From Lampris incognitus (Eukaryota > Chordata > Actinopteri > Lampriformes > Lampridae), in contig NC_079216.1 in NCBI RefSeq assembly GCF_029633865.1, positions 67,847,918-67,911,917 of the forward strand: DNA of 64,000 nucleotides, read 5' to 3'. How positions within the stretch are numbered: position 1 is the first letter of the stretch; each line of letters opens with the position of its first letter. Below, in pieces: positions 1 through 64,000 of this stretch. The position numbers were made by a program, and so were the translations under genes. The notes under the pieces are model-generated. The model was not told where the DNA came from, made no database searches, and saw only the letters and a program-made list of their open reading frames with translations.

Positions 1-1613
1 CATACCTCCACCTCTCCAGGCTCTCCTCAACCTGCACCCTACTCTCGCTACAGATCACAATGTCATCCGCAAACATCATAGTCCACGGAGACTCCTGCCT
101 GATCTCGTCCGTCAACGTGTCCATCACCATTGCAAACAAGAAAGGGCTCAGAGCCGATCCTTGATGTAATCCCACCTCCACCTTGAACCCATCTGTCATT
201 CCAACCACACACCTCACCATTGTCACACTTCCCTCATACATATCCTGCACCACTCCTACATACTTCTCTGCAACTCCCGACTTCCTCATACAATACCACA
301 CCTCCTCTCTCGGCACCCTGTCATATGCTTTCTCTAAATCTACAAAGACACAATGTAACTCCTTCTGGCCTTCTCTATCCTTCTCAATCAACATTCTCAA
401 AGCAAACATCACATCTGTGGTGCTCTTTCGTGGCATGAAACCATACTGCTGCTCGCTAATCGTCACCTCTCCTCTTAACCTAGCTTCGATTACTCTTTCC
501 CAAATCTTCATGCTGTGGCTGATCAACTTGATACCTCTGTAGTTGCTGCAGCTCTGCACATCACCCTTGTTCTTGAAAATCGGTACCAGTATGCTTCTTC
601 TGCACTCCTCAGGCATCCTCTCACTTTCCAACATTGTGTTAAACAATCTAGTTAAAAACTCCACTGCCATCTCTCCTAAACATCTCCATGCCTCCACAGG
701 TATGTCATCGGGACCAACCGCCTTTCCACTCTTCATCTTCTTCATAGCTGCCCTCACTTCCTCCTTGCTAATCCACTGCACTTCCTGATTCACTATCCCC
801 ACATCATCCAACCTTCTCTCTCTCTCATTTTCTTCATTCATCAGCCCCTCAAAGTACTCCTTCCACCTTCTCAGCACACTCTCCTCGCTTGTCAGCACAT
901 TTCCATCTCTAACCTGCTGCACATCCTTCCCAGCTCGGTCCCTCTGTCTAGCCAATTAGTACAAGTCCTTTTCTCTTTCCTTAGTGTCTAACCTGTCATA
1001 CAACTCACCATACGCGTTTTCCTTTGCCTTTGCCACCTCTTCACTTTACGCTGCATCTCTTTGTATGCCTGTCTACGTTCTTTATTTCTCTGACTATCCC
1101 ACTTCTTTGCCAACCTCTTCCTCTGTATACTTTGCTGTACTTCTTCATTCCACCACCAAGTCGCCTTGTCTTCCTTCCTCTGTGCTGATGACACACCAAG
1201 TACCTTCCTAGCTGTCTCCCTCACTATTTCTGCAGTGGTTGTCCAGCCATCCGGCAACTCTTCACTACCACCCAATGCCTGTCTTACCTCCTGCCTGAAC
1301 TCCACACAACAGTCTTCCTTCTTCAACTTCCACCATTTGATCCTTGGCTCCGCCTTCATTCTTTTCCTCTTCTTGGTCTTGAAAGTCATCCTACAGACCA
1401 CCATCTGATGCTGCCTAGCAACGTTCTCCCCTGTCACCACCTTGCAGTCTCCAATCACTTTCAGATCGCGCCTTCTACATAAGATCTAGTCCACCTGTGT
1501 GCACTTTCCTCCACTCTTGTACGTCACCCTGTGTTCCTCCCTCTTCTTGAAATATGTATTCACCACAGCCATTTCCAACTTTTTCGCAAAATTCACCACC
1601 ATCTGTCTGTCCT
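1..1613 (-). mobile_element. RTE-like LINE, reverse transcriptase part, 3' end outside the window
   Basis: The minus strand encodes a degraded reverse transcriptase: a [14 protein letters not shown]-type block and the catalytic FADDIV motif lie at about 55-180, and the connector between endonuclease and RT lies at about 990-1600. In a whole element this protein would nick target DNA and copy the element's RNA at the nick. The frame is broken by several stops and shifts, so it is a dead copy. It is the left piece of one LINE whose endonuclease and 5' end continue at 2514-3517, the two being separated by a later insertion. The clade is named from memory of teleost RTE proteins and is tentative. 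Confidence 0.75.
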
Positions 1614-2513
1614 GTGTGCAATAACCCCCATGCACTATTTTGAGCTTTAAAAGCCGCTGCTTTCTTTTATTGTCTCATTATAATTTTTGCTACCTCACTT
1701 ATTTTTACTACCTCACCTGTTATACTAAATGTTGTTTGTCCTTGTTTTTAATCATTAACCTTGTCTAGTGTTGCTGAACTGAGAGTCACCAAACAAAATT
1801 TCATTGTGTGCACACAATGACAATAAAGTATCTTGTCTTATCTTGTGTGTGTGACATTGTTGTATAAGAAGTGGGGTTGTTGTGAAGCGTCTAGTGTGTT
1901 GGTGTAGAGTTGTGTGCTGTCACGTCTCACTCTCAACCTTCACCGCTGGCTAGCAGAAATGCAAACAGGAGAGCCGAGCACGTACGTATAAGTCTCTCCC
2001 TGCCAGTACATAGCCTCTCCAACAGCGCCTGTAGCGCCTCCTCTTGGTGACACACGATAACGGGTACACCTTGGACCCTGGCTGAACTACAAGGGACTCG
2101 GAGGAGGTCTGGCCCCTAGACGTGCGGTAAGCAGGCCCACCAGTGTGTGGATATTCCCTGATGCCCACGAACCACCCCCAGCTATGGGTTAAGTAGTGCC
2201 ACTGCCTAGTGGATACCTCGGGAGAGGAATAGGCTGCGGGAGTAAACCCCCACACAACATCAATGTCTACAGTGCTGTTTTGTGTTTTTCTTGCCCTTTC
2301 ATATGCGTTTAAGTGGGAGAGTACTGCTGGTGTCGTGTATGGCTGCCGCTTCTCCCTCTCGTAGCCCCCCTTCCCATCCACCCCTGTATGTCAGTGTTAT
2401 GTTTATCTGTTGTCTTGTTTCAGCCCGTTTATTGTAAAGCCACTTTGAGTGTTAGAAAAGCGCTATGTAAGATGGATTTATCATTATCTTATCTTATCTT
2501 GTCTTATCTTATC
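1614..2513 (+). mobile_element. Nested retroposon insertion inside the RTE-like LINE
   Basis: This block interrupts the LINE between its endonuclease and the connector region, since LINE protein similarity resumes on both sides. It contains two retroposon-type 3' tails on the + strand. One is a GACAATAAAG sequence followed by TCTTA repeats near 1818-1850. The other is a GTAAAGCCACTTTGAGTG-type end followed by TCTTATC repeats at about 2430-2513. The second tail lies exactly at the right edge, so the outer insertion was + oriented, with another tail captured inside it. No coding capacity was recognised. The exact families (L2/CR1-like 3' ends are likely) are not certain. Confidence 0.55.
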
Positions 2514-3517
2514 TTCCACATTCCTCTCCTTGACACCATACCTACCCATCACCTCCTCATCACTTCTGCTCTCTTCACTAACATGCCTATTGAAATCTGC
2601 TCCAATCATCACTCTCTCCTTGGGTACCCTCTCCGCCACTTCATCCTACTCACTCCAGAATTCTTCTTTCTCTTCCATCTCACACCCAACTTGCAGGGCA
2701 TATGCACTGATAGCATTCATCAATACACCTTCGATTTCCAGCTTCATACTCATCACTCTGTCTGACACTCTTCACCTCCAACACACTCTTGACATACTCT
2801 TCCTTCAGAATTACCCCTACCCCATTTCTCCTCCCATCCACACCATGGTTGAAGAATTTGAACCCATCTCCGATGCTCCTGGCCTTACTCCCCTTCCACC
2901 TCGTCTTTTGCACACACAGTATGCCTACCTTCCTTCTTTCCATCATATCAGCCAGCTCTCTCCCTTTACCAGTCATAGTGCCAACATTCAAAGTTCTCAC
3001 TCTCACCTCCACACTCCTACCCTTCCTCCTCTCTCGCTGCCTCTGCACATGCCTTCCCCCTCTCCTTCTCCTTCACCCAACAGTAGCATAGTTTCCACCA
3101 GCACCCTGCTGACCAGAGGTGTAAAAACCAGGTCCAGAAAGTAAAAGTCCAAACCATGTATTTGCTCCACTTATGCACTACACCAGCAGGTCCTAGTCAA
3201 CACCACTCCTCAACTAGGTAGGGGAAACTAGCTAATGGAACCAGCTGGTTTAGTAACATGGTTGGAGCAAATACACGGTTTGGACATTTACTTTCTGGAC
3301 CTGGTTTTCACACCTCTGCTGCTGACCAACAGTACTGTTGGCGGTGGTTGGTAACCCGGGCCTCGACTGATCCGGTGTGGAAATCTGATTTACGATCCGC
3401 ATATTTGATTTGACAAAGGTTTTATGCTGCCCTTCCTGATTCAACCGTCCCCATTTAGCTGGGCTTGGGACCGGAACTAAGAATGCACTGGCTTGTGCAT
3501 CCTCAGTGGCTGGGTTA
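2514..3517 (-). mobile_element. RTE-like LINE, endonuclease start and 5' UTR
   Basis: On the minus strand an open stretch starting at 3048 begins with arginine-rich residues and then the apurinic-endonuclease opening RTLNVGTMTGKGRELADMM, followed by ILCVQKTRWKG. That is the usual start of the endonuclease of this teleost LINE. The stretch 3049-3517 upstream of it is the element's untranslated leader. This is the 5' part of the element whose RT part lies at 1-1613. The leader is interrupted by a small DNA element at 3114-3318. Confidence 0.7.
3106..3326. mobile_element. hAT-type MITE with perfect 8-bp target duplication
   Basis: The element runs 3114-3318 (205 bp). It starts with CAGAGGTG and ends with CACCTCTG, inside longer imperfect terminal inverted repeats of about 55 bp that share ACCAGGTCCAGAAAGTAAA. 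The 8 bp before it (CTGCTGAC, 3106-3113) are repeated exactly after it (3319-3326). An 8-bp duplication with a CAGAGGTG end is the signature of hAT transposons. It has no coding capacity and sits in the leader of the RTE-like LINE, so it is younger than that LINE. Confidence 0.85.
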
Positions 3518-3952
3518 ATTCCCACTGTACTGTATAATTCAAATTCAATGCAAGTTGTGTTGCGCAACACAAACTCAACTACTGTGAACAATGGGAGGGG
3601 GAAAAAAATCAAAAACATGAGAGAAAGAGAAAAAAAAAGAAAGGAAAAAAACATCCTAATATCATGTACCAAGACCTCTGTGCTACGTGCCACCCAAATA
3701 TCCACTCAGTGACAGAAAGAAAAATGTTTAGAGATAAATAAAACTTAAACAGTTAACACAACTCTTTGTCATCCGTATAGCTCTTGATAATCAGTCAGTC
3801 CTTTGTACTTCTTCTTGAACTGTGTAATGTTTGTACTTGGAGTTCCATGCTCACACCGTTCCACAATTTTACCCCACAGATTGAAATGCCCATGCTCCTC
3901 AAAGTTGTACGAACACATAATGAAATTATATTCCCCTTTTTTATCTGAGAAT

Positions 3953-5080
3953 CTCGTCTCATCTCATCTCATCATCAGCCGTTTCTCCGGGGTCGGGTCG
4001 CAGTGCCAGCAAGCTAAGTAGGGCACTCCAGATGTCCCTCTCCCCAGCAACGCCCTCCAGCTCCTCCTAGGGGATCCCAAGATGTTCCCAGGCCAGATTG
4101 GACATGTCATCCCTCCAGCGAGTTCTGGGTCTACCCCGGGGTCTCCTCCCAGTTGGACCTGCCTGGAAAACCTCCAAAGGAAGGTGCCCAGGAGGCATCC
4201 TAATCAGATGCCCGAACCACCTCAGCTGGCTCCTTTCAACATGAAGGAGGAGCGGCTCTACTCCAAGGTCCCTCCAGATGTACAAGCTCCTCACCCTATC
4301 TCTAAGGCTGAGCCCAGACACCCTACGGAGGAAACTCATTTCAGCCGCTTGTATCCGCGATCTCACCCTTTCCGTCACTACCCAAAGCTCATGACCATAG
4401 GTGAGGGTTGGAACGAAGATTGACTGGTAAATTGAGAGCTTTGTCTTCCGGCTCAGCTCCCTCTTCACCACAACAGTCCGGTACAACGTCCGCATTACTG
4501 CTGATGCTGCACCAGTCCGCCTGTCAATCTCCCACTCCATCCTACCCTCACACGTGAACAAGATCCTGAGATACTTGAACTCCTTCACTTGAGGTAACGA
4601 CTCACCCCCAACCCGGAGGGAGCAATCCACCATTTTCCAGTAGCGAAACCCGATGAAATTACAACAGCAGAGCTACAGCACCTCGCTCAGAAAAGGGAAA
4701 CCGGGATCCCTTCCTGGAGCCAGACCTGGGAAGGGAGCTTGCCAGTGAATGTCTGGCGGCTGGTCCTTGGCCCATGGGGCCCGGTCAGACCCAGCCCGAA
4801 AAAGCAACATATAGCCACCGCCCCATGGACCCACCACCCACAGGGATGAGCATTGGGGTAGGGTGCAATGCAGGCCTTGCAGTAGGAAAAGGTGGGGACC
4901 GGGGCATGCCGACTTCCAGCATCGTAGACTGGTCCTCGGAACGTGGAATGTCACTGCTCTTGACAGGGAAGGAGCCTGAGTTGGTGTGGGAGGTGGAGCA
5001 GTACCAATTAGATATAGTTGGACTCACCTCCACACATAGCATGGGCTCTGATACCAAATTCCTGCAGAGAGGCTAGACCC
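3953..5080 (-). mobile_element. LINE copy with 5' inversion (twin-priming structure)
   Basis: 3953-4636 on the minus strand encodes the C-terminal end of a teleost LINE polyprotein (FKYLRILFT, then LTYGHELWVVTE, then RPRGRPRTRWRDD) and ends in a GATGAGATGAGATGAG tail. 4650-5080 on the + strand carries the leader and endonuclease start of what seems to be the same family (LGTWNVTSL-like opening, then LDIVGLTSTHS). A 13-bp direct repeat TTTATCTGA(G/C)AAT flanks the whole block at 3940-3952 and 5081-5093. A 3' part in one orientation joined to an inverted 5' part inside one target duplication is the known outcome of twin priming. The target was the Rex1-like LINE. Confidence 0.75.
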
Positions 5081-5204
5081 TTTATCTGACAATATTTTTG
5101 TATATTACTGGGTAATAGATTGTTTCTTGCTTTGAACATTATTTGTGCTGTGTTAAATTCCACTAAATCCCTGAACTTCAGTGACTTTAAAAATAGCTTG
5201 TTGG

Positions 5205-5591
5205 GGGTCTGCGGTGGTGTAGCGGTCTAAGCATCGGCTTTGTGTCGATGCAGTTGCCCACTGGGGACCGGGGTTCGCACCCCGGTCTCGTCAGATCTGA
5301 CTATGGCCGGACTCAGTGAAGCAGCAATAATTGGCGGCGCTGTCTTCGGGAGGGGGGCGGAGTCGGCTTGTGTTCGTCGCATGAATGCGTCTCTGTGTGT
5401 GTCGGAAAAAGCAGTGGTTCGGCCTGGAGTCGCCTTGTCACGAAAGTGGCGAGGCGACGCCAGGCCGAACCACCGGCCGGAGAGATGCAGTTGGCGAACG
5501 CATGCAGTACGAGGGTGGGTATTTGAATTAAGATAGGGATCGATTGGCCACTAAATTGGGAGAAAAAGGGAAAAATCAGAAATAAATTAAA
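5205..5591 (+). mobile_element. tRNA-derived SINE with 16-bp target duplication
   Basis: The head carries an A-box-like GTGTAGCGGTCTAAGC and a B box GGGTTCGCACCCC-type sequence, the internal RNA polymerase III promoter of tRNA-derived SINEs. A long body and an A-rich 3' end follow. The 16-bp sequence AAAAATAGCTTGTTGG occurs immediately before (5189-5204) and after (5592-5607), a perfect target-site duplication. It is inserted in the Rex1-like LINE. Its body differs from the four-copy SINE family found elsewhere in the window. Confidence 0.85.
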
Positions 5592-6009
5592 AAAAATAGC
5601 TTGTTGGTGTGTTCACCATATCCTACATTGTTAACTATCCTTATGGCTCTTTTTTGTAGTATACATAATGGTTGTAGGTTGGTTTTGTAGGTCTTACCCC
5701 ATACCTCCACACTAGATCAGATATGGTAAAATAAATGAACAGTACAGAGTGTACGATGATTTATGATCCAGAATGTGACTTGCTTTTCCCATGATGCAAT
5801 GCTCCTTGTCAGCTTTGCTCGCACATATGTTATCTGAGGTTTCCAGCAGATTTTGTGGTCTAGTACCACACCTAGACATTTATTTTCATATACTCTTTCT
5901 AGTTGGACATTGTGGATCACTACTTTTACTTTGGTGTGTATTTTATAATTTCCAAACAACATAAACTTTGTTTTGTCCAGATTTAAGGATAATTTGTTTT
6001 TGCCAAACC

Positions 6010-6230
6010 ATCCATCCATCCCTTAGCCAAATCGCTTATTCTGCTCTCAGGGTCGTGGGGATGCTGGAGCCTATCTTAGCAGTCATTGGGCGGCAGGCGG
6101 GGAGACACCCTGAACAGGCCGCCAGGCCATCACAGGGCCAACACACACACACATACACACACACACACACACCCCTAGGGACAATTTAGTACGGCTGACT
6201 CACCTGACCTACACGTCAAACCACCGTTTT
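6010..6230. repeat. Dispersed repeat with CATC tract and CA microsatellite
   Basis: It starts with (CATC)n, continues with a GTCGTGGGGATGCTGGAGCC-type sequence that I recall as common in teleost genomes, and ends in a (CA)n tract at about 6140-6172. It interrupts the Rex1-like LINE and has a short CAAACCA-like repeat at both edges. The family was not identified with confidence. Confidence 0.55.
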
Positions 6231-6480
6231 AATTTTCTATTTTGGTCACCTCCAAAAGCGGCTGTAAATTCTCACCAGAACAAAATATCTTCCTGTCATC
6301 CGCAAATAAAACAAATTTCCATATTGTTGATATCTTGCATATATCATTTAAGTACAGAATCAACAGTTTTGGACCTAAAACCGACCCCTGGGGTACACCA
6401 CAAGTAATATCCATTCATGACGATTTATGTTCACCTATCTTTACAAACTGCTGCCTGTTACTTAATTAGCTTCTTAGCCT

Positions 6481-7328
6481 TCTATGGGTATGAGTCTTGA
6501 AAGTAAGTGAGAAATTGTTCATATTTGCAAGCCAGCAAATCATTCACTGCTGATCTCAGCAATGGAGAAGTGGAGGAACACTGGAGGAACCAAAAATAAT
6601 TAGCCTTTTTCACCCCGCCACCACGTGGAAGTGCAATAGTCTCCAGTGTTAAAATGCTGCTATAAAAATACAATTTCAAGAGTAGGATTAATTACAGTCA
6701 CAGCTGGAAAACCTCTCCGTAGCTACACTAAAACATTTCCCACAGCTGAGCTGTTTTCTTACCATTGTTTTATGAATGAAAGTCCTCCAGCAGAGCAGCC
6801 ATTCACCTTCATTCATTTTATATCATGAAAACTGCGATGGTTAAACACAGTTGAAATCTTTTAATAAGGGCTTTGAAATTATGGTAGCCAGGTCTCTGTC
6901 ATTTCCTGTCAGACTTGGTCGCATAAGAGGATCCGCCTCAGAGGCTGAGCATCCACAGACTGAAAGGCAGAACATTTTTGTTAGGTTTTTTTTTTTTTTG
7001 CTTGACGCTGCATATTAACAACTTTTTTCCACATATTTCCCATTCAACCGACTTTGGCGCTGTGGAAAAGTCTTAAAATTCTTATGTCTTTTTCCTAGCA
7101 TTAGCATAGCAATGATAAAACTTGACTATATTCAGTTTGAAAGGCTTGAGCACCTTTTTAGAGTCCTTGTACAGTACTGTGAGTTGACCATCGTATGAAC
7201 TATAATTCTTCGTGATTCACATAGAATCAAGTGAAAGTCAATTGTGAAACCTCTACCAACATGCACAACCGAAGATCATGTTACTTTCTCATCTTCATAT
7301 TGTTGTTTGCCGTGCTTTTTGTCTTAGG
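6481..7328. other. No feature recognised
   Basis: AT-rich sequence with a poly(T) stretch at about 6989-7000. No coding, RNA or repeat signal was recognised. Confidence 0.5.
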
Positions 7329-7579
7329 TACCAGCATCTGTTGTGCTGTTGTTTGACATACGAACCCCCCTTGAGGTACTTCTTCGACTGCTGACATTTG
7401 CAGGGAACCTGAAGGCCTGGAGGCCCTCTGCCCAAGTGGCTGATGAACTGAGAGGGAAGCAGGACTGCCTGTTCCGGGTTCTGCTTGATGAGTCTCCCCA
7501 GCTCCACAGCAGACTGCTCCAGCTGCTTTCCCATCCTGTTGGGGAGGTCCAGGCCCAAGTGGCCCGTTTTCTGACATAG
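7329..7579 (+). CDS. Possible terminal exon of an unrecognised helical-repeat protein
   Basis: A plausible splice acceptor (TTTTTGTCTTAG) ends at 7328. It is followed by about 83 open codons to a TAG stop ending at 7579. The reading is leucine-rich and amphipathic, with blocks VLLRLLTFAGNLKAW, LFRVLLDESPQLHSRLLQLL and EVQAQVARFL, like HEAT/armadillo-type helices. It is richer in G+C than its flanks. No partner exon upstream was found among the retrotransposon debris, so it may be the 3' end of a gene whose other exons lie left of the window, a processed fragment, or chance. I do not recognise the family and assign no function. Confidence 0.3.
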
Positions 7580-8610
7580 AATTCCCTGCACTCCACCCGT
7601 GTTCAGCCTTTGCATTTGCAGACGTTACCAAAGCCTTCCATCTAACACCCTTACAGTTCAACCTTTTGTCTGTCAACAGCAACCTTAAACAGGATCAGCC
7701 TGTGGTGACCAATTCACACCTGTCGCTGTTCCCCCAGCTTACACCCCCAGAGCCTCCTACTGCTACCTAAGTTGCCTCAATCCACCCTATCCTTGTAAGA
7801 TTGCCACAAAGACACCTACGTATCAGGCAAAATTTATGACCCTGAACCCACTGCCAAAACAGAGAATGTTCCAGTATTAGCTGTTCATCCCGACCCATTT
7901 TACTACTCCTACCATGTAGAGACGTATTCAGCTGGAGAGGTTTCTTGCTTCTCGCTCTGGCATGTATTGGAGGCACCATTGCATGGATGCACAGCCTCGG
8001 TCTTCATAAACTGCACTAGATTGGAAATTTTACTTCACACCCTGCTAGTCATGTATTTAGATGTTGGATTGGAAGACTTTTCATAGGTGTGTTTTTGTTT
8101 GAATTTTAATTTATTTTAAAAAGATACATTCTGTTGGAGCAATGTCTACATTTACCACATATTCTCCTTGTTTGTTTTTCAATGCTTAGATTGTTTTCAT
8201 GACAAAAGTGATTGGATCTTAAACACCCCACATTTATAATGAGCCACTCACTTTTTTGCACAAGATGGTGAATGAACGTTTTGCCTTGCTGGGGGCTTGT
8301 ACTGAGGAGCCACAGAGAAAACGGTGGGTGTATGAGGGGCTGCATATCTACTATTTCCATGCAAAATGTGACAGTTGTTTTTGAATTAGATTTAAGCATT
8401 TTGTACCATGAACAAGTTCAGGTATACTGAAATGCTGCACATTTCATGTGTTTCAACACTCCCCTTGTTGGACCCAAATTAGATATCTCAGGTGTATTGC
8501 CCAGCAGGAGGCTGACTTACTCATGACTTAGGGTTACATATTTATTTAGAAGTTTGTCTATGGAGTAAGGAATATCTTTTTGTTTCTTTATGCATGCTCA
8601 GTAATCCAGA
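7580..8610. other. No feature recognised
   Basis: Ordinary AT-rich sequence. It could include the 3' untranslated region of the exon-like ORF ending at 7579, but no convincing AATAAA signal sits close behind that stop. Confidence 0.4.
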
Positions 8611-8614
8611 CTAG

Positions 8615-9860
8615 GAAATCACAGAAAGGTGAATCAGTTCATCTGGACACAACATTTAGTGGGAGAAACATTTCATCACTCATCCAAGTGACTTCGTCCA
8701 TCTCAACTGACTGTAGGTATCCCCACCCTTATAAACAGCACAGCTGCATAATTACCGAAACCAACGATAACTTTCGTATGCAAATAGGCATGACCATTAA
8801 CTAGAGTTTCAATGGCCCCAAAACACCCTATGCCAGAAATTGGTCCACCCCAAGGATCGGGTCCCCCGGCACAAACAGCAATATAGTGCATGCTGTTAAG
8901 TGCCAGGAGGATTGCCGTGACTTGTACATTGGGGAAACTAAACGGACGCTGACCAAGAGGATGGCACAGCACAGGAGAGCTAACACATCAGGCCAGGACT
9001 CCACAGTCTACACCATCTACAGGCCAGGACTCCACAGTCTACACCAACTACAGGCCAGGACTCAACAGTCTACACCATCTACAGGCCAGGACTCCACAGT
9101 CTACACCATCTACAGGCCAGGACTCCACAGTCTACACCATCTACAGGCCAGGACTCCACAGTCTACACCATCTACAGGCCAGGACTCCACAGTCTGCACC
9201 ATCTATAGGCCAGGACTCCACAGTCTACACCATCTACAGGCCAGGACTCCACAGTCTACACCATCTACAGGCCAGGACTCCACAGTCTACACCATCTACA
9301 GGCCAGGACTCCACAGTCTACACCATCTACAGGCCAGGGCTCCACAGTCTACACCATCTACAGGCCAGGACTCCACAGTCTGCACCATCTACAGGCCAGG
9401 ACTCCACAGTCTACACCATCTACAGGCCAGGACTCCACAGTCTACACCATCTACAGACCAGTGGCCGCTCTTTCAGGGATGAGGATGTGCACATCCTTGA
9501 TAGGGAGGAACGCTGGTTTGAATGGGGAGTCAGAGAGGCCATCTATGTGAAGAGGGAACGACCATCCCTGAACCGAGGGGGGCGCTAAGAGTACATCTGT
9601 CACCATCTTACAACGCTGTGATTGCAACTATTCCCCAATCCTCTGTGAACAGTACACATGGCCACTGAAACTGTAGTTTATGATCACAGCAATTTGCATA
9701 TGAAACCGATTGTTGGTTTTGGTCGTTATGCCACTGTATTGTTTATAAGGGTGGGGTACCTGCAGTCAGGTGAGACTGAAGAGGTCACTTAGATGATGAT
9801 GAAACGTTTCTCTAAATAGACATTGTGTCCAGATGAACTGACTCACCTTCTTGTGAGCTT
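8615..9860 (+). mobile_element. Penelope-like retroelement fragment (GIY-YIG end)
   Basis: 8886-8990 encodes VKCQEDCRDLYIGETKRTL and KRMAQHRRANTSGQDS, the GIY-YIG endonuclease opening of teleost Penelope-like elements. 9455-9590 encodes the end of the same domain (DEDVHILDREERWFEWGVREAIYVKRE in two stretches, then RPSLNRGG). The two halves are separated by a 30-bp tandem array. Flanking arms at about 8620-8850 and 9600-9850 are imperfect inverted copies of each other and share CCTTATAAACA, ATGCAAAT and GTGTCCAGATGAACTGA. Such terminal repeats are known for Penelope elements. The reverse transcriptase is absent, so this is a truncated, inactive copy. Confidence 0.8.
8991..9455 (+). repeat. 30-bp tandem array inside the GIY-YIG domain
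   Basis: About 15-16 copies of a 30-bp unit containing CCAGGACTCCACAGTCTACA, nearly identical apart from a few substitutions. The period is a multiple of three, so the reading frame stays open through the array as a repeated 10-residue peptide (SGQDSTVYTI-like). The unit matches the sequence at the array's own left edge, so it grew by local duplication within the element. Confidence 0.9.
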
Positions 9861-10164
9861 TTTGTTTTGTCTTTCCAAATGGTTCAATAAATACCTTTTA
9901 TGTTCCGTAATTTTTGGTTGTCTTTTGACTTTCATTACCAGCCTGATTCTCTTCTTCATATTAAGAACTGTCAAAGTTAACTTGACATTTAAGAGTAATC
10001 ATAGTTCACCACCAATGAATGCCCTGAACAGTAAGGCTAAAAATAATACTCTGGAATAGAACCGAGTTACTATGGTGGATATTAATATCCTGTAATGTCC
10101 ATATGTGACGGGTATTAAAACACACATCCAGTCATCAGATCTGTGTTTTCACAATAGTGGAGGC

Positions 10165-10690
10165 GATCCTCAGTTCAACTCAGTGATGCTTTATTGGCAT
10201 GACTGCATTAATTACAATGTTGCCAAAGCAGGTGACGGCAAAACAAAAACAGAAAAAGGAAGACATGGATCTGGCAGGAACATAGAACAGCACTTCAACA
10301 GCAACTGACAGCAACTGACAGTGTTTTGGTCACTCACGACCCTTAAGCTATGGCATTCTGACACATGTTGTGCCGCAAGCTGTGACCTTTGACCCTCTGC
10401 TAAAATAAGTGGCCATTGTTCTCTCTCATCCAGCAGTAGAACATTTGGATTCTGGTTTCAAAATGTCTCCTGGTATTTTTCTCTTATGTTCTGGAAGGTC
10501 TCACAATTTAGCAGGAAGTGCATCTCTGTCTCCACCTCACCTGCCGTACAGGGACCACATGTTCTTTGCTCTTTTGGTAGCCAAGAAGTGTTGTGTGTCT
10601 GTCCTTTCCATGGCCAGACTGTGGTCACTGAGCCTGTACTGTCTGTCCAGACTGTGGTCAGACAGTCTGGACAGACAGGCAGCCAGTTTG
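10165..10690 (-). mobile_element. Tx1/Keno-like LINE 3' end
   Basis: Read on the minus strand this is the 3' part of a teleost LINE. It has a CTTTATTGGCATGAC-type terminus (near 10190 on the + strand), then sequence that includes GGAAGTGCATCTCTGTCTCC and CCATGGCCAGACTGTGGTCA. The same terminus recurs at 14252. It ends about 55 bp before the CT-rich start of the dennd5b promoter region. The roughly 300 bp to its left (9861-10164) show no recognisable feature. Confidence 0.6.
10639..10678. repeat. Perfect 17-bp inverted repeat (hairpin)
   Basis: CTGTCTGTCCAGACTGT (10639-10655) and its exact reverse complement (10662-10678) flank a 6-nt spacer. It lies at the inner end of the LINE fragment, so it may be a fold-back formed when the LINE inserted. 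Confidence 0.85.
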
Positions 10691-10744
10691 TATTCTCTTT
10701 TTTATTATTTATATTCTCTTTTTTATTTCTTTTATTTCTAAATT

Positions 10745-10989
10745 CACTAAGTCCGCTTGACGACGCTCTCTCTCCCTCTCTCTCTCTCTCCTCCCCCCTC
10801 CCCCCGGAGCAGAGGATGAGCTAGAATAGATCCGGCGCATCGGAGTCACACCACTGAGGCGACGCGGCGGGATCGTCGCTAGGACTGCGGAGCGCGCGGC
10901 GGACATTTCACATCCTCCGCAGCAGCGATGAGCCGCCGCGACGTCAAGTAGAGGACGGACCCGGAGGCGACGAGCACGACGCTACGAAC
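10745..10989 (+). promoter_or_regulatory. dennd5b: dennd5b promoter-proximal region and 5' UTR with two short uORFs
   Basis: A CT-rich tract (10768-10800) is followed by a CpG-dense leader up to the ATG at 10990. No TATA box was seen, as is common for CpG-type promoters. Two upstream ORFs lie in the leader. One is the minimal ATG AGC TAG at 10815-10823. The other is a 7-codon ORF at 10928-10951 encoding MSRRDVK. Both end before the main start. The transcription start is not defined by the sequence. Confidence 0.6.
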
Positions 10990-13900
10990 ATGAACGGACT
11001 CGCTGCGGCCGCGGGGTCGGCGTCCTGCCGCTTCGCCCACTATTTTGTCGTCTGCGGAGTGGACACGGAGACCGGCCTCGAACCGGACGATGTGGCAGGT
11101 AGGGGGGCCTCGCTTTGAGACGACCGGGGCTGAAACGAAGCCATAACGGTATCCTGCCGCCCAGTCGCCGTCCTGTCGCCGTCCTGTCGCCGCCCTGCCC
11201 GGGACGGTGACTGGGCGGTGTTATGGTTGTTGTCAAGTGGAGGATGTGTGGGAAGTGATGGCGGGGGGACACCCCAGCCCATGTTGTCTCATGTCTGTTA
11301 GATGAGGACAGATAGAATACCTGTTATCTCTGTGGGACACCCCAGCCCTATGTTGTCCCATGTCTGTTAGATGGGGACAGATAGAATACCTGTTATCTCT
11401 GTGGGACACCCCAGCCCATGTTGTCTCATGTCTGTTAGATGAGGACAGATAGAATACCTGTTATCTCTGTGTGGGACACCCCAGCCCATGTTGTCTTATG
11501 TCTGTTAGATGGGGACAGATAGAATACCTGTTATCTCTGTGGGACAACCCAGCCCTATGTTGTCTCATGTCTGTTAGATGGGGACAGATAGAATACCTGT
11601 TATCTCTGTGGGACAACCCAGCCCTATGTTGTCTCATGTCTGTTAGATGGGGACAGATAGAATACCTGTTATCTCTGTGTGGGACACCCCAGCCCTATCT
11701 TGTCTTATGTCTGTTAGATGGGGACAGATAGAATACCTGTTATCTCTGTGGGACACCCCAGCCCATGTTGTCTCATGTCTGTTAGATGAGGACAGATAGA
11801 ATACCTGTTATCTCTCTGTGGGACACCCCAGCCCTATGTTGTCTTATGTCTGTTAGATGGGGACAGATAGAATACCTGTTATCTCTGTGGGACACCCCAG
11901 CCCATGTTGTCTCATGTCTGTTAGATGAGGACAGATAGAATACCTGTTATCTCTGTGGGACACCCCAGCCCTATGTTGTCTCATGTCTGTTAGATGAGGA
12001 CAGATAGAATACCTGTTATCTCTGTGGGACACCCCAGCCCTATGTTGTCTCATGTCTGTTAGATGAGGACAGATAGAATACCTGTTATCTCTGTGGGACA
12101 CCCCAGCCCTATGTTGTCTCATGTCTGTTAGATGGGGACAGATAGAATACCTGTTATCTCTGTGGGACACCCCAGCCCTATGTTGTCTTATGTCTGTTAG
12201 ATGAGGACAGATAGAATACCTGTTATCTCTCTGTGGGACACCCCAACCCTATGTTGTCCCATGTCTGTTAGATGGGGACAGATAGAATACCTGTTATCTC
12301 TGTGGGACACCCCAGCCCTATGTTGTCTCATGTCTGTTAGATGAGGACAGATAGAATACTTGTTATCTCTGTGGGACACCCCAGCCCTATGTTGTCTTAT
12401 GTCTGTTAGATGAGGACAGATAGAATACCTGTTATCTCTGTGGGACATCCCAGCCCTATGTTGTCTCATGTCTGTTAGATGAGGACAGATAGAATACTTG
12501 TTATCTCTGTGGGACACCCCAGCCCTATGTTGTCTTATGTCTGTTAGATGGGGACAGATAGAATACCTGTTATCTCTGTGGGACACCCCAGCCCTATGTT
12601 GTCTCATGTCTGTTAGATGAGGACAGATAGAATACCTGTTATCTCTGTGGGACACCCCAGCCCTATGTTGTCTCATGTCTGTTAGATGAGGGCAGATAGA
12701 ATACCTGTTATCTCTGTGGGACACCCCAGCCCTATGTTGTCCCATGTCCGTTAGATGGGGACAGATAGAATACCTGTTATCTCTGTGGGACACCCCAGCC
12801 CTATCTTGTCTCATGTCTGTTAGATGGGGACAGATAGAATACCTGTTATCTCTGTGGGACACCCCAACCCTATGTTGTCCCATGTCTGTTAGATGGGGAC
12901 AGATAGAATACCTGTTATCTCTGTGGGACACCCCAGCCCTATGTTGTCTCATGTCTGTTAGGTGAGGACAGATAGAATACCTGTTATCTCTGTGTGGGAC
13001 ACCCCAGCCCTATGTTGTCTCATGTCTGTTAGATGGGGACAGATAGAATACCTGTTATCTCTGTGGGACACCCCAGCCCTATGTTGTCTCATGTCTGTTA
13101 GATGAGGACAGATAGAATACCTGTTATCTCTGTGTGGGACACCCCAGCCCTATGTTGTCTCATGTCTGTTAGATGGGGACAGATAGAATACCTGTTATCT
13201 CTGTGTGGGACACCCCAGCCCTATGTTGTCTCATGTCTGTTAGATGAGGACAGATAGAATACCTGTTATCTCTGTGGGACACCCCAGCCCTATGTTGTCT
13301 TATGTCTGTTAGATGGGGACAGATAGAATACCTGTTATCTCTGTGGGACACCCCAGCCCTATGTTGTCTTATGTCTGTTAGATGAGGACAGATAGAATAC
13401 CTGTTATCTCTGTGGGACACCCCAGCCCTATGTTGTCTCATGTCTGTTAGATGAGGACAGATAGAATACCTGTTATCTCTGTGGGACACCCCAGCCCTAT
13501 GTTGTCTTATGTCTGTTAGATGGGGACAGATAGAATACCTGTTATCTCTCTGTGGGACACCCCAGCCCTATGTTGTCTTGTGTCTGTTAGATGGGGACAG
13601 ATAGAATACCTGTTATCTCTGTGTGGGACACCCCAGCCCTATGTTGTATCATGTCTGTTACATGGGGACAGATAGAATACCTGTTATCTCTGTGTGGGAC
13701 ACCCAGCCCTATGTTGTCTTATGTCTGTTAGATGGGGACAGATAGAATACCTGTTATCTCTGTGGGACACCCCAGCCCTATGTTGTCTTATGTCTGTTAG
13801 ATGGGGACAGATAGAATACCTGTTATCTCTGTGGACACCCCAGCCCTATGTTGTCTTATGTCTGTTAGATGGGGACAGATAGAATACCTGTTATCTCTGT

Positions 13901-14371
13901 GTGGGACACCCCAGCCCTATCTTGTCTTATGTCTGTTAGATGGGGACAGATAGAATACCTGTTATCTCTGTGGGACACCCCAGCCCATGTTGTCTCATGT
14001 CTGTTAGATGAGGACAGATAGAATACCTGTTATCTCTCTGTGGGACACCCCNNNNNNNNNNNNNNNNNNNNNNNNNNNNNNNNNNNNNNNNNNNNNNNNN
14101 NNNNNNNNNNNNNNNNNNNNNNNNNNNNNNNNNNNNNNNNNNNNNNNNNNNNNNNNNNNNNNNNNNNNNNNNNNNNNNNNNNNNNNNNNNNNNNNNNNNN
14201 NNNNNNNNNNNNNNNNNNNNNNNNNNNNNNNNNNNNNNNNNNNNNNNNNNNTTCAATTCAGTTCAATTCATGCTTTATTGGCATGACATACGTTTGTGTA
14301 CATATTGCCAAAGCATGTAAAACAACAACAACACAATACAACAATGATTATAATAACAACAACAACAATGT

Positions 14372-14434
<63 letters not shown>

Positions 14435-14949
14435 TGGTGATCACTGCTCTGTATCACTCGTCTCAGATTTGATTCTCACCCAGCGTTTTCCTTTTGGCAG
14501 GGTTTGTATTCTCGGCCCTCTGCAGAACAAGCCCCTCAGGGACAAGATGGCATTGTTGCCACTCGTCAGCCCTGTGGCCACCTCCTGTGTGTGTTTTGAG
14601 ACGCAGCATCAGTGGCCAGTGACATTGCTGCTGGTTGGTTTGTCAGAGATTTACCAATCTGCTTATGTAACGTCCAGCCCCCCCATATCCACTGCAGCGG
14701 GGGCTTTGCTCCTTTCAGGGATTTGTCTCCACACGTGTGGGGATGTGTGTTTGTATCTGTGTCATCAGCCGTTGTCCGTCAGAGGAAATTCATGTTTCAT
14801 GTACAGCAGGCCTTTGCCTTTGTGTTGAGAAACACGTGTGTCTCTCACCGGCTAACTTAGTCATCAACTTCAGTTGATCAGCAGATGTTAACGCTGTTAT
14901 GTACAGCAGCCTCGGTGTACATATCTTTGAGCAAGTTTGATTGGTGTCA

Positions 14950-15024
<75 letters not shown>

Positions 15025-18000
15025 CAGTGTGTAATTGGTGAATGACTGCAGGGAGACAATCTGCTCTTGTTGGCCTCTCAATAGTCACCACTGTGTTTTC
15101 TGCAGCCTAATCAAATTTCACATGACGTTCCCTGTTGGAATGCCGGATTGCCGCGGCCCCAGCCCCAGCCCCAGCTCCAGCCCCAGCCCCAGCCCCAGCC
15201 CCAGCCCCAGCCCCAGCCCCAGCTCCAGCCCAGCCCCAGCCCCAGCCCCAGCCCCAGCCCCAGCCCCAGCCCCAGCCCCAACCCAGCTCCAGCTCCAGCT
15301 CCAGCTCCAGCCCCAGCCCCAGCCCCAGCCCCAGCTCCAGCCCCAGCTCCAGCTCCAGCCCCAGCCCCAGCTCCAGCCCCAGCCCCAGCTCCAGCCCCAG
15401 CTCCAGCTCCAGCCCCAGCTCCAGCCCCAACCCCAGCCCCAGCCCCAGCTCCAGCCCCAGCCCCAGCTCCAGCCCCAGCTCCAGCCCCAACCCCAGCCCC
15501 AGCCCCAGCCCCAGCCCCAACCCCAGCTCCAGCTCCAGCTCCAGCTCCAGCCCCAGCCCCAGCCCCAGCCCCAGCTCCAGCCCCAGCCCCAGCTCCAGCC
15601 CCAGCCCCAGCTCCAGCCCCAGCCCCAGCTCCAGCCCCAGCTCCAGCCCCAACCCCAGCCCCAGCCCCAGCTCCAGCCCCAACCCCAGCCCCAGCTCCAG
15701 CCCCAGCTCCAGCCCCAACCCCAGCCCCAGCTCCAGCCCCAGCTCCAGCTCCAGCCCCAGCTCCAGCTCCAGCCCCAGCTCCAGCCCCAACCCCAGCTCC
15801 AGCTTCAACCCCAGCTCCAGCCCAGCCCCATCTCCAGCCCCAGCCCCAGCTCCAGCCCCAGCCCCAGCCCCAGCCCCAACCCCAGCTCCAGCTCCAGCTC
15901 CAGCTCCAGCTCCAGCCCCAGCCCCAGCTCCAGCCCCAACCCCAGCCCCAGCTCCAGCTCCAGCTCCAGCCCCAGCCCCAGCTCCAGCCCCAGCCCCAGC
16001 TCCAGCCCCAGCTCCAGCCCCAGCCCCAGCTCCAGCCCCAACCCCAGCCCCAGCCCCAGCTCCAGCTCCAGCCCCAGCTCCAGCCCCAACCCCAGCCCCA
16101 GCTCCAGCTCCAGCCCCAGCTCCAGCTCCAGCCCCAGCCCCAGCCCCAGCCCAGCTCCAGCCCCAACCCCAGCTCCAGCTCAGCTCAGCCCCAGCTCCAG
16201 CTCCAGCCCCAGCCCCAGCCCCAGCTCCAGCTCCAGCCCCAACCCCAGCCCCAGCTCCAGCCCCAGCTCCAGCCCCAGCCCCAGCCCCAGCTCCGGGCAG
16301 ATGACTGTTACAGGGGATGACATCAGTGGTCCGGTGGGGACACAGTAGCCATGTTAGAAGTACTTAATGAATGCAGACTGATTGGAGTATAAAAAGGGAT
16401 AAACAGTTGAAGCAAACTATGCATGGCATCAGGGCTCGCAGTTTTCTCTGCATATTTTTTATTTCGGTTTCCATTTGAGCAGTTGAAATTCAAAGTCCTC
16501 CGTCCCTTTCAAGGTGCTCAACTTTGCAATATGCACATTAAACCTTGAAGCGTATTTATGATCCCGCACCGTGTTACCGCTGTCAGACGATGCAAGTTCT
16601 GTAAAGTAAATTTGGAGCTCGCCTTCAGTGAATGATCAAACTGCTCATTTGGACACATGGGTCGTTCAACTATTTATGCCAAAAATGAAAAAAAAACCCT
16701 CTTTAAAGAGGACCTCTTCACATTTGCTGTTTATTTCTACTGTTTTCCAGCAGTCGCTGCTCCTCATCTACTCATCCGGGGATTCTGATGGACAGGCTGC
16801 TGGGAGTAATGGAGCTGGTGAATATGACAGATGTCCATCTTTATGTCTGCTCGGTCATCCCCGATTAAGCCTTTCGTTTTTGTTTTTTTTCTAAATGGGG
16901 GACCATTTGGGAATATTAATCACTGTGATAAATCTCTCAAGTATGAAACGACTGTCAAACCTTTTTGGTCATTGTACGCTCACGGCGTACTGTCTGTGTT
17001 GGCGTATTCAAGCATGACAATGACGACTCCCCACAACTGCTGATGTGAAAGAGTATTTAAACAGTATGGTTTCAGGGCCACCACCTGTGTGTGTGTGTGT
17101 GTGTGTGTTGTGTTGTGTTGTGTATGTTTGTGTAAGCATTTGGTGATTCCTGACGGTACATTATTTACAGCTAAACTAGATCCACCTTTCAAGCTTCCAT
17201 TTGTTACACTAAAGCAACACCCTTTTGATGTCTTCAGTTAGGGGAGAGAGACAGAGAATTTGATGTCTTCAGTTAGGAGAGAGAGACAGAGAATTTGATG
17301 TCTTCAGTTAGGAGAGAGAGACAGAGAATTTGATGTCTTCAGTTAGGAGAGAGAGAGACAGAGAATTTGATGTCTTCAGTTAGGAGAGAGAGACAGAGAA
17401 TTTGATGTCTTCAGTTAGGGGAGAGAGAGACAGAGAATTTGATGTCTTCAGTTAGGGGAGAGAGAGACAGAGAATTTGATGTCTTCAGTTAGGGGAGAGA
17501 GACAGAGAATTTGATGTCTTCAGTTAGGAGAGAGAGAGACAGAGAATTTGATGTCTTCAGTTAGGAGAGAGACAGAGAATTTTATGTCTTCAGTTAGGAG
17601 AGAGAGACAGAGAATTTGATGTCTTCAGTTAGGAGAGAGAGACAGAGAATTTGATGTCTTCAGTTAGGAGAGAGAGAGACAGAGAATTTGATGTCTTCAG
17701 TTAGGAGAGAGAGACAGAGAATTTGATGTCTTCAGTTAGGAGAGAGAGACAGAGAATTTGATGTCTTCATTTAGGAGAGAGAGACAAAGAATTTGATGTC
17801 TTCAGTTAGGAGAGAGAGACAGAGAATTTGATGTCTTCAGTTAGGGGAGAGAGAGACAGAGAATTTGATGTCTTCAGTTAGGAGAGAGAGACAGAGAATT
17901 TGATGTCTTCAGTTAGGAGAGAGAGAGACAGAGAATTTGATGTCTTCAGTTAGGAGAGAGAGACAGAGAATTTGATGTCTTCAGTTAGGAGAGAGAGACA

Positions 18001-21000
18001 GAGAATTTGATGTCTTCAGTTAGGAGAGAGAGACAGAGAATTTGATGTCTTCAGTTAGGAGAGAGAGACAGAGAATTTGATGTCTTCAGTTAGGAGAGAG
18101 AGACAGAGAATTTGATGTCTTCAGTTAGGGGAGAGAGAGACAGACAATTTGATGTCTTCAGTTAGGAGAGAGAGACAGAGAATTTGATGTCTTCAGTTAG
18201 GAGAGAGAGACAGAGAATTTGATGTCTTCAGTTAGGAGAGAGAGACAGAGAATTTGATGTCTTCAGTTAGGAGAGAGAGACAGAGAATTTGATGTCTTCA
18301 GTTAGGAGAGAGAGACAGAGAATTTGACGTCTTCAGTTAGGGGAGAGAGAGAGACAGAGAATTTGATGTCTTCAGTTAGGGGAGAGAGAGACAGAGAATT
18401 TGATGTCTTCGGTTAGGAGAGAGAGACAGAGAATTTGATGTCTTCAGTTAGGAGAGAGACAGAGAATTTGATGTCTTCAGTTAGGAGAGAGAGACAGAGA
18501 ATTTGATGTCTTCAGTTAGGAGAGAGAGACAGAGAATTTGATGTCTTCAGTTAGGGGAGGGAGAGACAGAGAATTTGATGCCTTCAGTTAGGGGAGAGAG
18601 AGACAGAGAATTTGATGTCTTCAGTTAGGAGAGAGAGACAGAGAATTTGATGTCTTCAGTTAGGAGAGAGAGAGACGGAGAATTTGATGTCTTCAGTTAG
18701 GGGAGAGAGAGACAGAGAATTTGATGTCTTCAGTTAGGGGAGAGAGAGACAGACATTGATGTCTTCAGTTAGGAGAGAGAGACAGAGAATTTGATGTCTT
18801 CAGTTAGGAGAGAGAGACAGAGAATTTGATGTCTTCAGTTAGGAGAGAGAGACAGAAAATTCGATGTCTTCAGTTAGGAGAGAGAGACAGAGAATTTGAT
18901 GTCTTCAGTTTGGAGAGAGAGAGAAAGAGAATTTGATGTCTTCAGTTAGGGGAGAGAGAGACAGAGAATTTGATGTCTTCAGTTAGGAGAGAGAGACAGA
19001 GAATTTGATGTCTTCAGTTAGGAGAGAGACAGAGAATTTGATGTCTTCAGTTAGGAGAGAGAGACAGAGAATTTGATGTCTTCAGTTAGGAGAGAGAGAC
19101 AGAGAATTTGATGTCTTCAGTTAGGAGAGAGAGACAGAGAATATGATGTCTTCAGTTAGGGGAGAGAGACAGAGAATTTGATGTCTTCAGTTAGGGGAGA
19201 GAGACAGAGAATTTGATGTCTCCAGTTAGGAGAGAGAGACAGAGAATTTGATGTCTTCAGTTAGGAGAGAGGGACAGAGAATTTGATGTCTTCAGTTAGG
19301 AGAGAGAGACAGAATTTGATGTCTTCAGTTAGGGGAGAGAGAGACAGAGAATTTGATGTCTTCAGTTAGGAGAGAGAGACAGAGAATTTGATGTCTTCAG
19401 TTAGGAGAGAGAGAGACAGAGAATTTGATGTCTTCAGTTAGGAGAGAGAGACAGAGAATTTGATGTCTTCAGTTAGGAGAGAGAGAGACAGAGAATTTGA
19501 TGTCTTCAGTTAGGAGAGAGAGAGACAGAGAATTTGATGTCTTCAGTTAGGAGAGAGAGACAGAGAATTTGATGTCTTCAGTTAGGAGAGAGAGAGACAG
19601 AGAATTTGATGTCTTCAGTTAGGAGAGAGAGACAGAGAATTTGATGTCTTCAGTTAGGGGAGAGAGAGACAGAGAATTTGATGTCTTCAGTTAGGAGAGA
19701 GAGACAGAGAATTTGATGTCTTCAGTTAGGAGAGAGAGACAGAGAATTTGATGTCTTCAGTTAGGAGAGAGAGAGACAGAGAATTTCATGTCTTCAGTTA
19801 GGAGAGAGAGACAGAGAATTTGATGTCTTCAGTTAGGAGAGAGAGAGACAGAGAATTTGATGTCTTCAGTTAGGAGAGAGAGACAGAGAATTTGATGTCT
19901 TCAGTTAGGGGAGAGAGAGACAGAGAATTTGATGTCTTCAGTTAGGGGAGAGAGAGACAGAGAATTTGATGTCTTCAGTTAGGGGAGAGAGACAGAGAAT
20001 TTGATGTCTTCAGTTAGGAGAGAGAGAGACAGAGAATTTGATGTCTTCAGTTAGGAGAGAGACAGAGAATTTTATGTCTTCAGTTAGGAGAGAGAGACAG
20101 AGAATGTGATGTCTTCAGTTAGGAGAGAGAGACAGAGAATTTGATGTCTTCAGTTAGGAGAGAGAGAGACAGAGAATTTGATGTCTTCAGTTAGGAGAGA
20201 GAGACAGAGAATTTGATGTCTTCAGTTAGGAGAGAGAGACAGAGAATTTGATGTCTTCATTTAGGAGAGAGAGACAAAGAATTTGATGTCTTCAGTTAGG
20301 AGAGAGAGACAGAGAATTTGATGTCTTCAGTTAGGGGAGAGAGAGACAGAGAATTTGATGTCTTCAGTTAGGAGAGAGAGACAGAGAATTTGATGTCTTC
20401 AGTTAGGAGAGAGAGAGACAGAGAATTTGATGTCTTCAGTTAGGAGAGAGAGACAGAGAATTTGATGTCTTCAGTTAGGGGAGAGAGAGACAGAGAATTT
20501 GATGTCTTCAGTTAGGAGAGAGAGACAGAGAATTTGATGTCTTCAGTTAGGAGAGAGAGACAGAGAATTTGATGTCTTCAGTTAGGAGAGAGAGACAGAG
20601 AATTTGATGTCTTCAGTTAGGGGAGAGAGAGACAGACAATTTGATGTCTTCAGTTAGGAGAGAGAGACAGAGAATTTGATGTCTTCAGTTAGGAGAGAGA
20701 GACAGAGAATTTGATGTCTTCAGTTAGGAGAGAGAGACAGAGAATTTGATGTCTTCAGTTAGGAGAGAGAGACAGAGAATTTGATGTCTTCAGTTAGGAG
20801 AGAGAGACAGAGAATTTGACGTCTTCAGTTAGGGGAGAGAGAGAGACAGAGAATTTGATGTCTTCAGTTAGGGGAGAGAGAGACAGAGAATTTGATGTCT
20901 TCGGTTAGGAGAGAGAGACAGAGAATTTGATGTCTTCAGTTAGGAGAGAGACAGAGAATTTGATGTCTTCAGTTAGGAGAGAGAGACAGAGAATTTGATG

Positions 21001-24000
21001 TCTTCAGTTAGGAGAGAGAGACAGAGAATTTGATGTCTTCAGTTAGGGGAGGGAGAGACAGAGAATTTGATGCCTTCAGTTAGGGGAGAGAGAGACAGAG
21101 AATTTGATGTCTTCAGTTAGGAGAGAGAGACAGAGAATTTGATGTCTTCAGTTAGGAGAGAGAGAGACGGAGAATTTGATGTCTTCAGTTAGGGGAGAGA
21201 GAGACAGAGAATTTGATGTCTTCAGTTAGGGGAGAGAGAGACAGACATTGATGTCTTCAGTTAGGAGAGAGAGACAGAGAATTTGATGTCTTCAGTTAGG
21301 AGAGAGAGACAGAGAATTTGATGTCTTCAGTTAGGAGAGAGAGACAGAAAATTCGATGTCTTCAGTTAGGAGAGAGAGACAGAGAATTTGATGTCTTCAG
21401 TTTGGAGAGAGAGAGAAAGAGAATTTGATGTCTTCAGTTAGGGGAGAGAGAGACAGAGAATTTGATGTCTTCAGTTAGGAGAGAGAGACAGAGAATTTGA
21501 TGTCTTCAGTTAGGAGAGAGACAGAGAATTTGATGTCTTCAGTTAGGAGAGAGAGACAGAGAATTTGATGTCTTCAGTTAGGAGAGAGAGACAGAGAATT
21601 TGATGTCTTCAGTTAGGAGAGAGAGACAGAGAATATGATGTCTTCAGTTAGGGGAGAGAGACAGAGAATTTGATGTCTTCAGTTAGGGGAGAGAGACAGA
21701 GAATTTGATGTCTCCAGTTAGGAGGGAGAGACAGAGAATTTGATGTCTTCAGTTAGGAGAGAGGGACAGAGAATTTGATGTCTTCAGTTAGGAGAGAGAG
21801 ACAGAATTTGATGTCTTCAGTTAGGGGAGAGAGAGACAGAGAATTTGATGTCTTCAGTTAGGAGAGAGAGACAGAGAATTTGATGTCTTCAGTTAGGAGA
21901 GAGAGAGACAGAGAATTTGATGTCTTCAGTTAGGAGAGAGAGACAGAGAATTTGATGTCTTCAGTTAGGAGAGAGAGAGACAGAGAATTTGATGTCTTCA
22001 GTTAGGAGAGAGAGAGACAGAGAATTTGATGTCTTCAGTTAGGAGAGAGAGACAGAGAATTTGATGTCTTCAGTTAGGAGAGAGAGAGACAGAGAATTTG
22101 ATGTCTTCAGTTAGGAGAGAGAGACAGAGAATTTGATGTCTTCAGTTAGGGGAGAGAGAGACAGAGAATTTGATGTCTTCAGTTAGGAGAGAGAGACAGA
22201 GAATTTGATGTCTTCAGTTAGGGGAGAGAGAGACAGAGAATTTGATGTCTTCAGTTAGGAGAGAGAGAGACAGAGAATTTGATGTCTTCAGTTAGGAGAG
22301 AGAGACAGAGAATTTGATGTCTTCAGTTAGGAGAGAGAGAGACAGAGAATTTCATGTCTTCAGTTAGGAGAGAGAGACAGAGAATTTGATGTCTTCAGTT
22401 AGGGGAGAGAGAGACAGAGAATTTGATGTCTTCAGTTAGGAGAGAGAGACAGAGAATTTGATGTCTCCAGTTAGGAGAGAGAGACAGAGAATTTGATGTC
22501 TTCAGTTAGGAGAGAGAAAGACAGAGAATTTGATGTCTTCAGTTAGGAGAGAGAGAGACAGAGAATTTCATGTCTTCAGTTAGGAGAGAGAGACAGAGAA
22601 TTTGATGTCTCCAGTTAGGAGAGAGAGACAGAGAATTTGATGTCTTCAGTTAGGGGAGGGAGAGACAGAGAATGGGAGAAAACCAGAGACAGTATATTTC
22701 AATGCAGTTTAAGCTTTTAATTTGGGTTCTCTGATGTAATTTGCTATTACGTAGCCGCTGACGAGCCGCCTCCTGAAGGCTGTCCTCAAGGCCACAGTAC
22801 CAGTGGAAATGGCTGCCATGGCAACTACATTTCTCTCCCTCTCTTCAGAGGTTGATGTTTTTCATCCTTCTCTCTGTTGCTTTCCCCCCACACCTTTCTG
22901 TCATTTTCTGTTACTTGGCCTTTTTAAAAGTTGCCGGGGCTTAAATCCCCATCTTGCTGTTGTTGCACCAGGTTTGTTTTCCTGTTATTCTGCCCAAACA
23001 CAACTGCTTATTCTTATCAAAGAACATGGCGCCCTCCTCTTCTCAGACTAATACACTAGCTTCTCTCTCCCACCCGTCCGTCTGGCTCAAGTCAGTGTCA
23101 CGTAGGTACCCCTCTCGTTCTGCCTGCGGTGCTGCTCCTGCTGTGGTTCTGGTGCGTCATTGCTGAGGCAGGTGGCCGTCGCTGAATAAAACAATGTGCG
23201 TCAAAGCCGACAACTGAGAGAGGGCTGCTTTACTTTTTTAATATTGAGGGTTTTTTTTTACAATGCAACAATATTAATTATAGCCAGAGAACAGAGGGAA
23301 TCTATGCCAGTTAGTGAAATGAGGAATCCAGTCAGAATACGAAAGCCTCAACTCAAAAGTGGGAAGCATTTTAAAGAGTAACTAAATCCTACACCAATGT
23401 AGTGAGTTTGCTGTTATCTACAGGTTAAAACCCATGTAAAGGTTAAAAACATGCCAGGGTGGGGTATCCGGGTGGCATGGCGGTCTATTCCGTTTCCTAC
23501 CAACACTGGAATCACCGGTTCGAAACCCCGTGTTACCTCCGGCTTGGTCGGGCATCCCTACAGACACAGTTGGCCGTGTCTGCGGGTGGGAAGCCCAGAT
23601 GTGGGTATGTGTCCTGGTTGCTGCACCAGCACCTCCTCTGGTCAGTCGGGCACCTGTTTGGGGGGGGGGGGACTGGGGGGGGGGGGTAATTTGATCCTCC
23701 CACGCACTACATCCCCCTGGCAAAACTCCTCACTGTCAGGTGAAAAAAAGCGGCTGGCGACTCCACATGTATCGGGGGAGACGTGACAGTCTGCAGCCCT
23801 CCCCGGATCGGCAGAGGGGGTGGAACAGTGATGGGGACAGCTCGGAAGAGTGGGGTAATTGGCCGGATACAATTGGGGAGAAAAAGGGGAAGAAAAATAA
23901 AAACATGCCAGGGTGGTTTTGGTACTCTGTGGTGTTAGCATAGCAGGACAAACACAGCTGCAGCTTACAACATTAATAATGGCTCTGTTGGATGTAGATG

Positions 24001-27000
24001 TACCAAAGAACCAGCATTGGCAGTACTACTGACAATTGTTACTGCTGGGTCTGTCTGTCTGTCTGTCTGTCAATGCTAATAATCAAACAGACCCATTATT
24101 AATGTTATTAGCTGCTATGCTAACATCACAGAGTACCAAGACCAGCCTGCCATGTTTTCAAGCTTAACTGTTTTTGAGCCTATAGATGTCAGCAGTTGTG
24201 TAGTGGTGTTTTTAGAACTGGGGGAATGCACTTACCACTTTTTTCTGCATTACAAAAACCAAAATCACATTTCAAAGTTAATTTAAATAATGAGTCCCCC
24301 CCCCCCCCCATTACACCCATAGATGTCAGCAAACTTGCTATGATCCAGTAGGGCTTAGTTGCTCTTTAACAGTCTTCTCATTACGAAGGTTCTGCTCGTC
24401 ACACGGTCACTCTTATGCTCGCCATCTCTTGGCCGTCTTGCTCACTTCCTCTGCTCTTGTGTAACTAATCTCCGTGAACCTCACCATGAGACTCACACTC
24501 ATACAGCTCTGTACAGAACTGGAGCCAGAAGAATGAGAGGAAATGCATAAGCCAGACAGGCCCAGGCATCAGAACGCTGTGTGTCTCTGTGTGTCTGTTT
24601 GTGTTTGTGTGCGTGTGCATGCGTGTGATGTGCAAACGTAGTTACATAAGTACATAATTGAGGTACATGATTGATTGATTGACAGATGCAATACAAATTA
24701 AGCACATTTATGTAGCTCTTTGTAGCTCTTGGAATCTTAGAATATTTTTTCTAAAGCTGAAAATGTTATATGTAGTTGGTTTCGTACATCATTTTATGAT
24801 GACTGTAAGCAACCGTTTCAGAGTAATGCCGAGTACGTGTCAGTGTACATAAGTGTGAGCCAGGTGAATGTTTTTTGTGATCCCTTGTTAAGAGGGTTTG
24901 TTTCCTGCACAGGGATGAGGGATGAGGGCTGTTGCACCTGCTTCCATAGTTCATCTCCAATCTATGGTAATGAGTTGCGTTACATAATTCCTGGCAGGGC
25001 TCTACACTCGTCTCTGCAGAAGGGCTCCTAGTGTCTCACCTCACCTTGCTAACAATAATGGATTTTTGCTGGTGTCAGACAAAGTTGTGCTGTGTATCCT
25101 TTTGCCAGGGATCAAACCACATTGCTCAGTCTGTTGTGTAATATCCTGTTCTTACAAAATCTGTCTCTGCAGTGATGAAGGTCACCTGTCTCTCTCCCTC
25201 GCATATGATTGTGTTATAATTCTCTCTCTCCCCCTCTGTCTCTCTTTACCCAACCCCCACCTCTGTTTTTCAGGAGAGGGCTTTGAGCAGAGTCCAATCC
25301 GAAGGTCCTTTAAGTCAAAAGTTCTGGCCCATTATCCTGAAAGCACGAACAAGTACCCCTTCAATAAAGATGCTGTCAATATGGTGAGATATTTCATATG
25401 CTGTCAATATGGTGAGATATTGTTGTGCAGTAAAACAGCTAAAAGGTAAGGGCAAAATCAGTTCTGAAATCTTTTTCACGTCAGATAAAACATAATTGTA
25501 TTTATTTCAAGCATCTCTGGATATTTATTTGACAGGACAGTCAGAGTAACAAAACTAACTCAAAAGCAACTGTGTGCAAAGACGCTGCCCCGCCCCACCC
25601 CACCCTCTCTTTGTTTGCTGCTCCACACGGACTAGAGTTGGGTTTGTTCAAAGACACTGAATGCTTTCTGTTTCAAGTGTTTCCGTTGGGGTCCCATGGG
25701 TAAGCAAGTCAGGATGAAGAAAGGTTTACCCTCAAATGGTTTCTCAATAAATTGAATTAATCAAAATTTCTGCATTAGCCTTTTTTTTTCGTCATACTAA
25801 AACAGCCTCTAAGACACTGACAAACTGTGTAGGGTTTTTATTATTGGTCGTTTTAGAATGTAAACGGATGATTTTATTTTACAAACCCCATTTACAATAT
25901 CAGTCATTGCGGACAGTTTTAGGGGTTAGGCTTTAACACTTGTCCGTCTCTCCCTTCATTCTCTCCTTGTTCTAATCATTCGCCCACCCTCTTTTTATTT
26001 ACAATGTTTGCTTTTTTCCCCCCTATGCCTCCTCAGCTGTGCATGCCACGGGGTCTGGCGTTTCGTACACAAGCGGACAGCCTTGAGCCTCACTTCCACT
26101 CATTCACAGTTGCCGCTGATAATGGCACGCGCTCCTATGGCTTTGTCCTCACCTTCTATGAAGAAGTGACGTGTAGTCAGATCGCCACTGCCATGCAGAC
26201 ACTTTACCAGATGCATCATGTGGAGCACCACTCCACCTCCACCACCTCCTCACACTCTTCCTCCTCATCGTCCGCCTCCTCTCCCTCCACCTCCAGTATG
26301 GACTCTCTCGTAAGCAGCCTGGATGAGTCAGACGCCGAGTCTCTGGCCGGGGGATCTGTCTGCCTCGGCTGTGCGGGCTCCTTTGACCCGACGCGAGACA
26401 CTCTGTTTGCATCTAAAGCCCTCTGCCTCCTCACACCTCTGCCCTTCCTCCAGGCTGCTCGACAGTTTCTGTCTCAGCTGCACCATGCTGTGACATCACA
26501 CATGGCCCCGCCCCTCCCCCTGGAGAGCTACATCCACAATATCCTGTATGAGGTGCCCTTGCCCCCTCCTGGCAGGTCACTGAGGTTCCACGGTGTAGAG
26601 GGGCCCATTTTGTGCCAGCAGCCAGGCCCAGGAGAGCTCCCTCTGGGTGACTATCCCCTTGGAGAGGTCTTCTCCCTGCTAGGTGTGGACAATATGGTGC
26701 AACTGCTGACTTGTGTACTTATGGAGACACAGGTTCTTCTCTACTCTCACGGTAATCCTTTTGACTATTGAGTCAATCCTACTTAATTGCTTAGAAATTT
26801 GATATTACCTTTGTGTATTTGAGGTGACTTCTCCAAATAGCTTGGTTCATCCCTTCCCCCCTTTGTCTCTCCAGACTACCAGCGATTGATGACAGTGGCG
26901 GAGAGCATCACTACCTTGTTGTTCCCATTCCAATGGCAACACATCTACCTGCCCATTCTACCTGCTCCTTTACACCACCTTCTGGATGCCCCTGTGCCAT

Positions 27001-30000
27001 TCCTCATGGGTATCCAGCGGAGAGATGGAGCGCAACGATCCTCCCTTAACCTTCCACATGAGGTAAAGCACCGATTAAGGGTTTTATGCCACTTGCATAT
27101 ACATTTTTTTTTCTGTTAACAGCATTCCAATCAGTGCGACTCAAGATGAACATCTTCAAGTCTATAATTTAACACACCCTGATAGTTTTGGTCCTGCTGT
27201 ATTAACAGTTATCATTTTTAAAAATTTCTGCATCCTTTTAGCCCTTTTCTGATCTTCCCCATTCTGCATGAAAAACAATATATGCTCAGGCATTGGTAAA
27301 CACTGATGAAGCAGTTCTTTAGAGCGCTTCACAAATCCAAATCTTCATCCGTACTGAACGAGCATGCCGTGCTGCAGAAGCATCTCACGGGGATCTCTCT
27401 GACGTTGCTCTGCCCAAGAAGGGAGTCTGGAGAAAGAAAGGAAAGGGCAGGAAAATCTAGCAAAGTGAATAATTAATGTGAAATAGGGATCGGCCCTTAT
27501 ATTTGGGATTGTGTGACACAGTGAATGAGTGGTGAGGTGTAATGGTAAGAATGCAGCATTTCTGTTGTATGACTCTTTTAACAAAAGCAGTGAGCAAGCT
27601 ATTTATTGTGGGTTTAATGCATTTGACCATGTATGGTTTGACTAATGTCAGTAGTGGCACAGAGCGTGTGCTCCAGTCGATTTTAATCAGATAATAAGTA
27701 GTTAGCAGGCACGTATTATTTTATTTACTCATTTCTCATTTGACTGACTTATAAATTAGCTGAGTCTAATGTTATCTCTTCAAAACTGCAAAATCAGCTT
27801 CAACCTCTGCTTTGGCATCCATCTTCTCCACGTTTTCTCCATTTCCCAAAACAAAGGGATGATGGGCAGGGAGAAATGGTGTCTAGGAGGGAGTTGGAAA
27901 TGGAGCAGCGGAGTAACAGGGAGTGACAGGGTTGCTGGAGTGCTAGGCTAGTATTCCTTCAGCTTTCCACACCACAGCATCCCAGCATCCCCCGGGGTGA
28001 TGAACTGATTTCAGAGTCAGAGGTCACTGCTGAAGGTTTTGCTGCTGCTGACTGGGCTGCTCACTGCTGCTGCATAGAAATGTAAATTTATTTTCAGTGC
28101 ATATATTCTCCTCTTCAGTTCAGTGCTCTGCACATTTTCTCCTATGAGTTTTGCTCAGTTTGATTTAATTTTTTTCCTGGTATTTGCTCTTTCCTAATTC
28201 AACAGTATCACCTTGCTAATGTTTAACCTATCTAGTGGCAGCCCATATAGTTTGATAATCTTATACGCTAATATGGCTGAGTCTCTCTAAGCCTATCATC
28301 ATTAAATGCCAAGAATCCATTAATACCATGTAAGTCCCCCTCTCTGATCTTAAGTGGGTGTTTCTACACTTGGCCCCAATGTGGTCAAAGCTTACCCACG
28401 TCGTCTACAGGAGATGAAGCGTATCCTGCACCGTCAGCTGTTTTTTTTCCCTCTCATGAATATTTTTATTGAATTTTAAACAAGCAAACAAAATACGCAC
28501 AGGAAATTTGTAGAGTGCACAACAGCACATCTGTGATAGAGGAGCACATATAGTAATCTTGTCCCAATCAGCCCTCACTCCCACTAGCCCCATCTGCAAG
28601 CCGGGATTCCATGTAAAGGGAACTTTTTGTTTGAGTTACACACTGAGTAGTGGCTCTTTTCAAGGTTTCAACGGGACATGATGTCCCTCAGCCACAGAGC
28701 GTGGGTGGGCGTGAAGCTTCCCTCCATCTTAGTAATACTGCACGTCTGGCCAAAAGATAGGCGAAGGACAGTGTGCGGCATTTGATTGGAGTCAGGCGCA
28801 CGTCATCCTCTCCAGTGGTGCCAAAGACGGCGAGCAGAGGGTTGGGTTCGAGGACAAAATTGAGGATTAGGGATAAGGTTTGGAAAAGGACCTTCTAGTA
28901 TTTTTCCAGGCTAGGGCATGTCCAGAACACGTGGGTAAGGGAAGGGTTCACATCTGGGTAAATACGAGCTAGCTTGGCCCTGTGCCCTACCTTGTAACAA
29001 CAGACAGTGACGGGCACAGAGGAATGTTGAATTAACCAGCTTGAAGATTGAATCCCATGTATCGTTTGACAGTGAAGGGTTTGAATCCTGCTGCCAGGCA
29101 GTTTTAATTTTGTTGAGGAGGGCATGTGTTATTCCTACCAGCTCGTCATAGATAGCTGATATTAACCCTTTTTGCATGATGGGTGTAAACAAAGAAACAC
29201 ATCAGCGGTGTTTCTATCAGGTGCCCCAACGACATCTAGTATCTGAGCATGGACAAAGTGTCTGGTTTGCAGATACCTGAAAAAATGGGTATTTGGTTGG
29301 TTAAACTTTTCAGAAAGTTGTTCAAATGATGCAAAACTGTTTTTGATAAAAAGGTCTTTCAGGCGTCTGGGTAGTGTAGTGGTCTAGTCCGTTGCCTACC
29401 AACACAGGGATCACTGGTTCGAATCCCCGTGTTACTTCCGGCTTGATCGGGCGTCCCTACAGACACAATTGGCCGTGTCTGCGGGTGGGAAGCTGGATGT
29501 GGGTATGTGTCCTGGTCACTGCACTAGCGCCTCCTCTGGTCGGTCAAGGTGCTTGTTCGGGGGGGAGGGGGAACTGAGGGGAATAGCATGATCCTCCCAC
29601 TCGCTACTTCCTGCTGGTGAAACTCCTCACTGTCAGGTGAAAAGAAGCAGCTGGTGACTCCACATGTATGGGAGGAGGCATGTGGTAGTCTGCAGCCCTC
29701 CCTGGATCAGCAGAGGGGGTGGAGCAGAGACCGGGACGGCTCAAAATAGTGGGGTAATTGGTCAGATACAACTGAGGAGAAAAAGGGGGGGAGGATCCAA
29801 AAAAAAAAAAGAGAGAGGGAGAATGGAGTGTCTGGTTTGCAGATAACTGGAAAAAAAAGGGTATTTGGAAGGTTAAACTTTTCAGAAAGTTGTTCAAATG
29901 ATGCAAAACTGTTTTCGATAAAAAAGCTCTTTAAAGCATTCAGTACCCCAGGGTGGAAGAGATGGTGGAATAGAATAGGACTTGAGAGAGAAAAGTGATG

Positions 30001-33000
30001 AAAAGCAGTGTTTTCTGATCTGAGCCTGCACTCTCACGGTGTGCCAGATTACTGGTTTATCAGTTGATTTATTTTGGGAAAGAGGGAGTGAGGATCCAAG
30101 CAGTGCAGGAATGGAAAGGTTTGTAACAGATTTCAACACCATTGCCACCCATGATGGACAGTCAGCTTGGTTATGAAAGTGTGACCAAAGTGTAAGACAG
30201 TGTATATTAGCCACCCAGTAATAAAAACGGAAACTAGGCAGTGCCATGCCTCCACCATCAGCTTTTTAAACCCATTTTGATTATCTTATGGGGGGACCCG
30301 CTTAAAAGTTGGATGCAGTGACAGCATCCAGATGTCTCATATTCTGATTTGTCTTCTTTTTCTGCCATTTCCCTCAGGCCAACCTCTGCTTTGTGGACAT
30401 TGACAACCACTGCATCGAGGCACCTGAGGACCTCCCGTTGTTTCCGGAACAGACGGAGCTCATCCAGGAACTAAGTGAAGTACTAATACGGTTTGGCCTC
30501 CCTCCACAAGGAGGTGTGATGAATAAGCCTGTCACCGCTCCTCCTTGCCTCAGCACCCTGGTCCTCGAGGACCTGATGGAGGACAGAAGGAATGGGAACC
30601 TTGGAGGAGAGGAGCTGGCTGTGCTCGAGAGACTGCAGGCACTGGCACGAAGGTGTGGAGGAGGAAAATTGACAGATGGAGAGAAGACACTGGGACGTGT
30701 GTTTGAGGAAGAGGAAGAGGAGCTGAGGTCTGCAAAGATGAATGTTCAGCTGAGGGAGGTGTTTGCCAGCCGATTTGCTGCCATGTTTGGCAGATATGAG
30801 GAGTTTGTCCTTCACAGTGCTCCTGATCTGGAATCCTGGTTGAGTAACCGAGAGGGAACATGCTGCTTTGACAAGGTACTTTGAGAGACAACTATTTTAC
30901 AATCAGTTGGCCAGTTAAAAGGGAAAATTCACCGATTTTCAACTTTATCTCTGTCTATCTGTCTATCTGTGACAGGGCTAGCACATGAAAAACACCTGCA
31001 GTTGTTCCTAATAATTTCTGTATCTGTGGAGCGGAATTGAAACCGTTTTTTTTTTTACCACCAATTGACATGTCATGACATCATTTGGCGGGCTGAAAAA
31101 ACTACAGTGTGGCAGGATTTCTAATACTCTAATCTACACTAAACACGCTGTTCAAAAAACATAACAGGACGTTTCCAATGGTGGAAATGATGTCCCACAA
31201 CAGTACACACGATGATAAAGAGGCTTGCGCACAATACATTGTGGTACATGTAGTTACAGCGGGAAAGACTCTGTGCAGGAGAACACTAATGTCTCCACCA
31301 GTATCGTACACGGTGAGGACTTTATTGCTTCAGTCCACTACATTACCCATCAGTACCGACTGCATACGCACAAAACCATCAGTGAAGTTTCCCTTTACAG
31401 CTGAAATCTGTTATTTCCCGGATCTGTCCCCGCCTCTCACAGTGATAACAGCAACAAGGTGAAGCACCCTTGTCGCCGTGTGCTGTCCGCTCAGCAGTAA
31501 ACAGTTCCCACCGCTGTAAAAATGGTTTCCTCTGACTGCAGCGAACACAGGCCATCTAACATATCGCAAACGAAATCAAACTGCATGGAAAAATGGTTGT
31601 ACTGTAATACTGATTATAGAATTGGTAGATTAGCTGTCCAACAGAAGTATCGCCATTTGTCATCATGTTTTAATCCTCTTTCCTGCTGGAGTAGGGACGT
31701 GTTGGCGCTGCACCTACTATGTTCATCCCACCTGGTAAAAAAAAAAAAGAAAAAGTTCAACAGTTGTATATGGAGCATGTCTCTAACCATGGTAAGGATG
31801 TCAGTGAGTCTCATGCAGCCTGACTCCATGGTCCAGATGAAAAAAATGACTATTTATTAATGGAGACAAATCCCGGATCCCAGCTTTAAATCTGAATGAT
31901 CTTATTAGTCTGTGTGTTTTTTAAAAATAACTTGTTCCTGTGATATGATGACAGAACTCCTCTTCATTTCAATCATCTTCTTCAGGTGCATCAATGTTGT
32001 TTTTGAATTGTGCCAGGGTTCCTTCCTCTCAGTCCAGCCTGCAACCCACCTGAGCTTCCTGTCGCGGTTCCTGGAGACGGCCATATTCTCCTCTTTTGTG
32101 GACGGGAAGGTGATCTCTCGCTGGGCAGACCGGGAGCCACTGCAGCGGCTGTTCGACAGCCGCCTGGAGAGAGAGCGGCTGTATGACACCGATGAGGAGG
32201 ATGCTCACAGATACCGCTACAGGAAGTGCACCAAGCTCTTCGATTCAAGTGAGTGTTCACTGCTCTCTTCAGCGTCCTGGGTGTTGTTACAGTCGACCAG
32301 ATTAAACTACTTAACAGTTTATTGATCCCCTAAAGGGAAATGTAAGCGTTAAAGCAGCTAAGAGAAACAGTAACAGGACAGCTAAGAGTAGAAGTTACAA
32401 AATCTACAATAGAAACCATAACTAAAGTACGTTCAGTTAAGACATTTTTAATAAGAAAAGAAAATTAAAAATAAGCCGTGCAAGATGCTGTTTAAAGGAA
32501 TCCAGTGGGCCCAGTGATTTTAGAAGCAGGTGGGCTCCAGTACTAAAGTGGCCCGGTGTCCATAAATGTGCATGTGACTAGTATTAATAAGTTGTTTTAT
32601 GTCACAAGTAAGAGTGTTTTGTTTTTCCAAATCTCAGTGGAGAAGTTGAAATGTTCCAAACAAACAGGATTGATTAGTCTGGATTTTTATCTACACGTTT
32701 AAGTCCGCAGGGAACTGTCCAGTGTACTTCCTGTTGTTTCACAAAGTAATGCAGTTCTTACAATATCACATTCCAGTAACGTTGCATGAACTTTGCATGA
32801 ATGATGCGGTCTAAAATGCAGTCTCCTTGCTGCAGTCTCCTTCAAATGACCCGAGTTTGCTGCCATAAATTTGAAATGCTCATCACAGATATTTGATGGA
32901 TGGGCACTCTCTTGAATATCGACCGTGGTTTGAGCTAAAATAGTTGGAAATTTTACACAAATGCCGCAAATAATATGGTGGTACATCAATTTATCATGTC

Positions 33001-35388
33001 CTGTAATCTTCAAGTTCTGTGGCACTTTCTAAACCTGCCTAACATTTAAGGTAAATGAAAGTATTAAAAAGGAGGGTCTCAGATTTCATCGAGGATCTCC
33101 GCAAATCTCTGTTCATCTGCCACTTCCTGTTTGGGGTGCACCATATGTCGATGATATTGTGTGGCCTTTCCAAAAGTAAAGCGTTTTCTGTCTTCTCAGA
33201 GAGAACACGTAGAACAGAGCAATAAGGACTGCAGGAGTCCTGCTTAAGAGCTTTCCTTTCCACAACAGCAGACAAGTTTATGATGGGAAAGTGACACAGG
33301 GAAATTGCGAGACTGCAATTCTAATTTAAGGAATTGAGCTGATATACAAAGGGGGAGGGGAGGTAGACTCCTATACGTGAGAGAGAAAAGAGATGGGTGG
33401 AATCAGGGATGGAGAGAAGGGGGTGGTGGGAGGACCGGGATAAGCGGTCCGTGGTGAGAATGGTACAGGACATTGTGTCCTACAATGAATACCACAAACT
33501 GTCTGCTTTGAAGTCCTGCCAACCTTTCTGCAAAGACGGCACCAGTCGGCCTCGCAGTGTGTCTGTTTCTCTCACTCTGCTTCACACGCTGGCTCCTCGC
33601 TTTCAGAGACATCGCTTTTTCTTGTTCCCCTTGTGTACCAGTTAATTTCTATCACTGCCTCTGTTTCGATCCGTGTGCTCCAGTCAGTCTACGAGTGCTC
33701 CATTTTTTTATCCTCCCCTGTCAAACCAAGCAAACAAATGCAACAGTACTTTCCTGTCTTGACAAGCTTACCATTTCAAATGCTGCCACTTGATGTCACT
33801 CGAATTCTGCTTTTTGAAATGCTTATTCAGACAACACTGCTTCAGCGTTCTTTATCTTCTTTATCAAGACTGTTTCATTACCAAGGCGTCCTTGTTGTCT
33901 CCTAACTTTCTTTTTTTTACTCTGCAGCCCAGGCTATCGAGTGCAGACTGCTGAAGGCAGACCATACAGCCATTCACCCCCATCTGCTGGACATGAGGAT
34001 CGGTCAGGGCCGACACCAGCAGGGCCATTTTCCCAAACTGCAGGCAGAAGTGCTCGCACATGGCCATAGCACCAAGTAAGCATACCACTCCTGTGCTCCT
34101 GTTGTTTTTTACTCTACATTATACGTAATCACATCACATAACAGTGCTGTGTCCTGTGTTGTGAGGGTGAACACACACACACACTTGCACACTACTTGGA
34201 AGAATTTTGTTTTTGTATTTACCCGTCTGGGTGAGCAGGTGGTCCAGTCGTGTGACAGCATCACGTAGGAACGACTCCAGGAGGCCAGCAACCACTGAAG
34301 CCTCAGGACTGGACAATGAACAGAAACAGGTACAGGTAGCTGCATATGTAGACACACGCACACACACTTGTTTTTCTATACTTGTGAGGACCCTCATTGA
34401 CTACATTCATTCCCTAGCACCCAACTTTAACCATCATAACTACATGCCTAACCTTAACTCTTACCCTTACCTTAATTTAATCTGATTTTTTTTTTTAAAC
34501 CTGTGCTGTCGGCAGGCTTGGCATACAACACAGGGAATTTGCATGCCAATGTGTCCCAAACAGTTAATCTGCAAGTGGAGTTCAGATTCTCCACCTGCAA
34601 AGGCAATCTTTATTAATGATCAAGAACCGCTCATAATTAATAACTCCGTGCTTTGGATGATCTGTGGGATGACAAGAGCACAGGGTTTCTATTATAAATT
34701 TATAGCCACCACCGGTCCTCCTCTTTCCCATGTTTGATCAGATAAACAACCAATCAGCATCGCTTCTCCAAGAGGGAGACAGTCACCACAAGTGAGACAA
34801 GGAAACTTGGAAACGAGAAACGTCATGTATCTGATAAGACACGGATATGGAAACCAGCCCTGACATGTGTTCAAGAAAACATAATTAGATCAATATTATC
34901 TCTCAGTTTAGGACCGCACTTAGAGTGATAAAGGGGAAGACAAGCAAAAAAGGAAACGAGGGGGAGAAAGAACTAAGAAGGATGTACTCCAGGGAGTGTG
35001 TGAAGCAGATGCTAGCAGTGTATATGTGAAGCGTCCACCTGTGAGAGCACGAGGCAGACAGGAAATGGGAAAGAGAGAGAGGGATATGACATGCAACAAA
35101 GGTCGCCGGCTGGAATCAAACCGGTGACGGTTGCAACCATTGATCATGTGGTATGTACTGTAATCATTTGGCTATGGAGGCGCCCCAGTGCATGGGATTA
35201 ATCCCAAAACATTCTGGTGTCTGAGAGCCGCAATTTATTGTAGTGCCTGTGAGCAGAAGACAGAATTCCAACCTAATCTGAATTCTAACCTTAACCCCAA
35301 GCCTGAGTCCTACCCCTAACATGGCCCATTTAACAAGTGAGGATCGGCCAAAATGTCCTTATGGTTAAAAACTCAGATTGGTTCTCAG

Positions 35389-35465
<77 letters not shown>

Positions 35466-38400
35466 ACACAAAATACTGTGAACTGAAAATGGGCTTTTTT
35501 ACTTTGTTAGCTTATTTCGCCAGACATATTTATGCCAAAAGAAATCACAAAAAAAAATGTGTTTTACTTATTTTACATCAAAATTTAATCACCTTAACTT
35601 CTTCTAAATTTGTGGTTGTCATTGAGCAGAACTGAGTGACAAGCAGGCGGGCGAGCAACATTCCAACCAATGTTATCATAAAATGTTTTTCACGATCCAG
35701 TGAAATCCTGAAGGATCCCAACACATCCCTCCCTACTTTTTGTCCTGCTCTAATATCCTCTTTTACGTGCAAATATGTCACATTATGGAAACAAACCACA
35801 TTCTGAATGCCGTTTCACGTTGTCTTTAAGCCTCTAGCAGACTAACAGTATGTCTCGTTTATTTCCCTTTGCTACAATCCTTAGAAGCACACATTTTGGC
35901 GAAAGAACATGCGTCAATCCAAGCTGCTGGATCCTTCAGCCTTGGCTATCAGTCAGACCCACCGGGAGTTTGTGGATGGATTACTGAGTGAGTGCCGCCT
36001 AAAGGTGAGAATGTTCTCTCTGGTGTAGGGACTTGCCAGGCCTTACAAAACCTAAATATCTGGTTCATTTATTGTTCATGAATGACACTGGACATATTTT
36101 GGCTTTGTAGACCAAGCAAATGTTGATGGAGAGGATGGGGAAAGAGAGTGTGGAATTGTGTCAGGGTGAAGCCAACATTACTGGCCTGCAGGAGACCACA
36201 CTCATCCATGGTCTCTGTGACCTACTGGAGAGGACCTGGGGCCATGGTCTGCAGCTAAAACAGGTCAGACACACACACACACATGCACACGCACACACAC
36301 CAGACACACTATCACACATGAACGCACATTCATATGCTCAACTTGGTATGCCTCGCCAGCCAAAATGACCTAAAAAAACATCTGGGACTGTGTATGTGAC
36401 TGTTTTGAACAAACTGGTATCACACACACGTCCACACAAAAAGAGAGTGTCTGGTTGAACAAGTTGAATGTTGATGACTGTGTCAATTTCAACACGGTGT
36501 GACTGTTTGTCCTGAGCAGGGGAAGTCAACTCTGTGGTCCCACCTGCTCCACTACCATGCCGCGCAGGAGAAGATGGCATCCCCAGCTGAGTCTTCAGGT
36601 TGGAGCAGACCCTTCCTATAACCAGTCTTGCATAAATCATTGAGTTAATGGCTTAATGATCATATGTTAAACTCTTTCTATTCAGTGTCTCCAGGCATGG
36701 ACCAAAGGATGCTTGATGAGGGGATTCCACTCCTGAAAGGATCCTTGCTACAGGACATGAGGTAAAGAGACTGTACAGTCAATTCTATGCATTTGTGGAA
36801 AATGTTTAGGGTGTTTTGGATGGTGAAGGAAGTGTATGGTGGTTTATTTTATTGAAAACACAGAAAATAAACTTGATTGGGGGAGAAATAAGATTCAAGC
36901 ACTAACTATGATGCTTTCACTAGAGTTGTCCCCTCTTTCTGTTGTCTGACATGTTTTAAATTGAAATCTTTGGATGAAAGAATACCTGAGCTTTTAAACT
37001 ACTTAATTTGTCTGCACATACTATACATTGATCAGCCAAAACATTAAAACCAACGGCAGGTAAGTGAATAACATTATGTTGTTACAGTGGCACCTGTCAA
37101 GGAGTGGGATATATTAGGCAGCAAGTGGACAGTCAGTTCTTAAAGCTGATGTGTTGGAAGCAGGAAAAATGAGCAAGTGTAAGGTTCTGAGCGATTCTGA
37201 CAAGGGCCAAATTGTGATGGCTAGACAACTGAGTCAGAACATCTCCAAAACGGCAGGTCATTTGGGGTGTTCCTGGTATGCAGTTGTCGGTAACTACCAA
37301 AAGTAGTCCAAGACAGGACAACTGGTGAACAGGTGACAGGGTCATGGGCACCCAAGGCTCATTGATGCGCGTGGGGAGTGAAGGCTGGCCATCTGGTCTG
37401 AGCCCAGAGAAGAGCTACTGTAGCTCAAATTGCTGAAAAAGTTAATGCTGGCTGTGATAGGCAGGTGTCAGGATACACAGTGCATCACAGCTTGCTGTGT
37501 ATGGGGCTGCATTGCCGCAGACCGGTCAGAATGCCCATGATGACCCCTGTCCACCGCCGAAAGTGCCTACAGTGGACACGTTGGACCGTGAAGCAGTGGA
37601 AGAAGGTGGCCTGGTCTGATGAATCACATTTTCTTTTACATCATGTGGATGGCCGGGTGCGTGTTCATTGTTTACCAGGGGACGAGATGGCACCAGCATG
37701 CACAATGAGAAGAAGGCAAGCTGACGGAGGCAGTGTGATGCTCTGGGCAATGTTCTGCTGGGAAACCTTGGGTCCTGGCATTCATGTGTATGGTACTTTA
37801 ACATGTACCATCTACCTAAACATTGTTGCAGATCAGGTACACCCCTTCATGGCAATGGTGTTCCCTGATGGCAGTGGCCTCTTTCAGCAGGATAATGCCC
37901 CCTACCACACTGTAAAAACTGTTCAGGAATGGTTTGAGGAACATGACAAGGAGTTCAAGGTGTTGTCTTGGCTTCCAAATATCCCAGATCTCAATACGAT
38001 CGAGCATCTGTGGGATGTGCTGGAAAAACAAGTCTGATCCATGGAGGTCCCACCTCACAACCTATAGGACTTGAAGGATCTGCTACTAATGTCTTGGTGC
38101 CAGATACCAGAGGACACCTTCAGAGGTCTTGTGGAGTCCATGCCTCAATGGGTCAGATCTGTTTTAGCGGCACGAGGGGGACCTACACAACATTAGGCAG
38201 GTGGTTTTAATGTTTTGGCTGACTAGTGTATGTGCTACACAAATATGACGTTATGCTTTCTAAGGTGGTTAATTTCAGCAGTTATGAAAATGTATTTTGG
38301 TTGAAAGGTTTGGTTTTCTAGATACTTAAGCAGACCAACCAATGAAATCCAATCTGTGACAACGGTGAGAAAATTTTTATTTGAGGAGTTTGTCATTGCC

Positions 38401-41400
38401 AATTTCAAGCTATCTCTCTCTTTCCCAGGTTTGTCCAGACAATGAGTGAAGGTTTGTCTGAGGTGGGTCAGGCCAGGGCCTGGATCCATTTGGCCCTTGA
38501 GAAGAAAGTGCTTTCACAACACCTCAAAGCACTGCTTACAAACCAGGAGCTACTGAGGTAAGTCTCATTCAGCGACACTTGAATACTTAAGTTATCCGTG
38601 TTGTCTACAGCGAGTCTCATATTTTCCCGTTTTGCTGTTCTCTAAAGCGTCCCCTTTGTATTCCCTGGCAGGCAGCTGTATAAGCCCCATGCATTCCTGC
38701 TGTGTGAGGAAGAGAGGGAGCAGTTCCTGTTCCACCTGCTCTCTCTCAACACCGTGGACTACCTCTGCTTCACGCGCGCCTTCACCTCCATCAGTCAGTC
38801 CCCATAGCCTTTACTGACTTCATCTTTCATACGACTTATTCTTTTGTCCGCTACGGTTAAAGGAAAACTGGTGTTTTTGAACCTCAGCTCTATTTTCCTA
38901 TTGTTGGTAGTTAAACAGCGTGATAGATAGCAGAATCCTATAATTGATTCAGCTTTGAGCAAGCTAGCATCAGGCGACTGCTGCGTACCAAGATGTAATG
39001 TAATCCTTTGGGGCAGTAGCCACACCAAATAAAGTTTAAAGAAAGAGCTCTTTTTGGTGCTCATGGGCTGAGAATGTTAAAGAGCCTTAGCCACAATATC
39101 AATTATGGAGTTGGACAGAAATCAATCTATTTCTAGCTTGGGGCACAAGTCTGATTCTGTAATCCCACAATAAGTGAATTGTTGAAGGAAGGCTACGATG
39201 GAAGCATGAGACAGTTGGAGGGAAGTGGAAAAAGAGAAACTGCAAAAAAGGTGTATCGCTGTGCTGGCTGACTGTACTGGGATTGTATTTTTGTAAAAGA
39301 AGGTGTATTCAGACAGTTCTCAAAAACCTTATGAACCTGTTATTGCCAAAAATAGTTATTTCATAAGCGCTATTGCCTGGAAGGACTTCGTTGCAACATG
39401 GTGCGCAGAAGTTGGTTGACGTTAGCTTGTGCAATACTGAATCAGTTTCAAAGATCTGTTACCCATCACTCAGTTTGACTCCCCTCCCCAATTGTACGTA
39501 CCCCACTTTTCCAAGCCGTCCTGGTCACTGCTCCACCCCCTCCGCCGACCCGGGGAGGGCTGCAGACTACCACATGCCTCCTCCCATACATGTGGAGTCA
39601 CCAGCTGCTTCTTTTCACCTGACAGTGAGGAGTTTCACCAGGGGGATGTAGCGCGTGGGAGGATCACGCTATTCCCCCCAGTTCCCCCTCCTCCCTGAAC
39701 AGGTGCCGCGACCGACCAGAGGAGGTACTAGTGCAGTGACCAGGACACATGCCCACATCCTGTTTCCCACCCACAGACACGGCCAATTGTGTCTGTAGGG
39801 ACGCCCGACCAAGCCGGAGGTAACACGGGGATTCGAACCGGCGATCCCTGTGTTGGTAGGCAACGGACTAGACCGCTACGCTACCCGGACGCCCATCGGT
39901 TTGATCCCTAATGACAGGAAAATAGGGCATTGGTTAAAAATTACCAGAATTTTCCATCTAAGAGTTTGGGATTTACAATTGACATGAAATTCATCTCAAA
40001 AACGGTACAAATCCAGATTACCAGTGTTTGTGTTGTAAAGTAATGTACCTTATGTTTTAAGTTTTTCTCCTTGCCTTTGTGTCGCTCCTCCAGGTATTCC
40101 GTACCGTGTTGTTATAATGCCCATGAAGAAGCTTAGCATTGCAATGGCAACGGTTAATCCTTGGGTATGTGTGTCAGGAGAGCAGGGTGATTCAGGAGTT
40201 AGACAGATCCCTAAGAATACACAAGAGATCTTTTTCCAGGTTGGTGTGTATACATCTGTAGAAAGTGTTGTCATGAATAATGCACAAGCTTATGCACATG
40301 TATGCAGTGCAGCTCTCATTCTGGTCCATGTTTTTTTTTTCAGTGCAAGAACCTTGGCAGGCTTAGTACTTTACAGTTGGGACAAGAGAACTCCGGCCTG
40401 CTGGCCAAGTGTTTGATCGACTGTGTCATTGTCTATAATGAGATCACTGGACATACCTACAAGTAAGATTCTTGCTCTGACTCCTTCACTGCGACTGTGG
40501 CGTTCCTATCCGTCATAGTGGGTAATGTTGATATACAACGGACACATTCTCCACACGTTGTTGGTTGTGGTCTTGTGACTGACTGGGTTCATGGGGCCTC
40601 ATGCAACAACTGTTGGTACACAGAAATGTTCATAAAAAGCGTGTGTACAAACTATTTAAGAAACCTTGTGGCATTCACCAGTTCTCTCTATTTTGGATTT
40701 GTTCACTGGTGCGATTGAAATGTTAGTTGTGCAAACCTGTTGTATCCAAATATGCACAACAGTCCCACTGAACGTGCTTAACTTATTAAATCTACTCGCT
40801 AGCTTTAACAGTGGTGACCATAAAAAATACATTTAGGCCTAAATGAATTAAGATATAATAATTGGGGAGTTAAGAAAATGTTTGTGAATCGCTCATGGGG
40901 TTGTCTTATGCAGTTCTCATAAGAACAAATTCAGGAGAGAAGTTTAAGAAAAAGTTAAGGGAAGGCTCTTGCAATGCCAGCCCATTGTGTGCTCTTGCTT
41001 AATCAAATAACCAGAGAAGTACATTTCTCTCCTCTCCTTTCCAGGTTCCCCTGTGGCCGCTGGCTGGGAAAAGGCGTGGGTGATGGCAGCTTGGAACGGG
41101 TTCTAATTGGTCAGCTGGTGTCGCCAGCTGCTGAAGAAGATGCTGGAAAGTTGACAGGGACACCCCCAGAGCTCGGCTCACCCACTCAAAGTGTACGAAC
41201 AGTGTTGGGATCACTTGCTGGCCGCAGCAGTACGTATTGTGAAGTAGAGCACATTCCATTCTTTCATACAATAGATGGCCTGCTTATTGGTATGCTCAAC
41301 CACAATGCCAGTTCCTCCTCCCATATTACCTTTCTATTTGCTCCCATTTCCCATGCCTTCCCACTCATTATTAACCCCCCTATTTGCTTTCTAACTTGCT

Positions 41401-42484
41401 CCCTCTATCTTTCTTCCCTTTTTATTCATCTTGTTAGGGATGACATCCAATGAGGTGCAAGAGGACATGAGGGAGGCTGCAAACAACCTTGTCAAACACT
41501 TCCATAAACCTGAACAAGAGGTATGCCACTTTTTATATATACCTACTTTATTCAGCTCTCATATTCATTTAAAAACCTCCTAGGTGATCCACAGTGATCT
41601 TTTCTTTAATGCAGGATCAATAGAAAGCAAAACATTGTGAAAAATGCGTGTAATTGTTACTTTATGAAAGTTCATTTGCTAAACTGCTCCCTAATATTTC
41701 ATCAGTAACTTGTGGGATGGTTGGATGGTACCATCCATACCATGATATCATGGTAAAATACAGAAGAGGTGAACAACTCGGAATTGAGCTGGTTAGGTTT
41801 TCAACATCCCTAATGCAAATGGGATGTTTATCTGCGATGAGGTTCATTAGTGCAGTTAGAACTGGCCTGCATGTAATCTCCAAATACACTCCGTCATCAG
41901 ATGCTGAGTTAAATGCCCTTGGGGAGACCGTTTATGGATCACTATTGTTTATCTTTAATGGACTTCAATTTCACTATAATTATGCTTTCATGCCAGGTAC
42001 TTAGCACAGCCCTCAGGACAGGGCCACTGCACAGATATTGGGATTTTAATATACAGGTTTAGATTTGTGCTCATGTTCAGACTTTATGCATCTACACAGC
42101 TTTCACTGAAGGGCAAATGAAGACAGACTGCTATGTTTCGTAAAAATGCATCAACCTCTGTACGTCTTATTAGGTGGAACTGTTGAACTGACAGGACAAA
42201 GGTCTTGCCTAAACCTATCCTGCTTCTCTATGTTCCTCTTCCTATGCTTCCAGAGGGGCAACCTGACAGTCCTGTTATGCGGTGAGGGGGGGCTGGTGCT
42301 GTCCTTAGAGAAGTTCCTTCTTCATGGGTTTAAGTCCAGTCGTCTCTTCCAGAGAAATGTGTTTGTGTGGGACTTTGTGGGTAAGTACTGTACTGTATGT
42401 TGTGTGTGTGTATGTGTATATGTATATATATATGTATGTATGTATGTGTATATATATGTATGTATGTGTATATATATGTATGTG

Positions 42485-42527
<43 letters not shown>

Positions 42528-44655
42528 GTGTGTGTGTGTGTGTGTGTGGGGGGGTTAACGTACACGTGTGTGTGCACACGGTCACTGCAGTATAACAGGA
42601 CGTCTCACGTCTCCAGTCATTATTGCCTGTCTCCATCTAGTGGTGGATCACATGAACGTTGTACAACATCGTTTGGCAGAGCTGCAGCACCCATACCTGC
42701 CTCTGTAGAGCACAGAGTGGATGTTCTCCTTTTTGTTTACATCATTTTACCCATCATTTCATTTCCATTATTATTTATTCCGCTCATGGTAATGCACAGC
42801 TCCAGAAAGAAACAAGCAAGTCATGATCAAAGACAACTCCGTTTACACATCCCATGATTGAAAAGGAGCAGGGAGAAGAAAATCTTATTTTACCTGCTCC
42901 TTACTCAAACATAAATACACAACAGAATAGATGGTCTGTGAGACAGTTACTCAACAACTAATACTTACAGCAACATGAGAAATGAATGAGAATCAAAAAG
43001 CCATACACAATAATTCACCATCAACTGAAAACCCATTGCCTGACAACGCCATATTGCCTAATTATTCTTTACCTTATTCATTTTCTTGAACTGAAAGATA
43101 TTTATACAACCCTTTAGATCGTTCTCTAAAGAATTCCACAGTTTTATGCCACATACTGAAATACACATCTGCTTTAAAGTAGTACGTGTATACTGATGTT
43201 TAAAATTACATTTCCTCAATATATCATCAATCTACTGATCTAATCGTCAGTATACTGATAAGTTGAATCAGTTTTTTTGACGTAAAAACATACAATGGGT
43301 GATATCAAGAACTCCTTGCTCCCACAGAGAAGGCAGTGGTTTCCATGGAGACAGCCGATCAGATGGGTGACCTACGTGGCTCAACACAGCCTCTGGGCTC
43401 ACCTTGCGACTCGCTGTGCCACTACGTCAATGCCATCAACACCTCACCAAGGAGCATTGGGAAGGAGGGCAAGTTCCAGCTGCTTGTCTGCTTGGGAATC
43501 AGGTGAAGAGCTCAATAGTTGAAAATGATGGCAAGAGACAGTTTCCTCAAAGAAAGATGCATTTAAAAAAATATTCCTGCTCTCACCCAATGGGAGCCCA
43601 TCGTTTTAAATCCCAGTGTTAGATATAGTGTGTGCAGCGGTGACACATTTCTGCCCTCCTGAATCCCTGAGGATATAGCCTACAGCACGACTGGTCAGAG
43701 TCCCTCACACTCACCCGATTACATGACATGCAATTATTTCAGGGAGCGAGTGTAGCTGCTCTGCAGGGAAAGGGATTTAATCAAGATATGTTGCAGAACG
43801 CTAGTGGGATGGCTGTGGTAACAGGTTGAAGCGTATGTCGTGTGATTGCACGGTTATGGGTTCAGGTTCTGTGTCACATGATAGCCTCAACACACACACA
43901 CACACACATACACCCTTCCCTTTGTGCTTTCAGATCAACAAAATTGCTACGTGATTAAAATCCTTTTCAGCAGTGCTAAAAATGTAGATTCACACATAGT
44001 GAATGCCGATGTGTTTATTATTAGTCTGCAGTGTTCTAAATTTAACAACATATATAAAAATATTTGCCCTACTGGATCTTTCTACCTACTTTTAAGAGAG
44101 CAGATATTCATATTCACGTTTGATGCTTTGGCTTAACACTATGTATGTTCATGGGTTTAGTGTTTTGCAGATCTGCACTTGTTATTTGTACTAATTATTT
44201 CTTACATGACTAGAGGGGGAACAGTACACACACTCGTCCCATGTGAGCTGTTTCTGGCTTACAGTTTGCAACTTGTAATTATTGTGGAAATTGCTAAACC
44301 CTGAAACCAATATTCTCAGTGTACTTTGGTTGAATGCTTTGTCAGGTGAAAGTACACAACCCTGTGTGTTGTCTTATAGTCAGCTTACTCACCCCCAGTC
44401 TTGAAAGATAATACCAACTTCATTAAACATTCATGGGCCATTATTGACCACTGTCTCGGTTGACTTGGCAGGGACCGGCTACTCTCTCGGTGGCTCCCCC
44501 TTTTGGCAGAATGTCCCCTGACAGCGCGGACGTACGAAGAGGGCGCTCTGCTCCGGGACCGTGCTGAAGTGCACTCCCTATCCCGCATACTGCACACGCT
44601 CCATGAGTTTACCGTCACCTTGGAGACGGCTCTCGTCAAAGGGGTTGACCTCTAA
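10990..44655 (+). CDS. dennd5b: dennd5b, DENN domain-containing protein 5B, 21 coding exons, apparently intact
   Basis: Coding exons: 10990-11098, 25274-25383, 26037-26751, 26875-27062, 30378-30875, 32017-32248, 33928-34075, 34239-34329, 35885-36004, 36111-36263, 36520-36598, 36686-36761, 38429-38557, 38672-38793, 40094-40239, 40344-40462, 41045-41229, 41438-41520, 42254-42380, 43328-43502, 44472-44655. All introns are GT-AG, all phases fit, and the total is 3789 nt (1262 aa; human DENND5B about 1274). The family is a guanine-nucleotide exchange factor for Rab GTPases (RAB39 reported) in Golgi/endosome traffic. Order: DENN module about 40-600, RUN1 about 700-920, PLAT about 924-1040, RUN2 about 1100-1262. 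B rather than A is chosen from the start ([11 protein letters not shown]), [17 protein letters not shown] and the end (LVKGVDL). It is more divergent than expected in exon 6 and in a serine-rich insert in exon 3. Paralogue assignment is by memory. Confidence 0.93.
11266..14051 (+). repeat. 69-bp minisatellite in dennd5b intron 1
   Basis: About 40 copies of a 69-bp unit containing GATAGAATACCTGTTATCTC and GGGACACCCCAGCCC. Units differ by a few substitutions and small indels (for example GAGG/GGGG and an optional CTAT). Because 69 is a multiple of three, long spurious open frames occur on both strands as a 23-residue peptide repeat. It begins about 170 bp after the exon 1 donor and runs into the assembly gap, so its true length is unknown. 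Confidence 0.95.
14052..14251. other. Assembly gap of 200 N
   Basis: A run of exactly 200 N, the usual placeholder for a gap of unknown size. The left edge is in the middle of a 69-bp unit and the right edge is a LINE 3' tail. Confidence 1.
14252..14425 (-). mobile_element. LINE 3' tail followed by a (CT)n microsatellite
   Basis: 14252-14350 starts TTCAATTCAGTTCAATTCAT and CTTTATTGGCATGAC, the same minus-strand LINE terminus as near 10190. (CT)n follows at about 14371-14425. Confidence 0.6.
14426..15155. other. Intron 1 sequence with a long (GT)n
   Basis: No gene recognised. A (GT)n microsatellite of about 69 bp lies at 14953-15021. Confidence 0.8.
15156..16294 (+). repeat. Hexanucleotide array CCAGCC/CCAGCT (GGGGCT on the minus strand)
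   Basis: About 190 tandem hexamers alternating CCCCAG and CTCCAG, with occasional CCCAAC. The minus strand is a GGGGCT/GGAGCT array with long runs of G tracts, so it has G-quadruplex potential. No stop occurs in any of the six frames over most of the array, giving spurious ORFs of up to 437 codons (Pro/Ala, Gln/Pro, Ser/Pro and Gly/Ala, Gly/Leu, Gly/Trp). It lies in intron 1 of dennd5b, in sense orientation as the C-rich strand. Confidence 0.95.
16295..17222. other. Intron 1 spacer between arrays
   Basis: No gene or known transposon recognised. It holds a short (GT)n at about 17087-17108. Confidence 0.5.
17223..22673 (+). repeat. About 35-bp minisatellite with 2.49-kb higher-order repeat
   Basis: Roughly 150 copies of a 33-37-bp unit made of GAATTTGATGTCTTCAGTTA followed by GG(A/G)GAGAGAGACAGA. 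Length varies by GA dinucleotides. Rare variants recur at a fixed offset of 2490-2492 bp. Examples are ACAGACAATTT near 18141 and 20633, GACAGACATTGATG near 18748 and 21240, AGAAAATTCGATG near 18853 and 21345, and GAATATGATG near 19139 and 21631. The array is therefore mostly two copies of a 2.49-kb block. It fills about 38% of dennd5b intron 1. Confidence 0.95.
22674..23370. other. Intron 1 sequence, no feature recognised
   Basis: Unique-looking sequence with no coding or repeat signal recognised. Confidence 0.5.
23371..24369. mobile_element. Foldback MITE-like element with TTAA edges, interrupted by a SINE
   Basis: The left arm (23375-23462 plus 23899 to about 24010) and right arm (about 24060-24365) are imperfect inverted copies. 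They share TTGGTACTCTGTG(G/A)TGTTAG and ACATTAATAATGG in opposite orientation. The ends are AGAGTAACTAAATCCTAC and the complement of GTAGGGCTTAGTTGCTCT, and each is bordered by TTAA (23371-23374, 24366-24369). TTAA duplications are typical of piggyBac-type and Kolobok-type elements, but the class is inference. The SINE at 23463-23898 is inserted in its left arm. Confidence 0.6.
23463..23898 (+). mobile_element. tRNA-derived SINE, copy 1 of a four-copy family, 18-bp target duplication
   Basis: The head has TGGCATGGCGGTCTATTCCG and a B box GGTTCGAAACCCC. The body contains CCTACAGACACAGTTGGCCG, a G-run and TCCTCACTGTCAGGTGAAAA. The 3' end is AATTGGGGAGAAAAAGGGG. The 18-bp AAAAACATGCCAGGGTGG is repeated exactly at 23445-23462 and 23899-23916. 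Related copies lie at 29363-29821 (+), 39480-39894 (-) and 49619-50066 (-). Confidence 0.9.
24370..25273. other. End of dennd5b intron 1, no feature recognised
   Basis: No gene or repeat family recognised apart from a short GT-rich patch at about 24580-24630. The pyrimidine-rich stretch at 25213-25271 precedes the exon 2 acceptor. Confidence 0.5.
25274..34329 (+). CDS. dennd5b: dennd5b exons 2-8: DENN module
   Basis: These exons encode residues 37-697. Exon 2 gives the upstream DENN opening (KSKVLAHYP). Exon 3 gives [10 protein letters not shown] and the core start [20 protein letters not shown]. Exon 4 gives [22 protein letters not shown] and DAPVPFLMG, the most conserved DENN core. Exon 5 gives [16 protein letters not shown] and the downstream DENN part. 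Exon 7 gives [17 protein letters not shown]. The module is the Rab exchange surface. Exon 3 carries a Ser/Thr-rich insert at about residues 145-175, longer than in human. Exon 6 diverges after RLFDSR, where the arginine/tyrosine-rich stretch HRYRYRKC replaces the human sequence. Confidence 0.9.
25384..26036. other. dennd5b intron 2, no feature recognised
   Basis: Ordinary intron sequence. A 21-bp near-repeat of the exon 2 end with its donor (ATGCTGTCAATATGGTGAGA) recurs about 28 bp downstream at about 25399-25419, giving a second copy of the splice donor. Confidence 0.55.
27063..28437. other. dennd5b intron 4, left part, no feature recognised
   Basis: No coding or transposon similarity recognised up to the LINE that starts at about 28438. 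Confidence 0.45.
29248..29937. repeat. Direct duplication of about 113 bp flanking a SINE
   Basis: About 29248-29362 and 29822-29937 are roughly 90% identical. They share GTGTCTGGTTTGCAGATA and TTCAGAAAGTTGTTCAAATG. Both are the same piece of the surrounding LINE, and the SINE fills the space between them almost exactly. Confidence 0.85.
29363..29821 (+). mobile_element. tRNA-derived SINE, copy 2
   Basis: Same family as 23463-23898. The head is GGGTAGTGTAGTGGTCTAGT with B box GGTTCGAATCCCC. The body contains AATTGGCCGTGTCTGCGGG and ACTCCTCACTGTCAGGTGAA, and the tail is A-rich and GA-rich. No ordinary short target duplication is visible; instead the long duplication listed separately borders it. 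Confidence 0.85.
30876..32016. other. dennd5b intron 5, no feature recognised
   Basis: Contains a short (TCTG/TCTA)n at about 30945-30972 and an A-rich run at about 31738-31755. No coding or transposon similarity recognised. Confidence 0.5.
32249..33927. other. dennd5b intron 6 with a LINE/SINE-like tail
   Basis: 32315-32345 reads AGTTTATTGATCCCCTAAAG, resembling the 3' terminus of common teleost LINE/SINE elements in minus orientation, with possible body to about 32640. The rest to 33927 shows nothing I recognise. Confidence 0.4.
34330..35884. other. dennd5b intron 8 with SINE and (CA)n
   Basis: Contains the minus-strand SINE at about 35025-35187 and a (CA)n microsatellite of about 78 bp at 35386-35463. 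Otherwise no feature recognised. Confidence 0.6.
35025..35187 (-). mobile_element. tRNA-derived SINE head
   Basis: On the minus strand the head reads GGGGCGCCTCCATAGCCAAA and then the B box CCGGTTTGATTCCAGCCGG, followed by a TTTGTTGCATGTCATATCCC-type body and CTCT-rich end. This resembles a common teleost tRNA SINE, distinct from the two other SINE types here. Confidence 0.65.
35885..38793 (+). CDS. dennd5b: dennd5b exons 9-14: first RUN domain
   Basis: Residues 698-923. Exon 9 ends in [12 protein letters not shown] and exon 10 continues [39 protein letters not shown] and WGHGLQLKQ, a clear RUN1 match. In the known family RUN1 binds Rab6. Exons 13-14 give [20 protein letters not shown] and [19 protein letters not shown]. 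Exons 11-12 encode a variable, probably disordered linker (residues about 789-838). A Tc1 transposon lies in the intron between exons 12 and 13. Confidence 0.9.
37024..38230 (+). mobile_element. Tc1/mariner transposon (Tc1-like), inactive, in dennd5b intron 12
   Basis: The element is 37026-38228, flanked by TA (37024-37025 and 38229-38230). Terminal inverted repeats share CAGCCAAAACATTAAAACCA. The + strand encodes a Tc1 transposase. An N-terminal part starts at ATG 37169 ([14 protein letters not shown]). A C-terminal part at 37465-38037 carries the catalytic motifs [16 protein letters not shown] and [11 protein letters not shown], the D, D and E of the triad. The N-terminal part has several in-frame stops (for example after NYQK) and lies in a different frame from the C-terminal part, so it cannot make active enzyme. 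It is a plain cut-and-paste DNA element. Confidence 0.9.
38861..39965. mobile_element. Foldback (inverted-repeat) element interrupted by a SINE, in dennd5b intron 14
   Basis: The left arm (38861 to about 39010) is an imperfect inverted copy of 39383-39479 plus 39895-39965. Shared blocks in opposite orientation include GCTAGCTTGC/GTTAGCTTGT, ACTGAATCAG/GCTGAATCAA and AGGAAAATAG. The SINE lies inside the right arm. No transposase was seen; it is probably a non-autonomous DNA element. Confidence 0.5.
39480..39894 (-). mobile_element. tRNA-derived SINE, copy 3
   Basis: Minus-strand copy of the four-copy family. The head is at the right end (complement of GCTACGCTACCCGGACGCCC) and the B box is the complement of GGGGATTCGAACC. 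Short similar flanks GTTTGAC/GTTTGAT at both edges suggest an ordinary short target duplication. Confidence 0.85.
40094..41520 (+). CDS. dennd5b: dennd5b exons 15-18: PLAT domain and linker
   Basis: Residues 924-1101. [14 protein letters not shown] and [20 protein letters not shown] begin the PLAT beta-sandwich. [20 protein letters not shown] and the exon 16/17 junction [12 protein letters not shown] close it. The rest of exon 17 and exon 18 form the variable linker, ending in [13 protein letters not shown] before RUN2. PLAT domains usually mediate lipid or protein contacts at membranes. Confidence 0.9.
40463..41044. other. dennd5b intron 16, no feature recognised
   Basis: No coding or repeat signal recognised. 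Confidence 0.5.
41521..42253. other. dennd5b intron 18, no feature recognised
   Basis: No coding or repeat signal recognised. Confidence 0.5.
42254..44655 (+). CDS. dennd5b: dennd5b exons 19-21: second RUN domain and stop
   Basis: Residues 1102-1262. Exon 19 gives [20 protein letters not shown] and FVWDFV. Exon 20 gives [20 protein letters not shown]. Exon 21 gives [20 protein letters not shown] and ends LVKGVDL with TAA at 44653-44655. The second RUN domain of the family is implicated in binding further trafficking partners. The loop in the middle of exon 20 differs in length from human. Confidence 0.9.
42399..42550. repeat. Compound TG/TA/CA microsatellite in dennd5b intron 19
   Basis: Tracts of (TG)n, (TATG)n, (TA)n, (CA)n and again (TG)n follow each other, ending in a G-run at about 42548-42554. 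Confidence 0.9.
42640..43250 (-). mobile_element. Rex1-like LINE 3' end in dennd5b intron 19
   Basis: Sequence such as AAAGAATTCCACAGTTTTATGC and TGAAATACACATCTGCTTTA parallels the Rex1-like 3' region at 3800-3930 (ACCGTTCCACAATTTTACCC, TTGAAATGCCCATGCTCCTC). Minus orientation, no intact coding. Confidence 0.5.
43503..44471. other. dennd5b intron 20, no feature recognised
   Basis: Contains a short (CA)n at about 43892-43910. Nothing else recognised. Confidence 0.5.
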
Positions 44656-45990
44656 CCCCTCAAAATGAGCACCATTCAGAATTCACAGAGGCTGCGGCTC
44701 CGGCTTCACAAACCCACTGCTAGAGTGCTGATGGCTGAACTTCAATGGTGTTGGATAACCTTCCTTTCGTGGGCAGGAAAACAAAAGTAAATTCGGACAA
44801 TTCAGAGGGAGCCAGGGCCTACAGGTTCTGAAGTAAGACTTTCGTGGAAAGGACGAAGGACTGGGTAACTCACTGGAATTTTGTGGAGGATATGAATAAA
44901 ATGTTCACCCATATGGCAGGCAACTGGCAGTTTCTGCTTAAGACTTATTGCCTTGCTCACTGAAGTAAATGTCCTTAACATTAGCCTAAGGAAATAATGG
45001 TTGATTTTCTTATGCTTGTTTACACTGTGATAATCTGTTTCCTCAAGCAGAAATAGAAAAGTCATTTCTCCCCTCCCATCTACAGTAGGTATTTTCACAG
45101 CTTTCACCGTGAGCCTTCGTCTAAGGCCACTATACTGTAACACACTTTCCTCCAATTTATGTAATGCTTGCACTTGAATTTAAAACTCCACATATGCATG
45201 GCCAAATCTCTTTTTTCTTCTCAGTGTATTGTGATCCAAAATTGAAGATGTGCCACCACATTATTCCTTTTCCCCCATCTTTGTTAATGGGACATCTTAA
45301 TGAACATACTTGAGGAAGAGGAAATTTTCCCAGTCAAGAGTGACAAGTTGTAATAGCAGTTTATCTTATGCTGTATATTATTCAGTTCACATTTTTGGTC
45401 ATATACTAGGTTGTGCTTGTCTTGCTTTTAAAATGTAGTGCACTGAAATACTGAAACCAAACGTATGTCCTGATTGTGTCAGTTCAAATAGCTTTTGTTG
45501 TCTTGTCAAACAGTTTTGCTTTCCTTTTTGCTATATTTTGTTTGATTACATATTTTGCAGGTTTGCGCATGTTGGTCATAAGGTCCGACCAACTTATGAG
45601 AAACTTAATGTATATAACATCTTGTCGGTGTTAATGAAAAAAAGAATTATAAAAACCCGTAGGTAAATTGTTCTGATTATGTGGATATTTGTCATGTTTG
45701 TTTTCTAATTGTTCGGTTGTCTTTGCAAAATCAAGATGTTGATGCAGTTCAGATTATTGGCATGACGAGCTGTTATTTTGACGTTGCATTTGATTTGGTA
45801 AACTGTTCAACCCTCCCTCGGGAACAACGAAACCACAACGCTCTCTCCTGCACTGTCCTGCAAGCACTATCTAACCCACTACCAAGCCTCTGGTATTAGA
45901 CGCATAGAGATTATAGCAAGCAATAACACATTGTTGTTCTTTCCATATTTATGAAGTGTGTTGGTAAAGATTAAAGTTGAAATTGACCCG
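44656..45990 (+). terminator. dennd5b: dennd5b 3' UTR and poly(A) signals
   Basis: After the TAA at 44653-44655, a possible proximal AATAAA lies at 44895-44900 and a distal ATTAAA at 45970-45975, followed by a GT/T-rich stretch near 46000. The distal site would give a 3' UTR of about 1.33 kb. Confidence 0.6.
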
Positions 45991-46599
45991 AGTCACTGTT
46001 CGTTTCATCGTTTCTGATTGACACATCTGTGCATCTTGGCGGGTCAAGGCTGGCCTGCCAATATTCTGGGTAGCAACTGCTGCAGAGAAGTTATGTTTGA
46101 TAAGGTCGCCGTCTCGCCTTCATTAAAAATACAGGTCTGCTTTGCTCTTATTTTTCATTTATTTCTTTATGTTTTACAAAAGCTGCAAACATCGGACTGC
46201 TCCAAAACACGTGTAGCCTCGACATCTCCCAGCCCCCCCGGGTCTCGCTGCGGCCACCCCCGTTATGGCGGAAGCCCCTCGAGCCGGCCGGATGTGAGAG
46301 TTGCGTTACTGCGGTTGTTGTTCCTCCTCCTCCTCCTCCGGCGGGACTTCTTCTACGTGTTTTGCTGAGGGGGCGCCGCTAATGGACGGGCCCGGCCGGG
46401 GGCGGGAGGTGGGGCGTGTGCGTCGAAGCCGGGCTGTTTTCACACGTCGTGCCAGCCATGCCTCGTATTATTTACCCCGGCGTCCATAGTCACGCAAATG
46501 AATCGAACAATGCGCATCTCGCCGAGACCCCCCACCGCAGACCTCCAGACAGGCCATCTGGCGCGCCATAGTAAACCGCAGGCTCCGCCTCTCTGCTTA
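45991..46599. other. Left part of the CpG-rich region between dennd5b and sinhcaf
   Basis: From about 46200 the sequence becomes G+C and CpG rich. No coding exon could be supported. Confidence 0.5.
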
Positions 46600-46941
46600 C
46601 ATTCTCCAATGCGCCATAGCAACCGCGGCCAAGCCCCCTGTTCCCGCGCAATGTTCCCATCCTTATAAGGCCGGCGGAGCGTAGACGCACGGAGACGTCA
46701 TCACTATATGTAAATGAGTTTGATTGAAGAAAAAAAAAAACAACCCTGCTCTACTCTGAAATGGAGGCGTGGACAGGGCGCATGCGCACTGCCGCCACAA
46801 CTCTCCAGTCCCGTCGGCGAGCGAGCGAGACATCAACAAGAGAGCGGGTTTCGGATGCGGGCTGGTTTTCCTAAATACTCACGTCGTGCCTGCGCTTTGT
46901 CCCCGCCGCTACTTTGCAGCAACTTCCGGCAACTTCCAGCA
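46600..46941 (+). promoter_or_regulatory. sinhcaf: Likely sinhcaf core promoter and non-coding first exon
   Basis: Ordered promoter motifs are visible: CCAAT at 46606-46610, an RFX-type half site CCATAGCAAC at 46613-46622, a perfect CArG box CCTTATAAGG at 46661-46670 (also TATA-like), a CRE-like GACGTCA at 46694-46700, and a perfect NRF-1 palindrome GCGCATGCGC at 46778-46787. A possible first-exon donor (CCAGCAAG|GTAACC) is at 46941/46942. The next recognisable sinhcaf exon begins at 50269, so the gene would have a first intron of about 3.3 kb. Assignment to sinhcaf is inferred from position and orientation. Confidence 0.5.
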
Positions 46942-48117
46942 AGGTAACCGATGCGACTCGTGTTGATTTGGCCCCGCGCTTCAGCGGTTCTCCGTCTTTG
47001 CTTCGGTCTGGAGTTGCGTGTTTCGGTTCTGCAATTCAAAACAAGCGGTTGCCTGAGAACAATCGCTCGTGCGGGGCCTAGCGCTCAACCTGCCGCCGCC
47101 GCCGGGCCGGGACCAAGTCCACCAGAACCGCTCCGTCCGCCGGGGTCCGCTGCTGTAGCGTGCTGCGTGCCGCTGCAGTGCGCCGGTTCGGGTTCGGGTC
47201 GGCTAAACTGCGCCTTTTGTCATGCCCGCGCGGTCCATGGCGTGCGGGGTTAAGGGGCGGGGGGGGCGGACATTTCCTTTTCAACTAAGTCGGCTATTTA
47301 ACGACGTCGCCGCCCTCGTACCGCGTTATAACGCATCCGTGTCCGTAGTGCGTCTGCGGTGGTCCAGCAGCCGTCCGGACGTTCAGGACTCGTCCCCAAA
47401 ACGACACAAGTTGGAGCCCCGCGCCTCTCACGCCCACCCGTGTCGGGAGGTGCGCTTCAGCACGCGGTCGCCGCTGTAAACAAAATCTCGCAGCAAACCC
47501 CCATTTTGAGCCTCGAGCGCCCTCATTAAAGTGGGCTGATTAAAGCAGTGGGCGTTAATCGGCGGCATTTACTGGGAAGGGGGCGAGCGAGACTCTTCGC
47601 TGCACTTTTGAAGCGCGGGTGGAGAAGTTGGTGCGCGCGGCGGCTGGAGGTGGAGTGCTGCATCACGCGCTTCTGCAACAACAAAAGACTAAAAGCTCCA
47701 ATTACGCCACGGCGCGCGCTCGCACGCTTCCCTCGGACGGGCCAAAGGTTCCGCTTCGCGAGCGTGGCGGCTGTATGGGGGGTGGGGGTGGGTGGGGGTG
47801 TTATTAATATTCTTATTGTCCCGAGACGAAACACGGGGCGCCGATTCTAAAATGGTGCGCAAGGAGCTGCTCGCGCGGCGTGCCACGCTTCCTCGCAGAA
47901 GTGGGCGGCGGGCACGCGGCTTTCATTTCGACGGAAAGCCGCGTGCCCTCGCCGATAGCAGATCGATACCAAGCACGTGTCCTTCTGCGAGCGGCTCCTT
48001 GCTGGAGATTAAGCGGGCAGATTTTCTTATTTCGGCTTTTTAGTGAAAATCGCCCCCCCCACTGCCTCCGCCTTCCATGTGGAGTTACGTCACGCACTGT
48101 GTTCCGCTGCTCCACAT
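46942..48117. other. CpG-rich presumed sinhcaf intron 1, left part
   Basis: Very CpG-dense. Overlapping open frames on both strands are a base-composition effect. No conserved protein recognised. Confidence 0.5.
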
Positions 48118-48850
48118 CGACCCCGTTTACACCCGGCTTTAAAATGCGTCTTTTGCGATCGGATCACAGGTGAACGGCGCCAAATACAAGCGTGACCACC
48201 ACCAAAACGTCTCGTGAACCGGTTACTCAAACCGCTTGCCGAGGTGGTCTGGGACGCATTTGACCACATCGCTCATGTGGTGTAAACGCTTACATTTGAC
48301 CACATCGCTCATGTGGTGTAAACGCTTAATGCGTCCTGATGCGTCCCCGACAAGGCCCAACAGGAAAATACGTCATCAACGCAGGATGTGGTGGTTGTTT
48401 TGGTAACTGCGCGCCAACTTTTGAAAAAATGGAGAGAGGGGGGGGGAGACAGAGAGAGAGAGAGACAGAGGGGGAGAGAGACAGAGAGAGGGGGAGAGAG
48501 AGGGAGTGTACGTGGTTGGAGGAGGACAAGTGAGACGAGATGCCCGACCTCCATCTGGGCGGAAGAATCAGTCCGTACATGTATGTTAGTGCTGAAGCGC
48601 CTTCAAGCATCGGCCGTTGTTTTCACCGCTAGTCGGCAAATCTGGCGCTTGACTGAGGCCCTTTGACCTTGTAGCGGAAGTGACGTAACAGTAACGAAAT
48701 CTTCGGAGTACCGAAATGTGATCACAAGTGGTCAGCAGGACGCATTTGGAGACGCATGGTAGACACGGGTGTAAACGGCGACGTGTCTCGCTGTCCACTT
48801 GTGATCCGACCGCCCGGAGCGCATTTTAAAGCCCGGTGTGAACGGGGTCG
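48118..48850. mobile_element. Foldback MITE-like element in CpG-rich sequence
   Basis: Inverted ends share GACCCCGTTTACACC, GGCTTTAAAATGCG and GTCGGATCACAAGTG-type blocks (about 48118-48180 against 48780-48850). The interior contains a direct duplication of about 36 bp (CATTTGACCACATCGCTCAT unit, twice at about 48258-48329) and a GA-rich stretch at 48431-48504. No transposase seen; the target duplication is unclear. Confidence 0.55.
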
Positions 48851-49409
48851 TTGCGGCGCTGCGCTGCCAGGAGACCCGGACGACTGACGGCAACAAAAAA
48901 GGAAAAGCAGTGTGGGGGCGCGGCTCCGGGTTTGCCGCAGTTCAGGTCCACATGTGCTATGTAGATTTCTCCTTTTGCCCGGCAACATAAATCGCGAGTC
49001 GTCCGCGTTTAACCCAGCAAGGCCGACGGCGCGCGAGCGGGTGCTGCGTGCTGCGAGTCGTGTTTCTTCCGCTTCTCTTACTTTTGTTTGTCTGCAGCAC
49101 CCCAGCTCGTGCAGCGCGCGAGGCTTTGTGAGTGTGACGCTTCCTAAATGTCGAACCGTTTGCAGCTCTGCAGCAGCAGAACGGCGTCGTGTTTCTGTCG
49201 TGCGTCTGATGGCCCGGACCCAGAACGCCGCGCAGCGCCTCGCAGCGCCGCATGGTGGTGGTGGTGGTGGTGGTGGTGACATGATCTGTCTGACGCCTGT
49301 CTGACTGCTGACCTACTTCCCTCATGTGGGTCAGAGGAGCAGGAGGAGGAGGAGGAGGAGCAGGAGGAGGCTATAGCGAGACGCTCCGACACGGTCACTT
49401 TTATTACAC
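48851..49409. other. CpG-rich presumed sinhcaf intron 1, right part
   Basis: Holds a (GGT)n tract at about 49254-49279 and an (AGG)n-like tract at about 49337-49370. No coding exon supported. Confidence 0.5.
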
Positions 49410-50274
49410 GTTTGGACTTGGGATTCCTGACCAGCCCACTTATCTCAGAATGACGTAAAAACACCGCCTTACTTAGAGGGGCTGATTAGCCTATTAGCTC
49501 GCTGATCCTCACGCCAACTGAAGCTGATCAGAGGAAAACCTCAGCATCCACCCTCCCACGAGGATCACGTGGTTATGCCTTCTCACATCAGGAGTTTTGT
49601 TTTGTTTTTAGATATTTTTTTTTTCTCCCCAATTGTATCCGGCCAATCACCCCCCTCTTCTGAGCCGTCCTGGTCTCTGCTCCACCCCCTCTGCTGCTCC
49701 ACCCCCTCTGCTGATCCGGGGAGGGCTGCAGACTACCACATGCCTCCTCCCATACATGTGGAGTCACCAGCCGCTTCTTTTCCCCTGACGGTAAGGAGTT
49801 TCACCAGGGGGACGTAGCACATGGGAGGATCATGCTATCCCCCCCCCCCCAGTTCCCCCTCCCCCCCCGAACAGGCGCCCCGACCAACCAGAGGAGGCGC
49901 TAGTGCAGCAACCAGGACACATACCCACATCCGGCTTCCCACCTGCAGACACGGCCAATTGTGTCTGTAGGGACACCCGACCAAGCCGGAGGTAACATGG
50001 GGATTCAAACCGGCGATCCCTGTGTTGGTAGGCAACGGAATAGACCCCCACGCCACCCGCACGCCGTTGGAGTTATGATTTTGACCAATTCACTTATCTC
50101 AGAACTGCATAAAAACACTGCCTTGCAAGGGTCGATTAGCCTATCAGATCTCACCGATCCTCACATGAAGTTGATCAGAGGAAAACATCTGCATCCAACA
50201 TCCACACGAACATCACTTGATCATGCCGTTCCACATCATGACTTTAAGCATTGTTTTGTTGTTGACAGATGTTT
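49410..50274 (+). repeat. Direct duplication of about 208 bp flanking a SINE and covering the sinhcaf acceptor
   Basis: 49410-49618 and 50067-50274 align over their whole length at roughly 75-80% identity, sharing CTTATCTCAGAA, GATTAGCCTAT and GATCAGAGGAAAAC. The SINE at 49619-50066 fills the interval exactly. The right copy ends six bases into the sinhcaf ATG exon (TTGTTGTTGACAG|ATGTTT). The left copy ends in the matching TTTTGTTTTTAG|ATATTT. Confidence 0.85.
49619..50066 (-). mobile_element. tRNA-derived SINE, copy 4, upstream of the sinhcaf ATG exon
   Basis: Minus-strand copy of the four-copy family (tail at the left as CTCCCCAATTGTATCCGGCC, head at the right). It carries an internal short tandem copy of GCTCCACCCCCTCTGCTG at about 49679-49714. 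It lies about 200 bp before the sinhcaf start exon. Confidence 0.9.
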
Positions 50275-52148
50275 GGCTTTCACAAGCCAAAAATGTACAG
50301 GAGTTTGGATGGCTGTTGCATCTGTCGTGCAAAATCGTCCAGTTCGCGTTTCACGGACAGCAAGCGGTACGAAAAAGACTTCACGAGCTGTTTCGGGTAA
50401 GAGACACAACAGAGGATGTGATGTAACCCTAGCCTGACGGATAACCTATCCTGTCCAACTACCGTACTCTGCTGCGACACATTTCTATCTCTCTCTCTCA
50501 GGCACAAGGTTTATTGATTAACGGTTGCATTTTCCCTCATGTTCTTGAAGCTTGTGTGAGAGTCGATCTGGAGAAATCTGTAACGCCTGCGTACTCCTGG
50601 TGAAGAGATGGAAAAAACTCCCCGTGGGATCCAAGAAGAACTGGAATCATGTAAGTCACTCTGAAGTTGTCCCATGGTATTGGATGTGTGTCCTGCTCCG
50701 GCCATGTCTGCCCATAAATTACCATCACTTGCTGTTCTAAGAAGGTCAAGTAGTGATGCGGTTGGATGACAGGAATATTCCTCATGCTGCCTCTTGCAAA
50801 TGAACAAATTGGAAGGGGCAAAATGAACCTTTACACTGGACAATGTGTCCTTTCTCCATGCAGGTGGTTGATGCAAGAGGAGGGCCAAGTCTGAAGATGA
50901 CCTCCAGGCCAAAAAAGATCAAGTCCCTCTCCAAGAAAGCGAGGCCGAGCCAAATCAGCAGGCTGCAGAAAGAGCTAAAAAGAAGCAGTCAGTTCCGTTC
51001 TTCCAGTACTTGTTTAGATTTTGGGTGTAATTTTGATCGTGCTGTTTCCACTCCACACTTGACTCTCCCTCCACATAATGCGGACTGTATTTCCCACCAG
51101 ATTCAGATGCCCACAGCACCACGTCCAGTGCTTCTCCAGCTCAGTCTCCCAGCTACAGCAATCTTTCAGATGAGGGCTCAGACTCTGAGCTCAGCCCGGG
51201 TTCCAGCCGCTCCCCCGTTTTCTCCTTCCTAGATCTCACCTACTGGAAGAGGTAGGTCAGCACCCTTCCTCGTCAGTACATACAAGCTGGGTTAGGGCAG
51301 ACAAGAGGTTAAAAGTGGGCACAGCCTGATGGGGGTATCTGCAACTGCTAGAGTAGCCGCTGATATGTCTATGGGACCACTTTCAGTGTTGGGTGTTGTT
51401 GAGCAGGGCCTTATGAACTTTGACCTGTGTAAGGAATTACATGCACATACTAAATAATTAAGTCACTTTGATGTAGTATTTCAAAGTTGAGAACTTCTTT
51501 GCCAAATTAATAGTTTGGCCTGTTATGAAGCTTGAAAAACTATGATGGCCTATCAGTGGCCTAGGTGCATAAAGATGAAGGCCTCCTGGATTGGTCGCAT
51601 GCCCACTTTGCAACATGTGGTGCATGTAGTGGAAAAAATAGTCAAAGCAGATAGCTACTATTCTCATGTAACCACTTGGTCTAATTAAAATGAAAATTAC
51701 ATGGAGCATCAACCTCGTCAATTATTGTGATGTGTCTACAATAGGCATTTGGATATGTTGAATTCAGTGCAATGCCCTCCCTTGCTACTCCTCGTCTAGG
51801 CAAAAGGTCTGCTGTGGAATCATCTACAAGGGCCGTTTTGGGGAAGTTCTCATTGACCCCCATTTGTTCAAGCCCTGCTGCCGCAAGCAGCAACGGCAGC
51901 AGCAGCAGCAACAGGAGGAGGAGGGGTATGAGGAGGAGGAAGAGGAGGAGGAAGAAGAGGTGGAAGTAGAGGAAGGGCAGGTGGGGGAGGAGGTGCAAAT
52001 TGAGGAGGCCAGTGGGAAGAAGTTCCAGATTGAGCAGGGAGTGAAGGAAACGCCAACCGGTGAGGGAAGCAGCGCAGAAGCTCCTCAGCTACACGTTACC
52101 ATGACAACACCTTCACCCAAGAAGGTGGAGGAAGAGGGGGATTGGTAA
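50269..52148 (+). CDS. sinhcaf: sinhcaf (fam60a), SIN3-HDAC complex-associated factor, 5 coding exons
   Basis: Exons 50269-50396, 50551-50650, 50864-50987, 51101-51251 and 51800-52148 join in frame (852 nt, 283 aa), all GT-AG. The protein is a subunit of the nuclear SIN3-HDAC corepressor. The start MFGFHKPKMYRS, the cysteine pairs CCICRAKSSSSRF, GEICNACVLLVKRWKKLP and NWNHVVDARGGPSLK match the vertebrate family closely. So do SDAHSTTSSASPAQSP, VFSFLDLTYWKRQK and GIIYKGRFGEVLID. Human is about 221 aa. The extra length is C-terminal, a Gln run and a long Glu run at residues about 198-229, then an acidic tail ending GDW. The ATG is the first base of its exon. Confidence 0.95.
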
Positions 52149-54085
52149 ATGTGGACCCCCCCCCCTTTATGCACATCTTTGAGGAAGTCTTGGGGTGCTT
52201 TTGTTTTTATAAGCACTTGCAGAGAGAAGTGGCCTCAGATTGCCTTCAATCAAAGAGCAGCTGAAAATCCTTGGTCTTCTACATAATATTTTTGTCAGTT
52301 TGTTTATTTGATTGTTTATGTTTAAGTGATAACTTATGAACTCCCGTTGTCCCATGTTGTCTGTTTTGCTTTTTTTTATATTTAATATTCTTCCTTTCCT
52401 ATTGATTGAGCATCGTCCATGGTGTTATATCTACTTAGGACAAAATGCTGGAACTCTAGTTTGCCGGTACATTGAGAATAATTCATTCCAAAATGTGATA
52501 CCCATTTTTAAAAAAAATGCTAACTTGTTCATCTTTCTAATTTTTAAAGCCAAGGTGAGCCCGCTTGAACAATGTTGGTATTTTGGAGGTAAAGGTGTGA
52601 AGGTGACAAAAATAATGCGATAAGTCATACTTACAAAAACAGTTCAGATTTGTCTAGTCCACAGCAGACGTCACTTTGTGTTGAAAGATTGGACTTGGTT
52701 TTGGAATGAAGCTCTGCATTTACAGATCATAGACATGTACAGTGAGTAGCCTTTGTGTTTGTACCTGTAAATATTTACATCCAAAATGAGCAAACTGTTT
52801 GTTTAGACTGGCTTAGCTTGTATGTGAGTCACATGTGGGTCCCCTTTGAAATAAGGCCTATTCACAGCACCAACAGCAAATACACCAGCCTTAATTATGT
52901 CGTAGACAGTGCTAGTGTTGATCCTGAATTGGTAATAAGAAACAAAAAGGGAAAATCACTATATTCATTGTGGCCTCAGCAACACATAGTGCATTTTGCA
53001 TGAATGGTGACAAGCCCTCTCACCCAAAAGACCGAAAAATCTGATGCATGAGTCTAGTAAATTGCATGGCCTTATGAAAATTGTAAATCTTATTTTTATT
53101 TTTTTGATCCATTGCTCTGAAGTTTTAAATTATTTTTATATGTGAAAAAAGAAAATGGAAAAAAAAATAGAAGAAATAGTGTCTTTGCATCATAATACAA
53201 CACAATACAACAACAAAACGCATCGATCGGTTTATATACATTCAGCAATATCAGCCGTTTCTGCCATTCCCGGATCAGTAGAGAAAAAGACTATACAAGT
53301 TGAAATGCTATGCCATTGCCTCTTATATACCACAATGGTGTTGTGATATATCGCCTAATAATACTTTATTTATCATATTAAAGCCAAAGCACATTTAAAT
53401 TCACCCAATGTCAAATCAGTGCAGGATTTTATGGACAATTGTGCTTGTCCAAGGTCATTTCTATGTATTTTATGGTTTTCTAAAAAGAACACTAATAAGA
53501 CATTTCTTAATTTGTTGTCGTTGGGATCTGAGGGTGTGTCGTGTACATATGGGGTGGGGGTTAGGGATGTGGCTTCTCTATGGGTTACTTTATTTATTTA
53601 TTTTATATTTATTTGTATAACTGCATCCCCAATTACAAGTTCAAGGCTGTGAACTCCGTTAATCTGTAGTGGTAGTATGAGTTTTGTACATTGGTAACTG
53701 ATTCAAATTAATTCTCACACGGGCACTATTTAACAATGCCTTGAATTACCAGTTGTCAATATTTGTGAAACGTCGGTTAAGTATTTATTTACACATCAGC
53801 TGAATTGTGTGGAACTTAAATTATTCTGTACCATCCCTTTGGGTCTGTATCACTTAGTTTTTAGACTACAACCAAGCTTTACTTTTCACCGTTCACTCTT
53901 TAGTCTACTCATGTGACATAATGATTTACTGATAGCTGTACTCTTCAATTTAGTGCTACTTGCATGTATTGTAGCTATGCATTTTATCTAGCCTACAAGT
54001 TAGACAAAGCGGTTTTGTATTTTTTATACATCATGTAATTTTTTTACTTGTCCCTTAATAAAAGCAATTTTGTGAGTTTTCTGGA
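52149..54085 (+). terminator. sinhcaf: sinhcaf 3' UTR and poly(A) signal
   Basis: AT-rich, without coding signal, ending in a TTAATAAAAGC context. AATAAA is at 54057-54062 and is followed by a GT-rich stretch, which fits a cleavage site near 54080. This would make a 3' UTR of about 1.9 kb. Confidence 0.65.
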
Positions 54086-54859
54086 TTTGGTGTTTTTGAA
54101 GTCATTCTAGATGTGAGCCCAGAACAGAGGCCGGTCATCACCATGATGCAAACCACGATTTGACAACATGAGCTATAGTTGTGTAATATCAGATCTGACT
54201 TCATTCAGACACATGGGTCCATATTTAAAAGAAAAATACAACCCAGGACAACAACACGAGACTACAGCTAACAGCAGTTCACAGGTCCATAGTGATCAAG
54301 CCCTATACAGCCGTCTGCTCCAGGGGAGCGAGAGCCGCGCCTTGTGTCGCTGTGTGCAGGCTCCGTTAACAGCGTTGTAGTTACATTCTTGGAATCATTT
54401 CATCCACGGATACATTTGTACATGAAATGGCTCACCGCAGCACGACAAGTGGCAACATTACTGGTCACCAGCATGTGACTTGCTCTCGCCCATCTTGCAG
54501 GCTGGAGCCAGACTGGATGCGTCATGCTGGGCTACCTGCAGCCTTTTCATTTCCGACTTTAATAGTTCATTTGAAAGAGAAACTATATTCACCGAGTATA
54601 ACACACTCGGTGCCGAATTCCATAACGACAGTGGTAATATATTCATAAGATATTGGTGACATATTGGCGTGGAAGACGTTATATCGCAGCAGAGGCTTGA
54701 CACGCGTCGGTAAGGCGCGCGTGGCGCGCGGCCACCGCGTCCTCGCGCCCGCATCTTAACGCACCTTTCAGGCTCGTGACTCCACTCTTACTTTAACATT
54801 GCTGCAGGTCCACTAAGTTGTTCTGATCTACAACATATCAAAAGAGACGAGCGACGGCT
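54086..54859. other. Intergenic, no feature recognised
   Basis: Becomes CpG-rich from about 54700 (GGCGCGCG-type stretch). No coding signal recognised. Confidence 0.5.
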
Positions 54860-54958
54860 CGTACGCGCCCCACCGGATGTAAAGCGCGCTGCAGAAGCCG
54901 GAAGTACACGAATGAGGCGGAACTAACACCGGAAATTAATGCCGTGTGACTAGAACAG
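54860..54958 (+). promoter_or_regulatory. kxd1: Candidate kxd1 promoter / non-coding first exon
   Basis: Three ETS-type motifs cluster here: CACCGGATGT (54871-54880), CCGGAAGT (54898-54905) and CCGGAAAT (54929-54936). A possible donor CAG|GTTTAC follows at 54958/54959. Clustered ETS sites in a CpG-rich context are typical of housekeeping promoters. If this is the kxd1 first exon, the 24-bp satellite lies in its first intron. RNA evidence is needed, and the exon limits are a guess. Confidence 0.35.
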
Positions 54959-55205
54959 GTTTACAAACAAGAAAGTGTCGGGTTTTTTCCCTTTAGGCTG
55001 TCCGTGTTTTCAAATCGTCTCGCAAGTCCGCTGCAGGCGTATATCATAAGTCCCCGATTTGCACAGTTTGGAGCTGACGTTAACAAGAGCGGAGTAAACG
55101 GGGGGTAGGTACAAAACAGTCCGGTAGCCTGACTGTCTGGCATCAGGTAGTTCCATGGTGACGGCTCATCCGCACCGGTAGCGAGCGACCCGTCTTACGA
55201 TCCCC

Positions 55206-57195
55206 GTTACAGCACGCTGCCATGCTTTTCTTACAGCACGCTGCCATGCTTGGATCACAGCACGCTGCCATGCTTGTATCACAGCACGCTGCTATGCTTG
55301 TATTACAGCACGCTGCTATGCTTGTATCACAGCACGCTGCTATGCTTGTATCACAGCACGCTGCTATGCTTGTATCACAGCACGCTGCTATGCTTGTATC
55401 ACAGCACGCTGCCATGCTTTTATTACAACACGCTGCCATGCTTTTATTACAACACGCTGCCATGCTTGTATCACAGCACGCTGCTATGCTTGTATTACAG
55501 CACGCTGCTATGCTTGTATCACAGCACGCTGCTATGCTTGTATCACAGCACGCTGCTATGCTTGTATCACAGCACGCTGCCATGCTTTTATTACAACACG
55601 CTGCCATGCTTGTATCACAGCACGCTGCTATGCTTGTATCACAGCACGCTGCTATGCTTGTATCACAGCACGCTGCCATGCTTGTATCACAGCACGCTGC
55701 CATGCTTGTATCACAGCACGCTGCCATGCTTGTATCACAGCACGCTGCTATGCTTGTATCACAGCACGCTGCCATGCTTTTATTACAACACGCTGCCATG
55801 CTTGTATCACAGCACGCTGCTATGCTTGTATCACAGCACGCTGCTATGCTTGTATCACAGCACGCTGCCATGCTTGTATCACAGCACGCTGCCATGCTTG
55901 TATCACAGCACGCTGCTATGCTTGTATCACAGCACGCTGCTATGCTTGTATCACAGCACGCTGCCATGCTTGTACCACAGCACGCTGCCATGCTTGTACC
56001 ACAGCACGCTGCTATGCTTGTATCACAGCACGCTGCTATGCTTGTACCACAGCACGCTGCTATGCTTTTATTACAGCACGCTGCCATGCTTGTATCACAG
56101 CACGCTGCTATGCTTGTATCACAGCACGCTGCTATGCTTTTATTACAGCACGCTGCTATGCTTGTATCACAGCACGCTGCTATGCTTGTATCACAGCACG
56201 CTGCCATGCTTGTATCACAGCACGCTGCCATGCTTTTATTACAACACGCTGCCATGCTTGTATCACAGCACGCTGCTATGCTTGTATCACAGCACGCTGC
56301 TATGCTTGTATCACAGCACGCTGCTATGCTTGTATCACAGCACGCTGCCATGCTTTTATTACAACACGCTGCCATGCTTGTATCACAGCACGCTGCTATG
56401 CTTGTATCACAGCACGCTGCTATGCTTGTATCACAGCACGCTGCCATGCTTGTATCACAGCACGCTGCCATGCTTGTATCACAGCACGCTGCCATGCTTG
56501 TATCACAGCACGCTGCTATGCTTGTATCACAGCACGCTGCCATGCTTTTATTACAACACGCTGCCATGCTTGTATCACAGCACGCTGCTATGCTTGTATC
56601 ACAGCACGCTGCTATGCTTGTATCACAGCACGCTGCCATGCTTGTATCACAGCACGCTGCCATGCTTGTATCACAGCACGCTGCTATGCTTGTATCACAG
56701 CACGCTGCTATGCTTGTATCACAGCACGCTGCCATGCTTGTACCACAGCACGCTGCCATGCTTGTACCACAGCACGCTGCTATGCTTGTATCACAGCACG
56801 CTGCTATGCTTGTACCACAGCACGCTGCTATGCTTTTATTACAGCACGCTGCCATGCTTGTATCACAGCACGCTGCTATGCTTGTATCACAGCACGCTGC
56901 TATGCTTTTATTACAGCACGCTGCTATGCTTGTATCACAGCACGCTGCTATGCTTGTATCACAGCACGCTGCCATGCTTGTATCACAGCACGCTGCTATG
57001 CTTGTATCACAGCACGCTGCTATGCTTGTATCACAGCACGCTGCTATGCTTGGATCACAGCACGCTGCTATGCTTGGATCACAGCACGCTGCCATGCTTG
57101 TATCACAGCACGCTGCTATGCTTGGATCACAGCACGCTGCCATGCTTGTATTACAGCACGCTGCTATGCTTGTATCACAGCACGCTGTTATGCTT
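55206..57195 (+). repeat. 24-bp satellite array with 768-bp higher-order repeat
   Basis: About 82 copies of a 24-bp unit containing CAGCACGCTGC(C/T)ATGCTTGT. Because 24 is a multiple of three, long spurious frames run through it: 8-residue repeats AACCDTSI on the minus strand (666 codons) and QHAAMLVS on the + strand (678 codons). Variant units (TACCACAG for TATCACAG, and TTTTATTAC) recur in the same order 768 bp apart (for example 55973 and 56741), exactly 32 units. Confidence 0.95.
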
Positions 57196-57862
57196 TTACC
57201 ACCAATCTTAGTTTTTGTGGATTTACAAAGTAAGTTTTATCATTGCATGCAAAGCTAAGGTGCTCATTGGTGCAACTAACCTACCGACATGGACATAGCT
57301 ATCGAATAATTGGTTCTCAGTTGGGTTTTCTCAATAAATTCCTAGTGATTAGTTCAATAACATATTCGTATGTTAACTATTTATAGATTAGTGGCCTGGT
57401 CATGGAAAACACCTGGAAAATGATAAGATTGGTCAGATGTCCTGGAAATGTTATTGATCTCATGGAAAATTGTAAAGGTAGCGGCCCCTAACGGGAGAAA
57501 GTAGTAGCAGCAGTAGTAGAAGAGATATGGCATATTTAACCATATTTTTAGCCGCTGGGATTGAATATCTGTGCTTGAAGTTTTGTTTTTTTGGAGGGGG
57601 GGGGGCGGGATATGTCCAGTGACTAGCGAAAAGTTCCACAGTCCATTCAGAGACTATTTAGGTTTAAAGTGATAGTTAATATTGAATATACCCTTCCATG
57701 AGCAACAGCTGCCATGTTCATCCAAGAAAAGGCCACAGAAAACATTGTTAAAAAGTCCTGGAAATTGATTTTCTAAAATGAGAGGGAAATATGCCAAACG
57801 CTAGATCTGTGATTTCGATTCACTGCCTTGGCCATACTCTTACTAGAAGGTTGCCCTTGCAG
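57196..57862. other. Sequence between satellite and kxd1, no feature recognised
   Basis: AT-rich with a G-run at about 57594-57606. It ends in the pyrimidine-rich acceptor of the kxd1 start exon (TTGCCCTTGCAG). Confidence 0.5.
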
Positions 57863-57872
57863 CATTATCAAC

Positions 57873-58772
57873 ATGGCGGAGCCTACGGCATCTGAAATAT
57901 TCTGCAGCAGGATGCTCAGCATGGTAAACTCTGAGGACGTCAACGCAATCATTCAGGCTCAGAGACACATGTGAGTACCATGCACTAATACAGCCTTTTA
58001 ATTTCATGCACATTTAATTGGTTTTCCTATGGCAAATGTACAAATTGACCACATTTCAGAAGTTAAAATGTGAAGATGTGCTTTAAATTATCATTCTAAA
58101 ACTAGGCTGGACCGGTTTGAGAAAACGAATGAAATGCTAATAAACTTTAACGGACTGTCCAACGTGAGGCTGCAGCAGATGAATGAGCACTTCCTGCTCC
58201 ACACACGAACCCTTGTGGAGATGAAGAAAGATCTGGACAGCATCTTTAGACGAATCAGGTAAGTACAAAGTGTTTTCTTCCTCTGTCGCTTTCTCTCACA
58301 TGCACATTTTCTTTTCCAATTCTTGGTCTCACTTCTTTTTCTGTCTAGGACATTAAAGGGAAAGATTGCTAAGCAGTACCCAGAAGCTTTCAGCAGTAAG
58401 TTAGCTTCTTCTTTGCATATACCATATCCTTACCACCTAACATTGTCTTCACCATTCTTCAGTTGGTCTAGACATGAGAAAATTCACCATTAAGGGTTTT
58501 TTTTTTATCCCATAGATATCCACGAGTCACCGATCTTGGAGGATGACGATGATGAGTTTGACCCAATACCACCCAGTTTTGCCACAACAACCACTACCGC
58601 CACCTCAGAGCAGAGCACAGAGTCCTGTGACACAAGCCCAGATGTTGTCTCTCCCACTGTAAGCCGATGTTCTGAAGATCTCTCTCAGGAGCCACCAGAC
58701 ACACCCACCTCTGACATCCCAGTGACCGCCATACTGAGGGATGAAGGCCCTGACTCAGTGCCTGCAGAGTAG
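57873..58772 (+). CDS. kxd1: kxd1, KxDL motif-containing protein 1, BORC subunit, 4 coding exons
   Basis: Coding exons 57873-57970, 58106-58258, 58349-58395 and 58516-58772 join in frame (555 nt, 184 aa; human about 176), all GT-AG. The first coding exon starts at acceptor 57862 with a short leader. KXD1 is part of BORC, which places lysosomes along microtubules by recruiting Arl8 on the cytosolic face. Conserved blocks: [36 protein letters not shown], the KxDL motif as KKDL at residues 73-76, and [20 protein letters not shown]. Residues about 30-95 are helical and the tail from about 100 is acidic, Ser/Thr-rich and probably disordered ([14 protein letters not shown]). No defect seen. Confidence 0.95.
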
Positions 58773-59270
58773 AGGGGCATGTTTCTGCAGCAGTCACTAT
58801 CTTTTGAACCTGACCTCCCCTCACAATTGCACTGTGCTGTCTAAATAAGGGTTGATGGATGGTTATGGCATCTTTCAAGGTCCCCAAACCTAAGATCTAA
58901 CCACGAGATTTTTTTTCTAAGAAGAAGTCACACCATATACTTAATTTTATTTTGCATAGAAGGTAGAAGAAGTCTATTTTTGCTTCTATGACATTCATTT
59001 AATTGTCTGTTGATAGTATATCAAGACATTGGGATAGCATATCTTGCAAAATTATTCTTGACATGGACTTAAGCTGTTAATTTGAATGCTTTTGGTTTAT
59101 ATGCTTGTATGTTACATGCATGTTTGGCCCAAAAAAAAAATACAGACGGTACTTAAAAGATTTTTTTCCAAACAACTCTGTATTACTGACATCGAATAGG
59201 GATAAATTTCCTCAGTAATCAAGCAACATTAAACCTTTCTTTTTCACATTGGGAAATAAAGTAAACTCAA
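58773..59270 (+). terminator. kxd1: kxd1 3' UTR and poly(A) signal
   Basis: AATAAA at 59255-59260 lies about 480 bp after the stop in an otherwise featureless AT-rich stretch. A second AATAAA lies near 59496. Confidence 0.6.
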
Positions 59271-59599
59271 GCTACCCATTTCTGCCGATAGTGAGAGCTG
59301 TGCTGGAGAGCAAGCATTTATTAACATGGTCTACAGCCTGCCTGAATGTGATTCGTGTTTAGAAATAATGTACATATTTTGATCATTCTCATCTTTTCCC
59401 CACCATATTATTTCAAGGACACATTTCAGCAACAGACATGTTTGCTAATGCATACATGAGTCATAAGTAGCCTTTGGTGATGTTGTATTGAGATGAATAA
59501 ATTATTCATATTACTTGTGTTAATTTCTTGATTACATTTTGGCCAAATCATCTCTACAGTTATACCTGAGGGAGTAACGTGAAGTATTCCTGGGAAACG
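59271..59599. other. No feature recognised
   Basis: AT-rich, no signal recognised beyond a possible secondary AATAAA. Confidence 0.4.
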
Positions 59600-60925
59600 T
59601 GACTGAGGAAGAGAAATAAAACGCTCGTGGCTGCACAAACAAGCCATGATAACAAGCTGAACTTTGATTGTAATACCAATTTGCTGTGCAAAAAGAGCCA
59701 GCAGTGGCTTTTTTGTCTGAGGAAGCTGGCTAAGTTGGGTGTCGACAGGTCCCTGATGACTTTGTTCTACAGATCTTTTATTGAGTCGGTTATTACTTTG
59801 TCTTTTATCGGTTGGTATGCCTCTCTCAACCTTCAACAGAAAAATGCACCAACGAAGGTGATCGAGGTGTGCAGTAGCATCACAGGTGTCTGTCTGATTT
59901 ATACAACAGAGATGTTAAGGAAAGCAGAGCCCATCCTGTCCGACAGCACCACCCACCACCACCACCCCCCCTGCACCTAGAGCTTCACACCTTGCCTTCT
60001 GGTTCCCGCTTCAAATACCCAGTAGTCAAAGCCAACACATACTACAGACACTCCTCCTTCCCCTCAGCCACGTCACTGCTACCCTGCAGCATCGGAGGCA
60101 GTACCAGCTCCACCTGCAGTGCCAGCTCCACCAGCGGTACCAGCTCCACCAGCGGTGCCAGCTCCACCAGCGGTACCAGCTCCACCAGCAGTACCAGCTC
60201 CACCAGCGGTACCAGCTCCACCAGCAGTGCCAGCTCCACCAGCGGTACCAGCTCCACCAGCAGTGCCAGCGGTACCAGCTCCACCAGCGGTACCAGCTCC
60301 ACCAGCAGTGCCAGCAGCACCAGCTCCACCAGCAGTGCCAGCTCCACCAGCAGTGCCAGCGGTACCAGCTCCACCAGCGGTACCAGCTCCACCAGCAGTG
60401 CCAGCAGCACCAGCTCCACCAGCAGTGCCAGCTCCACCAGCGGTGCCAGCTCCACCAGCAGTGCCAGCGGTACCAGCTCCACCAGCGGTACCAGCTCCAC
60501 CAGCTCCACCAGCAGTGCCAGCAGCACCAGCTCCACCAGCGGTGCCAGCTCCACCAGCGGTGCCAGCTCCACCAGCAGTGCCAGCTCCACCTGCAGTGCC
60601 AGCTCCACCAGCAGTGCCAGCTCCACCTGCAGTGCCAGCTCCACCTGCAGTACCAGCTCCACCAGCAGTGCCAGCTCCACCTGCAGTGCCAGCTCCACCA
60701 GCAGTACCAGCTCCACCAGCAGTGCCAGCTCCACCAGCAGTACCAGCTCCACCAGCAGTGCCAGCTCCACCTGGATACACACTGTGTACTGTTGCGCTGC
60801 TTTTGGTGCTCCTCACGCCATGTTGTATTATTTGTATGTATCTGCCTTGTGTGCTCTGTGGGGGTTTGAGTGTTTAAATGTTGCCGCTGCTACGCAACAA
60901 AACCTGCCTGACTTGACTTGACAAA
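59600..60925 (+). mobile_element. LINE 3' part with internal 18-bp array
   Basis: 59660-59980 encodes the C-terminal end of a teleost LINE protein (KSQQWLFCLRKL, then MTLFYRSFIESVITLSFIGW, then MLRKAEPILSD). Its usual next block continues after 59985 (LPSGSRFKYPVVKANTYY). The 3' untranslated end at about 60776-60925 closes with a CTTGACTTGAC tail. The 18-bp array separates the coding end from the tail. The copy is 5' truncated. Confidence 0.7.
60100..60772 (+). repeat. 18-bp minisatellite inside the LINE
   Basis: About 37 copies of an 18-bp unit (CCAGCTCCACCAGC plus GGTA, AGTG, AGTA or GGTG), open in several frames because 18 is a multiple of three (Ser/Thr, Pro/Ala/Val and Gly/Ala/Thr peptides). 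It starts within what should be the last codons of the LINE protein. Confidence 0.95.
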
Positions 60926-61020
60926 ATGACATTAAGCCACATTAAAGTAGCCGGCAGATGGCGCTAGTTAAAAAACAACGCACTTATTAAAAAAAAACAA
61001 ACACTGAAGGTCAAAGGACA

Positions 61021-61324
61021 CGCTCGCTCGCTCGCTCGCTCAAGTTGTCAACTGACTTAAAGGCATGACGGGGCGGCCGAGGCCGTGTGCTGACTAGTAG
61101 GTGGTGTTGTCTGTGCGCTTCTTCCAGCGGCCTCCACCCTCTCGCCGCCGCTCGGCCGGGCCTCCACCCTCTCGCCGCCGCTCGGCCAGGCAGGCTGCGT
61201 TGGGCGCCCCGCGCATGGCGGCGCCTGTCGACGGCGTGCGGAGTAAGTCGTGAATCCGAGTTCCTGGCTGGTTTCCGGAGTCACCGTGTGAGCCTCCGTC
61301 TGCAGCCGCACCGTCACGTCCACG
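61021..61324 (+). promoter_or_regulatory. ergic2: ergic2 promoter-proximal region and 5' UTR
   Basis: CpG-rich. It contains a (GCTC)n tract at about 61022-61041 and a 29-bp tandem duplication (GGCCTCCACCCTCTCGCCGC twice) at about 61130-61190. An upstream ORF of 12 codons starts at 61215 (MAAPVDGVRSKS) and ends at 61253. A consensus donor GTAAGT at 61243 and an acceptor TCTGCAG ending at 61305 would define a 63-nt intron in the leader, which would remove the end of that uORF. Whether it is spliced cannot be told from sequence. Confidence 0.45.
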
Positions 61325-63009
61325 ATGAGGAGACTCAACAAGAAGAAGGCTTTAAGTCTGGTCCGAGACCTGGACGCGTTCCCGAAGGTTCCCGAGAGTT
61401 ATGTAGAGACCACGGCAAGCGGCGGGACAGGTAGATATGACGACGACGACGATGATGATGATAATGTGTTTAATCGGGGGGGGGGGAGATGATAATCTCC
61501 ATGCGATAAGCGGCGGGACAGGTAGATATGATGATGATGATGATGATGTGTTTAATCGGGGGGGGGGGGAAGATGATAATCTCCATGCGATAAGCGGCGG
61601 GACAGGTAGATATGATGATGATGATGATAATGTGTTTAATCGGGGGGGGGGAGATGATAATCTCCATGCGATAAGCGGCGGGACAGGTAGATATGATGAT
61701 GATGATGATGATGATGATGATGTGTTTAATGGGGGGGGGAGATGATAATCTCCATGCGATAAGCGGCGGGACGGGTAGATATGATGATGATGATGATGAT
61801 AATGTGTTTAATGGGGGGGAAGATGATAATCTCCATGCGATAAGCGGGGGGACAGGTAGATATGATGATGATGATGATGATGTGTTTAATCGGGGGGGGG
61901 AGATGATAATCTCCATGCGATAAGCGGGGGGACAGGTAGATATGATGATGATGATGATGATAATGTGTTTAATGGGGGGGGAAGATGATAATCTCCATGC
62001 GATAAGCGGCGGGACAGGTAGATATGATGATGATGATGATGTGTTTAATCGGGGGGGGGGATGATAATCTCCATGCGATAAGCGGGGGGACAGGTAGATA
62101 TGATGATGATGATGATGATAATGTGTTTAATGGGGGGGGAAGATGACAATCTCCATGCGATAAGCGGGGGGACAGGTAGATATGATGATGATGATGATGA
62201 TAATGTGTTTAATGGGGGGGGGATGATAATCTCCATGCGATAAGCGGGGGGACAGGTAGATATGATGATGATGATGATGATAATGTGTTTAATGGGGGGG
62301 GAAGATGACAATCTCCATGCGATAAGCGGGGGGACAGGTAGATATGATGATGATGATGATGATGATAATGTGTTTAATGGGGGGGGGGATGATAATCTCC
62401 ATGCGATAAGCGGGGGGACAGGTAGATATGATGATGATGATGATGATGTGTTTAATCGGGGGGGGGGATGACAATCTCCATGCGATAAGCGGGGGGACAG
62501 GTAGATATGATGATGATGATGATGATGATAATGTGTTTAATGGGGGGGAGATGATAATCTCCATGCGATAAGCGGGGGGACAGGTAGATATGATGATGAT
62601 GATGATGATGATGATGATGTGTTTAATGGGGGGGGAGATGATAATCTCCATGCGATAAGCGGCGGGACAGGTAGATATGATGATGATGATGATGATGATG
62701 ATGATGTGTTTAATGGGGGGGGAAGATGATAATCCATGCGATAAGCGGGGGGACAGGTAGATATGATGATGATGATGATGATGTGTTTAATCGGGGGGGG
62801 GAGATGATAATCTCCATGCGATAAACGGGGGGACAGGTAGATATGATGATGATGATGATGATGATGATAATGTGTTTAATGGGGGGGGAAGATGATAATC
62901 TCCATGCGATAAGCGGCGGGACAGGTAGATATGATGATGATGATGGTAATGTGTTTAATGGGGGGGGGGGATGATAATCTCCATGCGATAAGCGGGGGGA
63001 CAGGTAGAT

Positions 63010-63044
<35 letters not shown>

Positions 63045-63225
63045 AATGTGTTTAATGGGGGGGGGGATGATAATCTCCATGCGATAAGTCATTTGGAAAC
63101 CCTGCACGTCTCGTAGTGTCTTTGGTAGCCTTTGCGTTCATGGCCGGCCTCGCCTTCCTGGAGTTCTTCGTGTACAGAGACACATGGATGAAGTACGAGT
63201 ACGAGGTGGACACGGACTTCTCCAG
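61325..63225 (+). CDS. ergic2: ergic2, ER-Golgi intermediate compartment protein 2, first two coding exons (partial)
   Basis: Coding exons 61325-61430 and 63117-63225 join in phase and match the ERGIC2 N-terminus: MRRLNKKKALSLVRDLDAFP, KVPESYVETTASGGT, then VSLVAFAFMAGLAFLEFFVY and RDTWMKYEYEVDTDFS. ERGIC2 (yeast Erv41 family) cycles between ER and Golgi with ERGIC3 as a cargo/retrieval receptor. The hydrophobic stretch at residues about 37-56 is the first membrane span, leaving a short cytosolic N-terminus; the large lumenal domain would follow outside the window. The remaining exons are not in the window. Oddly, the exon 1 donor lies in the first unit of an 83-bp array that fills intron 1. 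Confidence 0.93.
61418..63088 (+). repeat. 83-bp minisatellite carrying about 20 copies of the ergic2 splice donor
   Basis: About 20 units of roughly 77-93 bp. Each has AAGCGG(C/G)GGGACAGGTAGAT, a (GAT)n tract of variable length, TGTGTTTAAT(C)GGGG with a G-run, and GATAATCTCCATGCGAT. The first unit's AAGCGGCGGGACAG is the end of ergic2 coding exon 1 and its GTAGAT is the donor. Donor copies begin near 61427, 61520, 61606, 61684, 61774, 61853, 61933, 62015, 62092, 62173, 62253, 62336, 62418, 62498, 62582, 62668, 62753, 62835, 62923 and 63002. The array stops 28 nt before the exon 2 acceptor. Confidence 0.95.
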
Positions 63226-64000
63226 GTACGTGAGGACGGTGTGCGTGTTGTCAACATGTGGTGGTAAATAAAAGGTTGGTTAGACTATAAGTCCATTATA
63301 CTTGTGTTATTCTCTGTCAGTGTTGTATTGTGTAAACTGTGTAAACACAACATCATGGCACGTTGTGCGTGTTGGGAGGGAGATCCTCCTCTGGTGCTCT
63401 CCCTGAGCTTTCCTCCTGTTTGTTCTCCCTGTTAATGGTTTTAGGGAGGTGTTCCTTATCCGATGTGAGGGTCTAAGGACAGGGTGTTGTGTTGCTGTAA
63501 AACCTGTTCAGGCAAATTTGTGATATTGGGCTACACAAATAAAACTGACTTGACTTGACCATCATCTCTGGTCAGTTGTCAGTATTCAATTCAATTCAGT
63601 TCAAACTTTATTACAGACTCACTCCATAACAGACAAAGACCAATAGGTAAAAGACAATCCCTAGACAAGACACAGAGTAAACACAATAAAATTACATAAA
63701 TGGAACAAGTCGGTGTGTTAAAAGAAGGCAGCTATACCAGTGGTCCCACAGCCGGGATTGGTAGCGTGTGGCACTGAATCTTATATTAGTCAAACTCTTG
63801 ATGATTACATTATCAGAGTCATTGAGCCAGCAAATAAATTTATACATAAGATTTCTTAGAAGAGCCTGAAAGGTACTGACTCCTGCAGCCACAAACATTT
63901 CACCTGCAGTACACCATCTAGGTCTTTTTAACAGTATTCTCATGGCATCATTATAAGCCACTTGAAGCCTCTGTAAGCTTGCTTTTTTATAGTTTGACCA
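63226..64000. mobile_element. ergic2 intron 2 with two LINE 3' fragments
   Basis: 63375-63560 (+) is a teleost LINE 3' untranslated end (GAGGTGTTCCTTATCCGATG, then AATAAAACTGACTTGACTTG). 63590-64000 (-) begins TTCAATTCAATTCAGTTCAA and its minus strand encodes a LINE C-terminal piece (YNDAMRILLKRPRW, then RYQSRLWDHWYSCLL) that runs out of the window. Confidence 0.65.

Follow-up and report, generated by a model that had tools for sequence, protein, structure and literature searches.

Which splice donor is used when a single intron offers 20 near-identical ones, and does their number matter for the output of the gene? The first coding intron of ergic2 in Lampris incognitus raises this question. 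Splicing experiments usually set a few duplicated donors against each other. One study with competing duplicated donors is described in the available portion of PMC9225289. The ergic2 locus is a natural allele in which 20 near-identical donors lie in one intron, only the first of them having a usable frame, and the same genome holds an array-free paralogue that serves as a natural control. The array sets two rules against each other, because copy 1 is the choice expected under exon definition and copy 20 the one expected under intron definition. Positions are those of the window, the whole 64-kb stretch of DNA that was analysed, unless another contig is named.

Structure of the donor array

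Unit parsing resolved 61417-63088 into a minisatellite of 20 head-to-tail units, the first starting at 61417 and the last ending at 63085, followed by a terminal AAG at 63086-63088. The units measure 76-96 bp and sum to 1669 bp. Tandem Repeats Finder (TRF) reported a period of 82 bp at 61451-63030, with 19.2 copies and a score of 2198.

61417..63088, + strand: minisatellite array, 20 units plus AAG (TRF, unit parsing)
61417..61507, + strand: unit 1, with the presumed true exon end and true donor (GT at 61431), the GAC run and the shared stop
62990..63085, + strand: unit 20, with the final decoy donor (GT at 63004), from which 113 nt of intron remain to the acceptor
GTAGAT first bases, copies 1-10, + strand: 61431, 61522, 61606, 61687, 61775, 61856, 61936, 62018, 62094, 62176
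GTAGAT first bases, copies 11-20, + strand: 62256, 62338, 62422, 62501, 62584, 62671, 62757, 62837, 62925, 63004

Each unit opens with a copy of the final 14 nt of ergic2's first coding exon and continues with the donor GTAGAT; the pattern AA(G/A)CGG(C/G)GGGAC(A/G)G followed by GTAGAT was present in 20/20 units, and CAG/GTAGAT was exact in all except unit 5, which reads CGG/GTAGAT. Behind each donor stand a GAT run of 5-11 triplets (with GAC triplets within the run of unit 1), GTGTTTAAT, a run of 7-12 G that begins 34-54 nt into the intron as counted from its own unit's donor, and a tail ending ATGCGAT. There are 18 distinct units among the 20, units 6 and 17 being identical, as are units 9 and 11. 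Mean pairwise identity was 97.8% over ungapped columns and 89.5% with gaps counted. Counting both strands, the window has 20 matches to CAGGTAGAT, of which 19 fall in the array and one lies outside it (26943, - strand), compared with a mean of 0.63 and a maximum of 4 in 100 shuffles of the window. In the 1.48-Gb assembly, a 22-base core of the array occurs without mismatch at 18 places, every one of them within the ergic2 array, and the only match in the assembly to the 222-bp 5' flank was the flank itself.

A sequence-only reading of this DNA had described about 20 tandem copies at 61418..63088, a unit that spans an exon/intron boundary, and 19 near-identical decoy donors after the real one. 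The copy number, the boundary span (14 exonic nt and GTAGAT in every unit, with the same boundary in the paralogue) and the decoys (CAG/GTAGAT in 19 of 20 units) are borne out, but the array starts at 61417.

The exon boundary in ergic2 and its paralogue

The coding part at 61325-61430 joins 63117-63225 in phase 1, giving MRRLNKKKALSLVRDLDAFPKVPESYVETTASGGT/VSLVAFAFMAGLAFLEFFVYRDTWMKYEYEVDTDFS, and the two-exon join matched Pfam ERGIC_N with E=3.8e-14 (the query having one extra residue). A PDB search with the two ergic2 exons gave no match. Splicing copy 1 to CGTAG/TG at 63117 restores ERGIC2 (SGGT/VSLVAF), and with the copy 1 donor the gene has 13 coding exons, GT-AG introns and an uninterrupted 385-aa frame plus stop. 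This model spans the end of the window and the next 17 kb of the contig, and homology to the human protein, together with GT-AG sites, guided where its exons were taken to begin and end.

61240..61248, + strand: probable 5'UTR exon end, GGA/GTAAGT, GT at 61243 (inferred; predicted)
61306..61430, + strand: first coding exon, predicted acceptor CTGCAG/CC, ATG at 61325, ends ACAG (sequence; paralogue)
61431..63116, + strand: first coding intron, 1686 bp, phase 1 (splicing script, exon model)
63117..63225, + strand: next coding exon (VSLVAFAFMAGLAFLEFF...DFS), acceptor CGTAG/TG, donor CAG/GTACGT

Nearly the whole of the intron is array (1658 of its 1686 bp, 61431-63088), with 28 bp outside it. Upstream, a predicted 5'UTR intron of 63 nt runs from the GT at 61243 to CTGCAG/CC, the exon starting at 61306; the donor-like site scored 6.15 by a rough frequency matrix. 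With a 5'UTR exon predicted ahead of it, the ATG-bearing exon is probably exon 2, so that the label "exon 1" that it had been given is apt for the first coding exon but probably not for the first exon of the transcript. DENN and FAM60A exons are among the neighbours in the window; DENND5B and FAM60A lie near ERGIC2 in human.

When this genome was searched for other members of the family, two additional loci came up, on C3 and C2, a lower bound given that the array-bearing gene itself (on C9) was absent from the result and the C3 locus fell below the Pfam cut-off. The C3 locus (L012) is an ergic2 paralogue that reads ...TSASGGT, ACAG/GTGAGT, an 89-bp intron and CACAG/TGTCACTG. Its intron is at the same place and in the same phase as the C9 array intron, and is plain, with a single donor. 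In tblastn searches of 30 kb at C3 with the C9 protein, residues 1-349 of 385 were matched by segments of exon size, and no match in the same 30 kb was found for the final 36 residues. A possible acceptor AG lies shortly 5' of the ATG in the C3 paralogue as well. The C2 locus (L011) is an ergic3-like gene and has the acceptor GCAG/TGACC at the corresponding position and phase. Both identities come from reading the sequences, and that of C3 also from an exon-by-exon match to the C9 protein.

The placement of the first coding exon's end at ...SGGT, ACAG/GTAGAT, in phase 1, is supported by the Pfam ERGIC_N match, the intact 13-exon frame, the identical boundary in the paralogue and the acceptor of the ergic3-like gene; the earlier reading had placed SGGT and the GTAGAT donor in the same way. 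We reject an exon ending elsewhere on the strength of the paralogue's boundary and the corresponding acceptor of the ergic3-like gene. Since both genes share it, the boundary is old, and the repeats did not make the intron. Intron gain by repeats is likewise ruled out, the same intron being single-copy in the paralogue. A single-copy state of the boundary therefore exists in this very assembly; comparison with related species had been proposed as the way to find it, and it came from a paralogue instead. From the last donor of the C9 array, the intron is 113 nt, close to the paralogue's 89.

Predicted outcome of splicing from later donors

We spliced each of the 20 donors in script to the acceptor at 63117. 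Only copy 1 gave ERGIC2. All 19 later donors led to an identical premature stop after residue 55, within unit 1, whatever the frame; four of them lie at multiples of three from donor 1 and would be in frame but for that stop. Hence, any leakage to later donors would be unproductive, and in-frame read-through giving protein variants is ruled out. It had been suggested that each later donor adds about 83 bp or a multiple of it and usually shifts the frame or reaches a stop. Donor spacing is in fact 76-91 bp, not a constant 83, and the stop would be reached always, not usually.

Origin and turnover of the array

The array probably started from an ordinary short intron of ~100 bp, as in the paralogue, in which a segment of ~80 bp underwent tandem duplication; this segment, with AAG at either end, would have begun 14 nt upstream of the donor and stopped about 30 nt short of the acceptor. 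Growth to 20 copies would then have come about by unequal exchange or slippage. The array is flanked by AAG at both ends, consistent with a first duplication at this 3-bp match, although 3 bp could be chance. The end units are furthest from the others, with mean distances of 0.142 (unit 1) and 0.177 (unit 20), the two highest of the 20; unit distances are driven largely by the lengths of the GAT and G-runs. Units two apart were more alike than in shuffled order (p=0.0036, 5000 shuffles, two lags tested), and adjacent units did not differ significantly from shuffled order (p=0.34). This pattern of likeness looks like ordinary minisatellite turnover. Across units, none of the 6 donor columns and none of the 9 columns of GTGTTTAAT vary, compared with 3 of the 14 exon-derived columns. 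The donor columns are invariant but so is GTGTTTAAT, and we therefore see no evidence of selection for the decoys beyond recent homogenisation.

The contig is 69.76 Mb long and continues for 1.85 Mb past the window, in whose 64 kb TRF found six further large tandem arrays.

8989-9461: tandem array, 31-bp unit (TRF)
11266-14051: tandem array, 69-bp unit (TRF)
15156-16291: tandem array, 6-bp unit (TRF)
17224-22673: tandem array, 35-bp unit (TRF)
55209-57202: tandem array, 24-bp unit (TRF)
60098-60771: tandem array, 18-bp unit (TRF)

The region of the 24-bp array (55146-57255) is open for ~680-700 codons in three + frames and one - frame, because its unit is a multiple of three. Beyond the window, about 2.1 kb after the ergic2 stop, begins a minisatellite of over 4.2 kb (L010:5796-10000 and beyond; C9 from 67924713), with a unit of about 25-27 bp, one form of which is AGTAAGTTGGGGTACTGTCTCTCTGAA; many of the units read have a GTAAGT donor-like core, and several have the acceptor-like CTCTCTGACAG. 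The window also contains a reverse transcriptase fragment at 2-955 (- strand; Pfam RVT_1) and a Tc-type transposase fragment at 37402-38034 (+ strand; DDE_3, with HTH_Tnp_Tc3_2 below cut-off).

We searched the whole assembly for three copies of CAGGTRAGT at gaps of 30-60 nt and obtained 938 matches (505 forward, 433 reverse), compared with 363 (183 and 180) for the same pattern read backwards; one array can yield several overlapping matches, and the figures therefore do not count arrays. Donor-like arrays thus look common in the L. incognitus genome. A clear start at a coding exon, judged from open frames only, was found for none of seven arrays (one locus each, from 7 of 30 loci, among the matches listed). 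On C2, at 2747330-2748414, lies a GGTAAG(T/G) array whose spacings are mostly divisible by 16; an acceptor-like GAACAG precedes it by a few tens of bases, and it is a possible second exon-edge array.

Choice among the donors

The array donor lacks the +5 G, the sole such case among the 13 donors listed for ergic2, and ranks third lowest of these 13 by the rough frequency matrix; by the same matrix, it scores 6.50 compared with 12.43 for the donor of the C3 paralogue. The missing +5 G and the low rank make leakage from copy 1 plausible. The G-runs behind the donors may compensate for this weakness.

As reported in the part of PMC9225289 available to us, competition between donors of near-equal strength goes to the upstream one in long introns (exon definition) and to the downstream one in short introns (intron definition). 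According to the same source, a donor in a long intron that follows a short one shows a heightened upstream preference; when donors were not filtered for equal strength, however, each of the four intron classes showed a preference for the downstream site (PMC9225289). With a predicted intron of 63 nt before it, one of 1686 nt after it and a length of ~125 nt, the ergic2 exon falls under the upstream rule, which points to copy 1; this exon-definition argument rests on a 5'UTR intron that is itself predicted. Copy 20 is only 113 nt from the acceptor, and the intron-definition rule therefore has a candidate at the wrong end of the array. From frame and homology, we infer that copy 1 is the donor in use.

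We think it likely that the array is a passenger minisatellite of the mirage type known from amphioxus, with copy 1 used mainly through exon definition and decoy products rare or degraded. The exon of ~125 nt would be recognised as a whole, its predicted upstream acceptor pairing across the exon with the closest donor, copy 1. Being transcribed first, copy 1 would have an advantage over later copies, and its downstream G-run could aid a donor that has no usual +5 G. Leakage to later copies would be removed by nonsense-mediated decay, so that copy number would have little visible effect. The 19 later copies would then be passenger sequence in the intron, with the first copy remaining the real exon end.

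Alternatively, the decoys may be used often enough to matter, array length setting the amount of productive ergic2 mRNA as a dial of unproductive splicing. In its favour are the 19 near-identical competing donors, all with +5 A, and the one stop that every later donor would reach. There are parallels, too, in the available parts of two sources: with the human MSTN mutation IVS1+5 g->a, a cryptic site lying 108 bp farther downstream is spliced instead (PMC3045353), and IFI6 takes two downstream repeat units as donors (PMC4526556). We nevertheless consider this unlikely, given that amphioxus mirages with AG/GT are reported, in the portion of PMC3087553 at hand, without disturbance of splicing, and that the decoy donors bear no sign of selection, GTGTTTAAT being equally invariant and 3 of 14 exon-derived columns varying. 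Slightly less likely still is the fuller proposal that a length-variable array of 19 decoys tunes ergic2 output, either because each added copy recruits more U1 and turns a measurable share of transcripts into stop-containing forms, or because a longer intron moves the exon from intron definition to exon definition and thereby protects copy 1. If it were true, array length would be a quantitative splicing control readable in natural alleles.

The remaining explanations are far less probable. An AG/GT ratchet would remove the intron stepwise, from copy to copy; since ACAG/GTAGAT recurs in 19 of the 20 units, the exception being unit 5 with ACGG, the resulting mRNA would be the same, but the pyrimidine fraction in the 15 nt before the repeated ACAG is 0.33 (first 4 of 20 units) against 0.60 at the real acceptor, and we regard the ratchet as most improbable. 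Recursive splicing was rejected as the main route, the 4 of 20 units scored having no pyrimidine tract. That the array or its copy number is an assembly error seems very unlikely to us: although tandem arrays are often misassembled and a single haplotype is represented, the array has 18 distinct units among its 20 and a degree of order in how they resemble one another, there is no N in the 20 kb analysed around ergic2, and the flank and the array core are each found at one place in the assembly. Nor does it seem credible that the C9 copy is a decaying duplicate, mis-spliced through its array, with the C3 paralogue carrying the function. An array-free paralogue does exist, but the C9 gene retains 13 coding exons, GT-AG borders and an uninterrupted 385-aa frame. 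The passenger array with copy 1 as the main donor remains our preferred reading.

Comparison with known systems

The unit of human IFI6 (6-16), a gene with a minisatellite of splice donors, is reportedly 12 nt long. In the available portion of PMC4526556, which cites Turri et al. 1995, this minisatellite provides multiple donors, and use of two downstream repeat units yields three mRNAs. The ergic2 array is likewise a minisatellite that holds multiple donors. In ergic2, however, the downstream donors would give no usable protein variants, since all 19 lead to the stop after residue 55.

Two further comparisons concern repeats at exon-intron boundaries and new introns. As far as PMC2812944 was available, human genes in segmental duplications have variable internal tandem repeats at exon-intron boundaries, with possible novel introns and often an alternative transcript that keeps the repeat. 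These repeats, which can alter the structure of a gene, resemble the ergic2 array in being minisatellite-sized and at an exon-intron boundary, but the ergic2 intron is old. In the model of Rogers, as described in the part of PMC4974935 available, introns are gained through tandem duplication of AGGT-containing sequence. The ergic2 array is similarly a tandem duplication across or near AG/GT, but its intron is not new, being present in the paralogue, with a corresponding acceptor in the ergic3-like gene.

The closest counterparts are the mirages of amphioxus. In the accessible text of PMC3087553, these are minisatellite-like duplications of intron/exon boundaries, found in globin genes and Adh3, and many of their units carry AG/GT; judging from data on Adh3 and from RT-PCR of the globins, regular splicing seems to proceed undisturbed by them. 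Among them, BflGb6 has 6 units in one haplotype and 3 in another, with the acceptor side repeated, and in BflGb9 the 3' boundary of an exon is duplicated (PMC3087553). TnC and PGBD5 were added to the list in PMC3902484, as far as its available text goes. The ergic2 unit likewise spans an exon/intron boundary, with 14 exonic nt and a donor in each unit and the boundary confirmed by the paralogue. Mirage units of about 10-160 bp with AG/GT in many compare with 76-96 bp and AG/GT in 19 of 20 in ergic2. Boundary units of mirages escape homogenisation, and in ergic2 the two end units, 1 and 20, are on average the most distant from the rest (owing largely to GAT and G-run lengths). Judged from sequence on these three features (boundary span, unit size with AG/GT, unhomogenised ends), the ergic2 array is of the mirage kind. 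What sets it apart is the number of units, 20, the repetition of a donor accompanied by long G-runs, and its place in ergic2 of another animal. Undisturbed splicing and length variation are reported for the amphioxus mirages, whereas the ergic2 array is known from the DNA of one assembly.

We found no donor array of mirage type in ergic2 or a teleost in the open-licence literature, among the matches listed, and none is described in the available part of PMC3045353, a match for "minisatellite", "splice donor" and "teleost". The sequence-only reading had known of no described case like this one, a view that does not stand, since the amphioxus mirages and the human IFI6 donor minisatellite, as far as their sources are available, precede it. 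Although it has precedent, the ergic2 array is notable for its copy number and its paralogue control, and it extends to another animal a boundary-spanning kind of repeat reported, in the sources available to us, from amphioxus.
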